Origin: Basidiobolus meristosporus CBS 931.73
Taxonomy: Eukaryota; Basidiobolomycota; Basidiobolomycetes; Basidiobolales; Basidiobolaceae
Assembly (NCBI GenBank): GCA_002104905.1
Contig: MCFE01000211.1
Coordinates: 1 to 64,000, forward strand
Direction of reading: 5' to 3'
Length of the DNA stretch: 64,000 nt
Shown here: piece after piece, positions 1 to 64,000 of the stretch
Numbering within the stretch: the stretch's first letter is position 1
Layout of the letters: every line of letters begins with the position of its first letter
Program-made: the position numbers and the translations under genes
Notes under the pieces: model-generated
What the model was told of the DNA's origin: nothing
The model's input: the letters and a program-made list of their open reading frames with translations, nothing else
Databases searched by the model: none

Positions 1-688
1 GTTATTTCAATATCTTACATGTAATTTGTATTCTTCAATCCGTGAGGTAAAAGCAGCAAAATCACCTAACTTTATAATTGGCTATGGTCAGGAGAGTGGC
101 AGTATTGCGGACTTCTATCTTTTGACTAATACTTTTTGCAACCAAACTTAAATTTAAAATTTGCGGAGTTTGGAACTAGATATATCAAATCAATAGATGT
201 TGGCCTAGTGGAACCGACTAAATCGTCCAATAAATGATCTTTCGGAATATCAGGTTTCTCATGAGCCGATTAATTTAATCACCTAGTCGACTATAATATT
301 GATATGCAATTTGCCCATTTCTCAATAACAATGTCTTATCTGAAATAGCGCTATTGTTTAGCAAAGATCAAGATCAAGTAGAAACAAAGTAGACATGTAT
401 ATTAAGCTGGTCAATCAAGTGAATCGTAGTAACATATGATACAAACTCAAGTTGAGCAGCAAATACTCATCACCTGCCGATCACCGCAAATCCCTAATAT
501 CAAATGGGTTGACGACTAGTGTTTTCAGGTACGAGAACTTGTCTATCAATGAGAAGTTTACGCCAAATAACAAAGAGCCTCTATAGTAAGGAAGATGGTT
601 TTGACGACATGTCTATCTGCACTGTATAAATAGAAGCATTTCTGTGTACGGTTAGCCACAGTTGTCAGAACATACTCGCCTGGCAATA
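1..688. other. upstream non-coding stretch
   Basis: AT-rich sequence with no ORF resembling a protein. It ends at the first ATG of the multicopper oxidase. A TATA-like TATAAAT lies near 626-632, about 60 bases before that ATG, and may be its promoter. Confidence 0.5.
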
Positions 689-3600
689 ATGCTACAGTAT
701 CTGGTTTCTACTAACCGCGCTTACCTACTCGGAGTATGGCTATACTTTTGGCTACTTCCTACTCGAGGCTCGGGAGCCTTTTTCTATCCAAATACCGGCG
801 GATCGCCTATTCTCACGTATCCCAATGCTGAGTTTACACCGGCGGTTTCCAATCTGACCCGGACCTACGAGCGTTCATACGCGGTAACAGCTATTGAGAT
901 GCCCATAGTGTATAATAAGTATGGGGATATCGACACCAATGGTGTAATGTTCACATTGGATCGAAATCGAAGCTATCTGCGAAGGGTTCGTAGCTCGATC
1001 CTCCGACAAATCAAAGAGTCGAAAGTCAGACCGCGTATGGAACCTTTAGTTCGGCCTTTGGTTCTCCGCTGCAATGAGGGAGAGCATATCCATGTTCGCC
1101 TGAAGAACGAAATCAGAGGTCGGCGAGTCAGCCTACATCCTCACCTTTTCGGCCAGGATATAGTGAATGATGGATCAGCAGCGGGGATGAATCCAGACAG
1201 TACAATTGCGTTCAATGAAGAGATACAATATCGCTGGCCATGTTTGAAGGAGGGAACCTACATGCTCTCCAACAATGGAGACTATGACGGAACAGACAAA
1301 GGAACTCACGTGCATGGGTTATTTGCAGCTTTGGTGGTTGAGCCGAAAGGATCTACCTGGACTGATCCGATTACAGGGCAACCTACTGATGACGGAGTTA
1401 TTGCTGATATTCACCCTGCAACGAAATATGGTGGCTGTCCTAAGCGAGGCTTTTATGAGGAAGAAGAAAAATTCACGCATCCCGATTGCTCATTTCGAGA
1501 ATTTGTGGCGATCTTCCATGACGAGACTGACATCAATCATTTCAATGCCCGCTCAATCGACCCATGCACCAACCAAACTGCTAAGCCAGAGCCAATGACC
1601 AACTCGCTCAACTACCGTTCTGAGCCTATGCGCAACCGGCAGTATGTACTCTACGACAAAATTCAACAAGGTGAAAAGCTGAATATCAATGGCGAAGAGC
1701 AGCATCACTCAAGCTGGATGTTTGGCGACCCAGCTACACCGGTATTTCGGGCATACGCTGGTGACCCAGTCAAATTTCGCGTGGTGCATGCCGGGGTTAA
1801 GGAGACTCATGTGTTTCATCTGCATGTGCACCAATGGAGTTCTTTACGTGGTGACCGTGAAAGCCTTACCATCGATTCCTTCTCTCTTTCACCACAAACA
1901 TCTTGGGATCTCGACATTCATTATGGTGCTGGCTCAAGACTGAAGTCGATTGGAGATGTTATTTGGCATTGTCATCTGTATCCGCACTTTGAGACCGGGA
2001 TGTGGGGCATATTTCGGGTGTTGGATCGATTTGAAGACGGAAAAGGAAAATATCCGGACGGAACACCAATTGAGAGATTATCCTCACTACCTACCAGGCC
2101 CCACCCGCCATTAAAGGATAAAGACCACCCAGGCTTCCCAAATTATATTGCGGGCACTGTAGGACGCAAGTCCCCACGAGTCCCATGGCCAGTTCAGCTT
2201 TTCGGTGGAATCCCAGAGGGGTCAGATTATCGGGCCGCTTCCAAGCTAGAGCTACTCAATATGAATCGAGATCCACAAGTAGGAAACCTATTCACACTGA
2301 TCCCTACTCCAAGACAGCCTAAGGTGGTAGAGGCCAATATTACTATAACCTTACGGCACTTCGAATACAACCAGCACGGCTGGCATTATCCCTACGGGCA
2401 TTTGTACATGCTAGAAGAAGAAGAAAAGGAGTCCAACCCGAGAATTCCGAGTAAATTCGAACCATTGGTATTACGAATGAGTGAAAATACTATTGGCATG
2501 AATAAGTTCACGAACAAGCTACCCAGGGTTGTTCCTGCCACTGCTTTCGACGAAGCCTTCCCTCGTTGTGAAGCGCTCAGCCACGCAGGTGAAGCCGGGA
2601 TGCATGTACACCTGGTGAAATTCGATGTGCTGGTTAGCGATGGGGCTTCAGTTGGATGGAACTACATAAGTGGCGCTAGTTTTGGGAAATACCTAATCAA
2701 TCGATGGTGGATCGATGATTCTCTTGGCCACATTTTCTTCCATGACCATCTTTTTGCCAACTATCGCCAAAAGAAAGGGCTTTATGGTCTAGCTCCTGTT
2801 GAGCCGGAGGGTTCAATCTACCTGAATCCCACTGACCTGACTCAGCAACGAAGATCCGGAGTGAGCTCCGTCATTCTAACACCCGACTCGGGGCAATCCT
2901 TCCGAGAGCAAGTTCAGTTCATTGGGGACTTTGCGCCGGCATTTGATGCACAGAACCATCCAATTAATGTTAACAGCGACCCCAACGAGGATCAGGGGAT
3001 CATGGTTTTCAACTACCGCAATGAGCCATTGGTGGAAAGAAGAGATGTGGATCCATCGCAGCAATTTAGCAGCAAAACAAAATATGGAGACCCCTCGACT
3101 ACACTTTTTGAAGCGTACCCCAAGGATAGAATAGTTGTTCGATTGGTGCAAGGCGCACACGAGGAGTCTCATAGCTTCCAGATCCACGGTATGCGGTGGT
3201 CGAGGTTTTTTTCGAATTCTGAAGTGCTGGTGTCAAACCAGCAAACTATCGGCATATCTGAAGGGTTCTCGTTGGATATTGTTCCTGACTACTCTCCAGG
3301 CGACCACCTCTACAAGCTATCTGGTATTGATGATATATGGATCGGATGTTGGGGAATAATCCGAGTTCACCAGGAACCACAAGCACATCTCCCACCCCTT
3401 CCAAATAACAACGACCCATTCGGCCATCATGGACACACCATGCAGTCATCTCCTTACCCAGAGCCTTCCAAATTGCGCGAATACCTGGTAGAGGCGCAGC
3501 AGCGGGTTCTCAACTACAATCATAAGAATTGGACCGACCCCTTCGCCATTGTATACTGCCTCAAGGTTACAAGGAGCCGATGGCAACCGATTGGGTAAAC

Positions 3601-4623
3601 GCTACAGGGAAGCATGATTGCTTCAACTATCACGATGGGCATCTAGAACCATTGATAATTCGCGGTCGTGCTGGAGAGTTTATTCAGGTCCACTTGAAAA
3701 ACAACCTGCCAAAAAAGCTCCATCCGGAGCCATTTGCGCCCCAAGTTCCTGCCGACAACCCTAGACGACAGGTCTCCAGCCATGTTTCTATCCATGCCGA
3801 TCTCCTCTTGTACGATGTTCGTGATGACGACGGAAGCAATGTCGGGCTCAACCCAGATCAAACTATACCACCTGGGCATATCAAGTCATACACCTGGTAT
3901 GCTGACCAACCGTTGGGCCCAGTTCTTCTCCAGGACTTTTCGGATGTGAGAAATCATAAGCACCATGGCTTAGTTGGTGCTCTGGTCATCCTAGGCGCGC
4001 ACGATCAGCCAGCCTCTTGGTACAAGACCGAGACAGATGTATATCACCACAGAGCAACACATTCATATACAAATGAGAAATTTGGAGCGCGCTCGCTGAT
4101 CTACCAAGATAAAGTGTTGATTATTCAAAGCGGCCTGCGTTTATTCGAGAATGGCGCGCTCGACAAACCGATACCGGATCTAGCAATCGATAGAAATGTT
4201 GAGGCTGACGCTGATGATGACTCCACTGGGTTTCCGTTTGTAGACTTCGAGGATCAAGGGCAAAAAGCCTATAATTACCGTAATCACCCAGCTGATGAAC
4301 CGGAATGGTTACGCACCGCTCATCCAGCTACCCATATTTTTGAAGCACAACCTGGTGTGTTGCAGCGCTTTCAAATCGTCGGTGGCCTGGATAAACCGAG
4401 AGCTGTCTCGTTCCATTTACACGGCCATGGTTGGCTCTCTCAGAATGCTCGACCTGGTCGTGAGTTTACCTCCGTAAACAATGCTGTTTCCCCCGGGTTC
4501 GCTCAAACCAACACCTTTTACGCAAGTCAGCATCGTGGTGATTGGGTGTATCGTGATGGCGTTCTTTTCACGAACATCCTTGATGGTTTGTGGGGCTTGT
4601 TCCGAGTCCAGGATTCTTCTTAA
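689..4623 (+). CDS. giant secreted multicopper oxidase (MnxG-like, bacterial type), with an internal frame break
   Basis: Predicted extracellular copper oxidase built of repeated cupredoxin domains, about 1,310 residues if both frames are joined. The reading frame opens upstream, but the first ATG (689) gives a hydrophobic signal peptide (LLGVWLYFWLLP) and is the likely start. Copper-ligand style motifs recur: HPHLFGQD, GTHVHGLF, HVFHLHVHQW, then a full HCH-x3-H-x4-M site (WHCHLYPHFETGMW), later FFHDHLF, HSFQIHG, NHKHHGLV and VSFHLHGHGW. Later repeats lack the HCH box, as expected where only some domains bind copper. The first frame runs to a stop at 3598; homology continues in another frame from about 3570 to 4623 (YKEP... 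to VQDSS). No plausible intron bridges the shift: the only GT..AG there is 23 nt. It is therefore a one-base indel, a sequencing error, a young pseudogene or a recoding site. No introns over 3.9 kb, unlike most neighbours, hints at bacterial origin. The Mn-oxidase substrate is only a family analogy. Confidence 0.75.
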
Positions 4624-4773
4624 ACGCAGTGACATAACATACATCTTAATCACTATTCATATATCTGCCCGCTTCTACGATTATACATTATACCCCTACT
4701 ACTTAGCAAACTCTGGAAGTAAATAATCAGCAACATAGCAAAGTAATAAACCTATCTGTGAGTCGGCCACGTT

Positions 4774-4855
4774 GTGACTTACTTACACCCAAAGGTGCAT
4801 TTTAATACCCATCAGTGACTTACTTTCACCCAAAGGTTGATTTTAATACCTATCA
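4774..4855. repeat. two tandem copies of a 41-bp unit
   Basis: Units 4774-4814 and 4815-4855 begin GTGACTTACTT and end ATCA, with four mismatches. A third unit starts (GTG) and decays. It lies in the 4624-5189 spacer between the oxidase and the GDSL esterase, where no gene is visible. Confidence 0.8.
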
Positions 4856-5189
4856 GTGCCGCTAAGTATATATCTAAGTGACCAATTTGGGTAGTATGTT
4901 ACATCATTTCCACCTAGTGGCTGAGTGCTAACAATACTCATTGTTCGGCTGTAGACGGTCTCATACATAGTAATAAATTCTATTCATTGGCACGATGAGC
5001 ATGCCTTATCAAACAGTCACATATTTGTGACAGCGAACCAACAGCGGTACCACAATACAATCAGTGCTACCAATACGAGGTATACCAAGAGTTCCGATTA
5101 CATACCCGTAGATATCGTCGCACAAAATTGAAGGAAATGCCATCATGGAAACTTCGGCTGTCTGGAGTATGGTGTGCTTCGAAGTTTAT

Positions 5190-6268
5190 TCAGACGATCG
5201 ATTTGAGGATAGCTTTAGCCATGTAATGATGGGCGACGGTTGTCGGATGGGCTTCGTCCCAGAAGACTTTTTTCCCTGGGTGGTTACAAATGTCGGGTAC
5301 TTCCTCTAGTGAGCTAGGAGTTTCGGTGCATGCTATATCAGGCTTGGTGTACCAGGGATTGGCAAGCTGTTTGCCAAGAAATCTGTTCATGTCAAACATC
5401 TTGACGTTTAATTGGTTGTTTTTGAGCACAAGGGATTCTAGCGCCCGATTATGAATGATGCGATTGGCTTTCATCTTGTTTTGAATCGTGTTGTTTTGGC
5501 TCGTGAAGTAAGGGTAATGGTCCATGCCCATGTTAAAGTACAGAAAGGATTTCGCAGAGAACGGAGGCTTCGACAACTTCCTGGATGTTTTGTAGATATT
5601 CGTGGCCACTGAGCTCGGGTCTATATCCGGGCCACCATAAAAGTAATCGTTTCCGGCCAGCTCGATTACGTAAAAGGTGCGCCTAGGAGAAAACTCCATG
5701 GGATTCTTCAAGAGATTTTCTCGATGGGCTTCAATTTGATCAGCAATACTAGGAACCTTTACGTCATTTTTTGAACCAGAATATCCTTGGACAACTCTAT
5801 TGTTGGCTAGAGGAAGCCTACATTAGGGCCGATTGACTACAGAGCTTCGCGAAAACAAAAATACGTACCAGTAGCACCCCCGTATGCATAGTTGAAAACC
5901 TTCCAAGAAGTTAGCTCGTGCAGGTACTCCGACCACACTGGGCCATTAGAGAAGCGGCCATGGTAAAAATAGGGCTGAGGATAGGTTTTGTTAAGCAGAG
6001 AGTAAACTTTGCCGGTATCGCTGAAAGAGTCTCCGAAGACAACAAGAGCCTTGGCACTATTTACCGAGCTCGTTCTACTCCCAGATGGCATCGCGCACAC
6101 TACGGATATGAAACAGAGTGCATAGGCACATTGGTAACTTTGCTGGCAATCGTATTCTAATTTAAATTCTTTGTCCGCGTGTGAAACGCGTAGATTGGTG
6201 GATGAGTACCCCAGCCTTGCTTGTGGCACAGAATTCCCAAGGCCTATGGTGACGGCTAATTTTGGCAT
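5190..6268 (-). CDS. secreted GDSL-family esterase/lipase
   Basis: SGNH/GDSL hydrolase, predicted to cleave ester bonds outside the cell. Two exons, 6268-5869 and 5806-5190, joined by a GTACGT...CTCTAG intron; the sum is in frame (338 aa). Block I is FGDSFSDTG (nucleophile Ser). [12 protein letters not shown] crosses the splice junction. Block III is ELAGNDYF, and block V is FWDEAHPTT, giving the Asp and His of the triad. Order and spacing match fungal phosphatidylcholine-sterol-acyltransferase-like GDSL proteins. The N-terminus is uncertain: the first ATG gives about 50 non-signal-like residues before a hydrophobic stretch ([11 protein letters not shown]) just upstream of the GDSF block. The true start may lie in an unrecognised short 5' exon that puts the signal peptide first. 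A secreted lipase gene follows on the same strand. Confidence 0.85.
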
Positions 6269-6358
6269 TTATGCATGCATAATGGGGGGTTCGTTTTTAA
6301 AAATTCTGGCATATTTATTACTCAGTATCCAGAGCCAAATAGCTCATTCATCCGTTGC

Positions 6359-7422
6359 TCAGCACCCCGAGCCTAATTTGATATCCCAAAATTGAGTGTG
6401 AGCACTGAAACCAAGTGGGATTGCAACCCCGACGATACAGTTTTGGTCCTCGGCTACTTTCCCGTTAACCACATCGGTGCAAACTACGGTGTTACCGTCT
6501 TTACGGATGTATACCTCATGAGGGTGTTGGAAATAATCTAGATTTTGAGGAGGGAGCCTTGAGACTGGATCATTTTTGTTGGTGATTCTTGTCAATCTCG
6601 ATTGAGTGCTGTTCAGCCCGAATGTATCATACACCAATTGAGCGAATTCCTTGTTGCCAGTCCTGGGTTGGCCGTAGGTATGTAGGTAAATTTGTGAGCG
6701 ATCGATAATCAGAAGATCCGATTGGAAGGATCTTCCACTCATGGGATTCAAATAGAACCTCTTGATGTCCATAGCACAAAAGGCCGCCACTGCTCCTCCC
6801 TGATTGGACTGTTGAATGGATGACTCGTTGAATGTGTATTATGCTGAACTTACCAGAGAGTGGCCAGTGATTACTAATTTGTATGATTCAGTCTGATCCT
6901 TCAGAGTTGTCAGCACCTGCTTAAGCCCAGCTCTGACTGTGCTCTCGACACTTGCGTAAGTCTCATAGAATCCGCTGTGTACTTTGACTTTGTCATTTGC
7001 AGTGGGGTAAACGAACGCTGTAGGAGTAACTCCCAAATTCTTAATCCAGTTAGCCAGATTTGAGGATCTAAAGAGGGAATTCGAGTTAGATCAAATGACT
7101 ACCTCAATGGGCGGTATATTTACCCTCGGAATGAGATAACGATCTTTTTGTCTTCCTTGCTATAGCCGATGTATCCTGCAATGCCCGAAGCCCCGCTGGA
7201 GAAGTAAGTGGTAACATTCAATTTCCCAACACAGCGTTCCCCGCATGTCCAGTTGGTCAATTTTTCCTGTGGGCAGTACGCAGCAGAAGCGTATTTAGCA
7301 TGAGTTTTGAGGATGGCCAGCTCTGAGCTCTCAAGTACTGGTAGACTTTGACGCCGAGTGATTGGACTGGCTAGAGTGGTATAGCTTAGCGCCAATACAA
7401 TGAACAATCTGAGCCAATTCAT
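6359..7422 (-). CDS. secreted class 3 lipase (fungal triacylglycerol lipase type)
   Basis: Alpha/beta hydrolase of the lipase class 3 family (Rhizomucor/Thermomyces lipase type), hydrolysing acylglycerols outside the cell. Three exons, 7422-7124, 7067-6854 and 6799-6359, sum to a clean 317-aa frame. It begins with a signal peptide (LRLFIVLALSYTTLASP) and a dibasic site (RR) suggesting a propeptide. Visible family marks: the oxyanion segment KKIVISFRGS (spliced), the nucleophile elbow VITGHSLGGAVAAF, with intron 2 falling directly after GHSL, TYGQPRTGNKEF, the catalytic Asp in NKNDPVSRLP and the catalytic His in SAHTQFW. The length matches mature fungal lipases plus a short pro-region. It sits head to tail with the GDSL esterase. 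Confidence 0.92.
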
Positions 7423-8152
7423 CAGATATAGAAGAGTGCCAGCGAGAGGACTTTCTTGCTGTGGCCGTATGAAGCTCCTCCGTATTTAAGCTATTCGAGC
7501 CCGAAGCTGCGTTGACTGGAAGCTCTTCAGTACACGATTACTAGATGCTTTGCCTATCACTTTCCATAGACGATACTACGTGCTACTACACTCTTTGTAC
7601 ATATCAATCAAGTTGTGGCAAGTTTCTGCGCGCAATATTCTCACTATTCCCAGAAATCTGTTAATGTGATAAAGCATTCAAGATCAGCATTGCCTCAAAG
7701 TGTGCAACTAGATTGATCCAAGCAATGGCAACACTGACTCTGATGGATCCTATATTTGGATAATCCTCCATTCAACCTACGAAAATTTCACACTCGCCAT
7801 AACAGCAGTTTTAAGTGGCTGTACTGTTGATCCATTTAAATGAAGTGATCTTCAAAAATAACCCATATATGTAATTAAACCTGTAGTTAGGCTTCTCACA
7901 TATATTGTGAGCAAACAACAATCCATCCAAGGCTACAGCATAAATCACCAACATTCCCCGGCGTTGGTATCAAATACCTAGACAGGCATTGGATGGTAGA
8001 AATGGTTTGGGAAGTGCTGAAACATCGTGCTACGTATTTTCTTCATGCTATTTGATTTATTCACTATGGGCCATTGCTTTCCGACGTAGCCGGCATTACT
8101 GTACGAGATCTTAAAAGGTTCTAATAGAAGTATTCAACGCGATGGAATTTAC
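7423..8152. other. intergenic, no gene seen
   Basis: This carries the lipase promoter on its left edge and the 3' flank of ORC3 on its right. No ORF, RNA gene or repeat is supportable. Confidence 0.5.
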
Positions 8153-11100
8153 TTAGATTTGACCCCATGTGAGTCGGGCCACATGGTCAGTCTTTCGGTT
8201 GGTGGACTTAATGAAGCCCATAAATTGAAGCTCGGCAATCGCCTTAATAAACCGTGCTCTACAAAGGATAGGAGTCAGACCTGGGTCGTAAAGATTACTG
8301 TGATTGCCAACTTACTGGATTTCTTGAGGCCCATGATTACGTTTCTCTTTTTCTACAACCATCTCAAATGATACAAACCAGTCATACAGATTGATCATTC
8401 GTCCGCACTCTAAATAGAGTCGATATGCAATGCTAGAATCCTCCAATTCTGAACTAAGCGCTTTACTACAGCATCGGCAGTTCAAGTAATGTTGCGGTTG
8501 ACCAAGTGCCGTTTGGATGGCAGCTCGTGGTTGTGCATTAAATGTCTAGTGTGATGAAGGTGAATCAAATTGGGCCAAAGAGAACGAACAATCTCAGAAA
8601 CCAACCTTTTCTAGCAGCTTAACATTAGAGAAATAGAAAAGCTCGTGCAGTGGCAACTCTGAGTAGCATTTGAGATTCTCTCTATATTGATAAATAGATA
8701 GAAGTTAATCTCTGCATTATCAAGGGCTCGACTAGGGGCATATACCTGAAGAAATTATTAAGGAATTCTATAACATCGTTCACCAGCAATGTGTAATATT
8801 GTACTTCCTCTGGTTCACTATCTATGGCATTCGTTCTACTAGATACTCTAGATTTACGTTTGTTTTCTGCATTGCTCGAAGCGATTAGGTTCTTTGTTTC
8901 TGATTCCGAGTCGGAGGTATCACTTCCAAAAGCCTCCTCAATAGTGTATAGCTTTTCCAGGAAATCCTGTACGTGTATCAACTCCGTGTCAAACGACACG
9001 AATTTTTCCTTCTTCTTCAAAACGTTCTCCAAGTCTTCGAGTAGCTTTTTCATTCCCTTTAGTTTCAGTTTCCTAGATGCAAGTTAGAGAAAGTTCATGC
9101 ATTACGCTGCCTACGCGAATTAATACAAACGCCCACTTACTTGGCCAGCATCAAGAGATTTTTGACATGTTGAGTATCGTATAGGTTATCGTTCAAGCCA
9201 TAGAAGTATAATATTCTCTTTGGTTTTTTCAACGCACCACCAACAAAAATATCCTGCAAAGTGCAAACGCATTCCAGTGCCTTTGCATATCTAGCATGGT
9301 ACTGTGTGAAATTTTGTAGGAATTCGGGTAGTTTTGCAACAAGGTAGTCATCATCATCCAGTAGCTTTTTGGTTTCGTCGGCATCATGCTTGACCGCCTC
9401 AACTACACTATTTAACAGGATATCAATGGATTGACATAGCAAACGGTGTACTGTTGGGCATACCTTCGAAATGATGGTTGCATCCGGATAAATTCACAAT
9501 GATCTTTGCTAAACACTGATCTAGGCGGGACTTTGAATTTTAAGGAAAGTACACTCAATGGGTTTGAGTAGAAATGCGACATGACTGCGTACTAAATCAA
9601 ACAAGGCGGGTATTCAATAAAAGAGGATTGTTGGAAGCGTTTCAGTCGGTCTACCTGTAAGCTGCACATAAAGGAATTCACCGAAAAATTGTGTTCGAAG
9701 AAATTTCCAGTTAACAGCTTATACGCGTCAACGCCTAATTTAAATCCAATATGGTCTCTAAGAAACACCTGAAGCCCAATGTCATTAGAGTAAGGAAGAG
9801 GGCACATTGCAGAGCTTTATGGATACCTCTTCGATAATAGAACCTAGAATTTCGTTTGGCCTTTGGAAATAGAATTTCTCTGCCCTTAATATCGTCAGAG
9901 TATCCTTCGATAGGGATTGGTGTAGTGCCTCAACAGATGTAGCAATACCCATGAGCAGCACAATAGGGATTCTATCACAATACTCACTGAAGTCGCAATG
10001 AGAAAAATACTCGCGGAAGAACTGTAACACTATATCATTACCTGCAAATCGTAATCAAATCGCCCAGTAATAGCGGATCAAAGCCCTCCATATCTTGAAT
10101 AACAATCACCAAGTGCTTCACTATTTGGTTCAAACACTTTGGTGTGAGCATCAAAGACCACGCTTATTCGGATGGATTATTTTCGTACCAGGCATTAGAT
10201 TGGTTTCTGGATTGGACACGGACTTGTACCATCCTTCAAGCACTTGCATATCATACGTAGAGATTTTGTAATCTACGGTCTGTCCATCTTCTTCATCAGA
10301 AATATCCACAATATCGGACACCTTAGCATCAGTGAAGGCTGTAAGCTTTTGCTGCTATTTAGCAGTAGATCAGTTTGGAATAGGTACCTTGGATCTGGAT
10401 TCAAGGAATTGAGAGATCAATAGCTTCATCGTAGTTTTTAGGTTATGGCAGTCTTTGGACTCCAGATTGGCAACGCAATGACCATCTTCATCCGAGAGTG
10501 TATCTCCAATTCTTTTGAATAGCAAGTGATTATCCGGGACATTGATACCTAAGCAATCAATGAGAGTGAGTGGCGCCCTAGCTGCTTTCTACAAAATAAT
10601 CTTCAAATACCGGCAAATATTAATCCGGTTGGAACTTCTTGGTACGGCCGGATAGAGAATCTATCAGCGAAGACGTCTTATTTTGCTGTATTTCATATCG
10701 AAGCTTTATCCATTACTAATACTAACTTGCTTTTCAGTCGCTTCTATAACAATTTCTAACAAACTCGGCAATCTCGCCAATGGCCTTGCTATTTAGACTG
10801 ACAACGAGCTCCTAAATCCAAAGCATTATCTTCAATGAGCGAAATAGACAAAATGCTCAAGGGTTGAAACTTACGTCTATCCTACTCCGGATACTGGCCC
10901 ATGTTTGTTGGTATAAATCATATCTGTATTTTACGTTGGCAAGGCCTTCTCTTCCAGAAAATAACTTTCGAAACCCGTCGAATTTTATGTGATTGATCCC
11001 GTCTACCAATTGACCTACGTTTCCCCGAAAATTATGTTAACGAAGCCATCTCATACAAATAAACGAGACGGAACAAACCTGTACTCTTCCTAGGCGGTAT

Positions 11101-11219
11101 TAAAAAGCAGCTCTATTCCACAATTAAAATATGAATGGTCGGTGTTTTGCTGGTCGAAACATTCTGGTATTATCACATACCTCTGACACAGAGTCATAAA
11201 CGTCTCTTTCGTTAGTCAT
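8153..11219 (-). CDS. ORC3: origin recognition complex subunit 3
   Basis: Subunit of the six-part origin recognition complex that marks replication origins and loads MCM helicase in the nucleus. The gene is split into about ten short exons, so no long ORF shows it, but splicing by eye restores the family order: start exon [34 protein letters not shown]; a domain with [15 protein letters not shown] and [46 protein letters not shown]; the [12 protein letters not shown] segment; then [12 protein letters not shown] and MQPSFR. The C-terminal winged-helix region gives [20 protein letters not shown] and ends [20 protein letters not shown], almost the vertebrate ORC3 ending. Stop at 8153, ATG at 11219-11217. 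A long Asp/Glu/Ser linker lies near 8830-8960. Some internal exon edges remain approximate. Confidence 0.93.
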
Positions 11220-11527
11220 GGATAGTTGATAGTATATGGATTCGTTGTGTTATATCTCTTGGAGTTCGGTCGTCTCCACTTAGCTAGTTGTTTAGTCAAA
11301 GCGCATGGGATATGAAAAAAGGATTTCATAGGATTTGATGATTGTTATCTCGCAAGTCACAACTACAACATTAAAACCAAAACAAATCCTGAGCATTCAT
11401 GATCGGACTTGGAGTATCACGTGAGTAAAATCTTGGACTAGCATGGTTACCATTACCATGTTCATAGTATTATCAAGACGTTATGCTTTATTTTATATAT
11501 GCTTCAATATTAGACGACTATCGCAAG

Positions 11528-12092
11528 CTAACTTTCATAAGTCGAGAGGGATTTGATATAGCGATTCAGTGCATTCTTAAAGTGTTCGTTGGTAATAAAC
11601 TCTCTGTCGACCTTGACAAGTGGATTCTTCACCACATACTCCACATATATCTGCCCGTATATCTGCCTCAATACTTCTCTCATGTTGTCTAGCCCTGGAT
11701 CAGTCATTAGCACGAATTTTAAGCCACTTAATGTTTCGTAGTAGTGTAGCTTGTACGTGTTTGTGCGATACGATAAGAAACCATCCCCGCTGCCGATGAA
11801 GCAACACCAATTAATAAGATTCAAATTAAGCAGGTAGATGTTTTAATAGAAATACGTACGGCTGCTTTGGCGATAACTTGTTGGCGAAGTTTCGAAGCGA
11901 TAATATTACTCCATAAATGAGCTTAGATTCCTCCTCATCCAAGGGCTCCTGACTCTCATTTGAAGTTATTTTTTCTGGATGTTCCGGATCTCGGGAGGAG
12001 AGAGAGGATTGAAAACTTAGGCGTTGTTTGTGCCAGCTTTGATAGAAAACACATTCACAATGTCTGTCAAAGATATACAAGTTGTATATCAT
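11528..12092 (-). CDS. BET5: TRAPP complex core subunit Bet5/TRAPPC1
   Basis: Core longin-like subunit of the TRAPP complexes, the exchange factors for Ypt1/Rab1 in ER-Golgi and autophagy traffic. Exon 1 is 12092-11860 and exon 2 is 11789-11528, joined by a GTACGT...GGCAG intron; 495 nt in frame, 164 aa. It starts MIYNLYIFDRHCECVFYQSW, the family start. After a Ser/Glu-rich insert come KLIYGVILSLRNFANKLSP, then the spliced GDGFLSYRTNTYKLHYYET, MTDPGLDNMREVL and YVEYVVKNPL, all close to human TRAPPC1. The insert of roughly 20 residues before the longin helix explains the extra length. Divergent from DPM2 across about 260 bp that must hold both promoters. Confidence 0.95.
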
Positions 12093-12350
12093 CTTTCAAC
12101 GTAGCAGCTGCCAGATGGATAGAAGAGCAATACGCATTGATTTTCGGTAGAATGAACAGACTATAATCAATTACTGCTGATTGTCTCATGGAGATTGTGC
12201 CTACTTGAGCCAACATGTTTAAATTTAGAACGGTGTTAATCACTCTTTTGAATTGTACATAATTGAAAATATAATGAACATAAGCCAAAGCTACTAGAAA
12301 TTTGTTTCACATACCACTGTCTGAGCTTGTGACGACTGTTTACTGTCTTA

Positions 12351-12732
12351 ATGGTACAGTAAGTTCGCTGAAGAACGCTTGCTCCGGCTATGTGCTAAAC
12401 AGTTTCATTTTAGGCTAACGGGCAAGATCGGCGATTAGGGGCGACTATTCTGGCTGTTAGTACTATTGTATTTCTGTATTATACAGTATGGGCTATGATT
12501 ATGGTAAATCCACTATCTTACGCGCGTGTGCGGCTTCACGAAAATAACAGTTTCTCTTAAGCCATTCGTCGATGAAGGTCATCTTTTACATGAGTATTTC
12601 CCCCCACCCGAATATGCAATTCGAATTCCTGTGGTATTATTGCTCTTTGGCTTAACAGTGGTGTTTACCTTTATATCGATGGTTATGATAAAATCTAACC
12701 AACGACGATTGCTTCTGAAGAAGTCCGGTTGA
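12351..12732 (+). CDS. DPM2: dolichol-phosphate mannose synthase regulatory subunit Dpm2 (start codon alone in exon 1)
   Basis: Small ER membrane subunit that stabilises dolichol-phosphate-mannose synthase, the mannose donor enzyme for N- and O-glycosylation and GPI anchors. My model has three exons: 12351-12353 (ATG only), 12414-12503 and 12562-12732, giving 87 aa. The first intron begins GTACAG immediately after the ATG and ends CATTTTAG; the second is GTAAAT...CTCTTAAG. The joined start MANGQDRRLG parallels human MATGTDQVVG. Then come a first TM helix (ATILAVSTIVFLYYTVWA), MPFVDEGHLLHEYF and a second TM helix with VVLLLFGLTVVFTFISMVM, ending in a Lys/Arg-rich tail. Length and two-TM layout fit the family (84 aa in human). 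Confidence 0.88.
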
Positions 12733-13052
12733 ATTGAACTAGTATTCAATAACTGTATGATTGTAAAAAGACTCTTCAGCATCCAGTAACTAAACTTTAT
12801 GAAAGCCAAATATGTACCAAAACGATAAAGCTTCAAAATTATAAGATAGGGTAACTTTTCAAGAGCATTACTACGTAGGATTAATATTGTTCCTTGATCG
12901 AGGTTATAAGCATGCTGTACAAATGCCAGAAATATGTCTAGCAAGCAAGTATAGAATTCTTACTATGTTTATTGTTCAATGACTCGGCTGGATAAAGTTG
13001 GGTATATGTTCTGTAAATATGATTCTAGATAACTACAGCTTAAGAAACAACA

Positions 13053-14246
13053 TTACAAGTGGATCAGGATATCGGGCAAGCAAACCACTGCATCGACCTT
13101 GATGCCAAGTATGTTCGCGTGTGCTTTGATTGTCTCGCAGTACTCTCTACGTCTACCCTCAACATCTTTGCCAAGACTCACATCGTTAATCACTCCGCCG
13201 ATGAGTCTTTTAGGGCTATTGTCACCTCCATGCACGTTGAGATCGACCTTGATGAGGTTGCCAAGACACACTACTGCATCAGCATCAATCCCCAGCAGTT
13301 GACGAACCTTGACTGCAATATCTTCACACCGGCTAACGTCTGAGCCATTCCACTCCTCATCTTGGCCTGTATGGTCGTCAGAAGTATTCGATACATCGGG
13401 GATACTAGGCGAGCCGCGAGTTAGATCCTCAGTCACTCCAGCTGGACTCCCTATTCTATCTGATCCTTTTGACCCATTAATCGACTTGTCCCCCGGTAGT
13501 CCTCCAGCAATATTCTTGACCGTGTCCCCGACCTTGTCACTTGCAGGCCCACTTGGTAATCCATTGTGAGGTCTGGATGTGCCACCAGCACCCAATCCAA
13601 TGCAGATGTTCGCATTGATGCCGAGGAGGTCGGCTTTTGCATCCACAAGGTTTCCATGACATCTATCATTGCCCGATAGATTTGTCTCATCTCCTGACGG
13701 CTGACCACCTGGCTTAGAGGTGTCGTTGTTTGCTGGTGTACCACTGGCATCGCCATCAGTGGAGTGGCTGCCACCCTCATTGTCGTTGGTCAGGTCACCA
13801 TCACCACCAGCTGGCGATCCAGTGTGTGATGGTTGCTCTGGATGGTCAGTCTTCTTGTCATCCCTCTGACCCTCTCCCTTCCTATTATCACCATCATCCC
13901 CTCTGATCCCTCCATTCCTATCTTCAGTGTACTCCCAATCCTCGTCACCATTGTCTGACCCATGCCTGTATCTATCGTCGGAATGCTCGCGTTGATACTC
14001 ACCTCGACGGTGTGAGTCGTACACGAGATTGCCATCAAACCTGTCACTGTGGCGGTAGTCTCTCTCATCCCTGTAGTCAACATCCCGATATCTTTCTCCC
14101 TGGCGGTCATAATCACTCCTGTCATTTCTTGGTCCGTGGCGATCACCTTCCTCAGCAAGAGAGTAATCTCTCTCAGCTACACTAGCAGCTGATATTAGCG
14201 AAGCAGCAGAAAGAATGAACAACAACTGGTACGAGGTAAAATGCAT
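13053..14246 (-). CDS. array copy 1: secreted D/R/Y-rich protein with three Cys-LGI modules
   Basis: Unrecognised secreted protein, 397 aa. A signal peptide (LLFILSAASLISA) is followed by an Asp/Arg/Tyr/Gly-rich stretch to about residue 140, a Gly/Ser/Thr/Asp-rich linker, then three modules of the form C-x18-19-C centred on LLGI or ILGI and followed by a hydrophobic Leu/Ile strand. Six Cys in all suggest one disulphide per module. The linker carries several N-glycosylation sequons (NDT, NLS, NGS, NTS). This copy has the linker form EDRNGGIRGDDGD and lacks some acidic residues of its sisters. No introns. It is the array's leftmost (3'-most) member and has a TATA/upstream-element promoter at 14373-14420. 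Confidence 0.88.
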   Translation of the reverse strand: MHFTSYQLLFILSAASLISAASVAERDYSLAEEGDRHGPRNDRSDYDRQGERYRDVDYRDERDYRHSDRFDGNLVYDSHRRGEYQREHSDDRYRHGSDNGDEDWEYTEDRNGGIRGDDGDNRKGEGQRDDKKTDHPEQPSHTGSPAGGDGDLTNDNEGGSHSTDGDASGTPANNDTSKPGGQPSGDETNLSGNDRCHGNLVDAKADLLGINANICIGLGAGGTSRPHNGLPSGPASDKVGDTVKNIAGGLPGDKSINGSKGSDRIGSPAGVTEDLTRGSPSIPDVSNTSDDHTGQDEEWNGSDVSRCEDIAVKVRQLLGIDADAVVCLGNLIKVDLNVHGGDNSPKRLIGGVINDVSLGKDVEGRRREYCETIKAHANILGIKVDAVVCLPDILIHL

Positions 14247-14372
14247 CGGTGGATGAAGGTTGGATTCTATCTTTAGTTACACACACAAGTTGGCTTTTTA
14301 GCAAGTTAATATCTATACGAAGAGAGAACTAGGGAGAGTACTTGTGCTGAATATTGGCATATAAATCTATCC

Positions 14373-14420
14373 TTTTTATAGCAATTATAGAATGTGCATT
14401 AACGCATTATCAAATCGGGA
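14373..14420 (-). promoter_or_regulatory. copy 1 promoter: TATA box plus upstream element
   Basis: Read on the minus strand: TCCCGATTTGATAATGCGTT, then AATGCAC, then GCTATAAAAAGG. 34 nt separate the TCCCGA motif from the TATA box, which lies about 127 bp before the ATG. Confidence 0.65.
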
Positions 14421-15025
14421 CAAACTCGTGAAAATGGAGTCATAGTCCTTGATACATCTCCGATATCTTACTCATTTCTTGCGAAATCCTGCTTTCATAT
14501 TTATATTCAAGGGAGCACGCCCTCCAGGTTGTGAAATAAGATAATACGTTTTGATACATAATGATTATGATCCTGGCTTGTTACTTGTTGATCGAAGCTG
14601 AGCAGACGAATTTATGTACTACTTCGCTGGCCACCACATTCAATATCAATATTGTTTTGGCCTCACTAACTCAATATACAAGTGTTGACAACTGTTATTC
14701 AATCAAGTACTGGAAGCAAGTAATTCAATGTTATTAGGTCACCGACTCCTAAAATATATAGTTTATTGGATATATCCGTATTTTGAGAAGCAGGTAAATA
14801 TTACAGTCCTTGGGATACAATAACTTTATGCCTGAGCATCATAGGGCGTAATCTCTATACGATCCATTTTCTCAAATGCCTATGTAAATATTTGAGATGT
14901 CAGAATCGTGGTTATTTGCTCATACATCAGTCAACAGTTTATTAGACACTTTTCATTTGGAATGACAGGTATACATTTCGGAGGTGGGGATACAATAACT
15001 CTAGGCGGAAATGAATACCCAGGTA

Positions 15026-16216
15026 TTACAAGTGGATCAGGATATCGGGCAAGCAAACCACTGCATCTACCTTGATGCCAAGTATGCTCGCATGTGCTTT
15101 GATTGTCTCGCAGTACTCTTTACGTCTACCCTCAACATCTTTGCCAAGGCTCACATTGTCAATCACTCCGCCGATGAGTCTTTTAGGGCTATTGTCACCT
15201 CCATGCACGTTGAGATCGACCTTGATGAGGTTGCCAAGACACACTACTGCATCAGCATCAATCCCCAGCAGTTGACGAACCTTGACTGCAATGTCTTCAC
15301 ACCGGCTAACGTCTGAGCCATTCCACTCCCCATCCTGGCCTGTATGGTCGCCAGAAGTATTCGATACATCGGGGATACTAGGCGAGCCGCGATTTAGGTC
15401 CTCGGTCACTCCAGCAGGGCTACCTGGTCCATCCGATCCCTTTGACCCATTGATTGACCTGTCCATTGGTAGTCCTCCAACAATGTTCTTGACCGTGTCC
15501 CCGACCTTGTCACTTGCAGGCCCACTTGGTAATCCATCGTGAGGTCTGGATGTGCCACCAGCACCCAATCCAATGCAGATGTCCGCATTGATGCCGAGGA
15601 GGTCGGCTTTTGCATCCACAAGGTTTCCATGACATCTATCATTGCCCGATAGATTTGTCTCATCTCCTGACGGCTGACCACCTGGCTTGGAGGTGTCGTT
15701 GTTTGCTGGTGTACCACCGGCATCACCATCAGTGGAGTGGCTGCCACCCTCATTGTCATTGGTCAGGTCACCATCACCACCAGCTGGTGATCCAGTGTGT
15801 GGTGACTGCTCTGAGTGACCGGTCTTGTTGTCATCCCTTTGGCCCTCTTCATTTCTACCTTGATCTTTACCATCACTTCTTCTATAGCTGTCATCAGTGT
15901 ACTCCCAATCCTCATCCCCATTGCCTGGTCCATGTCTGTAATTATCCCCGGAGTGCTCATGTTGATACTCACCTCGGCGGTGTGAGTCGTATTCGAGATC
16001 ATCATCAAACCTGCCACTATGGCGGTAGTCTCTCTCATCCCTGTAGTCAACATCCCGATATCTTCCTCCCTGACGGTCATAGTCCCTCCAGTCATCTCTT
16101 GGCCCGTAGCGGTCACCCTCATTTGCAGGTGAGTAATCCCTCTCAGCAACACTAGCGGCTGAGATTACCGAAGCAGCAGAGAGAATGAACAACAACTGGT
16201 ATGAGGTGAAATGCAT
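15026..16216 (-). CDS. array copy 2: secreted D/R/Y-rich protein with three Cys-LGI modules
   Basis: 396 aa, intact, taken as the reference copy. Signal peptide 1-20; D/R/Y-rich 27-130; Gly/Ser/Thr/Asp linker 140-190; module 1 C195-C214 (ADLLGINADIC); linker with NGS and NTS sequons; module 2 C306-C326 (RQLLGIDADAVVC) followed by LGNLIKVDLNV; module 3 C369-C388 (ASILGIKVDAVVC) and a hydrophobic end (DILIHL). The central linker is the second type (SDGKDQGRNEEGQ). Function unknown; the composition suggests a surface or matrix protein. The charged N-terminal half would be disordered and the modules would fold as small units. Confidence 0.9.
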   Translation of the reverse strand: MHFTSYQLLFILSAASVISAASVAERDYSPANEGDRYGPRDDWRDYDRQGGRYRDVDYRDERDYRHSGRFDDDLEYDSHRRGEYQHEHSGDNYRHGPGNGDEDWEYTDDSYRRSDGKDQGRNEEGQRDDNKTGHSEQSPHTGSPAGGDGDLTNDNEGGSHSTDGDAGGTPANNDTSKPGGQPSGDETNLSGNDRCHGNLVDAKADLLGINADICIGLGAGGTSRPHDGLPSGPASDKVGDTVKNIVGGLPMDRSINGSKGSDGPGSPAGVTEDLNRGSPSIPDVSNTSGDHTGQDGEWNGSDVSRCEDIAVKVRQLLGIDADAVVCLGNLIKVDLNVHGGDNSPKRLIGGVIDNVSLGKDVEGRRKEYCETIKAHASILGIKVDAVVCLPDILIHL

Positions 16217-16346
16217 CTGTATATGAAATTTTGGATTCTAACTGCAAGCTCTTTGTGGAATTAGCGTCTTTTAGGTAAGCGAATATCTAAATGGGGAAGA
16301 TAAAGATTTGTTGAGTCTTGTACTGATTCTTAACATGGTTCTCTTA

Positions 16347-16394
16347 TTATATAGCGAATTTAGAGCTGCGCGTTTACGCAACGTCGATTCGGGG
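16347..16394 (-). promoter_or_regulatory. copy 2 promoter: TATA box plus upstream element
   Basis: Minus strand: CCCCGAATCGACGTTGCG, TAAACGCGCAG, then GCTATATAA. Spacing is 35 nt from the CCCGA motif to the TATA box, as in the sister genes. Confidence 0.6.
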
Positions 16395-16853
16395 TTAAAT
16401 CATAGAAAAATTATGGTCCATTGAAACTCTCCGATAAATCGCTCGGCTATTACATTGACCTACTGCTATGGTTTACTGCGGGACTGTCAGTATACAATGG
16501 GAAAAGTATAAGAGTCCCGCAACATAAATTTGTGCACTAAACTCGACATCGTTATTCGAAGTAAAATACACCATATACTGATAAAATTTGAAGTGCATGC
16601 GCGCCTGATTTGGCAAACAAATTCTTGGAAACTTATTTGGTAAATGGCCGACTCCTTACCATCTTATTGTTATTAGCGTTGCCACTATGGCTTTTATGGT
16701 CAGATGACCAAAGCCCCATGTAAGATTATAGAGTATAAGAAATATCTTATAAATTGGTCAATTGTTTATTCGATGGATCATTATTCTGAGAAGCGGGTAT
16801 ATGTTGCTGTTGTAAGGATACAATATTTTTAAGTGGGAATGAATATTCGGGAA

Positions 16854-18044
16854 TTACAAGTGGATCAGGATATCGGGCAAGCAAACCACTGCATCTACCT
16901 TGATGCCAAGTATGCTCGCATGTGCTTTGATTGTCTCGCAGTACTCTCTACGTCTACCCTCAACATCTTTGCCAAGGCTCACATTGTCAATCACTCCGCC
17001 GATGAGTCTTTTAGGGCCATTGTCACCTCCATGCACGTTGAGATCGACCTTGATGAGATTGCCAAGACACACTACTGCATCAGCATCAATCCCCAGCAGT
17101 TGACGAACCTTGACTGCAATATCTTCACACCGGCTAACGTCTGAGCCATTCCACTCCCCATCCTGGCCTGTATGGTCGCCAGAAGTATTCGATACATCGG
17201 GGATACTAGGCGAGCCGCGATTTAGGTCCTCGGTCACTCCAGCAGGGCTACCTGGTCCATCCGATCCCTTTGACCCATTGATTGACTTGTTCATTGGTAG
17301 TCCTCCAGCAATATTCTTGACCGTGTCCCCGACCTTGTCACTTGCAGGCCCACTTGGTAATCCATCGTGAGGTCTGGATGTGCCACCAGCACCGAATCCA
17401 ATGCAGATGTCCGCATTGATGCCGAGGAGGTCGACCTTTCCATCCACAAGGTTTCCATGGCATCTATCATTGCCCGATAGATTTGTCTCATCTCCTGACG
17501 GCTGACCACCTGGCTTGGAGGTGTCGTTGTTTGCTGGTGTACCACTGGCATCACCATCAGTGGAGTGGCTGCCACCCTCATTGTCCTTGGTCAGGTCACC
17601 ATCACCACCAGCTGGTGATCCAGTGTGTGGTGGTTGCTCTGAATGGTCAGTCTTGCTGTCATTCCACTGGCCCTCTTCATTTCTCCCTTGGTTTTTGTCA
17701 TCATTTCTTCCATACCTGTCATCAGTGTACTCCCAATCCTCGTCACCATCGTCTGACCCATGTCTGTACCTATCCCCAGAGTGCTCACGTTGATACTCAC
17801 CTCGGCGGTGTGAGTCGTATTCGAGATCATCATCAAACCTGTCACTGTTACGGTAGTCTCTCTCATCGCTGTAGTCAACATCCCGATATCTTCCTCCCTG
17901 GCGGTTATAATCACTCCAGTCATTTCTTGGTCCATAGCGGTCACCCTCGTTTGCAGGAGAGTAATCTCTCTCAGCAACACTAGCAGCTGAGATTACTGAA
18001 GCAGCAGAGAGAGTTAACAGCAACCGATATGAAGAGAAATGCAT
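16854..18044 (-). CDS. array copy 3: secreted D/R/Y-rich protein with three Cys-LGI modules
   Basis: 396 aa, intact. Same layout as copy 2, with the NDDKNQGRNEEGQ linker type and a signal peptide variant LLLTLSAASVISA. Module 1 has VDGKVDLLGINADIC and a GFGAGG exit instead of GLGAGG. Modules 2 and 3 are essentially identical to copy 2. NDT, NLS, NGS and NTS sequons are kept. No sign of decay. Confidence 0.9.
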   Translation of the reverse strand: MHFSSYRLLLTLSAASVISAASVAERDYSPANEGDRYGPRNDWSDYNRQGGRYRDVDYSDERDYRNSDRFDDDLEYDSHRRGEYQREHSGDRYRHGSDDGDEDWEYTDDRYGRNDDKNQGRNEEGQWNDSKTDHSEQPPHTGSPAGGDGDLTKDNEGGSHSTDGDASGTPANNDTSKPGGQPSGDETNLSGNDRCHGNLVDGKVDLLGINADICIGFGAGGTSRPHDGLPSGPASDKVGDTVKNIAGGLPMNKSINGSKGSDGPGSPAGVTEDLNRGSPSIPDVSNTSGDHTGQDGEWNGSDVSRCEDIAVKVRQLLGIDADAVVCLGNLIKVDLNVHGGDNGPKRLIGGVIDNVSLGKDVEGRRREYCETIKAHASILGIKVDAVVCLPDILIHL

Positions 18045-18171
18045 TGGTGGGTAAAGCCTGGATTTTCACTGCTGTGATACTCTGAAATTAGCGTTCCTGG
18101 TGAAAAATCTCTATCAAGGGAAGAGACAGCTTTGATGACTTAAGTATTGAATTTCAACAAAGTTCTCCGCA

Positions 18172-18219
18172 TTATATAGCAAGTCTTGGCCTGCGCGTTA
18201 ATGTAAGGTCAAATCGGGA
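18172..18219 (-). promoter_or_regulatory. copy 3 promoter: TATA box plus upstream element
   Basis: Minus strand: TCCCGATTTGACCTTACA, TTAACGCGCAG, then GCTATATAATG. 35 nt separate the TCCCGA motif and the TATA box. Confidence 0.65.
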
Positions 18220-18755
18220 TTTATTCGTGAAAATGATACTATAAATGATGCTAAATCTCCCATTGCTTGCCCAATTATTGCAACATATCGAGGAATGAGC
18301 TTTTTGTTAAAGCACTGTTCTTCTCTCGTGACTATAATGTGAAAGGCACGTTCTAACATGGAAAGTTGTGTTTCTCCATTTACGTGCTGGCTATCGAATA
18401 AGCTCAAGTAATGCCTTCACTGTAACGCAACATCCCAGACTTATCCATGCCATGTTGGATTCTGGAGATATGTTAATTAAATGGGAATCGAATTTTCACT
18501 TACTATAAAAATGAATATTATCCAAAGTTGTACTATTGTAATTAGTGTTTAAACTGGTCTGGTGTCCGTAGCTTTAAAAGCAAAATATATAGTCCAAAGA
18601 GATGCCAATGGATATCCAGAAATAGGTATCAAGCTTACGAATTGGAGAGATATTTATTCCATGTGTTATAAAGAAAACTGAAGGGTATACAAAGTGGTGA
18701 ATGCATCGCCGTAACTCTAGTCTAAGCGTGGCAACTGGATGTAGGTAAAATAGTG

Positions 18756-19952
18756 CTACAAGTGGATTAGGATATCTGGCAAACAAACCACTGCATCTAC
18801 CTTGATGCCAAGTATGTTCGCATGTGCTTTGATTATCTCGCAGTACTCTCTATGTCTACCCTCAACATCTTTGCCAAGACCCACATTGTCAATCACTCCG
18901 CCGATGAGTCTTTTAGGGCCACTGTCACCTCCATGCACGTTGAGATCGACCTTGATGAGGTTGCCGAGACACACTACTGCATCAGCATCAATCCCCAGCA
19001 GTTGACGAACCTTGACTGCAATGTCTTCACACCGGCTGACGTCTAAGCCACTCCACTCCCCGTCCTGGCCTGTATGACTGCCGGAAGTATTCGATACATC
19101 AGGAACACCTGTCGAGCCGTGAGTTAGATCCTCAGTCACTCCAGCTAGACTCCCTGTTCTATCTGATCCTTTTGACCCGTTGATCGATTTGTCCCCTGGT
19201 AGTCCTCCAGCAATATTCTTGACCGTGTCCCCGACCTTTTCACTTGCAGGCCCACTTGGTAATCCATCGTGAGGTCTGGATGTGCCGCCAGCACCCAATC
19301 CAATGCAGATGTCCGCATTGATGCCGAGGAGGTCGACCTTTCCATCCACAAGGTTTCCATGACATCTATCATTGCCCGATAGATTTGTCTCATCTCCTGT
19401 CGGCTGACCACCTGGCTTAGAGGTGTCGTTGTTTGCTGGTGTACCACCGGCATCGCCATCAGTGGAGTGGCTGCCACCCTCATTGTCGTTGGTCAGGTCA
19501 CCATCACCACCAGCTGGTGATCCAGTGTGTGGATGTTGCTCTGAATGGTCAGTCTTGCTACCATCCCTCTGGCCCTCTCTCTTGCTATCATCATCACCAT
19601 CATCTCCTCTGATCCCTCTATTCCTGTCTTCAATGTACTCCCAGTCTTCGTCACCATTGTCTGACCCATGTCTGTACCTATCCACGAAGTGCTCACGTTG
19701 ATACTCACCTCGGCGGTGTGAGTCGTACTCGAGATTGTCATCAAACCTGTCACTGTGGCGGTAGTCTCTCTCATCCCTGTAGTCAACATCCTGATATCTT
19801 TCTCCCTGACGGTCATAATCACTCCAGTCATTTCTTGGTCCATAGCGGTCACCCTCGTTTGCAGGAGAGTAATCTCTCTCAGCAACACTAGCAGCTGAGA
19901 TTACCGAAGCAGCAGAGAGAATGAACAACAACTGGTATGAGGTGAAATGCAT
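18756..19952 (-). CDS. array copy 4: secreted D/R/Y-rich protein with three Cys-LGI modules
   Basis: 398 aa, intact. The linker is the first type (EDRNRGIRGDDGDDD). It differs from most copies between modules 1 and 2 (DRTGSLAGVTEDLTHGSTGV) and has SGLDVSRC before module 2, losing the WNGS sequon. Module cysteines and LLGI/ILGI cores are unchanged. Its 5' flank, beyond the coding start, is almost the same as that of copy 6, implying a shared recent ancestor or conversion tract. Confidence 0.9.
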   Translation of the reverse strand: MHFTSYQLLFILSAASVISAASVAERDYSPANEGDRYGPRNDWSDYDRQGERYQDVDYRDERDYRHSDRFDDNLEYDSHRRGEYQREHFVDRYRHGSDNGDEDWEYIEDRNRGIRGDDGDDDSKREGQRDGSKTDHSEQHPHTGSPAGGDGDLTNDNEGGSHSTDGDAGGTPANNDTSKPGGQPTGDETNLSGNDRCHGNLVDGKVDLLGINADICIGLGAGGTSRPHDGLPSGPASEKVGDTVKNIAGGLPGDKSINGSKGSDRTGSLAGVTEDLTHGSTGVPDVSNTSGSHTGQDGEWSGLDVSRCEDIAVKVRQLLGIDADAVVCLGNLIKVDLNVHGGDSGPKRLIGGVIDNVGLGKDVEGRHREYCEIIKAHANILGIKVDAVVCLPDILIHL

Positions 19953-20069
19953 CCGAGAGTATAAGTTGTTCGCTAATTACAGGTATGCTTCACGGCGGAT
20001 GTCTACTAAGATCTACTTAGAAATGATAAGAATCTGATGAATGTTGGTCACTTGCAGAAATTCCGCACT

Positions 20070-20116
20070 TTTTATAGCAACAGTGTTATGCACCATGGTG
20101 CAAGGTTTGATCGGGA
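20070..20116 (-). promoter_or_regulatory. copy 4 promoter: TATA box plus palindromic upstream element
   Basis: Minus strand: TCCCGATCAAACCT, then the perfect palindrome TGCACCATGGTGCA, then GCTATAAAAAG. The TCCCGA to TATA spacing is 34 nt. Confidence 0.65.
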
Positions 20117-20612
20117 CTAGATAGCAATGATTCAACCACAATTCAGAATAAATCTCCATTATCCTGCACATTCATTGTATATTACTGCTGCTAGAACTCA
20201 TAAGAACCACACGTGTAAAATTGAAGTCTCTTCATAGTAAGTCAAAGAATGAACTTGGAAGAATGCTTAAATACAATGGAATATATATACCTTTATTCTG
20301 CCGACACTGAAGTAAATAAATCGATGATGCGATTATAGTAATAATTGGTTACTACTTTGCCAGATGCTGTTATTTATATTTGCTATCGCCTACAGCACTC
20401 ATTCCCCCGGTAGCTATAGGTTGTAGCATCACGAGGTATTTCGAAACATGAGCGATTTTCTCGGATACTGATGTATATATTTGAGATGTCAGAAACGTAG
20501 TTATTCGATTATATATCTGTTAGCAGTTTATTAGATGCTTATCCTTTAGTAGGATGGGTATTTGTTGCGGTAGTGGAATTCAATAACTCTAAGCGGGAAT
20601 GAACATCAGGTA

Positions 20613-21803
20613 CTACAAGTGAATCAGGATATCGGGCAAGCAAACCACTGCATCTACCTTGATGCCAAGTATGTTCGCGTGTGCTTTGATTGTCTCGCAG
20701 TACTCTCTACGTCTACCCTCAACATCTTTGCCAAGACCCACATTGTCAATCACTCCGCCGATGAGTCCTTTATGGCCATTGTCACCTCCACGCACATTGA
20801 GATCGACCTTGATGAGATTGCCAAGACACACTACTGCATCAGCATCAATCCCCAGCAGTTGACGAACCTTGACTGCAATATCTTCACACCGGCTAACGTC
20901 TGAGCCATTCCACTCCTCATCCTGGCCTGTATGGTCGTCAGAAGTATTCGATACATCGGGGATACTAGGCGAGCCGCGATTTAGGTCCTCGGTCACTCCA
21001 GCAGGGCTACCTGGTCCATCCGATCCCTTTGGCCCATTGATCGACCCATCCCCTGGTAGTACTCCAGCAATATTCTTGACCGTGTCCCCGACCTTGTCAC
21101 TTGCAGGCCCACTTGGTAATCCATCGTGAGGTCTGGATGTGCCACCAGCACCGAATCCAATGCAGATGTCCGCATTGATGCCGAGGAGGTCGACCTTTCC
21201 ATCCACAAGGTTTCCATGACATCTATCATTGCCCGATAGATTTGCCTCATCTCCTGTCGGCTGACCACCTGGCTTGGAGGCGTCGTTGTTTGACGGTGTG
21301 CTACTGGTACCACCACCAGTGGAGTGGCTGCCACCCTCATTGTCCTTGGTCAGGTCACCATCACCACCAGCTGGTGATCCGGTGCGTGGTAGTTGCTCTG
21401 AATGGTCAGTCTTGATGTCATTCCTCTGGCCCTCTTCATTTCTCCCTTGGTTTTTGTCATCATTTCTTCCATACCTGTCATCAGTGTACTCCCAATCCTC
21501 GTCACCATTGTCTGACCCATGTCTGTACCTATCGTCGGAGTGTTCGCGTTGATACTCACCTCGGCGGTGTGAGTCGTACTCGAGATCGTCATCATACCTG
21601 TCACTGTTACGGTAGTCTCTCTCATCCCTGTAGTCAGCATCCCGATATCTTCCTCCCTGGCGGTCATAATCACTCCAGTCATTTCTTGGTCCGTAGCGAT
21701 CACCCTCGTTTGCAGGTGAGTAATCCCTCTCAGCAACGCTAGCACCTGAGATTACCGAAGCAGCAGAGAGAATGAACAGCAACTGATACGAGGAGAAATG
21801 CAT
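20613..21803 (-). CDS. array copy 5: secreted D/R/Y-rich protein with three Cys-LGI modules
   Basis: 396 aa, intact. Second linker type (NDDKNQGRNEEGQ). The Gly/Ser/Thr stretch is more diverged here (STGGGTSSTPSNNDASKPGG), which removes the NDT sequon. Module 1 exits with GFGAGG as in copy 3; module 2 is followed by NVRGGDNGHKGLIGG rather than NVHGGDNSPKRLIGG. All six module cysteines are kept. The signal peptide ends VISGAS, a form shared with copies 7 and 8. Confidence 0.9.
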   Translation of the reverse strand: MHFSSYQLLFILSAASVISGASVAERDYSPANEGDRYGPRNDWSDYDRQGGRYRDADYRDERDYRNSDRYDDDLEYDSHRRGEYQREHSDDRYRHGSDNGDEDWEYTDDRYGRNDDKNQGRNEEGQRNDIKTDHSEQLPRTGSPAGGDGDLTKDNEGGSHSTGGGTSSTPSNNDASKPGGQPTGDEANLSGNDRCHGNLVDGKVDLLGINADICIGFGAGGTSRPHDGLPSGPASDKVGDTVKNIAGVLPGDGSINGPKGSDGPGSPAGVTEDLNRGSPSIPDVSNTSDDHTGQDEEWNGSDVSRCEDIAVKVRQLLGIDADAVVCLGNLIKVDLNVRGGDNGHKGLIGGVIDNVGLGKDVEGRRREYCETIKAHANILGIKVDAVVCLPDILIHL

Positions 21804-21932
21804 TTTAGGGCTAAGACCGGATTGTAACTAGCAAATACTTTCTAGAATTGAGGTCTGTTGAGCTGATAAATCACTTTAAAGAGAAGTGAACTTTTGAAAT
21901 TTTGGTGCTCATCCCCTCCATGGTAATTCTAA

Positions 21933-21980
21933 TTTTATAGTGAACCCTCATATGCACATTGACGCTAGGTCAGATCGGGG
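21933..21980 (-). promoter_or_regulatory. copy 5 promoter: TATA box plus upstream element
   Basis: Minus strand: CCCCGATCTGACCTAGCG, TCAATGTGCA, then ACTATAAAATT. 35 nt separate the CCCGAT motif and the TATA box. Confidence 0.6.
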
Positions 21981-22424
21981 GTTATTCATATAAATGATAT
22001 TTTTAGTCTACTTTAATTTCCTATATTCTGCTCAGACATCGTACTGTTCGGATGCATTACCTCATTATTGTGGATCTACACTTCACCAAAGGTTGAACAA
22101 ATACACACACGATCTGTTGAAAGTCTGGAGATAAATATTCATGAGAAAACAATATGGTATTCATTACTTTACCAATCAATTAAATGCACATGATAAATTG
22201 CTAGATCGCGGCATTCTTTTTGTTTGATACTGTCTAGCATTTCCGACTGTAGCATTATCTTATATTCTGCCATTTTTCAAACACCAATAGAAGAGTACAC
22301 AACGTTAAAAAAAGTCGTCTTGTAATTGATTCCGTTTATTATTTAGAGTCCGATCATTCAGAGGGATGGGTATTCATTTCGAGGGGGGGTATAATAACTC
22401 TAGGCGGGAATGAACACCCAGGTA

Positions 22425-23618
22425 TTACAAGTGGATCAGGATATCGGGCAAGCAAACCACTGCATCTACCTTGATGCCAAGTATGTTCGCGTGTGCTTTG
22501 ATTGTCTCGCAGTACTCTCTACGTCTACCCTCAACATCTTTGCCAAGGCTCACATTGTCAATCACTCCACCAATAAGTCTTTTAGGGCTATTGTCACCTC
22601 CATGCACGTTGAGATCGACCTTGATGAGATTGCCAAGACACACTACTGCATCAGCATCAATCCCCAGCAGTTGACGAACCTTGACTGCAATATCTTCACA
22701 CCGGCTAACGTCTGAGCCATTCCACTCCCCATCCTGGCCTGTATGGTCGCCAGAAGTATTCGATACATCGGGGATACTAGGCGAGCCGCGATTTAGGTCC
22801 TCGGTCACTCCAGCAGGGCTACCTGGTCCATCCGATCCCTTTGACCCATTGATTGACTTGTCCATTGGTAGTCCTCCAGCAATGTTCTTGACCGTGTCCC
22901 CGACCTTGTCACTTGCAGGCCCACTTGGTAGTCCATCGTGAGGTCTGGATGTGCCACCAGCACCCAATCCAATGCAAATGTCCGCATTGATGCCGAGGAG
23001 GTCGACCTTTCCATCCACAAGGTTTCCATGACATCTATCATTGCCCGATAGATTTGTCTCATCTCCTGATGGCTGACCACCTAGCTTGGAGGTGTCGTTG
23101 TTTGACGGTGTGCCACTGGCATCACCATCAGTGGAGTGGCTGCCACCCTCATTGTCATTGGTCAGGTCACCATCACCACCAGCTGGTGATGCAGTGTGTG
23201 GTGGTTGCTCTGAATGGTCAGTCTTGTTGCTATCCCTCTGATCCTCGCCCTTCATATCATCAGCATCAATTCCTCTGATCCCTCCATCCCTATCTTCAGT
23301 GTACTCCCATTCCTCGTCACCATTGCCTGACCCATGTCTGTACCTATCCCCGAAGTGCTCACGTTGATACTCACCTCGGCGGTGTGAGTCGTACTCGAGA
23401 TCGTCATCAAACCTGTCACTGTGGCGGTAGTCTCTCTCATCCCTGTAGTCAACATCCTGATATCTTCCTTCCTGACGGTCATAATCCGTCCAGCCATTTC
23501 TTGGTCGGTAGTGGTCACCCTCCTCAACAAGAGAGTAATCTCTCTCAGCAACACTAGCAGCTGAGATTACCGAAGCAGCAGAGAGAATGAACAACAACTG
23601 GTATGAGGTGAAATGCAT
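22425..23618 (-). CDS. array copy 6: secreted D/R/Y-rich protein with three Cys-LGI modules
   Basis: 397 aa, intact. First linker type (EDRDGGIRGIDADDMKGEDQ). The N-terminal start of the charged region (SLVEEGDHYRPRNGW) resembles copy 1, whereas the module half is closest to copy 2. All six cysteines and the LLGI/ILGI cores are present. The 5' flank matches copy 4. Confidence 0.9.
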   Translation of the reverse strand: MHFTSYQLLFILSAASVISAASVAERDYSLVEEGDHYRPRNGWTDYDRQEGRYQDVDYRDERDYRHSDRFDDDLEYDSHRRGEYQREHFGDRYRHGSGNGDEEWEYTEDRDGGIRGIDADDMKGEDQRDSNKTDHSEQPPHTASPAGGDGDLTNDNEGGSHSTDGDASGTPSNNDTSKLGGQPSGDETNLSGNDRCHGNLVDGKVDLLGINADICIGLGAGGTSRPHDGLPSGPASDKVGDTVKNIAGGLPMDKSINGSKGSDGPGSPAGVTEDLNRGSPSIPDVSNTSGDHTGQDGEWNGSDVSRCEDIAVKVRQLLGIDADAVVCLGNLIKVDLNVHGGDNSPKRLIGGVIDNVSLGKDVEGRRREYCETIKAHANILGIKVDAVVCLPDILIHL

Positions 23619-23735
23619 CCGAGAGTATAAGTTGTGCGCTAATTATAGGTAAGCTCTAAAGTGAATATCTACCAAAATCTGTCTAGAGAAGATATGAATC
23701 TGATGAATGTTCGTCACTTACAGGAATCCCACACC

Positions 23736-23780
23736 TTTTATAGCAACAGTGTTATGCACCATGGTGCAAGGTTTGATCGG
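23736..23780 (-). promoter_or_regulatory. copy 6 promoter: TATA box plus palindromic upstream element
   Basis: Minus strand: TTCCGATCAAACCT, then TGCACCATGGTGCA, then GCTATAAAAGG. Same palindrome and 34-nt spacing as copy 4. Confidence 0.65.
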
Positions 23781-24251
23781 AATGAGCTAGTAGAGATTAA
23801 ACGACAATCCAGTATAATTCTCCTTTACCCAGCTCAATCATTATAGTTTGCTGTTTCTACAATTCATAGTAAACATATGCGTCTCGTCAACATGTGAAAA
23901 AAGGCATTTGATATCGATTCAATGAATGATTTAGAAGAATATTTGACTACCCCGAACTATAAAGGGCTGCCATTTTTTGGCATTTTGATCATTTGACGCA
24001 TGCCTTAATTTGAGTAATAACTGGTTACTACTTTGTTGAGTACTTTCTTGTATATTTTAAACTACCAGTAGCACCCATTTCTATAGCAGTTACAAGGTGT
24101 ATTATCTATACGGGCTTTTTTCCCAGTAGCCTATGTACATATTTGAGATGTCAGAATCGTAGTTATTCGTTTATATATCTGTCAGCAGTTTATTGGATGC
24201 TTATCGTTTAGAATGACGGGTATACATTTCGGAGGTGGGGATACAATAACT

Positions 24252-25458
24252 CTAGGCGGAAATGAATAACAAGTGGATCAGGATATCGGGCAAGCAAACC
24301 ACTGCATCTACCTTGATACCAAGTATGTTCGCGTGTGCTTTGATTGTCTCGCAGTACTCTCTACGTCTACCCTCAACATCTTTGCCAAGGCTCACATTGT
24401 CAATCACTCCGCCGATGAGTCCTTTATGGCCATTGTCACCTCCATGCACGTTGAGATCGACCTTGATGAGGTTGCCAAGACACACTACTGCATCAGCATC
24501 AATCCCCAGCAGTTGACGAACCTTGACTGCAATGCCCTCACATCGGCCAGCCTCAGATCCAGTCCAGTCACTGATCTGGCCCGTATTGTCACCGGAAGTA
24601 TTCGACCCATCAGGAATGCTAGGTGAGCCGCGGGTTAGGTCTTCGGACACTCCAGCTGGACTTCCTTGTCCATCTGATCCTTTTGACCCATTGATCAGCT
24701 TGTTCCCCGGTAGTCCACCAGCAATATTCTTGACTGTATCCCCGACCTTGTCACTTGCAGGCCCACTTGGTAATCCATCGTGAGGTCTGGATGTGCCACC
24801 AGCACCCAATCCAATGCAGATGTCCGCATTGATGCCGAGGAGGTCGACCTTTCCATCCACAAGGTTTCCATGACATCTATCATTGCCCAATAGATTTGTC
24901 TCATCTCCTGATGGCTGACCACCTGGCTTGGATGTGTCGTTGTTTGACGGTGTACCACCGGCATCATCACCAATGGAGTGACTGCCACCCTCATTGTCGT
25001 TGGTCAGGTCACCATCACCACCAGCTGGTGATCCAGTGCGTGGTAGTTGCTCTGAATGGTCAGTCTTGCTGTCATCCCTCCGGCCTCCGCCCTTCATATC
25101 ATCACCATCATCTCTTATCCCTCCATTCCTATCTTCAATGTACTCCCAGTCCTCGTCGCCATTGTCTGGCTCATGTCTGTATCTATCGTCAGAGTGCTCA
25201 CGTTGATACTCACCTCGGCGATATGATTCGTACTCGAGATCGATCATCAAACCTGTCACTGTGGCGGTAGTGTCTCTCATCCCTGTAGTCAACATCCCGA
25301 TATCTTCCTTCCTGACGGTCATAATCCCCCCAGTTATTTCTTGGTCCGTAGCGGTCATTTTGATTTGCAGGTGAATAATTTCTCTCAGCGACACTAGCTC
25401 CTGATATTACCGAAGCAGCTGAGAGAATGAATAGCAACCGGTATGAGGTGAAATGCAT
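24252..25458 (-). pseudogene. array copy 7: frameshifted paralogue with lost stop
   Basis: By alignment to its sisters the start is the ATG at 25458-25456 (MHFTSYRLLFIL). The frame breaks near 25240: the run there reads GAGATCGATCATC, where the sisters have GAGATCATCATC or GAGATCGTCATC, a one-base insertion. Translation from the ATG would then stop after about 80 residues. The rest (DLEYESYRRGEYQ to the third module) stays open in another frame, with all six module cysteines. A deletion of about ten bases at the 3' end removes the normal stop, adding LFIS-A after LIHL. It has the GSEAGRCEGIAVK version of module 2 shared only with copy 8. Recent inactivation or a sequencing error are both possible. 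Confidence 0.8.
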
Positions 25459-25590
25459 CTCTAAGTATAAGCTAGGTTCTAACTGTAATTGCACTCTGGA
25501 ATTGATGTTTCTTTGGCGGACAAGATCCTATCTATTTGGAGCAGAGAGAGTTTTGATGAGTTCTACTGATTCGATCATGAATCTTTCCAT

Positions 25591-25637
25591 TTTATAATGA
25601 ACTTTCAGCTGCGCATAAACGCTAGATCAGGCCGGAG
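25591..25637 (-). promoter_or_regulatory. copy 7 promoter: TATA box plus weakened upstream element
   Basis: Minus strand: CTCCGGCCTGATCTAGCGTT, TATGCGCAG, then CATTATAAAATG. The CCGAT core has changed to CCGGC but the 35-nt spacing is kept. Confidence 0.5.
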
Positions 25638-26103
25638 AAAATTCTTGTAAATGACAATAGATATTATATTAAGTCTCCTATATCTTATCGTGCTATCCTA
25701 ACAGGTTACCTTTTCATTGTGGTTCCACGCTCCGCCCATAATTCAGCATAAGTATACACATTCCAACCAAAAATGGGAAATACAAATCAATGAGAAATCA
25801 CCGCTAAGTAGTTGTTGCCTCATCTGTGTAAATATACACGTAAAAGTGTTTGGACTACCCATTCAATCATTCATGATAGTGTCTTGCATCGCTTTTTGTA
25901 TTATTAACATACCTTGGATAATTCGGTGAGTGGACTTCCACGAGACAACACAATATAGTGAGTAACCAGCTCATAAATCACAAAATAGTGGATAAACTTA
26001 TAAGTTGGTCAGTAGTTTATTTGATGCTTATCATTTAGAATGTTGGGTATACATTTCGGAAGTGGGGATACAATAACTCTAGGCGGAAATGAATACCCAG
26101 GTA

Positions 26104-27294
26104 TTACAAGTGGATCAGGATATCGGGCAAGCAAACCACTGCATCTACCTTGATGCCAAGTATGCTCGCATGTGCTTTGATTGTCTCGCAATACTCTCTA
26201 CGTCTACCCTCAACATCTTTGCCAAGGCTCACATTGTCAATCACTCCGCCGATGAGTCCTTTAGGGCCATTGTCACCTCCACGCACGTTGAGATCAACCT
26301 TGATGAGATTGCCAAGACACACTACTGCATCAGCATCAATCCCCAGCAGTTGACGAACCTTGACTGCAATGCCCTCACATCGGCCAGCCTCAGATCCAGT
26401 CCAGTCACTGACCTGGCCCGTATTGTCACCGGAAGTATTCGACCCATCAGGAATGCTAGGTGAGCCGCGGGTTAGGTCTTCGGTCACTCCAGCTGGACTT
26501 CCTTGTCCATCCGATCCTTTTGACCCATTGATCGACTTGCCCCCTGGTAGTCCTTCAGCAATATTCTTGACTGTATCCCCGACCTTGTCACTTGCAGGCC
26601 CACTTGGTAATCCATCGTGAGGTCTGGATGTGCCACCAGCACCCAATCCAATGCAGATGTCCGCATTGATGCCGAGGAGGTCGACTTTTCCATCCACAAG
26701 GTTTCCATGACATCTATCATTGCTCGATAGATTTGTCTCATCTCCTGATGGCTGACCACCTGGCTTAGAGGTGTCGTTTTTTGCTGGTGTGCCACTGGCA
26801 TCACCATCAGTGGAGTGACTGCCACCCTCATTGTCGTTGGTCAGGTCACCATCACCACCAGCTGGCGATCCAGTATGTGGAAGTTGCTCTGAATGGTCAG
26901 TCTTGCTGTCATCCCTCCGGCCCTCGCCATTCATATCATCACTATCATCTCTTATCCCTCCATACTTGTCATCAGTGTACTCCCAGTCTTCGTCACCATT
27001 GCCTGGCCCATATCTGTACCTACCCCCGTAGTGTTCGCGTTGATACTCACCTCGGCGATGTGAGTCGTACTCGAGATCGTCATCCAACCTGTCACTGTGG
27101 CGGTAGTCTCTCTCATCCCTGTAGTCAACATCCCGATATCTTTCTCCCTGGCGGTCATAATCACTCCAGTCATTTCTTGGTCCATGTCTATTACCCTCAT
27201 AGGCGGGGAAGTAATCTCTCTCAGCAACACTAGCGCCTGATATAACAGAGGCTGCGGAAATCAGAAATAACAACTTGAATGAAGTGAGATGCAT
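26104..27294 (-). CDS. array copy 8: secreted D/R/Y-rich protein with three Cys-LGI modules, distinct promoter
   Basis: 396 aa from the ATG at 27294-27292, chosen because it gives the same signal peptide start as the paralogues (MHLTSFKLLFLISAAS). An in-frame ATG 60 nt upstream would add 20 residues before the signal peptide and is unlikely. First linker type (DDKYGGIRDDSDD). The module 2 region is GSEAGRCEGIAVK as in copy 7. All six cysteines are present. It is the array's rightmost member, and the upstream element shared by copies 1-7 is not visible in its 5' flank. Confidence 0.88.
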   Translation of the reverse strand: MHLTSFKLLFLISAASVISGASVAERDYFPAYEGNRHGPRNDWSDYDRQGERYRDVDYRDERDYRHSDRLDDDLEYDSHRRGEYQREHYGGRYRYGPGNGDEDWEYTDDKYGGIRDDSDDMNGEGRRDDSKTDHSEQLPHTGSPAGGDGDLTNDNEGGSHSTDGDASGTPAKNDTSKPGGQPSGDETNLSSNDRCHGNLVDGKVDLLGINADICIGLGAGGTSRPHDGLPSGPASDKVGDTVKNIAEGLPGGKSINGSKGSDGQGSPAGVTEDLTRGSPSIPDGSNTSGDNTGQVSDWTGSEAGRCEGIAVKVRQLLGIDADAVVCLGNLIKVDLNVRGGDNGPKGLIGGVIDNVSLGKDVEGRRREYCETIKAHASILGIKVDAVVCLPDILIHL

Positions 27295-27868
27295 TGAGAA
27301 ATAATCTTGTTGGCAATTCTTTGGAATGTAGCTGGTATAAAACACTTTGTCCAAGGACTGATGATATTGACATATGGTATTGAAGTAGCCATTTTATATT
27401 TCTTCATGAGCGCCGCCCAGGAGATTTCCAAGCACTGATGCTTCCCATACAAATTTTTCCAGGTGGAAAATACTGCAAGGGTATTGTTCATAGATAACTT
27501 GGCACGTGTAAATACAGTAAAGTCGCTATAATGAACCGTTTTTTACACTCATTCCAGCATTATCACAATATTTCCGAACACTGTGAAGCGGATTGTATTT
27601 TATGTCACCTACTATTATACGGCTTGTTGATTGCCTTTACTACAATGAAATGAGTAAACAATAGAATTGCGCCGTAGGAAACAGAATTCTAAATTTTCCC
27701 CACTTTTATTAGATGGCGTTAATCTCTAAGCCACTTGGTAGGAATAAAGTGGGATTTCTGGCTGATGGCATAGCTATTTTGAAATCGTATCCAAGCCATG
27801 TGGTCTGAGCTCAGCTGTATGAATGTATCATCAAAGTATTGCTGTGAATCCGGCATGTACTACTCAGT
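27295..27868. other. intergenic, promoter of copy 8
   Basis: No gene seen. It lacks the CCCGAT-palindrome-TATA arrangement of copies 1-7, although AT-rich TATA-like stretches are present near 27390. Confidence 0.45.
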
Positions 27869-29571
27869 TCAGACAAATAGGTTATCGACATAGCGAACCA
27901 GTTCCCTAGTTAAGCTTACATGCCCGTCGGGATTTTCCGCAATATGGACTGTTCTCAAACGACGGCACTTCTCAAGGAAGTCCTTGACCTCATTGTCGGA
28001 TATGCACTGGTTTTCCGTGAAACTGAGCACTTCCAAACTCTCGGTCGAGGTTTTGGCCAGCATCTGGAACAGCATGTTGTTAATAGGCAATCCGTCTACT
28101 TTTAACTCCCGCAGTCTCCCTCCTTGTCTTCTCAAAAACACGCCAGCAAACACCATAGGATCCAAGTATGGAGAGCCATAAATCAAAGAAAGATCAAGAA
28201 CCTCCAACGCCTTGCAAAAAGTCAAGACTGAGTTGATTCCGTATTCATTGATCTCGGTTTGGCTGAGGTTGAGAATTCGCAGGTCTTTGCCGATCCTCTT
28301 CACCAGTTGCGTGACCGATGCTGTGTCCAAGGTGGTGTTGTGTGCAGAGAATTCAACTAGCTGGGTACAGCAAGCCCCTATCAGGTCCCCCAAGCCATCT
28401 GGTAACATCCCGTCTTCAATATGTAGATGAGTCAGCTGGCCTCCGAAATTCTTCAAAGCCACTTCCCAGAACTCAATAGGTGGTGGGTCGTAGTTCGCTA
28501 ATCTGCGGAATGTGACCTTGCGCAGTGCAGGGAGTTCTTTTAACTCTGCAGTGACAAACTCTTTGCGAAGGTCTATTCCTGATATCAGTAGATCCTGCAA
28601 TTGATCCGACTGAGTATTTAATATATCAATCACTTGCCCCGGGCTTAATACGCAGCTCTTGTCCAACTCCAAATGGAATTTTTGGAATTTAAACGATTCT
28701 CTCTGTTTGAAGAACTCCACGAGAAGCTCGGGTGAATCAGCGATCTTTCCAAGCTCCAAGTATTTCACCGAATCCGGCAGAGTATATTGTAGCGATGGGA
28801 TGAAAGCTATCTTGGTTGCTGACTTTACAGTTATACTCTCCGCATTGGGCACACGCTTAATGAACGAGCAAATCACTTCCTCAGGAATACACTCGCCAAC
28901 CAGGCTGAAATCTCTAAGCTTATCTAGGTTGGGTAAATTTTCTAGCAAGTGCAAGCTACTCAAATCAACATCCTCGGCTTCTATCACAACACCCAAGGAT
29001 TCAATCGTCTTAGCAGAGTTTAGTAGCTGGACGAGCTTCAAGATATGCTCGCTTCCGAGCTGCACCTTTAGGTACCGAAATTCTTTGATGTTGGCCAGAT
29101 TATTTGCAATTCCGTCCTGTATGATGGTATCTATGGGTACGCTCATATCGGCGGAGGTTCGGAAGGAAATAAGGGAATCCAGGTATACAAGTGATTCGGA
29201 TAGCTCGGCTACCACACAACTCTTATATTCGGTCAAATCCAGAGCTGTTACAAGTGAAGCAACTATCAGGAGCGACGGCAAAGAGGGAATGGTTTAAGGC
29301 AAGTTTCTCTGTTTAGGAGGATATCCGCTAGAAAGAAACTACATAGGATGGTCTTACGTTCTTTGTTCTCCTCTATTATGCTCCTAAACTGCTCACATTC
29401 GCGTCTCGTAGTGAATCTTGGGGCGTTCCATAATAGTGGCTTAGCAAGCTCATACCATTTCCTATTTACAAGCAAACAGCTATGTAACGTCGGTAAATGT
29501 GCTTTCTCCAGATATTTGAAGAGCAGTGTCAAAGTGGTATCGTTCAGGTGTGTGTCTTCGTATTGTGGCAT
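27869..29571 (-). CDS. F-box/leucine-rich-repeat-like protein
   Basis: Probable F-box-type adaptor with leucine-rich repeats, of the kind that recruits substrates to SCF ubiquitin ligases. Two exons, 29571-29358 and 29262-27869 (GTAAGA...GATAG intron), give a clean 535-aa frame. The N-terminus has an F-box-like stretch (LTLLFKYLEKAHLPTLHSCLLVNRKWYELAKPLLW, given here only as a landmark from residue 14 on). The rest contains irregular LRRs such as LRKVTFRRL, LTHLHIEDG, LRILNLSQTEIN and LEVLDLSLI. A second gene of the same general kind lies at 42.6 kb. Target unknown. Confidence 0.75.
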
Positions 29572-29837
29572 GGTATCGTATGTTCTAAAGCGCTACTTTC
29601 CGAGTAATTGTGTTGAATGACGTCTCATCGATTTAAAATTTTTCCGAATCAATTTGATTTGCCTTTAATATCCTAACCCTGAACTGAAGAAGGGCCTGAG
29701 CAAGAACAACCTAGACCCAGCATCAAGCATGAAGAATACATAGAATACCATCAAAATCAGGATGTATCAGGGATTTATATATTTCTATTTCACAAAATCT
29801 ACTAGATAAATACATTTTCAACGTTGGTTATAAAGCT

Positions 29838-31608
29838 CTAGAAAAGAAATTTCTGTAGTGTGTTAAATATACGTGACACCGCCCCCGATTTTACTAGATA
29901 ATCGGAACCAGTCTCCAGCTTCTGCTCGAAGATCTCCCCGAGTTTCCTGTCAATCGAGGAGAGCGCGTCGTCGAGCTGACGGTCGGCGGTTTTATTGACA
30001 TGGCTTGGTGTATATTCGTATGTTTGCAAGCATGAGTTTAGACTTGGGTCCAAGTAGAACTTCTTCTCCCAAGGATAGCATGCAGGCAGTTGGTACGGAT
30101 CCTCTCCTGCGTTAGTATTTGTTAGGAAGGTGGGATGAGGTGAATAGGCAATCGCATTCCAATCGATGTTTCTAAATAGAGGCTGCTCTTTGATGGAGGT
30201 GATATTCAAACGTCTCTGGACATCAAAAATTAGCAAGTGCTCCAGGAAATCTATGAGCTCCGGCTCGAAGTAGGGTGGATATTTTTTTGGGATTTCATAT
30301 ACAGATTGATCCGACTTGGTCTCAATAAAGAAGGGAGCAAAGTCATCTCCTTGGGCCGCTACACTCTGAGGGTTGTTGGCAGCATACGCCTGCATATACA
30401 TCCAGTACACCGTGGCACCCACGCTGAACCAGTCAGCAGAGGTGCGTGGGTGTTGGTAATCATCCGTATACACCTCAGGGGCAGTGGCGACTTCGTTAAA
30501 CACTATGACATCGCTCCAAAGATCGCCATGAATCGGTTGAACCCCGCCATAATCAATTAGCTTGATATGATCACGGTGCACTCTGTCGGTGAACATCAGG
30601 TTATTGGGCTTTATATCACCATGGACGGCCCCGGTGATCGTATGGAAATCATCCACTGCCTGAACAAACTGGGCCACCAGCTTGCGAAGCTGACCGTTGG
30701 ATAGCCCGCGGAAAGCGTTCGTGCGACTGATGTCTTCTCCAGCTAGATACTCGTAAAACACGAACGGGATCCCATCGTCCTCTTGTCCATGGCACCACAT
30801 GCCGGCGATATACGGCGAGGTCTCTTTAGCAGCCAGCAGCGTGTACATAATCTCCATCTCCATATGATAACAATGCATCTCTTCTTTATCCGTTACATTG
30901 AAGCGCTTCTTGATGAATTCCTTGCCACTATCCCGGTGTCGCATCCTCTCGATAGCACGGCGGCAATATTTCTGCGTACATATGTTCTCAGTAACCGTCT
31001 CAAACTCCTCACTGATACATCCGGGAAGGAAGCGGCCAACATTCTAAGGCAGGTGAGGATGATTTAGTTGCGAGTTATGATCACACAAGCTTCTGATGCA
31101 CGGCAATTACCTCGTATATTTCATTCATGGTACCGTCCACATCGAGCGTATTGTCCGAATCTTCCGAGTCGTCCAGGCCGAATTCCTCCGGATGATCCTT
31201 GAGCTGCATAGCCAACTTTTGCTCCCAATCGGAACCCAGATTCCCGCCGGGATTCTTCTCCAGAATCTTGACCATCAGTCGCCTTTCCCGTGAACTCAAG
31301 TCATTCCACAGCTTGGTACTCTCTTCATCGAACTCCTCCAGTATCGACCGAGCACGGCGCGATTGCTGCTGTGGATTCAGGGACAGCGAGTTTGGTTGGA
31401 GTAGAAGCTGGTCAATCGGGTTGGAGTCGCCATATAGATGGGGAGGTTGACTGAGTGGGGAATCTGTCCAACCGAGGTTCACTTGAGAAAACAGTGGGTC
31501 CTGAAGTGGTTTATCAAGGCCCGGTATATCCACATCCAATAGATCGCCACTTCCGATCAAGCCAAGAAGAACGATCGCTTGGGAGAACACTGGGACCCAG
31601 CAAAGCAT
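29838..31608 (-). CDS. signal-peptide-bearing protein-kinase-like protein
   Basis: Kinase-fold protein, 567 aa, two exons (31608-31111; 31043-29838; GTAATT...CTTAG, phase 0). It begins with a hydrophobic signal (VFSQAIVLLGLIGSG), then about 150 acidic/polar residues, then a kinase domain. The Gly-rich loop is not recognisable, but FIKKRF supplies a Lys, MEMEIMYTL a helix-C Glu, and FVFYEYLAGEDI the hinge. The catalytic loop is VHGDIKPNNLMF (HGD instead of HRD), the metal site is IDYGG (DYG instead of DFG) and the activation segment ends TAPEVY. Asp, Asn and Lys residues needed for catalysis are present, so activity is plausible. A signal peptide would put it in the secretory pathway or outside the cell, which is unusual. 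The hydrophobic start could instead be a membrane anchor. Confidence 0.75.
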
Positions 31609-32439
31609 ATGTATATACGCTGTCTATGAGGAATGAAGGCGCTGGAAAGGTTGAGGTCTTGAGATATCAAATGTAATCAACAATAAGCCAAACTATCGTT
31701 TCTTTGGGTGAACCTGATTGCCGGTCACCCGCGTCCTACCGCCGACTTAAATAGGCGCGGTGCTCATGCACGGTTTTGCTCAACGGTTTTCATCCGAACA
31801 CTAGTCGTTTCGAACATCCGAGGCCTAAGTCCCGGTTTTAGTTGGCTTCTGTTTACATGTTCTACGGATCCGGTATCCAAATGGACTGTTTTCGGCGATT
31901 TTCTTTTTATATGGCGAAACTAGGATCTACTCAATCGATCCAACGGTTTCACTACGCTAGTGTTGTTGAGTGAGTTCGAGCGCAAGTGTGGGTGTGAGAC
32001 AAGTGCGAGTGCGGGTCGAGGGTAGATGTGAGTGCGAGTGTGAGTGTGTTGATGTGTATGCCAGCACGTATGCATGCCAGTTTGATATTCCTCGGAAAAT
32101 AGATGGATGATGAAATGAACACCAACGAACGCAAGATCGGCCCAAAGAAATTTGGCCAGAACCGACCACTGGCAACCCAACCACTGAATGACCATTAGGG
32201 TGACAAACATCGCACAACTTGCCGCCATAAATTTCGAACAAGGATTTTATATATGGGGTTGGCACAGATCAGACAAACATGGTTTCCTAATAAAAGCTCA
32301 CTTGGTGACGGATTGGGTGAAAGGATGGACTTCCAACAGCATGCCAGCGTCGAAATAGAAGAATTAGATGAAGTGTGATCAGGTATACATGCTATTAACT
32401 CCGGTGTTAAAGTAGGAAGACAACACTGGGCGGCACTTG
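31609..32439. other. intergenic with GT/GA-rich low-complexity tract
   Basis: No gene. 31980-32062 is a degenerate run of GTGTGAGTG-like words. ORFs on both strands through it are artefacts of the repeat. Confidence 0.6.
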
Positions 32440-33063
32440 TTACAAGTACTTCCTGGTGCTTTCAAGAGTGGAGCGCAACTCCTTGTTATCAGGCTCAAAC
32501 ATGACCGCGTACTCGAAGGCCTCAACGGCCTCGGGATATCTCTCCAGGCCAACCAGAGCCTTACCCTTACGGAAATGGCCCTTGGCCCAATTTCTACGAA
32601 GCTGGGTGACTGCCTCTGTGTCGTAATACGCCTCGAGGTACTTCTTCATCTCCAAGTAGCAAGCGGCGCGGTTGCAGAGTAACACGGTGGATTCCTCAAG
32701 CAGCAACTGTGAGGCATCCCACACTGGACGAAGGTTGCTGAACTCAATGGCCTGAGTGTAACATTTGACTGCATCCTCGTATCTCTTGTTCTTATAACAC
32801 TCGTTGCCTTGAGTCTTCAACTGATTGATGGCCTCACCCTGTTGTGGGTTAGGTGGAGGGATTTCTCCACGGTTAAGTTGCATAATCTTGCAGATATGGT
32901 TCAGGTCGTGGAAATCAACCCCGCATGGCTCACAAACATCAAGATTGTGCGCCTTACAATAACTCATACCTTCCTTGGTGGTTACTTGGGAAAGGTCGAA
33001 GCCTTGAACCTTCTTACTGTGTAAGAGATCTTCGTTGCTCATCAGATAGCTTGGTACAGACAT
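32440..33063 (-). CDS. SEC72: ER translocation protein Sec72-like TPR protein
   Basis: Fungal Sec72, the cytosolic TPR subunit of the Sec62/63 complex that aids post-translational import into the ER. Single exon, 207 aa, near the usual fungal length (about 190-220). N-terminal CxxC-type cluster YCKAHNLDVCEPCGVDFHD, then PPPNPQQGEAINQLKTQGNE. Then come the TPRs: KRYEDAVKCYTQAIEF, a break with RPVWDASQLLLEE, LLCNRAACYLEMKKYLEAY, NWAKGHFRKGKALVGLERY, and the closing AFEYAVMFEPDNKEL. The order and the RPxW insert fit Sec72 better than Sti1-type TPRs. Confidence 0.85.
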   Translation of the reverse strand: MSVPSYLMSNEDLLHSKKVQGFDLSQVTTKEGMSYCKAHNLDVCEPCGVDFHDLNHICKIMQLNRGEIPPPNPQQGEAINQLKTQGNECYKNKRYEDAVKCYTQAIEFSNLRPVWDASQLLLEESTVLLCNRAACYLEMKKYLEAYYDTEAVTQLRRNWAKGHFRKGKALVGLERYPEAVEAFEYAVMFEPDNKELRSTLESTRKYL

Positions 33064-33651
33064 CTCGTCGGAGGATATATAAAAGGAGTGTGCGTAAGAT
33101 TAGGGATAGTTGAAAGAGTGTAAGTGGAGGAAGCAAAGGTAAAGATAGGAGTCTCAAGGATGGTTTAACTATGCTAGCCGACTCCCTTTTGTTAAGGGAA
33201 TTTTTGGGCTCGTGTCATCTGCATTGTTGCCATCTAACATGGAACATAGTATCTGGTTGTTGCAACGTTGACGATCGCTTCAAGTGCGTGGAATTCCCAT
33301 GTTGCAAATCCCTTCCCAATGATTTATCAGGCTGCTAGATTTTTAGCCAAACATAGATGGCCAAGACACGACCAAGCATATCCCAATTGCTGGAAAATTT
33401 GGCCAATCAGCGAGGGTCAAGTGGCATGAAGTGTTGTGATTAAGCAGATTGGCCAAGGTGGGCCATGTTTACCGATATAAAGCAGATTTGGGTAGCCAAG
33501 GTACACTCTGTTAGGTAGCCAAGGTAGACTCTGTTTATTGATGCAAACCAGATCTGTGCACATGGGCCAAGGTAGCTTATGTTTATTGATGTTGGGATGT
33601 CAGATGGGTGATTACTCTATGTGGGGAGTGGTGGAGAGAACACCGATGAAA
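33064..33651. repeat. intergenic with degenerate GCCAAGGT repeats
   Basis: Between about 33440 and 33600 there are at least four copies of a word like GGCCAAGGTxGxCTxTGTTTA, two of them in direct tandem with a 23-bp period from 33491. It looks like a decayed minisatellite. No gene seen. Confidence 0.6.
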
Positions 33652-34398
33652 CTAGCGGAGTACAGTATTAAATCCGAAATAGCTGGGTTCAGCAACAACG
33701 AAAATAAGCATGGAAATCGCCGAAAACATGATGAATAGCAGGCACATGGTTCGGTTCCGACCACGCCAGATATAGTCCTCCCCGGTGATTTTGCTCTGAG
33801 AGGGAAGGTAGATTGACCCGTAAACCCAGGCAGGAAATAATAAGAATCCAACGAAGAAGAGGATCTTGGCAACGGGGCAGGCTGTGATATGTGAAGTGAT
33901 TGGGCTCTGGCGACGTTTTTCTAGCTTGAGCGATTTCGAGTTGGGCAGAAAGGTGGCCAGATCTAAGGAAGTGATTGAATCGAACTTGATTGAATAAAGT
34001 GCCATGTAGGGATCAAAGTTTTCTTTGGCATTGTCGTCTCGGCTGCACAGCGTTTTTTCATCGAACTCACCAAGCCTTCTCAACCCTAGGAAACTAGATC
34101 GAATCGAATCCTTACGCCGCGAGCTTATTGGCCTGCCATCATGCTGCTCTTCTTGCTCACCCAGCGGGGAATTTACCGTGGAGGAGCTGGTAGAATATCT
34201 ACTGCAACCATTCTCATTGGAAGACTCTAGATCATCACAAATTTGGACTCCATCCTCCCATCGACTACAGATGGGCAGGCCTGCTGGAGTCCCCTTGATA
34301 TTAGTGTATGACTTAGCTGAATACCCCGAATCGATGGAATTCCGTGTATCAATCATCGCTACCAGGCTTAATACCAGCAGAGTAGATATTAAACCCAA
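33652..34398 (-). CDS. fungal membrane protein with two C-terminal TM helices, function unknown
   Basis: 248 aa, single exon. A hydrophobic N-terminal segment (LLVLSLVAMI) is followed by a Ser-rich cytosolic-type region, then CPVAKILFFVGFLLFPAWVY as TM 1, a short loop with WRGRNR, and a second helix (CLLFIMFSAISMLIFVV). This tail (cysteine, LFFxGFLxFPxW, WRxRNR) is, from memory, widespread in fungal proteins of unknown role. The true start may be a later ATG (MIDTRNS), since the first hydrophobic segment is not conserved as far as I know. Confidence 0.6.
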   Translation of the reverse strand: MGLISTLLVLSLVAMIDTRNSIDSGYSAKSYTNIKGTPAGLPICSRWEDGVQICDDLESSNENGCSRYSTSSSTVNSPLGEQEEQHDGRPISSRRKDSIRSSFLGLRRLGEFDEKTLCSRDDNAKENFDPYMALYSIKFDSITSLDLATFLPNSKSLKLEKRRQSPITSHITACPVAKILFFVGFLLFPAWVYGSIYLPSQSKITGEDYIWRGRNRTMCLLFIMFSAISMLIFVVAEPSYFGFNTVLR

Positions 34399-35098
34399 CT
34401 GAGTCTAACCAAAGCCCACTGGATGCAATATCAATGTTTCGAGAGACTCTTCTTGAGCAGAACAATCCACCAGGAGTCCGCTTCGTGAATAAAGGAGTAT
34501 TTAGGCAAGGATGGCAGAGGAACTTGAATGTCTTCAGTACTGGCACTCCGGTCACCGGAAGGCATAAATCAATCGAATGTGCGAAACTCAGTCGTTAAAG
34601 TGTTGTAAGCCCGCTTTATATTCGATTTGTGCAAGTCCCTCGTCATCTGCATTACCTGCTTCAACTGTCAATAGTCTAGGTCAAGATTCCAGAATTTGTT
34701 TGGTGCAGCTGCAATGCTGTAATGATATCAACCATGTGCGCTAATTTTACATAAGCTGAGCTAGTTACTGCTGTTTGACCTTTGTTGATGTCAACTCACA
34801 CTCTTCTGGAAATTGGGGCCAATCTCCTTTCCGTTACCTTGAACACCCAGCAATGAAATTCCCCACTTTTATTCTTTTGTTACATATCTACAACACCTTC
34901 CCAGTCAACCACATCAATTAATATAGAACGATTATAAAGAGTACTATTGTACAAATATGTGGACATCGTGGGGCGAGTCCTCCCAAAAAAGTGTAACAGC
35001 GATCTACACTAGATTCGCAGTAATGGACCACCTCTCTCGCGGTAAGGGCCTGCGAGGTGCTTAAGATGCTTGCCACCTTTTCTGCGTCTCGGACTGGC
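34399..35098. other. intergenic, no gene seen
   Basis: 5' flank of the membrane protein and 3' flank of the PEHE-like gene. A 68-codon ORF at 34349-34555 is not supported. Confidence 0.5.
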
Positions 35099-36697
35099 TT
35101 AGGATGAGCCTTTGCGTCGCTTCAGTGTGTCGTATGTGCGAGGCAAGTCAAAATCGACTTGGAAAAATAAGGGATTTGGCAAAACCAGCGGGACCTCGTT
35201 GGCTCTCCTAGTGATCGAGTGTCGCTTAATTGTAGCAAGTAAGATATAGGAATCCATTATATTGGGCGTTGGTGCGGGCGGCTCCACAGAAGTAGGCGCT
35301 GCTTCGGATGTAGGATCATTTGCCCTCTGTCGGGGTACATGGGACATTCTATTGGTGCGTGTTCTCTTGTTGATCTTCAGATGATGCAGCTCCTCCATCA
35401 TGAGACGCTTTTTGTATTCCTGATGGGCGAGGAGTTCCTGCTCTCTGTTCTTCATTTTCTTCTCCGTTAGCTCATGCTTTCGGTGTCGCTTTTCATAAGC
35501 CGCGTTCGAAATATCCTCCTGTTTGTTTGGCCAATTAGTAATAGAGCCATTGAGTGGGGCTTGGCGCAAAGAAAAGGTAGATTACCATATTTTCCGGCTC
35601 CAAGTGTTGTTTTCGTCGACTTCGCCTGATATTCCCTGCGGTAATATCAATCGGCACAAAATGGGGAATCTCTATGTCCATATTAGTCACTCGGACCTGC
35701 TCCTCATATTCTCCACCAACATCCTCGTTAATTTGACATTCTTCTAGAATGGCTTTGTCCTCTGTGATGTAAAAACAAATATCATTCAACCTTATTTCGG
35801 GATGAATCTCTAATAAAAAAATCAATCAAGTTTCAATTTCAAAATGGCAGATCCAGTGCTGTCTGATAGAAACTTACTTGGTATATTGGGCTCAATCCTC
35901 TCATCAGTCGATTTTTTGGAGATCTCCTTGGCATTACTTTCGCGTGCTGGCTCGTCTGGCACGATGGCTTCCGGGGCGAGTGTGCTCACCAGAATGCCTT
36001 TTTGTACCTTCTCTTGTGGCGGAATGGGCTTCTCCGAATGTTTTGGGCTTTTTTGTTTGTTCGCGGGCTTCTTTGCAGATTTATCCGGGGCCTCGGAAGC
36101 CTTGCGTTTGATTTCAGCTGGCTTCTGGCGGGGTTTCTTTGCCTGCGGTTCTGACGGGACAACGTTTTCTTCCTCGATGTTCTCGTTTAATATCAAGGCT
36201 TCTTTGTGCTTCGATTTCTCCTTGGTGTTCAGTTTGCTAGAACTTTTGGACTTCTTGAGTGGCTGGATAGGCTCTGTGGGTGGCGTTTTCGAAGGTTTCT
36301 TCGTCGATTTAGCGCTAGGTTCCTTGATTTTGGCCATTTCAACTGGAGCTGGCAGGTCAGTGGATGTATCAAGTGGAGGTTGTTCGCGTGATTTTCGTTT
36401 GCGTTTTTCCGGACGACTTTTTGGTTTCTCAGATGGCGGTTTTGACTTTACGCCTTTTTGCACCACTTTATCTGGCTTCTTTCTAAAAAAGCAAGTATGA
36501 ATTAGAAGTCGCGCGAAAAAGGTAGAAGACAACAAGTTTTAGAGAGACTAGTGGATTACTGGGAGGAACATCAGGATGACAATCCTCCCCAACAAACAAG
36601 CAAGGAAAAACCAACAAGATGACGGGGAGATTTCCTGGTGACAGTACCTTGGTTGCCGGGTTTCAGAAGGCGGTTTGGGTTGCAGTCTAGTTTTCAT
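35099..36697 (-). CDS. Lys-rich nuclear protein with PEHE-like domain
   Basis: Four exons, 36697-36648, 36482-35878, 35809-35586 and 35518-35099, total 432 aa in frame. The third intron contains a TTACTAAT branch box. The N-terminal half is a Lys/Pro/Ser-rich, disordered, nuclear-localisation-type region starting MKTRLQPKPPSETRQPRKKP. After it come IEIPHFVPIDI and, across the splice, EDISNAAYEKRHRKHELTEK, a basic helix that resembles the PEHE domain of MSL1/NSL1 histone-acetyltransferase scaffolds (IP.W..., DxSDExYxxRHxKxExxEK). I infer a chromatin role in a MYST-acetyltransferase complex. The C-terminus is short and basic. The PEHE match is by eye and moderate. Confidence 0.65.
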
Positions 36698-37296
36698 ATT
36701 ATGTTATAACGTAGGGATGATGTTTGGGCAACTTTGTGATGACATCAGATGGTTTTGAGCAAAAATACCGCTGTCTACGAAATGAAGTTTGGGAGCTGTG
36801 GACCTTGAGGTGTCTGCCGCAAGCGATATGAATTGGGTCTTTAAAGTAAACACTATGGTAAATCAAAATAAGATAATTCCACAAAGATGCTGTATAAATG
36901 ATCATGTAAAATATGCCAGCAACACTCCTTGAATGACTCCGCAGATTAATATGCAATGTTGATAGCCAACTAGTAGCGCGTTTCCAAACACGTGACGTCA
37001 CATATTTGGAGGTGATTTGTGTGGGTTGGATCAAAGGTGATGAAGATGGATGGCAAGCAGCCAAGAAATATATATCAGTTGTGATTGCATCTTTAGAACA
37101 GTATCCGCTTTGCCACCGCAACAAACATCGAAGATTGATCACTTCCAAGATGAAAGCGTACCTTTTGTCTCGATCGACAATACCATCGAGTAAACTTCAT
37201 CCTTTTGATTAGCATCAATAAAACCATGTTCAAACCTGGTCGACTGGGCTCGATAAATACTCGAGTCACCGGTGGAATCCAAGAAGTGAAGAAGAC
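36698..37296. other. divergent intergenic region between PEHE-like gene and ORC6
   Basis: About 600 bp that must contain both promoters. A 149-codon minus-strand ORF (36699-37148) has no family resemblance. A CACGTGACGTCA sequence (E-box overlapping a CRE-like palindrome) lies near 36990-37001 and is a candidate regulator site. Confidence 0.5.
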
Positions 37297-38283
37297 ATGC
37301 TAGATACTCTTCTGGAGGTAGCAAACCAATTAGAACTTGGCAGTCAGCCCCACATTTGCGAAAGAGCGCGGCATTTGCTCTGGGAGCTAGATGTTCAATT
37401 ATCACGCTTGGTGTTCCCCAAACCAGACATTACCAAGCCGGCTATATGCTTGCAACTAGCGTGTGAAAGGTAAGCTGTTCACTGAACCATTTAGCTTAAG
37501 CACCCAATCAACCAAATCCAGTTTCAAGGAGCATTTCGACCTGCAATCGGCGTATAGATTAACCAGATCCCCACGACTAACGTACATACGCTTGCTAAAT
37601 ACCGCTCGGCTAGCTCTGGGGTTTGATTTGACTTGCCTAAGTAGAATGCTCAAAGAATTCCCGTTCATCAAGCCACATATGCTGCCCGACATCCGGAATA
37701 TCTACTTTACGTTCAGGATTAACTACTCAAAGGCGCTATGGAAGACTGGCCGTGTGGCGAATTGGACGTCTCCGAAATACTTATATATCATAATTTATCT
37801 ATACTGCCAACTATTCCACCCAAACTCACTAAGGTGCAATCCATTGCAGCAGTGCCGGATCCAAATACCAGAATTCGCTAGAACCCTTGAGGTGGTTCAA
37901 CGCTATAGTAGAGATATTCTGAGCCATATACAGTGTCAACTTGAGTTAAGTCTTGAAATCGGTGAGGTCACCAGGGTTTACAGGGGTCGCAAGAGACCCT
38001 GCGTACATCAACAGTCAACTGCTACGGAAAGCGCCAAGATGCCAAAGAGAAGTCACATCACGACAACTGAGCAGACACCGGCCCAGCTTGGAAAATCCCG
38101 GCACATACCAAGGAGGACGGTAGGTTTGGCATGAAGGCTTCTGTAAGCTATCTGTACTAAGCACAAATTTAGATGCAACACCAGTACTTTAGAGAAACGC
38201 AGGACTACCGCGATTATCTTATCTGGAAGCGGCGGATTATTCAGCAATTCTCAGGTGAAGACAAACAATCACCGCCAGTATGA
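37297..38283 (+). CDS. ORC6: origin recognition complex subunit 6
   Basis: Smallest ORC subunit, needed for MCM loading. Exon 1 (37297-37469) encodes LEVANQLELGSQPHICERA and ITKPAICLQLACE; intron GTAAGC...TCCAG; exon 2 from 37522 continues FDLQSAYRLTRSPRLTYIRL, LNTARLALG, then MLPDIRN. This follows the first cyclin-like fold of ORC6. Further downstream ARTLEVVQRYSRDILSHIQ resembles the second fold start (A..A..IL..Y). The last exon (from 38173 after AAATTTAG) encodes FRETQDYRDYLIWKRRIIQQ, matching the conserved C-terminal helix that binds ORC3 (DYxxWxxxIL), and stops at 38283. Middle exon limits (37620-38000) are not resolved; a frame change there means at least one more intron. Confidence 0.78.
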
Positions 38284-38484
38284 TCATGACATGCGGAGGG
38301 TGAATGAAACAGGGTGTCTGACAGCGCTACCAAGAATGTAGCACTCTGCCCATCAATGCACTCAGGCTAGCTATCACTCAGCACACCTGCTGATTTTTAT
38401 TCAATAAAGGAAATGATTTTGAATGCTGCGACGTCACCAATATTCTATTTGCTACCGAAAACCGTTTATTTGTTCTAAAACTGG

Positions 38485-39470
38485 TTATTGTTTCAAACTC
38501 TTGCGATCACTCACCCAGGATTTCACCTTGTCACCACCGAAAACAATGCACACGGTCTGCCAAATGCCGAGGCCGATACGAGGAGTGACCCCGCGGTAGA
38601 ATCCCTTCATTCCATGACTTTCGTAGATATACTTGGCTGCCGAGGAGATTGTCATCTTATCTGGGCGTCCTGGGCTCTTGATTTGAGATTGCATTTCCAC
38701 ACGAATCACCTCGATCGGTTGATTCCAGCAGGAAAGCGCGCCTGCCACGGCCGAGGCACCAATCTTCTCCAGGTTGGTTAGAGGAGTATGGCTATCCGTA
38801 CTTTGACGGAATTTCATGATCATCCCTTCAGCAAGACGAGACAGACCGAACCGACTACCCCAATTGGTGCACTGGCGTACAGCTACTGCATTCACTCCCT
38901 TGTTGATTCCTCGAATCCCCTCTCTTCGGATAACATCGGCAGCTACGGTCCAGGTGGATGTTTTAGGCCCGGCCTCCTTTTGTCGAGTGATCTCCACAGT
39001 CTTCATGAAAGTACAGAATCCCATGGTAAAGTATGCCTGGGTCAGGCCACCAACCATGCCTCCACTAATGCCAGCTACTGCCGGTGAGAAGCCCCAAGTG
39101 CTCATCCGATACTCGACCTCTGACGCAGTAAACATCAGGCAGGCACCTTTTGTGCTGGCCTCGATCCACGCCCATGGAATTAGTCCTTGGTAAAAACCTG
39201 TGAATCCACCTCTCTGCCAGATCTTTTTGAAGGCAGTTGTAAGGTTATCATTGCGATTGGCAGCAAGGTGTGTCTTCAGTACTTCAAAGGGTTGACTAAG
39301 GGTGGTCACCTCAAACAATGTCACTCCAGCACCTATACTGTTGCTCGCGTGTTATCTCAAAGAAGGGTACATGACTAGAGTAGAAAGCTGACTTACGCTA
39401 AGTTGGACCAGGAGACGTTCTTTTTTACAACGGGTGTCTGGAGAGGAGAGACAACGACAGTTTGATTCAT
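38485..39470 (-). CDS. YHM2: mitochondrial citrate/2-oxoglutarate carrier Yhm2
   Basis: Inner-membrane carrier exchanging citrate for oxoglutarate and exporting reducing power; in yeast also found with mtDNA nucleoids. Exons 39470-39397 and 39337-38485 give 308 aa. It starts MNQTVVVSPLQTPVVKKNVS, then SNLAIGAGVTLFEVTTLSQP (spliced) and EVLKTHLAANRNDN. Signature stretches shared with yeast Yhm2: FYQGLIPWAWIEASTKGA, QAYFTMGFCTFMKTVEITR, GIRGINKGVNAVAVRQ, TNWGSRFGLSRL, CWNQPIEVIRVEMQS and GVTPRIGLGIWQTV. These identify it within the carrier superfamily rather than just as a carrier. Three carrier repeats are evident. Confidence 0.95.
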
Positions 39471-40231
39471 GATGTGATGAGCCTTGGCCAAGTTGGGGTA
39501 TGTGTGGAGGATGACTGCGCAGTATATATATATATGTGTCGCCTTGAATAATCTCCTAGTTGGAGGAGACCTATGGACAAGTCGAGGAGATCTAATGAAA
39601 CCGATTTATACGCGGGAAGTATTGCTTAATGCGAATCTTTTCGATGCCTGCAATAAAAGGGGTGCTCTAGTGTATCTCGAGTGGGAGAGTGGATTGGGTA
39701 GTATAAGAGATATACAAATATGTATCAGCTGGCATTATTCAGGCCAAAGTAGTACCCGTTTTCTGTTACACAGAGTCTGGAGATAAACCTAACCACTCGG
39801 TGCTACATGGATAATTTCTGATTAATCATTCGGGTAAAATGGTGGGTTAACACATACCCAACGGTGACAGGTACGTGGAATGCAATTAATCACAGACCAG
39901 CTGCGTTATAAAAGGATGTCCGATGTCTACTCCCCAATCGGTGTTCTGGGCAAGGTGTGTCAAATAATTCCCACTAAGCATCCGAATTTTGGAACCGATA
40001 TGTCATCAAACAATGGTTGTAGTAGCGAGCCGAGAAACAATGCTCTCATTTACTCATTTATACCGGCCAGCAAAGAATAATCCAATAGTAGATATGATAA
40101 TCCTAGTCAACAGTGGATAATCCCAGTCAACAGTGGGTGAACTGAAGCATATTTATATTCCAACACAATCATGATGAGTCACACGGGAATCGGGGGCTTT
40201 ATTAGTGATATATTATCGAAGTGCAATCGGC
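39471..40231. other. intergenic with short AT microsatellite
   Basis: YHM2 promoter side and THR1 3' side. An (AT)n run lies at about 39520-39532. No gene supported. Confidence 0.5.
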
Positions 40232-41367
40232 TCATAATTTTTCTTGTGCGAACCCAATCTGGCATTTGTAACCCTCCTCTACAACATCTAATAGCTTGAC
40301 TACTGTCCTAATGCTATTGGGGGACTGGCGTGCAAAGATCTCCTGAGCGTCCCGAGCGATTTTTTCGAAATTGTCAGTGGCTAGGGCAAGGACGGTGGGA
40401 CCTGCGCCACTCAAGCAAATCCCCACCAGGCCTGGGTGGGAGCTTGGTGTCATCGTTTCTATAATCTCGGGTAGTCCAGGTATCTGGAGATTGAATGGGA
40501 TTTAACAGGCTGATAAAATCAGAGCTGGAACTGTGGTCTGACATACCAAGTGTTTGCGATATGGTTGATGTATTTTGTCCTGCATAGCTTCATAAATCTT
40601 CTCAACATTTGGAGGGGAGTGACTCAATGCATTGGCGAGAATCGTCAGCCGTTGCAAATTAAAGATCTGACAGTAATTAATGTGCGGCTTCGCGAGCCTG
40701 ACGACTTATTGAACGAAGTACTAACCACATCCTCCTTCTGATAATTTACGGGCAACGCCTTCCTGGCCTTTTCAGTCGCTAGCTCAAACTGCGGGATGAT
40801 TGCAATTGCTTTAATCTCTTTCGCCCAGCCTAAGCGCGCGTAGGAGCCAACTCCAACTGGAGGCTGAGTGTCGTTTGTTTGTGGGGGATTGCGCAAGTAG
40901 CCCGCCACGAAGCCTCCCATAAGTGCGGCAACAACATTATCTGGGTGACTCTCGATTTGCAAAATGTAATCCAACATCCTCTCTTTGCTAAGATTCAAGT
41001 TCCCAACAAAGTTGGCCAGTGCTACACCAGCGACTACCGCGGATCCAGAGGAACCCAAGCCTCGACCTAATGGGATGGGGTTGTTGATGTGGATAGCAAT
41101 AGGCTTTGGGAGATCAAGACCGAAGCACGATAAAACATACAGTGCAGTCTTGGTGATTAGGTTTTTCTCTGGGATTAGACACATTGTCTCAGCACCATCA
41201 CCTTCGTATGTGAGTTTCACCGAGGCTTCATTATCGAGGCCGGGTGGATAGACGGTCACCTCTACAGTCAGATACAGGGACAGAGCAAGTCCAAGCACAT
41301 CAAACCCTGGACCAATGTTAGCCGAAGTAGCTGGTACAGTGATTTTTGCATAAGAGGTGCGAGTCAT
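40232..41367 (-). CDS. THR1: homoserine kinase
   Basis: GHMP-family kinase that phosphorylates homoserine with ATP, a committed step to threonine. Three exons, 41367-40726, 40666-40547 and 40483-40232 (GTTAGT...GTCAG, GTATGT...TCCAG), sum to 337 aa. Landmarks: KITVPATSANIGPGFDVLGL; the ATP-binding PIPLGRGLGSSGSAVVAG; HPDNVVAALMGGF; the spliced RLTILANALSH; and the C-terminal GICLSGAGPTVLALA. I start at the ATG of MTRTSYAK because it aligns with other homoserine kinases; an in-frame ATG 30 nt upstream would add ten hydrophobic residues. Confidence 0.95.
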
Positions 41368-41472
41368 GGCAACTGATAGGAGGAAGGTTGTATACAAAAC
41401 CTACCTACCACTAGCATCTTTATATAAAGTGATGCTAAAGAGTAGGGCGATTAGATTTGATATCTCAACAAC

Positions 41473-41685
41473 TCATGTTACACAAGATTTGCTTGCACTG
41501 GGATCTATCTGGTCGTAGATTAGATCCACCTGCGCATTCTGATAAATGCAACAAAAGAAACGACATACTTTGTTGGTTACATCATTCCCAGTTGACCTTG
41601 ACCCATTGGATGATTCCCCGGTGTCACTAATGCCTCTGTCGCGTGCACTCGATGATGCATGAAGGTTTTTTTTGAATGTTTCCAT
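41473..41685 (-). CDS. possible small protein, unrecognised
   Basis: 70 codons with a good start context (AAAATGG). The N-terminal part is Ser/Gly/Asn-rich (SSARDRGISDTGESSNGS). A 30-nt GTATGT...TTATCAG segment inside is a possible but very short intron; removing it keeps the frame (VTNK joined to NAQVDLIYDQ). No family recognised; it could be a chance ORF. Confidence 0.22.
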   Translation of the reverse strand: METFKKNLHASSSARDRGISDTGESSNGSRSTGNDVTNKVCRFFCCIYQNAQVDLIYDQIDPSASKSCVT

Positions 41686-42570
41686 TTTCGTTTGTGTTGA
41701 AGTTTATTTCTCTCGTCATGAACGTTCTTCTCGTATGGTGTTGTGTGGTTGGCAAAAAGTGAGGCGAAAACAATTGGCGATTCCCATATTATCAACCATG
41801 ATTGGCTAATTTTGAGATAACCTTTTGGTGTTGACCAGATCACGCAGTAAGACCGTTGAGTAGGTGTGCAGTAAAAATAGGATCATGGGCGAGGAATTAC
41901 CGAGCTTCCGTGTGGAAGAACAGTTAAACCTAAGGCTGATGTAGAGTCGTACCGTGTCTTCCTGAGGCTGGAGTCAATGACTCTTATGTGACAGAGACTC
42001 GGGTTAGTGGTTTTGTGTCGAATCGAGTTTGACAGTGTGAGGGTCAGTACACTCAGCATCCCCACTCAACATACACAACTGCAAGTATCTATACTCAACC
42101 TTTGTTAACCGAATAAATCGCATCCCGGGACAGGGAATATACTAGATTGCTAGTCAAACACAAATTGAGTGTTTAAAATAAGAAATTGAATGTAAACCAG
42201 ACATCGAATAATACTCCACAAATTGAATAACAATCATATTTATGAACCGCAATTACACCATCAACCCTACTCTAATCCAATGCCAATGCATTTGATGATT
42301 AGCGGTTGAGACAGGGTGGATCGAACCAACCACCATTTTTTCTCACGACTCCATCTCCTAACACACAGTATAGTTCAATCCGGCCGAATGTCTAGGGAAA
42401 ATATCGGAGTCTAGATCAATAGCATTCGATCCAAGCCTACTATAGAAATCCATCCAACGGATTCAAAATTTTAATTCGCGCCTTCTCTCTATTCTGGACT
42501 AATCCTTCATCAATTTTGATTGGTAGAATCGTAGGGGAGTCATCTATATAAGGTTCCCCAACAACATTTC
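41686..42570. other. intergenic, no gene seen
   Basis: AT-rich spacer between the THR1 promoter side and the F-box/LRR gene. A TATA-like TATATAAGG at 42544-42552 sits about 20 bp before the first ATG of the LRR gene. Confidence 0.5.
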
Positions 42571-43935
42571 ATGAGAATCACACTAATGAATTCAAATATG
42601 CATCTATCACCTTTAGCTACAAGAGGAGTCTTGCGTTGGATCAAAGATGATATCCAAACACTTACGTCCTGTGTCCTAGTTGACCAGCTCTGGAGTCATT
42701 GCGCAATCGACTTCCTGTATCGTAACCCCTGGAGATTTCTTGTATCCGACGATTCCGACAAGCAAGCGAAAGCACTCATCAAACTGCTCAGGACGTTGGA
42801 AAGAAGCGTCAAAACACCGTATCTTCACTACCATACACACTTGAAAGCCATTGACCTTGGCTGGATCGAATCGGTTCTGGGCTCCAACTGCAACCGTACA
42901 GCTTATGGTAATCAGATCGCCCAGTTATTGTGGTCACTGATTTCCAGCGAGTGCTCTGGCAGTCTTGTCGATCTCCGGACATACAATACCTCACTTGCAG
43001 GCCTCTTACCAGGTAGCCTGGTCCTCCCATCTTTGAAAACACTATCGGCCCATGCCGATACCCTGGACGAAGCTGCTGCATCCACTATTCTACGAGCATG
43101 CCCCAGTCTACGCCACCTACGTATTAACACCGAGGTGATGTATGGTGAGCAACTGGCTCGAGTCATTGTTGAGCTGGGTGAGAATAGGTTGGAGGAACTG
43201 CAAATCAAATGCACCACCGTCTCTACTCTCCACACTGCTGTTGAAGCGCTGGCTGATCATCAAAACGAAAGCCTCACATCTCTGTCAATCGACGTTGATC
43301 GTTTCCACATAAACCAAATCAATGAAGTCGACGCTCAACAGATCTGCTGCGCTTTTGCCAGATTAAGGGAGTGTTCCAACCTTCAAAGGCTCCAACTTCG
43401 CGGCTTGGCACATCTGAACGATGACTGTATGACTCAGATCTTCAATCATACTTGGCGTCTACAGGAGGTGGCGCTGGAAGGCCTTAGCATCACCAGCATT
43501 ACTTGGAATCGTCTATTGGCCAAATCCTCGGAGCACCTGAAGTGCTTGACCTTGAACTCCAGAGATGGAAATATCACCAGCGTGCTTCCAGCCCTCAAGA
43601 AGTTTGGCAAAGGGCTGTCCTCGTTAGATGTCAGCGGCATGGTGCTCCTTCCAAAGGAGTTCCAAGAAATGCTCGCTTGTTGCCCCCAGTTACGGGAACT
43701 ATATCTTGGCCAGTTCAAGAACGTGAACTCCCATGTTGGCGATCGCCTTGTGTTCGAAGTTTTGTTTAGGTGCCCACTGGCACATACACTCAACCTCGGT
43801 GACCTTAAATTCACGAAACATGGTCTTACATGGCTGGCTGGCAAATCACATCTGAAGGAAGTGACTGCCTCTAAATCAGTGGAGAAATTTATCAAAACCA
43901 ACCAGCTACCCAATTGCAAGCTAAGACTTTTGTAG
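42571..43935 (+). CDS. F-box/leucine-rich-repeat-like protein
   Basis: 454 aa, single exon. The N-terminus (VLRWIKDDIQTLTSCVLVDQ, then LWSHCAIDFLYRNPWRF) has the F-box-like pattern of a leucine-rich helix followed by a 'W...A...LWRxPW' motif. The body has LRRs: LRHLRINTE, LEELQIKCT, LTSLSIDVD, LQRLQLRGL, LQEVALEGL, LKCLTLNSR, LSSLDVSGM and LRELYLGQF. A likely SCF adaptor, substrate unknown. It is unlike the gene at 27.9 kb in sequence detail and lacks its intron. Three ATGs lie within the first ten codons, so the exact start is open. Confidence 0.75.
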   Translation: MRITLMNSNMHLSPLATRGVLRWIKDDIQTLTSCVLVDQLWSHCAIDFLYRNPWRFLVSDDSDKQAKALIKLLRTLERSVKTPYLHYHTHLKAIDLGWIESVLGSNCNRTAYGNQIAQLLWSLISSECSGSLVDLRTYNTSLAGLLPGSLVLPSLKTLSAHADTLDEAAASTILRACPSLRHLRINTEVMYGEQLARVIVELGENRLEELQIKCTTVSTLHTAVEALADHQNESLTSLSIDVDRFHINQINEVDAQQICCAFARLRECSNLQRLQLRGLAHLNDDCMTQIFNHTWRLQEVALEGLSITSITWNRLLAKSSEHLKCLTLNSRDGNITSVLPALKKFGKGLSSLDVSGMVLLPKEFQEMLACCPQLRELYLGQFKNVNSHVGDRLVFEVLFRCPLAHTLNLGDLKFTKHGLTWLAGKSHLKEVTASKSVEKFIKTNQLPNCKLRLL

Positions 43936-44384
43936 GTTAATTCTTGGCTAACCTAATCACCAAGTTTCGGCATCGACATGATAGGCTGGCAACATCATCT
44001 AATAGTGCTATAATATAGAACACATTAATGTACAATAAACCATTCATTTAATCCAAATCCCAGCCAACTTGACTGCAATCCGTCTTCTAACCATGAAATG
44101 GGCACCACCCCTCGCTGATTTCTGGGGAGGACCCACCCACGTAAACTCCAACATTCAACAGCTGCTGGGTCTATGTGTGGGTTTGGACTGATTTTCATTT
44201 GGAAATGCTTTCCTTCGTACTTAAGCCTCAAATTTTGGGGAATCAATACGGCCCCACACGTGACAGACACCCCAGTAAGGTGGCCGGGCTCTGAGGAACT
44301 ACTCAAGTAACTTGGCTGGTTGACATATCTGCCTTTGTCACCTGAATACTTCGGCTAGTCTTCCAAATTTGCCTTACTCCGAAA
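43936..44384. other. intergenic, no gene seen
   Basis: 3' flank of the LRR gene and promoter of ATP3. A minus-strand 93-codon ORF here has no family resemblance. Confidence 0.5.
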
Positions 44385-45560
44385 ATGTTCGCTGTCACTC
44401 GCGTTGCCACTACCGCCTCTCGCGGCGCTGCTAGGTACTGTAACCTCTTCAATGTTTGCGTTTGTACAGCCCATTTGACCAACCCAGCGGGATTCGATAC
44501 CGACTTGTGTGTTTGGGTGGAGAGGGGATTATTTGAGAATGTGGAATGCTTCGAAGTTATTTGTTATACGTCTGTCGAATATCCTTAGCTAACCGAGGTT
44601 TTGTCTTATCGAATGTAGCATCCAAACCAGAAACATGGCCACCCTTAAAGAAAGTAAGTCGATTCTTCAGCGCCCAACCTGTTTTCCGAAAACTAACCCC
44701 TGGTCTAATAGTTCAGCTTCGTCTCAAGTCGGTTTCTAACATCGCCAAGATCACCAAATCCATGAAGATGATTGCTTCCACCAAACTCAACCGTGCCCAA
44801 AGAAACATGAACAATGCCCGTGTCTATGGCAAAACCGCTGTTGGTATGGGGATTATATTAGGGTATTTCATCACAGCACCAACTCACAGTACGATATTTC
44901 CTAGAAATTTACAAGCAATCCGAGGTTAGCTCCCCTGCTGATGCCAAGGAGGTTTTCATCACTGTTTCCTCTGATCGTGGTCTCTGCGGTGGTATTCACA
45001 GCAGTGTGTCCAAGGCTACCAAGAACTTGCTTGCTACCAAGCCCGAATCTCCTATTGTTGTTTTGGGTGACAAGGCCAAGCCTCAGATCGCCCGTAGTGC
45101 CAAGGAAAGCATTGCTTTGTCCTTCAACCAACTGGGCAAAGCCAACCCCACCTTCAGCGAAGCCTGCGCCATCGTTGATACCATGAGAACCTCCGATGTT
45201 GAATTCGACACCGCCCAAATCATCTACAACAAGTTTACATCTGCCATCGCCTACGAGGCCGATACCATCCCAGTATACTCCGAGGAGGTCATCAAGACCG
45301 GTCCTAAATTCGCCGAATATGAACTAGAGGAAGATGAGGTCCTTCAAAACTTGAAGGAGTTCACCTTCGCCAACGCACTTTACTGGGGTCTTGCCGAAGG
45401 CCACGCTTCCGAGATGTCCGCCAAGATGACTGCTATGGAGAACGCCACCAAGAACGCCGGTGAGATGATCGACAAACTTACCCTAACCTATAACCGTGGT
45501 CGTCAAGCCGTCATTACCAACGAGTTGATTGACATTATCACCGGTGCCTCCGCCCTCTAA
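44385..45560 (+). CDS. ATP3: mitochondrial ATP synthase gamma subunit
   Basis: Central rotor shaft of the F1 ATP synthase in the mitochondrial matrix. Four exons, 44385-44434, 44619-44653, 44712-44843 and 44905-45560, sum to a clean 290 aa. Exon 1 gives a basic mitochondrial presequence ([16 protein letters not shown]). It continues [91 protein letters not shown] and the C-terminal [17 protein letters not shown], which are hallmark gamma-subunit segments. Introns cluster at the 5' end; the 35-nt second exon is very short. Codon choice is more C-ending and biased than in neighbours, as expected for high expression. Confidence 0.96.
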
Positions 45561-46415
45561 ACCCTCCCATCAATCATATATTTTCATTAAAGTATCTCAC
45601 GTCTTCATTTCCTAAAGGTTCCCCACCTATGCTTCCGCTTTAGATTTGTTAAAGTTGTCTCGTACCGAGAGGGTGATCGGAATTTAGGTGATACTCTTCA
45701 TGGTCCAACATCAGCAAGTCATCTAAATGTAACATGCATGCATAATTCCAATTTTTTCCTAGTTCCAAATAAAATGCGAAAGCCATCATGGAGCAGCAGA
45801 ATCAGTCGTGATCGAGACTAATGTCGAACAAGCAAGTCTACTGGCGTGGTCCAATTGAGGGATTTGGAATGATGCTCTTCAGCCGAAGATCCGCATTGAT
45901 CAGTTAAGTGAATACAGTCGAGAGTTACACTTGGGGATCAAAGACATGAAATGGTTCTCAAACCATTGCACGACTGAGTGTGAATCCAGTACTCCCTTGT
46001 CCACTGCATCCATCACTTCCTATGCTATTGGGCCTAAACATGGCCAATGGGGGATGGTACTGTCGGGGGCTGTTAAGTGTCCGTTCGGCTGATCAAAATA
46101 TACCGATTTTTCTCATACTCCGCAAGAATCTAGTGACTGTCTCAATAAGCCACACGTTGATCCTGATGCTATTGGTATGGTCGATTTTATAAGAAACGTT
46201 TGGAAAAATGTACATATTTGAAGAGGGGAAATTTTGGGTGGAGCCAGGAGGCCGATTTTAAGTGGTTAGTGGTCATGAAATGTACTTTCTGGATTGCTGG
46301 GCTGTGTTTATGAAGAAACCATACATTCGGGGGACTTTTACATTAAGGGAGACACCAGGGCGGGGGTTTCGAAGAGGTGGAGGTGAAGAATCGGGCACTG
46401 ACGCAGATTCTTCTT
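45561..46415. other. intergenic, no gene seen
   Basis: Convergent 3' flanks of ATP3 and the first ECL1-family gene. The small ORFs here lack any recognisable domain. Confidence 0.5.
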
Positions 46416-46718
46416 TTAAATAAAACTGGACTTGTAGTCGGAGCCACCTAGGTGAAAATTGGGCGGTGATATCTTATTGCTCCTCCCTCTAGAGATGTAG
46501 GTGACTGGAGAGAGTGGCGGGGATGGTAGATACGCTTTAAACGACGGGCTTCGCACACCAGTAGTGCTGAAAGCGTTGGATCGTTTGCGTTGGTAAGTAA
46601 GACCAGCTGGAACCATATCCAGAGTTGCGGAATCTTGAAGACGACACATGGCGCTACAATATAAATCATCATCAAAAGCGACGTGCTTGTCACAAACTGT
46701 ACACCAGTTGGTATCCAT
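46416..46718 (-). CDS. ECL1-family lifespan regulatory factor, copy A
   Basis: Small zinc-binding protein of the fungal Ecl1 (extender of chronological lifespan) family, which in fission yeast links nutrient limitation to long survival. 100 aa. The defining N-terminus is MDTNWCTVCDKHVAFDDDLY, then CSAMCRLQD, i.e. a CxxC...CxxxC zinc site. A Ser/Pro-rich tail with SPPLSPV follows. A paralogue lies 1.5 kb upstream on the same strand. The family call rests on the short Cys motif and protein size. Confidence 0.8.
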   Translation of the reverse strand: MDTNWCTVCDKHVAFDDDLYCSAMCRLQDSATLDMVPAGLTYQRKRSNAFSTTGVRSPSFKAYLPSPPLSPVTYISRGRSNKISPPNFHLGGSDYKSSFI

Positions 46719-48218
46719 GTTATACGTAGAGTATCGGGAACTGCGACGCTGAATTAAATACTACTGCGGGAGCAAATTATGGCAAGCCGAATAGAAAACG
46801 CCCTCAAGTGACTTAAGGAGAGGAAAGGTCTATACAATCGCTATGGTTGGCGGCGAAGAGGCCGGTTCGGCCAAGGGCGAATATTTATAAAGCTTGGTGC
46901 TAACCGTGAGCACGACTTGCTCTAATCCAATCGTGTGATTGATGGCAAGAATGTGATCTGAATTGACATCACTCCTCCTATCACTTGATTTAGTTAAGAC
47001 GAGTGAAGAATGAGTGGCTGTTAATGAAGTTTTTAATATCTTCACATCAAGCCCAAACCCACCATCATCCTGAAACCGACTCTGAATGGCTTAATACTGA
47101 TATCTTGGAATGCCTGTAATAATCACCACATGCACGACATTAATCATCGCATTCACCCTGGGTATCAACAACAATGTCAGTGAACGGTCACCATGGCTGT
47201 GCTCGCTGTAGTAACTTTGACAAGGATGCTTAAACGTATGACAGGTGCAACATTCGGTATAGATGCGAGTAAGCAGTGGGTAATTCGCAAGAGGAACCCA
47301 CAGCGTTATCCTCGTAGCAGATTTGCTCTCGCTCTGATCAACACCTATGGCGAAACTGCGTTACCCTACAGGCGCGTGTATGCTCGTCGAACCTGAAATC
47401 ATTAATTTCTCTTGAAAATGGTACCTGTTGGTGGCCAAATGACGTCTTGACGCTGCGACGTCATTGCGAACTACTCACTGTTTGTTACGAGGGGAGCTGT
47501 GAAGTCACCTGCAATGGCGTCATCCAGTGATTGGCTTCATTTATGTTGACTAATAAATTTACGCACCATTGGAATGATTTAATCGCAATGGATATCAGCA
47601 ATTTTATCTATCTGATAACAAGATTATCGAATGACGAAGATTTCCGCTCCAATCGACTCTTGCTTAGGATAGGGAGATTTCGGAGGTCAAATCTTCTTGT
47701 ATATTTATATATATGCAATTTACTGTACAATATGAACACCAAATGAGGAAAATTATGGGCGAGGATCGCGTGATACATGGAACTAGACAAGGCGGGAAAA
47801 CTAGTGTGGAAATAAGGTCAAGATGCGCCGAATACAGTAGAGCCGAGGGCGGGCGAGCGTCGTAAGCGGATGGGATTTGCGAATGGTGGGTGAGAGCGGG
47901 ATGTTGCCTATCCGCCTCACAGGTTGTCCGCCATCGAACCATATCCACCCGCAAGGGAGTTTTTCACAACGGTTGTTTATGTAATAGCGCAATTGTAGGA
48001 AGCTATGATATGTAGGGGTTTTTGGGATTTTGGAATTTTTTTCCATTTTACAGAATTAGGTGTGGTGTGGGGTCGGAATGAAACGAACGCATCGATTGAA
48101 AGAAACGAAGAAACTGTACAAAGATTCAAAAATAGAGTAACTCACTGAATTGATAAAAAATGTCCATGGGTGTGTGTGTGTGTGTGAATTGCTGAAGATT
48201 CGGAATTACTGGCTTTTC
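46719..48218. other. 1.5-kb regulatory spacer between the two ECL1 genes
   Basis: Long for this compact region. It holds an ATF/CRE-like inverted repeat and a (TG)8 microsatellite (48171-48186), but no supported gene. Confidence 0.5.
47439..47464. promoter_or_regulatory. inverted pair of ATF/CREB-like half palindromes
   Basis: ATGACGTC at 47439-47446 and GACGTCAT at 47457-47464 form an inverted repeat around a 10-nt spacer. Each contains the GACGTC core bound by bZIP (Atf1/Gcn4-type) proteins. It lies about 720 bp upstream of ECL1 copy A. Two further GTCAC/GCGTCA-like sites follow near 47500-47520. Confidence 0.45.
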
Positions 48219-48542
48219 TTACACTGCGTATAGGCGTTTGGCGAAAGTTGGCGATACCTTCCCGTACGAGCGTCCACAATGTTGGCTCAAGGAAAAGTGA
48301 GGCGGTGAGATCTTTTCGGAAGGATATGATCGGTAAACAGGTGAGAGCGGTGGCGACGAGAAACCAATTTTGGGAGAGGTGGGTGAGCGAACACTGCAAA
48401 TGCTGGTGCGGCGGTTCTCGTATGTCAGCGTAGGAGAGCAGCTGGGATCTGACTTGGCGTCTTGCAGGCGGCACTGCTGACTGCAATAGAGACCATCGAA
48501 ATCGATGTGCTTGTCACAAACGGTGCACCAATTGGTATCCAT
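48219..48542 (-). CDS. ECL1-family lifespan regulatory factor, copy B
   Basis: 107 aa from the ATG of MDTNWCTVCDKHIDFDG; an ATG five codons earlier is less likely because copy A starts at the same MDTNW. The zinc site is CTVC...LYCSQQCRLQD. A Ser/Pro-rich tail has RSPTSPK, SPPLSPV and KISPPHFSL, the last resembling KISPPNFHL of copy A. The two are tandem duplicates that have diverged between motifs. The role is the same as copy A by family. Confidence 0.8.
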   Translation of the reverse strand: MDTNWCTVCDKHIDFDGLYCSQQCRLQDAKSDPSCSPTLTYENRRTSICSVRSPTSPKIGFSSPPLSPVYRSYPSEKISPPHFSLSQHCGRSYGKVSPTFAKRLYAV

Positions 48543-50392
48543 AGTAATACTAAGCAAAGACGGTATAAATCGAGTATAGTCTGATGATATAAACGCTGCG
48601 AGAGACGTTTTGGTATGCGGAGTTGTGACTGACTTCGCGGGTAGACACCTGATTTGTCTTTGACAGAGGATTTATCGCGGAAGCGAAGATGCGGATTATT
48701 CTTGGCTTGGTCCAGCTTTTATATGAGCCGTGGTCGTGATCATTGAATGACTCAGGGATACTCAAAGAGACGGATCATGAGATTGGGCATGACATGAAAA
48801 GTCACTGGTGATTGATTGGTACCCTCGGATAACTCCCACAGGTTCACCCCAAATCCATTCTCTCGGCGAAACCGACACGGGAGTAGTAGCACGTCATTAG
48901 CCAACCAGCATTCTAAATCCATGGTTATCTCTGATGAGCGTCCAATAAACATTGACTTTTCGGAAAGTGCACTTATTCTAGGATAAATGTGTCCAAAAGG
49001 TATCATGAACTTCGTAAATTGGCTAATATTTCGATCCATGATCCGTGCTATTCGTTAGTCCGCCTGAGAAATATTGTTTAGCACGAATCGCTGACAGCCA
49101 ATCCATTCCCGCACCGCAAGCCAAGTGGGAATCTGATTTGACGAGCTAATAGAGTACAAATTGAGGATTTTGATGCAAGGCGAATGGTGTAATCCTTAGA
49201 TGAAATAAGATTTGAGGCTGGATGCAAGAATCTAATTCACTACATCTAGAACTGCCTCACCCATCTGAATCAAACCCAGAATCCTCGCTCTGTGCTACTC
49301 CCTCCCAACAATGAAAGTTTGGCTTATCCAGGCTTCAGGATCTTGCGAATCCCACTCTTCTTTATTTCAGCATGTTCTTGAGCAATAAGCTGGTAGGCAC
49401 ACTACTGGCTCCATCTGGTGAGGTGGATGGGTCTCGTTGGATTGGTGGACTACTCCCTTGTATTGTCCACATTAGCTGACATATTCCCTCCATAAGCTAG
49501 CAATCGCCCATATCCTCTCATGCTGAGTAAATATGACTCATTGGGATCTATTAATAAACACATTCCGGGTACTACCAATAGGGGTTGGCATGCCACCCAA
49601 TTTCTGGTGTATATTACTCTCAATCTATGAAATGAGTTTAACTTCGTAATTAATAGCACACGTATTGTCCCGATGGGACAGTTCGAAATCCACGGAGATT
49701 CAGTGTTCCTGGGTCACCAACTCTCGGATTACTGGTTTAACTTCAGTTGAGTTATTATGTCAAGAGCTAGGTCATCACAGACTAACCAGAGTTTGTGCAG
49801 AGTGGCATCATTGATGATAGGATGCTGGTACCTATCGACTAATTCAGAATGAGTTGACGTCGTGCATATAGAAGCTGGTTCAAACCACCCCTTGGTCTGT
49901 GGATTGTTCCATGAGACATAGTATGCGGTAGTTGATAGATGTCCAGTGATCTTGATTAAGCGCATTGATTACCCAGAAGTAAAGCAGAGTGGGTAATGCT
50001 TATTCACTGCTGCTATCATTGAATCTCCCATCAAATTTCGGCGCAATATATGTATGTTTGGTCATGATCAAGACGAGCATCTTATTCATCATATTTAGTA
50101 GCGACATGGTACGCATACTGTCTGGTATTGGAGCGTTCCTCAAGGATAGGGTAAGATTGAAGGTTACAGACAAGGTGATTCGGAATATGTTACAGGATGG
50201 GTTGCTGTTCAATAGGTAATAAATAGAAACCATAGATGACGCGCGACACTTCAGGGTCGATGGAGATAGTAAAAAGCGAAGGTTGTGAGATGCAAGCGCG
50301 GGGAGGAGAGACTGTGATATATTACATGGTGGAATTGCCAATGAGGCACGGTACGTCGGTCAAACACAGGTTAGATCCATGCCAACATCGAC
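48543..50392. other. intergenic, no gene seen
   Basis: 1.85 kb. The ORFs at 48752-49039, 49450-49659, 49729-49965 and 50000-50341 lack domain features, good start context or splice continuation. Confidence 0.45.
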
Positions 50393-51536
50393 TTACCAAC
50401 CCAGCCCGTAGTAGCCAGGGCTAGCGACGAGGCTTTCTTCCGACTTGGTGAAGGTTTGTTGTCGACGGCAGGGGCGACAGAAATGCTCATGCTGCTGACG
50501 TTGCCAAAGGACGTTTTGATGTAGGCTCTCGGACAGCTCCTTAGCAAGCGGATCCTGCTCGTAGTTGCCATCCAGTGCCCCTAATGTACACAAACCCTTG
50601 AAAAGCGATGGTTTGGAGTGTGGAGCTGAGGGGGAAGAACACTTTTGAAAGAGCGTTGAGAGCAGTGATGGCTTGGAGGGCTCATAATGTATCGTTTGTT
50701 TCGGCACTTCAATTTTCTCAAACACACAGCTACTGGCGGTGGATAAGGTGGATTGGTAGCTAGAAGAGATCGACTCCCAGTCCTCGTCCTCATTGGCAAA
50801 GCTTCCAGAACCCAAATCTCCATCATCCTCTGGGGTGTTTTGACCTGAGATTTGGGTTAAGCTTTGTAAATCCATGACGGTACGTGAACTTTTCAATCTG
50901 TCGAATACTTCGCTGCGTGCACTGCCTTCTTCCTCGTACGAGTCGGCAATAAAGAAGATCTTGCGTTTCCTATCGTGGACCGCAACATCCAGCGGAGATG
51001 CAGAATCTTCTAGTTTCGTAGGCTCAAACGCATTATCTGAGACAAATCCAATGGTTTCTGGAGGACCATCTAGATCCGATTCATCGTGATACGTGGTGGC
51101 TAATTCCAACTTTGAGGAATTCGAGCTGGCAAGGTCATGAAGACAAGAAGTTGAGTGTTGCCGACATAGGGCATTCAGTGTAGTTCGATCGTCCCCGGTA
51201 GTTGGGGCGTTCCTGCTGAATGTTGGTGGATCCAGATCCAGGTTCAGTTCCTTTCCATATTCAACAGTGATTTGTGGGGAGGAGCTTCGCTTGGTAGAGC
51301 TCTGACGAAACCACAAACGCCAGGAAAGATTCTCCAGTCTTTCACCGTTCAAGAGGGTTTCCTTACATTTGCTGAATACTAATAAACCAAAGACATCAGA
51401 ATCTGCCCAGGTGTGGAAGCACAGGAAAATCTTTACCTGTCCACATGGAAAGTAAGTTTTCGCAATCTATACCTCGAAGTTTATGAACGTTATCAAATGT
51501 GAGTGTCAACACTGGCTCGGATATGAGACTAGGCAT
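50393..51536 (-). CDS. DUF1752/DUF3295 fungal regulatory protein (AreA-N-terminal-type)
   Basis: 361 aa, exons 51536-51437 and 51378-50393 (GTAAAG...TATTAG). Start MPSLISEPVLTLTFDNVHKL. Then the DUF1752 signature, formed across the splice: LLSMWTVFSKCKETLLNGER, then LENLSWRLWF, known from the N-terminus of the GATA regulator AreA and related nitrogen/glucose-response proteins. Downstream come DUF3295-type features: RKRKIFFIADSYEEEGSA, an acidic EDEDWESIS patch, KPSLLSTLFQK, LAKELSESLHQNVLWQRQQ and a C-terminal GYYGLGW that parallels the usual DYHSKGW end. There is no GATA finger here. Likely a nutrient-signalling regulator; the exact role in this lineage is unknown. Confidence 0.82.
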
Positions 51537-54500
51537 TGTGGAGAGGTAAGGAGCGTTGGAGTAGAGCGACGATGGTGGAGAGCTTCAGGCTATGGCGATA
51601 GGTAACGGATATCAGGTGGCTACAGCTAAGCGTGCAACAAAAGCAGCTTCAAGTCTCTAACGATACTTCCAGTGTATTTTCATTGACCAAAGTCGTCCAG
51701 AGTCGAGAGGGACGAGGAGGGAATTTATATGTCAGCGAGTCGGAATTGTTGGCGGATGTTAATCTTACAACAATATGATCAATATAAACAATTCGGCAAT
51801 TTTGTAGCGACCATACGTCAGTAAATTGATTGGGGATCATAGAGTGTGTTGATTGATGTTGACATCCAGTTGGACTACTCCAGCTTAATACACCACATTA
51901 CATTGAAGGCTAGTTGTTGTATCATTCACAGTAATGTACAGATCATCGATAACCTGTTCCAAGCCTCAAGCCGAAACATCAAGTGTGGCAAATCCATTAA
52001 GTTACAACCCCATTTCTTATCTTGAGCCCCTAGCGTGAATTAATTCAATCGATAAGTAATCCGTCACACTAACCGCTGTAGATGTAGTCCATTCTCTATT
52101 CCACAAGGATTATGATCCAGTTTGGCTGGATTCCGGGAATAATGGACGGGCTACCACTAGGACAAAGAGTTCATTCTATATGTGGATCGATGCTTCTTCC
52201 ACCAGTCAATGTTATGAAAATCACCATATCTCCCTATAACAACGTGCTTTCTACTACCTTGCCACACTTAGAACTTACTGAGACGTGATGGGGGTTCTCC
52301 AGCTGATGGTCCAATCATTGAGCCTCTCTTGATCCACACGACCTTCCAGCATTGATTCGAAGTGCTAAGCCACTCTTAACCAGTATTGACGAGGTACAAC
52401 ATGTTGTGCCACCCTAATGAGTGAGTATAGGCGCAAAAATACACCTACCCAGCCAATATTTCGCTTCGGATCAAGATTTTTTCTACTTGCCAGTAGTTAG
52501 ACAACGAGTTACTTCGGAACCAAGCTGTTTCATGGAGACCTCCTAATCAAAGCTGATCTTTCCTCGTTGTGTCGTGCATGTGTTTGATAGGTGGGACAGA
52601 GATCTATCCTTGATCCACACTAGGTGCATGGGAAACAGGCTCGCTTAGCCATAGCTGATTTGAACGATTTTCCCACTTGCTTCCCATATGTTCTCGATGA
52701 TTGGAAGCTTCTGCTCACGAGAGTACTGCACACGGGGTTAAGCATTGTTAGTGTCCCCTACAATCTCAATCATATCAATGATTCTATCGCAGTGATAAGT
52801 GCCTGTCGTGTTCCCGTCCTGATTGCAATATTGTCTCTCCTGTTTACTTTACATCACAGAAGGATAATGTGGAGGATGAGCAATGTATATATTGTTAGCT
52901 TGAAGGATGTCATGGACGACATGGTTCTTCGAATCATTGGTTTCAGGCCTTGAGTAAACGGCTTTCGTTATCACTTTTCTGGCTCACCATTTGTGTGCAA
53001 GTGTATACGGCTAGGAGTAGTATAATCGAGCTTCTTAAACGCATTTTGTTATCTAGAAATCAATTAGTCAATTTAAATATGCTGCTACAGCGACAACCTC
53101 AAAAATAGTAGCGTTCTTACAACAATAGCACAACCCGATCATAATATTAGCAACTGTCTAGCCGATATCTCAGTGATCACCCAGATATTAGACACTCATC
53201 ATGATTAGCAATTGACCTTCAACAACTAGCCCCATACCTTCAACAATTAACCCCTGCCTTTCAAATCAGGAAGGGAAGCAGCAAAGCCTGAGTAGAGTTT
53301 ATGCATAAATCTAATTAAAGATAATCGCCTGCTTCACTGTTGTTTAATCAATCGCTAAGCTTGGAAGTTCTAGATTGAATTCTATAAGCTTGACACAATT
53401 CCAACAATCAATTTAGTTGAGGTCTCATTACAACCTTCAATTACAGTATCATTGCAAGGGTATTACATCACCATATATGAACGGTTGTTGGTGCGCATTA
53501 TGTTCATTGTCTTGGCATACTATCAAAGTCTATAACCTCATAGTGAGGTGCATTCTTACTTCAGAGTTCATTCAGTAATGAGCTATTAACATATGGAGCC
53601 AGGAATTTATATGAAATAGTAGACCATGGATCAAAAATTAAAAACAAGGCATGCTTGATGTTGCTCTTCATTCTTCACATAACACTCATTAATACTTGAA
53701 CAAAACTTCGGAAATTGTGGAGGTACTGAAAGAATAGAACGGAGTAGACTTGATACGTTTGTTTTTAAAAGAAGTCTCTAGCATTATCTATACTTGACCT
53801 GATTTGAATATGCCGATAAGTAAGCTCATATCTTCCTCCCAATGCTCTGTATCACTTCCCTTTAACTTGAAGCAAGTGGAAATGGGAACTGAGAAGGATT
53901 TTTCACTACAGGAGCCATTCTTTTGGAAACTATATTATGGCTAAATTGATGAACAATTAAGGAATCATCAAAAAAAGAGTTTCCTATATTCTGGATAGTT
54001 TTATGAAATCAAAGAACGCCTGTCATAGCATATAGGCAAACTGATACTAGATAGTTCGTTTCCTCAGTATCAAGGGTGAGTTTCTGCATCATCTAGCTAG
54101 CATTTGCACCCGCGTAACGGCAAATCACTGTTCAACGCCCTTGCACCAAGTTTCAACCCCACCCTAGCGTTCATACTTGTAACTATTCCTTAATTGGATT
54201 TCGCTGACTCTGTCGATCGGCGAATCGGTTTTCCATCCTTGTTGGTTACATCCTGTACAGGTCACGTTGTATAAGCATAGGAGAGAGATTATGGTGAATT
54301 CAGCAAAAGCCATCTGAGATCAATTTGGCATCATTTAACATTAGAGCATATATATGGTGATTATGAGTAGATTGCGAATTTATAAACGTATAAGCGTCTT
54401 TCTGGTGATATAATATCCTTCTGAGGGAGTTTGAATCCCTCAAAATCGGACCCAAGTGGTGGCTGCGCGAGACTATGTTCTACCGTCCTACCATTGATTT

Positions 54501-55765
54501 GTCATGCAGTTTCATGGCCTCATCGAGAGAAGGAATTCTGATAGCATCATGTGAATGTTATGGTTACCGATCAGATAGTCTTTGGAGGTGTGAGAAATTT
54601 CTCTCTCTAAAAGGTAGTATTGCACCTACTCACCAACAAATCAGGATTCCAAGTGGATCAGGCCATCTCATAGCAGCTATTACCAACTTGCCCTAGTGCA
54701 GAAATTCTTCGCTTGCGGAGTCGATGTCACGTGCCCTATTACATCAACCCCATATACTGTTCATTGCAGCCTCTAATTTGGTCAGGTCGTTTGATTCCAC
54801 TCTTTAAAAATAGTCATTCAGCTGTGGATTGCTCCAGATTCAGCATCGAAAGCAATATACAGAGTAGATGGCGCTAATTGATTCAAAACCGCCGAACCCA
54901 ATCTAGGCATATGTCACGAACCCACATCAGCAGAGCAGTACTTGCGGATTTCTAGCCGGGTGTAACGGGTCGGAGAATCGATCTATCCCGCTAGGAAGCA
55001 GTGCATAGTACAGGCAACTAAAATGCTGAGTCTCGTTTGGCGACAGGGCAGTGAGGGCCCACTTAGGAAAGATGCTATGATTATCAGAGGGAATGTAAGT
55101 TGGTCGAAAAGGGCTCGAGATCATGCTGATTGAAAGCAAGCGGATGGTGAAACCTTTGGCTCTAGATCGGTTTCGCTCACCAAAATTCTCGAGATGGCGC
55201 ATGGATGGGAGCGAATCGAGGTGAAAACTGCTAGTCCTACACCGTGGGGCATTTGTCTAGAGCAAAGGAAGGAGTGCTAAGTGCTAAAACTATGGTTCTA
55301 TCACCCAGTGATACAAGCCAATCATGATTTGGTGGTATTCTGTACCATTGCGACAAGACAATAACTAAACCAACATTGGGGGTTTCCATCTCTCATTTGC
55401 TAGAATTGGCCCATTCTACTCCATTGGATCTTGGATCAATTACAGACTCAGGTCAAACAATCATCGAAAAAGGTTACCTGATCAGCAAAGGAGTCATCTC
55501 TTAATACAGCGCCATATATAGCAAAGTATCGTCAGCATTTTTTTCGAATAAGGGATCCTTCCGTCTCTGTTTGCAATGTCATTTGACAGGAAGTTTCATG
55601 AAGAGTAGGCCCGATTATGAATCTTCGATTACCTTCATATCTTTATTTTCCATGTTGGACCACAGTGTGCCAACGGTGAATCCGATTCCATCATATATAA
55701 ATAGTCTTAGCCAAGATGTCATGTATATTCACCGCCTACACTCAGCAACCTAAATCCTATATATC
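51537..55765. other. 4.2-kb gene-poor region
   Basis: AT-rich with frequent stops in all frames. The longest ORF (52624-52953) has no recognisable domain. A short imprecise repeat CCTTCAACAA(C/T)TA(G/A)CCCC occurs twice near 53216-53255. No transposon ends, tRNA or gene is supportable. Confidence 0.5.
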
Positions 55766-57112
55766 ATGGTCACCAAACAACCCGATCCGTATTTTGTTGA
55801 TTCGTCAATTTCCAACTTAAATATGTCATTTCCTCATAACGCTTACTCCGCCCATGCTCAGCAGTACCCGACAGAAGCTGCCAGCGACCCTCCTTACAAA
55901 TCTAGGAAGAAGAGACAACAAGTCAAAAATGCCTGTGGTAAGTGCACATCTCACCTTCCCACCTTTCCTGGTTGCTTTCCATATACACCCCCACGTGTTG
56001 CTCCTCCACCTCCTCGCCCGACCCCAATCCCTCCTGCCTCGAGGATGCTGAGTGTACGATTTGCCCATGTGTGCACCACACTATCCTCCTCAGCTATCCT
56101 CCGCATCCTCTCACCATCGTTGAGTGGGTCGGCAACACCACCACCACTAGCAGCAACCACCCCACCCCCAAACATGACATCAAGAGCATTGCACTAATTG
56201 AGCCTCCATTGTGCAGTCAACTGCCAGAAAGCCTGTAAGAAATGCAATGAAGGAAGGCCTTGCTCACGGTGTATCAAGTACGGGTTGACTGACACATGTG
56301 TCGACTCGCCACGCAAAGCCAGGAAGAAGGGAGTGAAGAGAGGCCCATACAAGCGCAGAAAGGCTTTGGGGAAAGGGATGGAAAACAAGGCCGGGAGACA
56401 GACAGGAGCAGTGATGGTCGATGCAAAGACCACTCCATTCACCCAAGCCCAGGTGAACATGGAGCCCAGCCAGGCATCAGGACTAGCACCAGCTCCCTAC
56501 TTCGCAAGACCATCAGCATTCTCACCAGTACCAAGTCAACCATTATTCGAACAGGCTAATCCGAGGATTTCTTCAGACAGCGAATACGAGCAAGTGGACA
56601 GTGTAGGGACTCTGATGAACCCGCAAAATCAAGAATTACAACGACCACAAGCTCGACGATTCTCTGTCGAACTTCCACTGCTATCCAAAGTGGATGTCAT
56701 GCCGCGCGCATCCTCAGTTGATCGTAACTACCACTCCGACTACCACCATGAGTTGCGACAGAACCAAAATTCGAGCGAATTGAGGAATATAAAGATGCTC
56801 ACCATCGAGCTACCAAGTATAGCCACCATTACCTCAAGAGTAAACCAACCTCCGACGCCTGTAGCAGTACTCCCACCACTGACGAATCTGGTGATGCAGG
56901 TTCGTGAACGAGAGGTGAAGGTGGAGGGAGGAGCACGTAGACGGTCAATCTCACCAAGTGAAAGTGAGAACTCGTTGCCAGCGTCGCCAATAGATCTAGG
57001 TTGGCAATTTCAACATGGTATGGAAATGCAAAGCCGCCTACCACCTATTAGCATTAAGTCTAGCGCTTTTCATCATCTAAAACCCTATCAAAATCGAAAC
57101 TTGATATCATGA
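55766..57112 (+). CDS. Zn2Cys6 transcription regulator, copy A
   Basis: Fungal binuclear zinc-cluster DNA-binding protein, 355 aa. Exons 55766-55937 and 56217-57112, joined by a 279-nt GTAAGT...GTGCAG intron that splits the second codon of the cluster. Joined cluster: KNACVNCQKACKKCNEGRPC then SRCIKYGLTDTC, giving Cx2C-x6-C-x5-Cx2C-x7-C, preceded by a basic KSRKKRQQV. It is followed by DSPRKARKKGVKRGPYKRRK, the basic tail of this subfamily. The rest is Ser/Pro/Gln-rich with PPTPVAVLPPLTN and RRSISPSESENSLPASPIDL, as in activation or regulatory regions. No middle homology region is visible. Convergent with copy B. Confidence 0.9.
55889..56225. repeat. left arm of the inverted duplication, intron-centred near-identity
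   Basis: The end of exon 1, the whole intron and the start of exon 2 of copy A match 59296-59636 in inverted orientation. I count about six substitutions and one 3-nt indel over the 280-nt intron, i.e. close to 98 per cent identity, higher than in the flanking exons. Confidence 0.85.
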
Positions 57113-58397
57113 CCACTTCACCCCTCTACGCAAACCTCGCTGTCATTGTACATAACGTTCAAATAATGTAGATTAATATGGCCTCCGTTAAATAAGGAAT
57201 TGTCCCAGGTGACTCATCTCTCAATCATGACTTCAATAGATCCTTCGAGATGAGGCAAATAACACTGGAGCTTAATAAAACTAGGTCCGTGATACAAATG
57301 ATCGTCCAAAGAATGCTTGAATTGTATGTAATCACATTTTCATTCTCTGGATTGTTGTACCCACGGGTTAGGAAACCTCCACTAGTCCTTTTTAACTCGG
57401 ATGAACTGGTGGGCCCCTTTACACTGAATAGGAAGCGCCTCATCATTCGCGCTGTCTTTGCATTGAGCCCGAAACGAAACAACAATGTAGCCATGGATAG
57501 TGCGGATTCACCACCGATCTTCATACTTTCGAATACATCTAAATGTTTATCGAGACTTGAGCAATCCACGACCTCCATGTATCATGATCTATATTAGGAT
57601 CCTCTCGCGAGTGCAAGATATGACGACTCATGCTCACCATGTGGTAAACTAAACATTTCCTAGCTGGGAGTTGGCTGATTTGTCAAGACCAAGTATCACT
57701 TGAGCGTGAGGTAGGCTGATTGGTCATCCATTTCGGAATGGTGTAATGATTACGCCGAGTTTTGCAAGTGGCCCGACATCATTTTTCGGGATTATACAAG
57801 CATGCGGAATGGTGGAAGTAATTGGCGGTGGATGGAGATGGAGTACGAACACCTGGTACTTTTTGGGTTGCTTCGCCAACACATGATGTGTGCTGAGATT
57901 AGTCTGTCATTGTTACTATGTAAACTGCGATTCCACTGCCATCCTCAATCTCTCGCTACACTGACAGATTTCAAGGAGTATCTGAAATCGTGAGTCTGCT
58001 ACAGGTCAGTTGATTTTATGCTGAGCTGGCTGACTTCCCGATTTGGCCACTTAGGAGGGTATTTCATCCAATAGGCAAGCGATAGCGGTAAATATCAGGA
58101 GATCGCTCATCCGTTAATCGCCATATTAAGTGCACAACTAGTGCATATTATCTAGGTTATCCTTCCATACAAATGGTAGAGGGATCTTTGATCGCATTTG
58201 AGGTGAATTTATTATTGTTACATTTCAATTGAAGCGCTACTAATACAATTACTGAAAATTTCTCGCTTAAATCAGCATGCGTAAGTATACATATAATACA
58301 ACTTTTGTGATTGCATCTGATCTGGCTATGAATACTATACCATATATATATATGTATATATACTTGCTTGTATTTCTACATAGAGATCTGCAGCATT
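57113..58397. other. spacer between convergent regulator genes
   Basis: 1.3 kb. Overlapping ORFs on both strands at 57225-57597 (115 and 117 codons) are unconvincing. AT dinucleotide repeats lie at 58336-58362. No gene supported. Confidence 0.45.
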
Positions 58398-59759
58398 TCA
58401 GACTCTATTGGTGAAGGGCGACTGATCAATAAAGAAGTCAAGTCCCATTTTGTTGAAACCGCCGTTCATGGCTGACGATGTACAGCTCCTGATAGGCGAA
58501 AAACGGTCCTGCATTGTCTCGTTGTGTTGAAATTGCCAGCCTAGATCTACTGGTGACGCTGGCAATGAATTTTCGCTTTCACTTGGTGAGATTGACCGTC
58601 TACGGCCTACCGCATCGGCCATTACATTTTCACTTGGCTTATCCATGTGAACCCCGCTAGCCGGAAGGATGTTTGTCAATGGTGGGAGTTGTGCTATAGG
58701 AGTTGGGGGCTGATTTACTCTTGCGGTAATGGTGGTGATACTCGGTAACTTCGGCAACTTGATGGTAAGCTCTCTTGTATTTCCTTCCCTTGTACTTTGG
58801 TTCTGTCGCAACTCATGGTGGTAGTCGGAGTGGTAGTTACGATCAACTGAGGATGCGCGCGGCATGACATCCACTTTGGATAGCAGTGGAAGTTGGACAG
58901 AGAAGCGTCGAGCTTGTGGTCGTTGTAATTCTTGATTTTGCGGGTTCATCAGAGCCTGTAGACTAGCCTGTTGGGACGCTGGCTTACTTGGCACTGGTGA
59001 GAATGCTGATGGTCTTGTGAAGTAGGGAGCTGGTGCTAGTCCTGATGCCTGGCTGGGCTCCATGTTCACCTGGGCTTGGGTGAATGGAGTGGTCTTTGCA
59101 TCGACCATCGCTGCTCCTGTCTGTCTCCCGGCTTTGTTTTCCATCCCTTTCCCCAAAGCCTTTCTGCGCTTGTATGGGCCTCTCTTCACTCCCTTCTTCC
59201 TGGCTTTGCGTGGCGAGTCGACACATGTGTCAGTCAACCCGTACTTGATACACCGTGAGCAAGGCCTTCCTTCATCGCATTTCTTACAGGCTTTCTGGCA
59301 GTTGACTACACAATGGAGGCTCAATTAGTGCAATGCTCTTGATGTCATGTTTGGAGGTGGGGTGGTTGCTGCTAGTGGTGGTGGTGGTATTCCCGACCCA
59401 CTCAACGATGGTGAGAGGATGCGGAGGATGGCCGAGGAGGATAGTGTGGTGCACACATGGGCAAATCGTACACTCAGCATCCTCGAGGCAGGAGGGATTG
59501 GGGTCGGGCGAGGAGGTGGAGGAGCAACACGTGGGGGTGTATATGGAAAGCAACCAGGAAAGGTGGGAAGGTGAGATGTGCACTTACCACAGGCATTTTT
59601 GACTTGTTGTCTCTTCTTCCTAGGTTTGTAAGGAGGATCAATAGCTGCTGCCTCCGCCATACGTTTTTCGGCTCTAGCCATGATTACATCTGAAGGCATG
59701 TACATTAAGTCTGATCCTGTAGAGTTTTGATAATGTCGACTCTCAATATAGCTATTCAT
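58398..59759 (-). CDS. Zn2Cys6 transcription regulator, copy B
   Basis: 359 aa. Exons 59759-59588 and 59305-58398, with a 282-nt intron almost identical to that of copy A. It has the same cluster with CDEGRPC in place of CNEGRPC and the same basic tail. Exon 2 shares long stretches with copy A (RRFSVQLPLLSKVDVMPRAS) but has its own insertions (ILPASGVHMDKPSENVM) and a different C-terminus. The first ~45 residues are unlike copy A until the DPPYKPRKKRQQV run. The start is placed at MNSYIES; an in-frame ATG 51 nt upstream exists. Both copies look functional. Confidence 0.9.
59296..59636. repeat. right arm of the inverted duplication
   Basis: Inverted partner of 55889-56225. The 3-nt indel is in an ACC run (three ACC in copy A, four in copy B). 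Confidence 0.85.
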
Positions 59760-60944
59760 TGTATCTGAAAATGTAGTAAAACTGATAATGAATGTATCGG
59801 GGATTCTCACCAGCTTTTATAAGAAAAACCTTTCGAAAGCGGATCAATTGACACTACTCCATCTCAATCATGAATAATGATTCAGCCATACCATCCATAT
59901 GACATCATGATTGAGATAATGTTGTGGTCGTATCCGAGCAGACTTGGATAGTAAGCCATATCGGATAAAAAGTGACGGCACATCACTATATATGGAGATT
60001 TTGGGGGAAAACCTAATTCGGCCTGTGATATAGCGTTTGGACCTAGCATGATGCCACTTGCGCACCCCGACTAATCCTTTTGTTGAATTCATAAGAAATG
60101 TTTAAAGGAATATACAGAGAAATCAAATCTACGCAACATTGAACAAGCGGATAATAAAAACAAGGCTATTACAGGTGAAATTTAGAACCAATAAAGGATC
60201 AGGAGAGATCAATTGGATGAACTTGAGATTTTCATCAACATTACAGTGAGCTTACTCATCCAGCTTGAAAAGGTTTCTGCAGTCTCATTGCTATGTAAGC
60301 AACGTGGTGACTCAAAAGTGGGATTATTTTAGTTAAACTAAAATGGGTTCCAGGAGTACACTAAAATATACAATGATGGCTTGATCACCCAACATCGGGA
60401 CCCTGACTTTGAAAACTTGGGAGTTACTGAAACCATAAAACTGATTACGAGATCTATTCTTTAGTGTTTATCTCACGTCTCCATCGGATACTATGATTGG
60501 CTTGACCGTCAGAAATCATAGCAAGTATAGCAAGGTAGTTGGGGTTACACTTGCACCAGTTTTACCTGAATATTGGTAGACATCGTTGTAGCTGGATAAT
60601 TGTAATGTCATTTACTTTTTCGGGGATCAATGATGACTGTGGATGTAAGAACACTGACAGGGCCAGAACTCTTTAAACCAACTGCTCAGGATAATAAACC
60701 ACTTCGATTAAATTTGCAATTTCAGTTAATCAGAATGAGGTGGCCTAGTCACATAAGGTTTGTTAAACACCTTTTCAATAATAGATTTAAGATTGCGCTA
60801 ATGTTGCTTAAATACTGTTGGCTTGTATATGCCTAGAATATACAAGTTGGATGGGTGACGTTTATCTCAGTTAATTTTGTCCTATTAATTTACCTTGAGT
60901 CGTTGAGCCTCGTCTTACTACAATTCCCAGAGGTCCATCTTTCT
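59760..60944. other. intergenic, no gene seen
   Basis: Divergent promoter region of regulator copy B and AP-3 delta. The 68-codon ORF at 60630-60836 has no recognisable features. Confidence 0.5.
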
Positions 60945-63900
60945 ATGTTCGAGAAAAACCTAACAGACTTAATTCGCGGCCTGCGAGCGAACAAAAAGAA
61001 TGAGGCCAAGTACATAGCCACGTGCATTGAAGAGATTCGCCGCGAGTTGAAAGGGAACGATCCCGATTTGAAGGCTATAGCAATCTCCAAATTGACTTAC
61101 GTTAGTATCTCGTATTTTGTAAGTATTCATGCACGTACCCCGGGAACCAACCATCTTTTCATGAAATAGCTGCAAATGCTGGGCTTCGACATGGGTTGGG
61201 CATCCTTTCAAGTGGTGGAGGTTATGGCGTCCCCAAAGTTCGTCAACAAGCGGATTGGCTATCTAGCTGCAGCACAGTCTTTTCGACAAGATACCGAAGT
61301 GCTCATGTTGACAACGAATCTTATCAAGAAAGTAGGTTGATGCTTATGTTTCACTTGCCTTCCGGATGCTAACTATCCCCTTTTTGGTACTTAGGACTTG
61401 GCTTCGTCAAATTACATAGAGGTTGGAATCACCATCGATGGCTTATCCCATATTTTAACACCGGATCTTGCGAGGGATTTGTCCTCGGATCTCATCTCTA
61501 TGCTAACACATTCTCGGCCTTATATCCGGAAAAAAGTCATTCTTGTGTTGTACAAAGTATTCTTGAAGTTTCCAGATGGCTTGAGATACAGTTTTCCACG
61601 GTTGAAGGAACGGCTTGATGACCCGGATCCATGTAAGGTGTATTCAGGAGTGCCCACAGACCTCAGTCGACTAAATTTTGATTGTTCTAGCTGTTGTATG
61701 CGCTTCAATCAATGTGATCTGCGAGTTGGCTCGAATGAATCCGAAAAACTATCTTTCGTTGGCGCCACAGTTGTTCAAGTTGCTAACCACATCGTCGAAT
61801 AATTGGATGCTGATCAAAATCATCAAGCTGGCAAGTGATACATGGCGTTTCCACCCCAGTTATCTATATTCATCTCTTACAACATTAGTTTGCTGCCCTA
61901 ACCCCGTTGGAGCCCAGGTTGGCAAAGAAACTGGTTGCGCCAATTAAATCTTTGATACAGACCACGCCGGCCATGTCATTGCTATACGAGTGTATACAAA
62001 CGGTCATTTCTGGAGGCATGCTCACCCTAAATTCCGAGTCTGGCGAGGCTAGTAGCGCCAGTGATGTTGCTCTTGCCGCATTATGCGCATCAAAGCTGAA
62101 GAAATTCCTGGAGGACCCAGATCAAAACTGTATGTAAGATACCAATGTTGGGGATCACACATAGCCTCTAACCATGATCCTCCGTTTTCCAGTGAAATAT
62201 GTTGGACTCCTGGCAATGGGAAAACTCCTGACTATCTATCCCAAAGCTGTCGTGGAGCATCGAGACCTTATCCTCAATTGTGTCGAGGATTCTGATATCA
62301 GTATACGCTTGAGAGCATTGGACCTTGTTGTTGGCATGGTAAAGTGGCTCAATACAGAATGACCGAAGCGTATCACGATTCTAACATCCGTTGCTGCAGA
62401 CGTCCAAGAAAACACTCATGGATATCGTCAAGAGATTGATGACTCAACTCATGCCTCCTCCTGTTCCAACTGCCGCCTTCCCCACTGCAACTGCTTTCCA
62501 GGACCCATCCTACCGACGAATCATTGTCGACCGCATTTTGTCGATCTGTTCTCATAATTCATACTCGAACATCACGAATTTCGGATGGTATATCGCGGTG
62601 TTGGTTGATTTGGTGTACATATCTGAAGTCAATGTCGGCTCCCAGCTGAGTGCGCAAATCGTTGATGTCGGAGTTAGAGTGAAGAGTGTTAGGCAATATT
62701 GCGTGAAGATGATGGTATGTACATTTGGGGATTCTTATCTCGTTCCACCATATTGACCGGCCAGTTCCACCCGATCTAGTCACGCCTTTTATCCGATATC
62801 GCTCTTGTCGAGTCCACAGGCCGACCAGAATCCAATTCTGACATTCTTTACGGCGCAGCCTGGATATGCGGCGAGTATTGCAAGTAGGTGGCATGCAAAC
62901 GATCCTAACCATTGGCTAGGCTCTAACTTCTCCGTAGTTATTTGTCTTCAATTCCCAATACGGTCAAGGCACTCTTAAGGCCCGAAGCCTTGAGATTAAC
63001 CCCTACTGTTCAGCAGATCTATCTACATAATGTAGTCAAGATATATGCTTACTGGAGCAGACAAATTGCTGAGGATTGGAGTCATGATTCATGGAAGGAG
63101 TTCCTTGACACCACTAACACCGCAATGGAGCTGGTGCAGCCATTCTGCCACAGCAATGACTTGGAAGTCCAAGAGAGAGTGAGTATTTCCAGATTAAATG
63201 GATGGGGTCACCCGTATTGATAATTGATATTTCCTTAGGCTTATGGTGCTAGAGAGATCTTCAGGATCGTTCACTCTAAAGTCGACACGTTTACTGAGAA
63301 TCCTTCTCCTATTCTTGTAAATCTCTCGGATCTATTTTTCTCGACGGAATTGAACCCTGTTGCCCCTAAGGCTCAGAGGAAGGTGCCCATCCCTGAAGGG
63401 CTTGATATTGATGAATGGATCAACGAGCCGATTCCTGAGAGTGACAGTGAGGAAGAGGTTGATGCATACGGGGACAACAGCTTCCTTGACGATCAGTACC
63501 CCAATTCTGACAGAAAGAAAGGAGAGCCAATCGCTGAAGATCCGGAGGTTCAAAAGAGGGTAAGGCCTTGTACACATCCAGCGAAAGAGTCGTTCTAATC
63601 ATCGTACTTTACTGCAGCGTCGTGCTCAACGCGCAGAAAAGTTGAAGAATGATCCATTCTACATCTCTACCGAAGCGAACTCCATTCCTTCTTCGCCAAT
63701 TTCGGAGATCGATGTTGATTCGATACCTATTGTTGAGCTCACCATTGACGAGAAGCCTAGCTTGAAAAGCGATCGATGTAAGTGTCGTCTCTACCTTTCG
63801 TGTAAGACCATGGAACTGATATGTCTATTAGTCAACAAAAAAGGAAAGAGGAAGTCTAAGAAGAAGGATCGCTCACCGTCCCCAGAGTTGGCCCCTATTG

Positions 63901-64000
63901 TTTTCCAACCTGAGGAGATGCCTGAAGATGCTATGGGCTCCGGAAGTGATGACGATTCTAAGCTAGCCAAACCCGTGGCCAAGGCTGGGCTTCTGGATCA
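60945..64000 (+). CDS. APL5: AP-3 adaptor complex delta subunit (5' part, runs off the window)
   Basis: Large subunit of the AP-3 coat that sorts cargo from Golgi/endosomes to the vacuole. At least 12 exons: 60945-61100, 61170-61331, 61395-61632, 61691-61830, 61889-62129, 62193-62338, 62400-62714, 62780-62883, 62938-63178, 63239-63559, 63618-63777 and 63832 onward; phases agree throughout. The trunk has MFEKNLTDLIRGLRANKKNE, YLAAAQSFRQDTEVLMLTTN, RPYIRKKVILVLYKVFLKFP, ELARMNPKNYLSLAPQLFKL, PLEPRLAKKLVAP, GLLAMGKLL and ILYGAAWICGEY. Then comes the hinge signature LNPVAPKAQRKVPIPEGLDI with DEWINEP, followed by an acidic/Lys-rich hinge, all as in animal AP3D1. The intron after 61830 starts GC, not GT. 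The ear domain would lie beyond base 64000. Confidence 0.96.

Follow-up and report, generated by a model that had tools for sequence, protein, structure and literature searches.

Hydrophobins are secreted, cysteine-paired, hydrophobic proteins that work at surfaces, and their eight-cysteine pattern includes two CC doublets. A conserved eight-cysteine region defines them and, in the sections of the survey consulted, hydrophobins were found up to 2018 only in Dikarya, Caulochytrium and, as a single case, Mortierella (PMC6784888). Streptomyces chaplins are described as surface-coat proteins with a short secreted hydrophobic domain, two conserved cysteines in most and both short and long forms (PMC3079736). 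The Ustilago repellent Rep1 is a Kex2-processed repeat protein (KEP) whose peptides are water-repellent; the same source defines KEPs by at least three tandem repeats of at least eight residues between KR/KK/RK/RR sites and reports most of them (43) for Basidiobolus meristosporus CBS 931.73 (PMC7329392).

Analysis of a 64-kb stretch of B. meristosporus DNA (hereafter the window) and of its open frames indicated that positions 13053-27294 contain eight tandem paralogues, all on the minus strand. An earlier note on this DNA had described them as same-strand, single-exon genes for secreted proteins of about 396 residues, seven intact and one broken, and each of these points was borne out. No intact frame is interrupted between its ATG and its stop, so introns are not required, and the seven intact products are 396-398 aa long. 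Copy 7, the only broken one, has lost its usual stop and its reading frame therefore extends 5 codons further. The features are as follows.

13053..14246, minus strand: array copy 1, intact, 397 aa, three CX18/19C modules
15026..16216, minus strand: array copy 2, intact, 396 aa, three modules
15053..15112, minus strand: module 3 of copy 2 (C369-C388), followed by a short C-terminal tail, LPDILIHL
15239..15301, minus strand: module 2 of copy 2 (C306-C326)
15575..15634, minus strand: module 1 of copy 2 (C195-C214), a divergent module
16348..16353, minus strand: TATA-type element of copy 2, 137 bases upstream of the ATG, consensus match only
16854..18044, minus strand: array copy 3, intact, 396 aa, three modules
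18756..19952, minus strand: array copy 4, intact, 398 aa, three modules
20613..21803, minus strand: array copy 5, intact, 396 aa, three modules
22425..23618, minus strand: array copy 6, intact, 397 aa, three modules
24252..25458, minus strand: array copy 7, broken by a frame change near codon 73, usual stop lost
26104..27294, minus strand: array copy 8, intact, 396 aa counted from the ATG, three modules

The remaining six intact copies are 84-91% identical to copy 2, and copy 8 shows the greatest synonymous divergence in the array (dS 0.27-0.33 against the other copies). An equivalent TATA-type element, again a consensus match only, lies 104-138 bases upstream of the ATG in all eight copies. 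Aligned intergenic stretches are 42-57% identical (72% in one pair), little above the 35-44% of unrelated flanks aligned in the same way, and the coding parts are far closer. An assembly echo is therefore unlikely, and an artefact of this kind was rejected because the intergenic parts are far more diverged than the genes. Multicopper-oxidase frames are also present in the window.

A secretion-type leader, hydrophobic as judged by a crude hydropathy measure, opens each of the seven intact copies and is followed by a D/R/Y-rich stretch and then by a half carrying six cysteines. Residues 25-130 contain 31-33% D+E, 17-20% K+R and 8-12% Y, in agreement with the composition proposed earlier. In each intact copy all post-leader cysteines fall within three CX18/19C modules with a consensus of roughly CxDIVAxLxxLGIxVDAxVCL, and none contains a CC doublet. 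The two cysteines bounding each module probably form one disulphide. Judging from the module positions, about 85% of each protein is polar spacer, D/R/Y-rich and then G/D/S-rich, which is probably disordered. Module 1 was weak when searched alone against the module profile (i-E 0.05-0.51; 0.05 in copy 2).

The modules are not confined to the array. We defined a superfamily by a leader and at least two CX18-20C modules with an LGI core, which comprises about 56 gene-sized loci on 19 contigs of the genome, including further tandem sets of 10, 7 and 6 genes. A profile built from rows outside the window matched exactly 8 of the 750 open frames in the window, namely all eight array frames (E 3e-20 to 3e-18), and none of the 750 reversed frames, indicating that the resemblance is not due to chance. 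On sequence grounds, the array is thus one branch of a genome-wide modular family with several tandem arrays, not a stand-alone system.

The 31 family proteins examined contain 397 cysteines, of which 356 belong to 178 modules; the number of modules per protein ranges from 2 to 22, and the spacer type varies by subfamily. Modules are hydrophobic (hydropathy +0.78 to +1.16; +0.21 in one protein) and have one amphipathic half, in contrast to the polar spacers (-0.21 to -1.60). Positions 13-19 of the 94 distinct CX18C modules alternate between hydrophobic and polar residues with a clear 180-degree signal, and the first half is ambiguous between helix and strand. The smallest members examined (C946, 124 aa) consist of a leader, a short spacer and two modules, suggesting that the module is probably the functional unit. 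The chain ends 3-10 residues past the last cysteine in 23 of the 31 proteins, and the four C448 proteins examined carry 9-11 additional cysteines outside modules. Low-complexity spacers of relatives (G/N, P/A/G) are silk- or wall-like. L018, a paralogue outside the array on contig C1268, resembles the array proteins in its leader (by eye), last two modules and C-terminal tail; it differs in having four modules and a P/A/G-rich spacer instead of the D/R/Y stretch.

No family in the collections searched accounted for these proteins. Pfam returned no family at E up to 1 for three array proteins, NCBIfam and PDB sequence searches with copy 2 returned nothing, and the Pfam matches that exceeded their cut-off and had a significant stretch included no known binding domain. 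The cut-offs of DUF2583 (PF10762) and GPHH (PF16905) were exceeded only by the 22-module protein L030 (44.6 versus 27 and 39.5 versus 26.8 bits); none of its stretches passes singly, so repeated weak matches probably add up. An NCBIfam match of L018 to the IgA-binding BAC protein (E 6.8e-21, 5 stretches) was rejected, reaching 73.9 bits against a cut-off of 1700, and is taken as a match of proline-rich repeats. A PDB match of the module profile to helicase NS3 (16/29 positions, E 0.09) was also rejected. No relatives were detected in the viral contigs, prokaryote genomes, plasmids or phages scanned, and no description of a CX18C module family was found in the open-access literature searched; the family is apparently undescribed. 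The claim of an unrecognised family therefore stood, no strong match to a characterised one having emerged from these searches, and the proposal of an undescribed system proved too narrow, the array being one of several in a genome-wide family.

AlphaFold gave no confident fold. The 113 distinct module pairs (64 non-redundant) provided two alignments, one of 45 rows (43 of the 64 pairs and two further window copies) and one with 41 of the 64 pairs; the two resulting models (pLDDT 47.0 and 50.8) disagreed, showing a helix plus strands versus hairpins. A four-module alignment was too gappy for folding.

The copies appear to be retained by selection. Mean pairwise dN/dS among the seven intact copies was 0.33 (range 0.25-0.61, 21 pairs), not near 1, a value that the earlier note had named among those that would speak against its reading. 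Simulated neutral copies stayed open in about 2% of cases at 0.10 substitutions per site and in 25-30% at 0.03. Taken together, these results support retention by selection, and a neutral pseudogene array was rejected. Modules 2 and 3 are the most constrained (dN/dS 0.13 and 0.10) and no region of the array exceeded 0.70, which disfavours a diversity (antigenic) expansion; antigen-type diversification was rejected on the latter ground. Of the dosage or diversity expansion suggested earlier, the tandem expansion is confirmed and a dosage role is plausible, and the diversity part was not upheld. Synonymous divergence is lower after codon 130 (dS 0.07-0.25) than before it (0.33-0.48). The seven copies have a codon adaptation of 0.36-0.38, the same as expected from their neighbourhood (0.35-0.36), and thus show no hint of the very high expression that a coat protein should have. 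Among 11 other members tested, L018, L030, L031 and L046 lay 6-12 simulated standard deviations above expectation, L026 and L033 about 3, and the other five less than 2.

We tentatively favour, by analogy and at somewhat less than even odds, a reading in which the array proteins are amphiphilic 'block copolymers' that act outside the cell, coating surfaces or binding to them. The working principle would be that of hydrophobins and chaplins, arrived at through an unrelated module and without membership of either group. The eight genes would encode such secreted proteins (copy 7 would once have done so), each with a leader, a long, very polar spacer and three hydrophobic two-cysteine modules. 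After secretion, the modules, with a strongly amphipathic, strand-like stretch as their second half, may stick to one another, to hydrophobic surfaces or to the wall, and the spacers would stay hydrated, yielding a coat on hyphae or spores. Subfamilies might tune this coat through spacer type and module number; dosage would be the reason for keeping the array copies, and gene conversion would have made them partly uniform. The all-cysteine-in-module pattern, the contrast between hydrophobic modules and polar spacers and the constraint on modules 2 and 3 count for a coat, as do the alternating pattern at module positions 13-19, the two-module C946 members, the chain ends close to the last cysteine and the sparse record of hydrophobins outside Dikarya. 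The ordinary codon adaptation of the array, the predominance of polar spacer, the low pLDDT with two disagreeing models, the helix-strand ambiguity of the first module half, the extra cysteines in C448 and the weak module 1 count against it.

The modules could instead attach to host or substrate surfaces (gut wall, insect cuticle or chitin), with polar spacers as stalks, so that conidia or gut cells stick. The stalk and repeated-module architecture, variable in spacer type and length, would suit such adhesins. A fasciclin-type cell-adhesion gene group, distinct from the module family, is enriched in B. meristosporus and was proposed, in the part of the source available, to serve residency in hosts (PMC5954228); a comparable need for adhesion is thus plausible. 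We nevertheless consider adhesins unlikely: visual inspection of the final 14 residues of the 31 proteins showed no clear GPI-type tail. In most proteins this stretch closes the last module and is partly hydrophobic with some charged residues; in C295, C602 and C448 proteins it is polar. The significant Pfam matches include no known binding domain, and the dN/dS ceiling gives no hint of evolution to escape a ligand or immunity.

Less probable still is a wall or extracellular-matrix filler, in which disulphides and the Tyr-rich half would cross-link the protein into the wall or spore matrix around elastic spacers. Tyrosine content in residues 25-130 and the silk- or wall-like spacers of relatives are consistent with this. 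Linking the multicopper-oxidase frames to the array is a guess, and that enzyme family is common. However, tyrosine lies outside the five commonest spacer residues in all 24 relatives listed, and conservation sits in the hydrophobic module, not in the spacer.

Secreted, effector-like proteins for host interaction, maintained in an array for their diversity, appear improbable. Tandem duplication, a secretion-type leader and many copies would fit, as would a gut-associated genus that includes opportunists, according to the portions of two sources consulted (PMC7466969, PMC8588673), but selection is purifying rather than diversifying, dS falls after codon 130, and relatives, with glycine-rich spacers and as many as 22 modules, resemble structural proteins. 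Finally, a KEP-type precursor, cleaved at dibasic sites to release small peptides, is highly improbable and was rejected for the array proteins: despite the 43 KEPs reported for this strain (PMC7329392) and dibasic sites flanking the module 2-module 3 interval in several copies, these sites are neither regular nor conserved in the seven intact copies (RR80 is the only one in 7/7; copies 5 and 8 lack site 345-347, and copy 4 lacks site 364-366), and the proteins fall outside the published KEP definition.

A wider reading, which we regard as possible and rather doubtful, is that an early-diverging fungal lineage in which hydrophobins went undetected evolved a whole class of surface-active proteins for coating that have no relationship to hydrophobins. 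A disulphide-bounded module of 20 residues, repeated 2-22 times with exchangeable spacers, would have given rise to about 47-56 genes, and gene dosage and spacer swapping would tune the surfaces of spores, hyphae and matrix. Early-diverging fungi also form aerial and forcibly discharged spores, yet hydrophobins were reported almost only from Dikarya in the sections consulted (PMC6784888). The module family is a candidate coat for early-diverging fungi. Its size, simple recognisable module and members down to 124 residues make it directly testable, and it offers natural spacer-swapped modular proteins for materials work. The three-module C-x18/19-C architecture and the genome-wide superfamily are new in the present analysis.

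Comparison with the described systems places the array proteins close to each in some respects. Like Rep1, they are secreted repeat proteins; unlike Kex2-processed repeat proteins, they lack conserved dibasic sites at regular intervals between the repeats. Like hydrophobins, which are often multicopy, they are secreted, cysteine-paired and hydrophobic, but their cysteines occur only as CX18/19C pairs without CC instead of in an eight-cysteine region, and they are mostly polar spacer, unlike the compact hydrophobins. Pfam scans of three array proteins or 45 module pairs contained no hydrophobin family, and a search of the genome for PF01185 and PF06766, in which the positive control did not work, gave nothing over cut-off. 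The module-pair scan, which allowed E values up to 10, listed no chaplin family. Chaplins are bacterial, unlike the array family, and their motif presumably differs from the CX18C module; they share with the array family a short hydrophobic secreted domain, two cysteines (in most chaplins), the occurrence of short and long forms and, on the coat reading, a place at the surface.

The region at 13053-27294 is occupied by eight genes, all on the minus strand, with seven intergenic stretches of 621-779 bases. Seven copies have intact reading frames, each encoding 396-398 residues. The frame of copy 7 changes near codon 73, and its usual stop codon is gone. The array is real, and the earlier note's description of eight same-strand genes, seven intact and one broken, was borne out. 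All eight copies have a TATA-type element 104-138 bases upstream of the ATG, and when the regions upstream of copies 1-7 were aligned, the DNA around this element proved strongly diverged. Other genes observed in the window were:

662-3598 (+), multicopper-oxidase frame
3529-4623 (+), second multicopper-oxidase frame, overlapping the first in a different phase
56198-57112 (+), gene with a Cys-rich N-terminus
58398-59324 (-), very similar gene, forming an inverted pair with 56198-57112

The two oxidase frames may belong to a single gene that is interrupted by an intron or by a break in frame. The Cys-rich N-terminus of the inverted pair resembles that of a fungal Zn2Cys6 regulator; Pfam gave no match for the pair at E 0.001.

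Comparison of the seven intact copies (21 pairs) indicated a mean dS of 0.204 and a mean dN of 0.067, a ratio of 0.33, with individual pairs at 0.25-0.61 and hence below 1. The ratio was 0.14 in the leader, 0.37 over the D/R/Y part together with the first linker and module 1, 0.28 in the second linker, 0.13 in module 2, 0.70 in the third linker and 0.10 in module 3. dS was 0.33-0.48 up to codon 130 and only 0.07-0.25 beyond it, which suggests that the later part of the genes was homogenised by gene conversion. In a neutral simulation (substitutions only, simple model, copies 2 and 5), the share of copies left open was 1.6-1.7% for 0.10 substitutions per site, 9-11% for 0.05 and 25-30% for 0.03, as compared with 7/8 observed. 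The array copies are therefore probably maintained, in agreement with the proposal that selection keeps them.

The six Cys of the mature intact protein all lie within three C-x18-C or C-x19-C modules (C195-C214, C306-C326 and C369-C388 in copy 2), with the approximate consensus CxDIVAxLxxLGIxVDAxVCL. Modules 2 and 3 scored strongly on their own against the module profile; module 1 was weak (i-E 0.05-0.51) and was assigned because of its Cys spacing and LGI core. Pfam, searched with three array proteins to an E of 1, gave no match for any of them, and neither NCBIfam nor PDB sequences matched copy 2; the module profile gave weak, partial PDB matches only. Among 45 module pairs, no Pfam family was matched by more than three pairs; the most-matched was DUF2583 (three pairs, best E 0.04), and the lowest E for any family was 0.0075, from a single member. 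Of 13 relatives scanned, only L030, which has 22 modules, exceeded Pfam cut-offs, those of DUF2583 and GPHH, and none of its individual stretches was significant. A profile built from rows outside the window matched 8/750 window open frames, namely the eight array copies, and 0/750 reversed frames. By sequence, the array is unmatched to any family among those searched, as the earlier note had anticipated.

The window's own genome (89,006,234 bases, 1311 contigs) was searched with copy 2, which detected distant relatives on C1268, C587, C1003 and C847 (E 2e-8 to 5e-3). Three of these relatives, used as queries at E up to 1, extended the family to 19 contigs. Merged places formed 50 clusters, the window's eight genes collapsing into two; counted singly, there are at least 56 gene-sized loci. 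The weakest, C431 (E 0.06-0.16), was retained because modules are visible in its sequence, and those on C968 and C707 were counted from search matches alone. Nine loci lie on contigs resembling second copies: C1148, C295, C875 and C124 (96-99% identity to their counterparts in pairs compared) and C200, which is placed here solely on equal scores. This leaves about 47 loci, again a lower bound, with C587 and C847 (80% identical) counted separately. Further tandem sets occur on C602 (10 genes), C946 (7), C448 (6), C1005 (3) and C455 (3). The six on C448 (15426-26630) alternate in orientation, with 21487-22439 appearing as two open frames. Protein identity of 96-99% was seen for the contig-paired genes L025/L028, L032/L040, L033/L034 and L054/L055, which may represent both haplotypes in a diploid assembly; L019/L021 (80%) may be paralogues. 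C875 begins with an equivalent of the C1005 gene that has 22 modules (1-2966, L029), spread over several open frames; this may reflect a difference in sequencing or in haplotype. The idea of an undescribed system holds as regards the families searched and is too narrow as applied to the array alone, which is part of a genome-wide module family; the weight of the finding lies with that family more than with the eight genes by themselves.

We examined 31 family proteins: the seven intact array copies plus 24 further members for which both ends were available. At least four pairs among the 31 are nearly identical. The 31 proteins contain 178 modules, 2 to 22 per protein, and 356/397 Cys after residue 25 fall inside CX18-20C units. 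The 41 exceptions comprise 40 in four C448 proteins (9-11 each) and one in the C431 protein. Spacer composition varied:

Spacer composition by location
Array: G/D/S/R-rich
C1268: P/G/A-rich
C587 and C847: D/K-rich
C1005 and C875: G/N-rich
C1005c: G/R/N-rich
C448: G/P/K-rich

Mean hydropathy was +0.78 to +1.16 for modules, except C431 (+0.21), and -0.21 to -1.60 for spacers. A short C-terminus (3-10 residues beyond the last Cys) was found in 23/31. The smallest members read consist of hardly more than a leader and two modules with a short spacer, which makes the module the probable working part of the protein. Module positions 13-19 alternate very regularly between hydrophobic and polar residues, as in an amphipathic strand, and positions 2-12 are compatible with helix or strand. 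The pattern S/T-C-P-D often caps helices and L-G-I often ends them; these would favour a helix-strand fold. Two AlphaFold runs (mean pLDDT 47.0 and 50.8) gave models in disagreement.

The proteins would be secreted, their hydrophobic modules probably disulphide-bounded and carried on long polar chains. This arrangement suggests amphiphiles that may assemble on, or bind, a surface. A surface coat is our best single guess, held tentatively. Adhesion comes second and is unlikely, followed by a matrix filler, more doubtful still, and by host-interaction diversity, which we rate lower again; a Kex2-processed repeat precursor is highly improbable.

Codon adaptation bears on the coat reading. Array genes were at neighbourhood level (0.36-0.38; expected 0.35-0.36), which counts against a heavily expressed array coat; the array could be stage-specific, or smaller in role than its relatives. 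Four relatives (L018, L030, L031, L046) stood 6-12 simulated standard deviations over expectation and two (L026, L033) about 3. The measure is rough because the reference set was limited to five genes, for two of which the longest open frame was used, and EF-1alpha reached no more than 0.53. Besides EF-1alpha (L076), the genome has five EF-like frames of equal domain score on C420, C749, C1132 (two) and C621; the one read, L078, is presumably EFL. According to PMC3281927, having both genes is unique to Basidiobolus, one diatom apart. Two actin primers for Basidiobolus ranarum in that paper match L083 with 0 mismatches; of four EF-1alpha primers tried, two match L076 with 2-3 mismatches and two with 5 and 8, chance level. 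Basidiobolus is the likely genus of this genome, and any species assignment is tentative.

Of the known fungal surface-coat proteins, the hydrophobins were compared with this genome: one family gave no match and the other a sub-threshold E of 0.12, with prokaryotic control genomes giving no signal, so that hydrophobins may still be present. In PMC6784888, hydrophobins beyond Dikarya are placed, as of 2018, in Caulochytrium and, with one protein, in Mortierella only.
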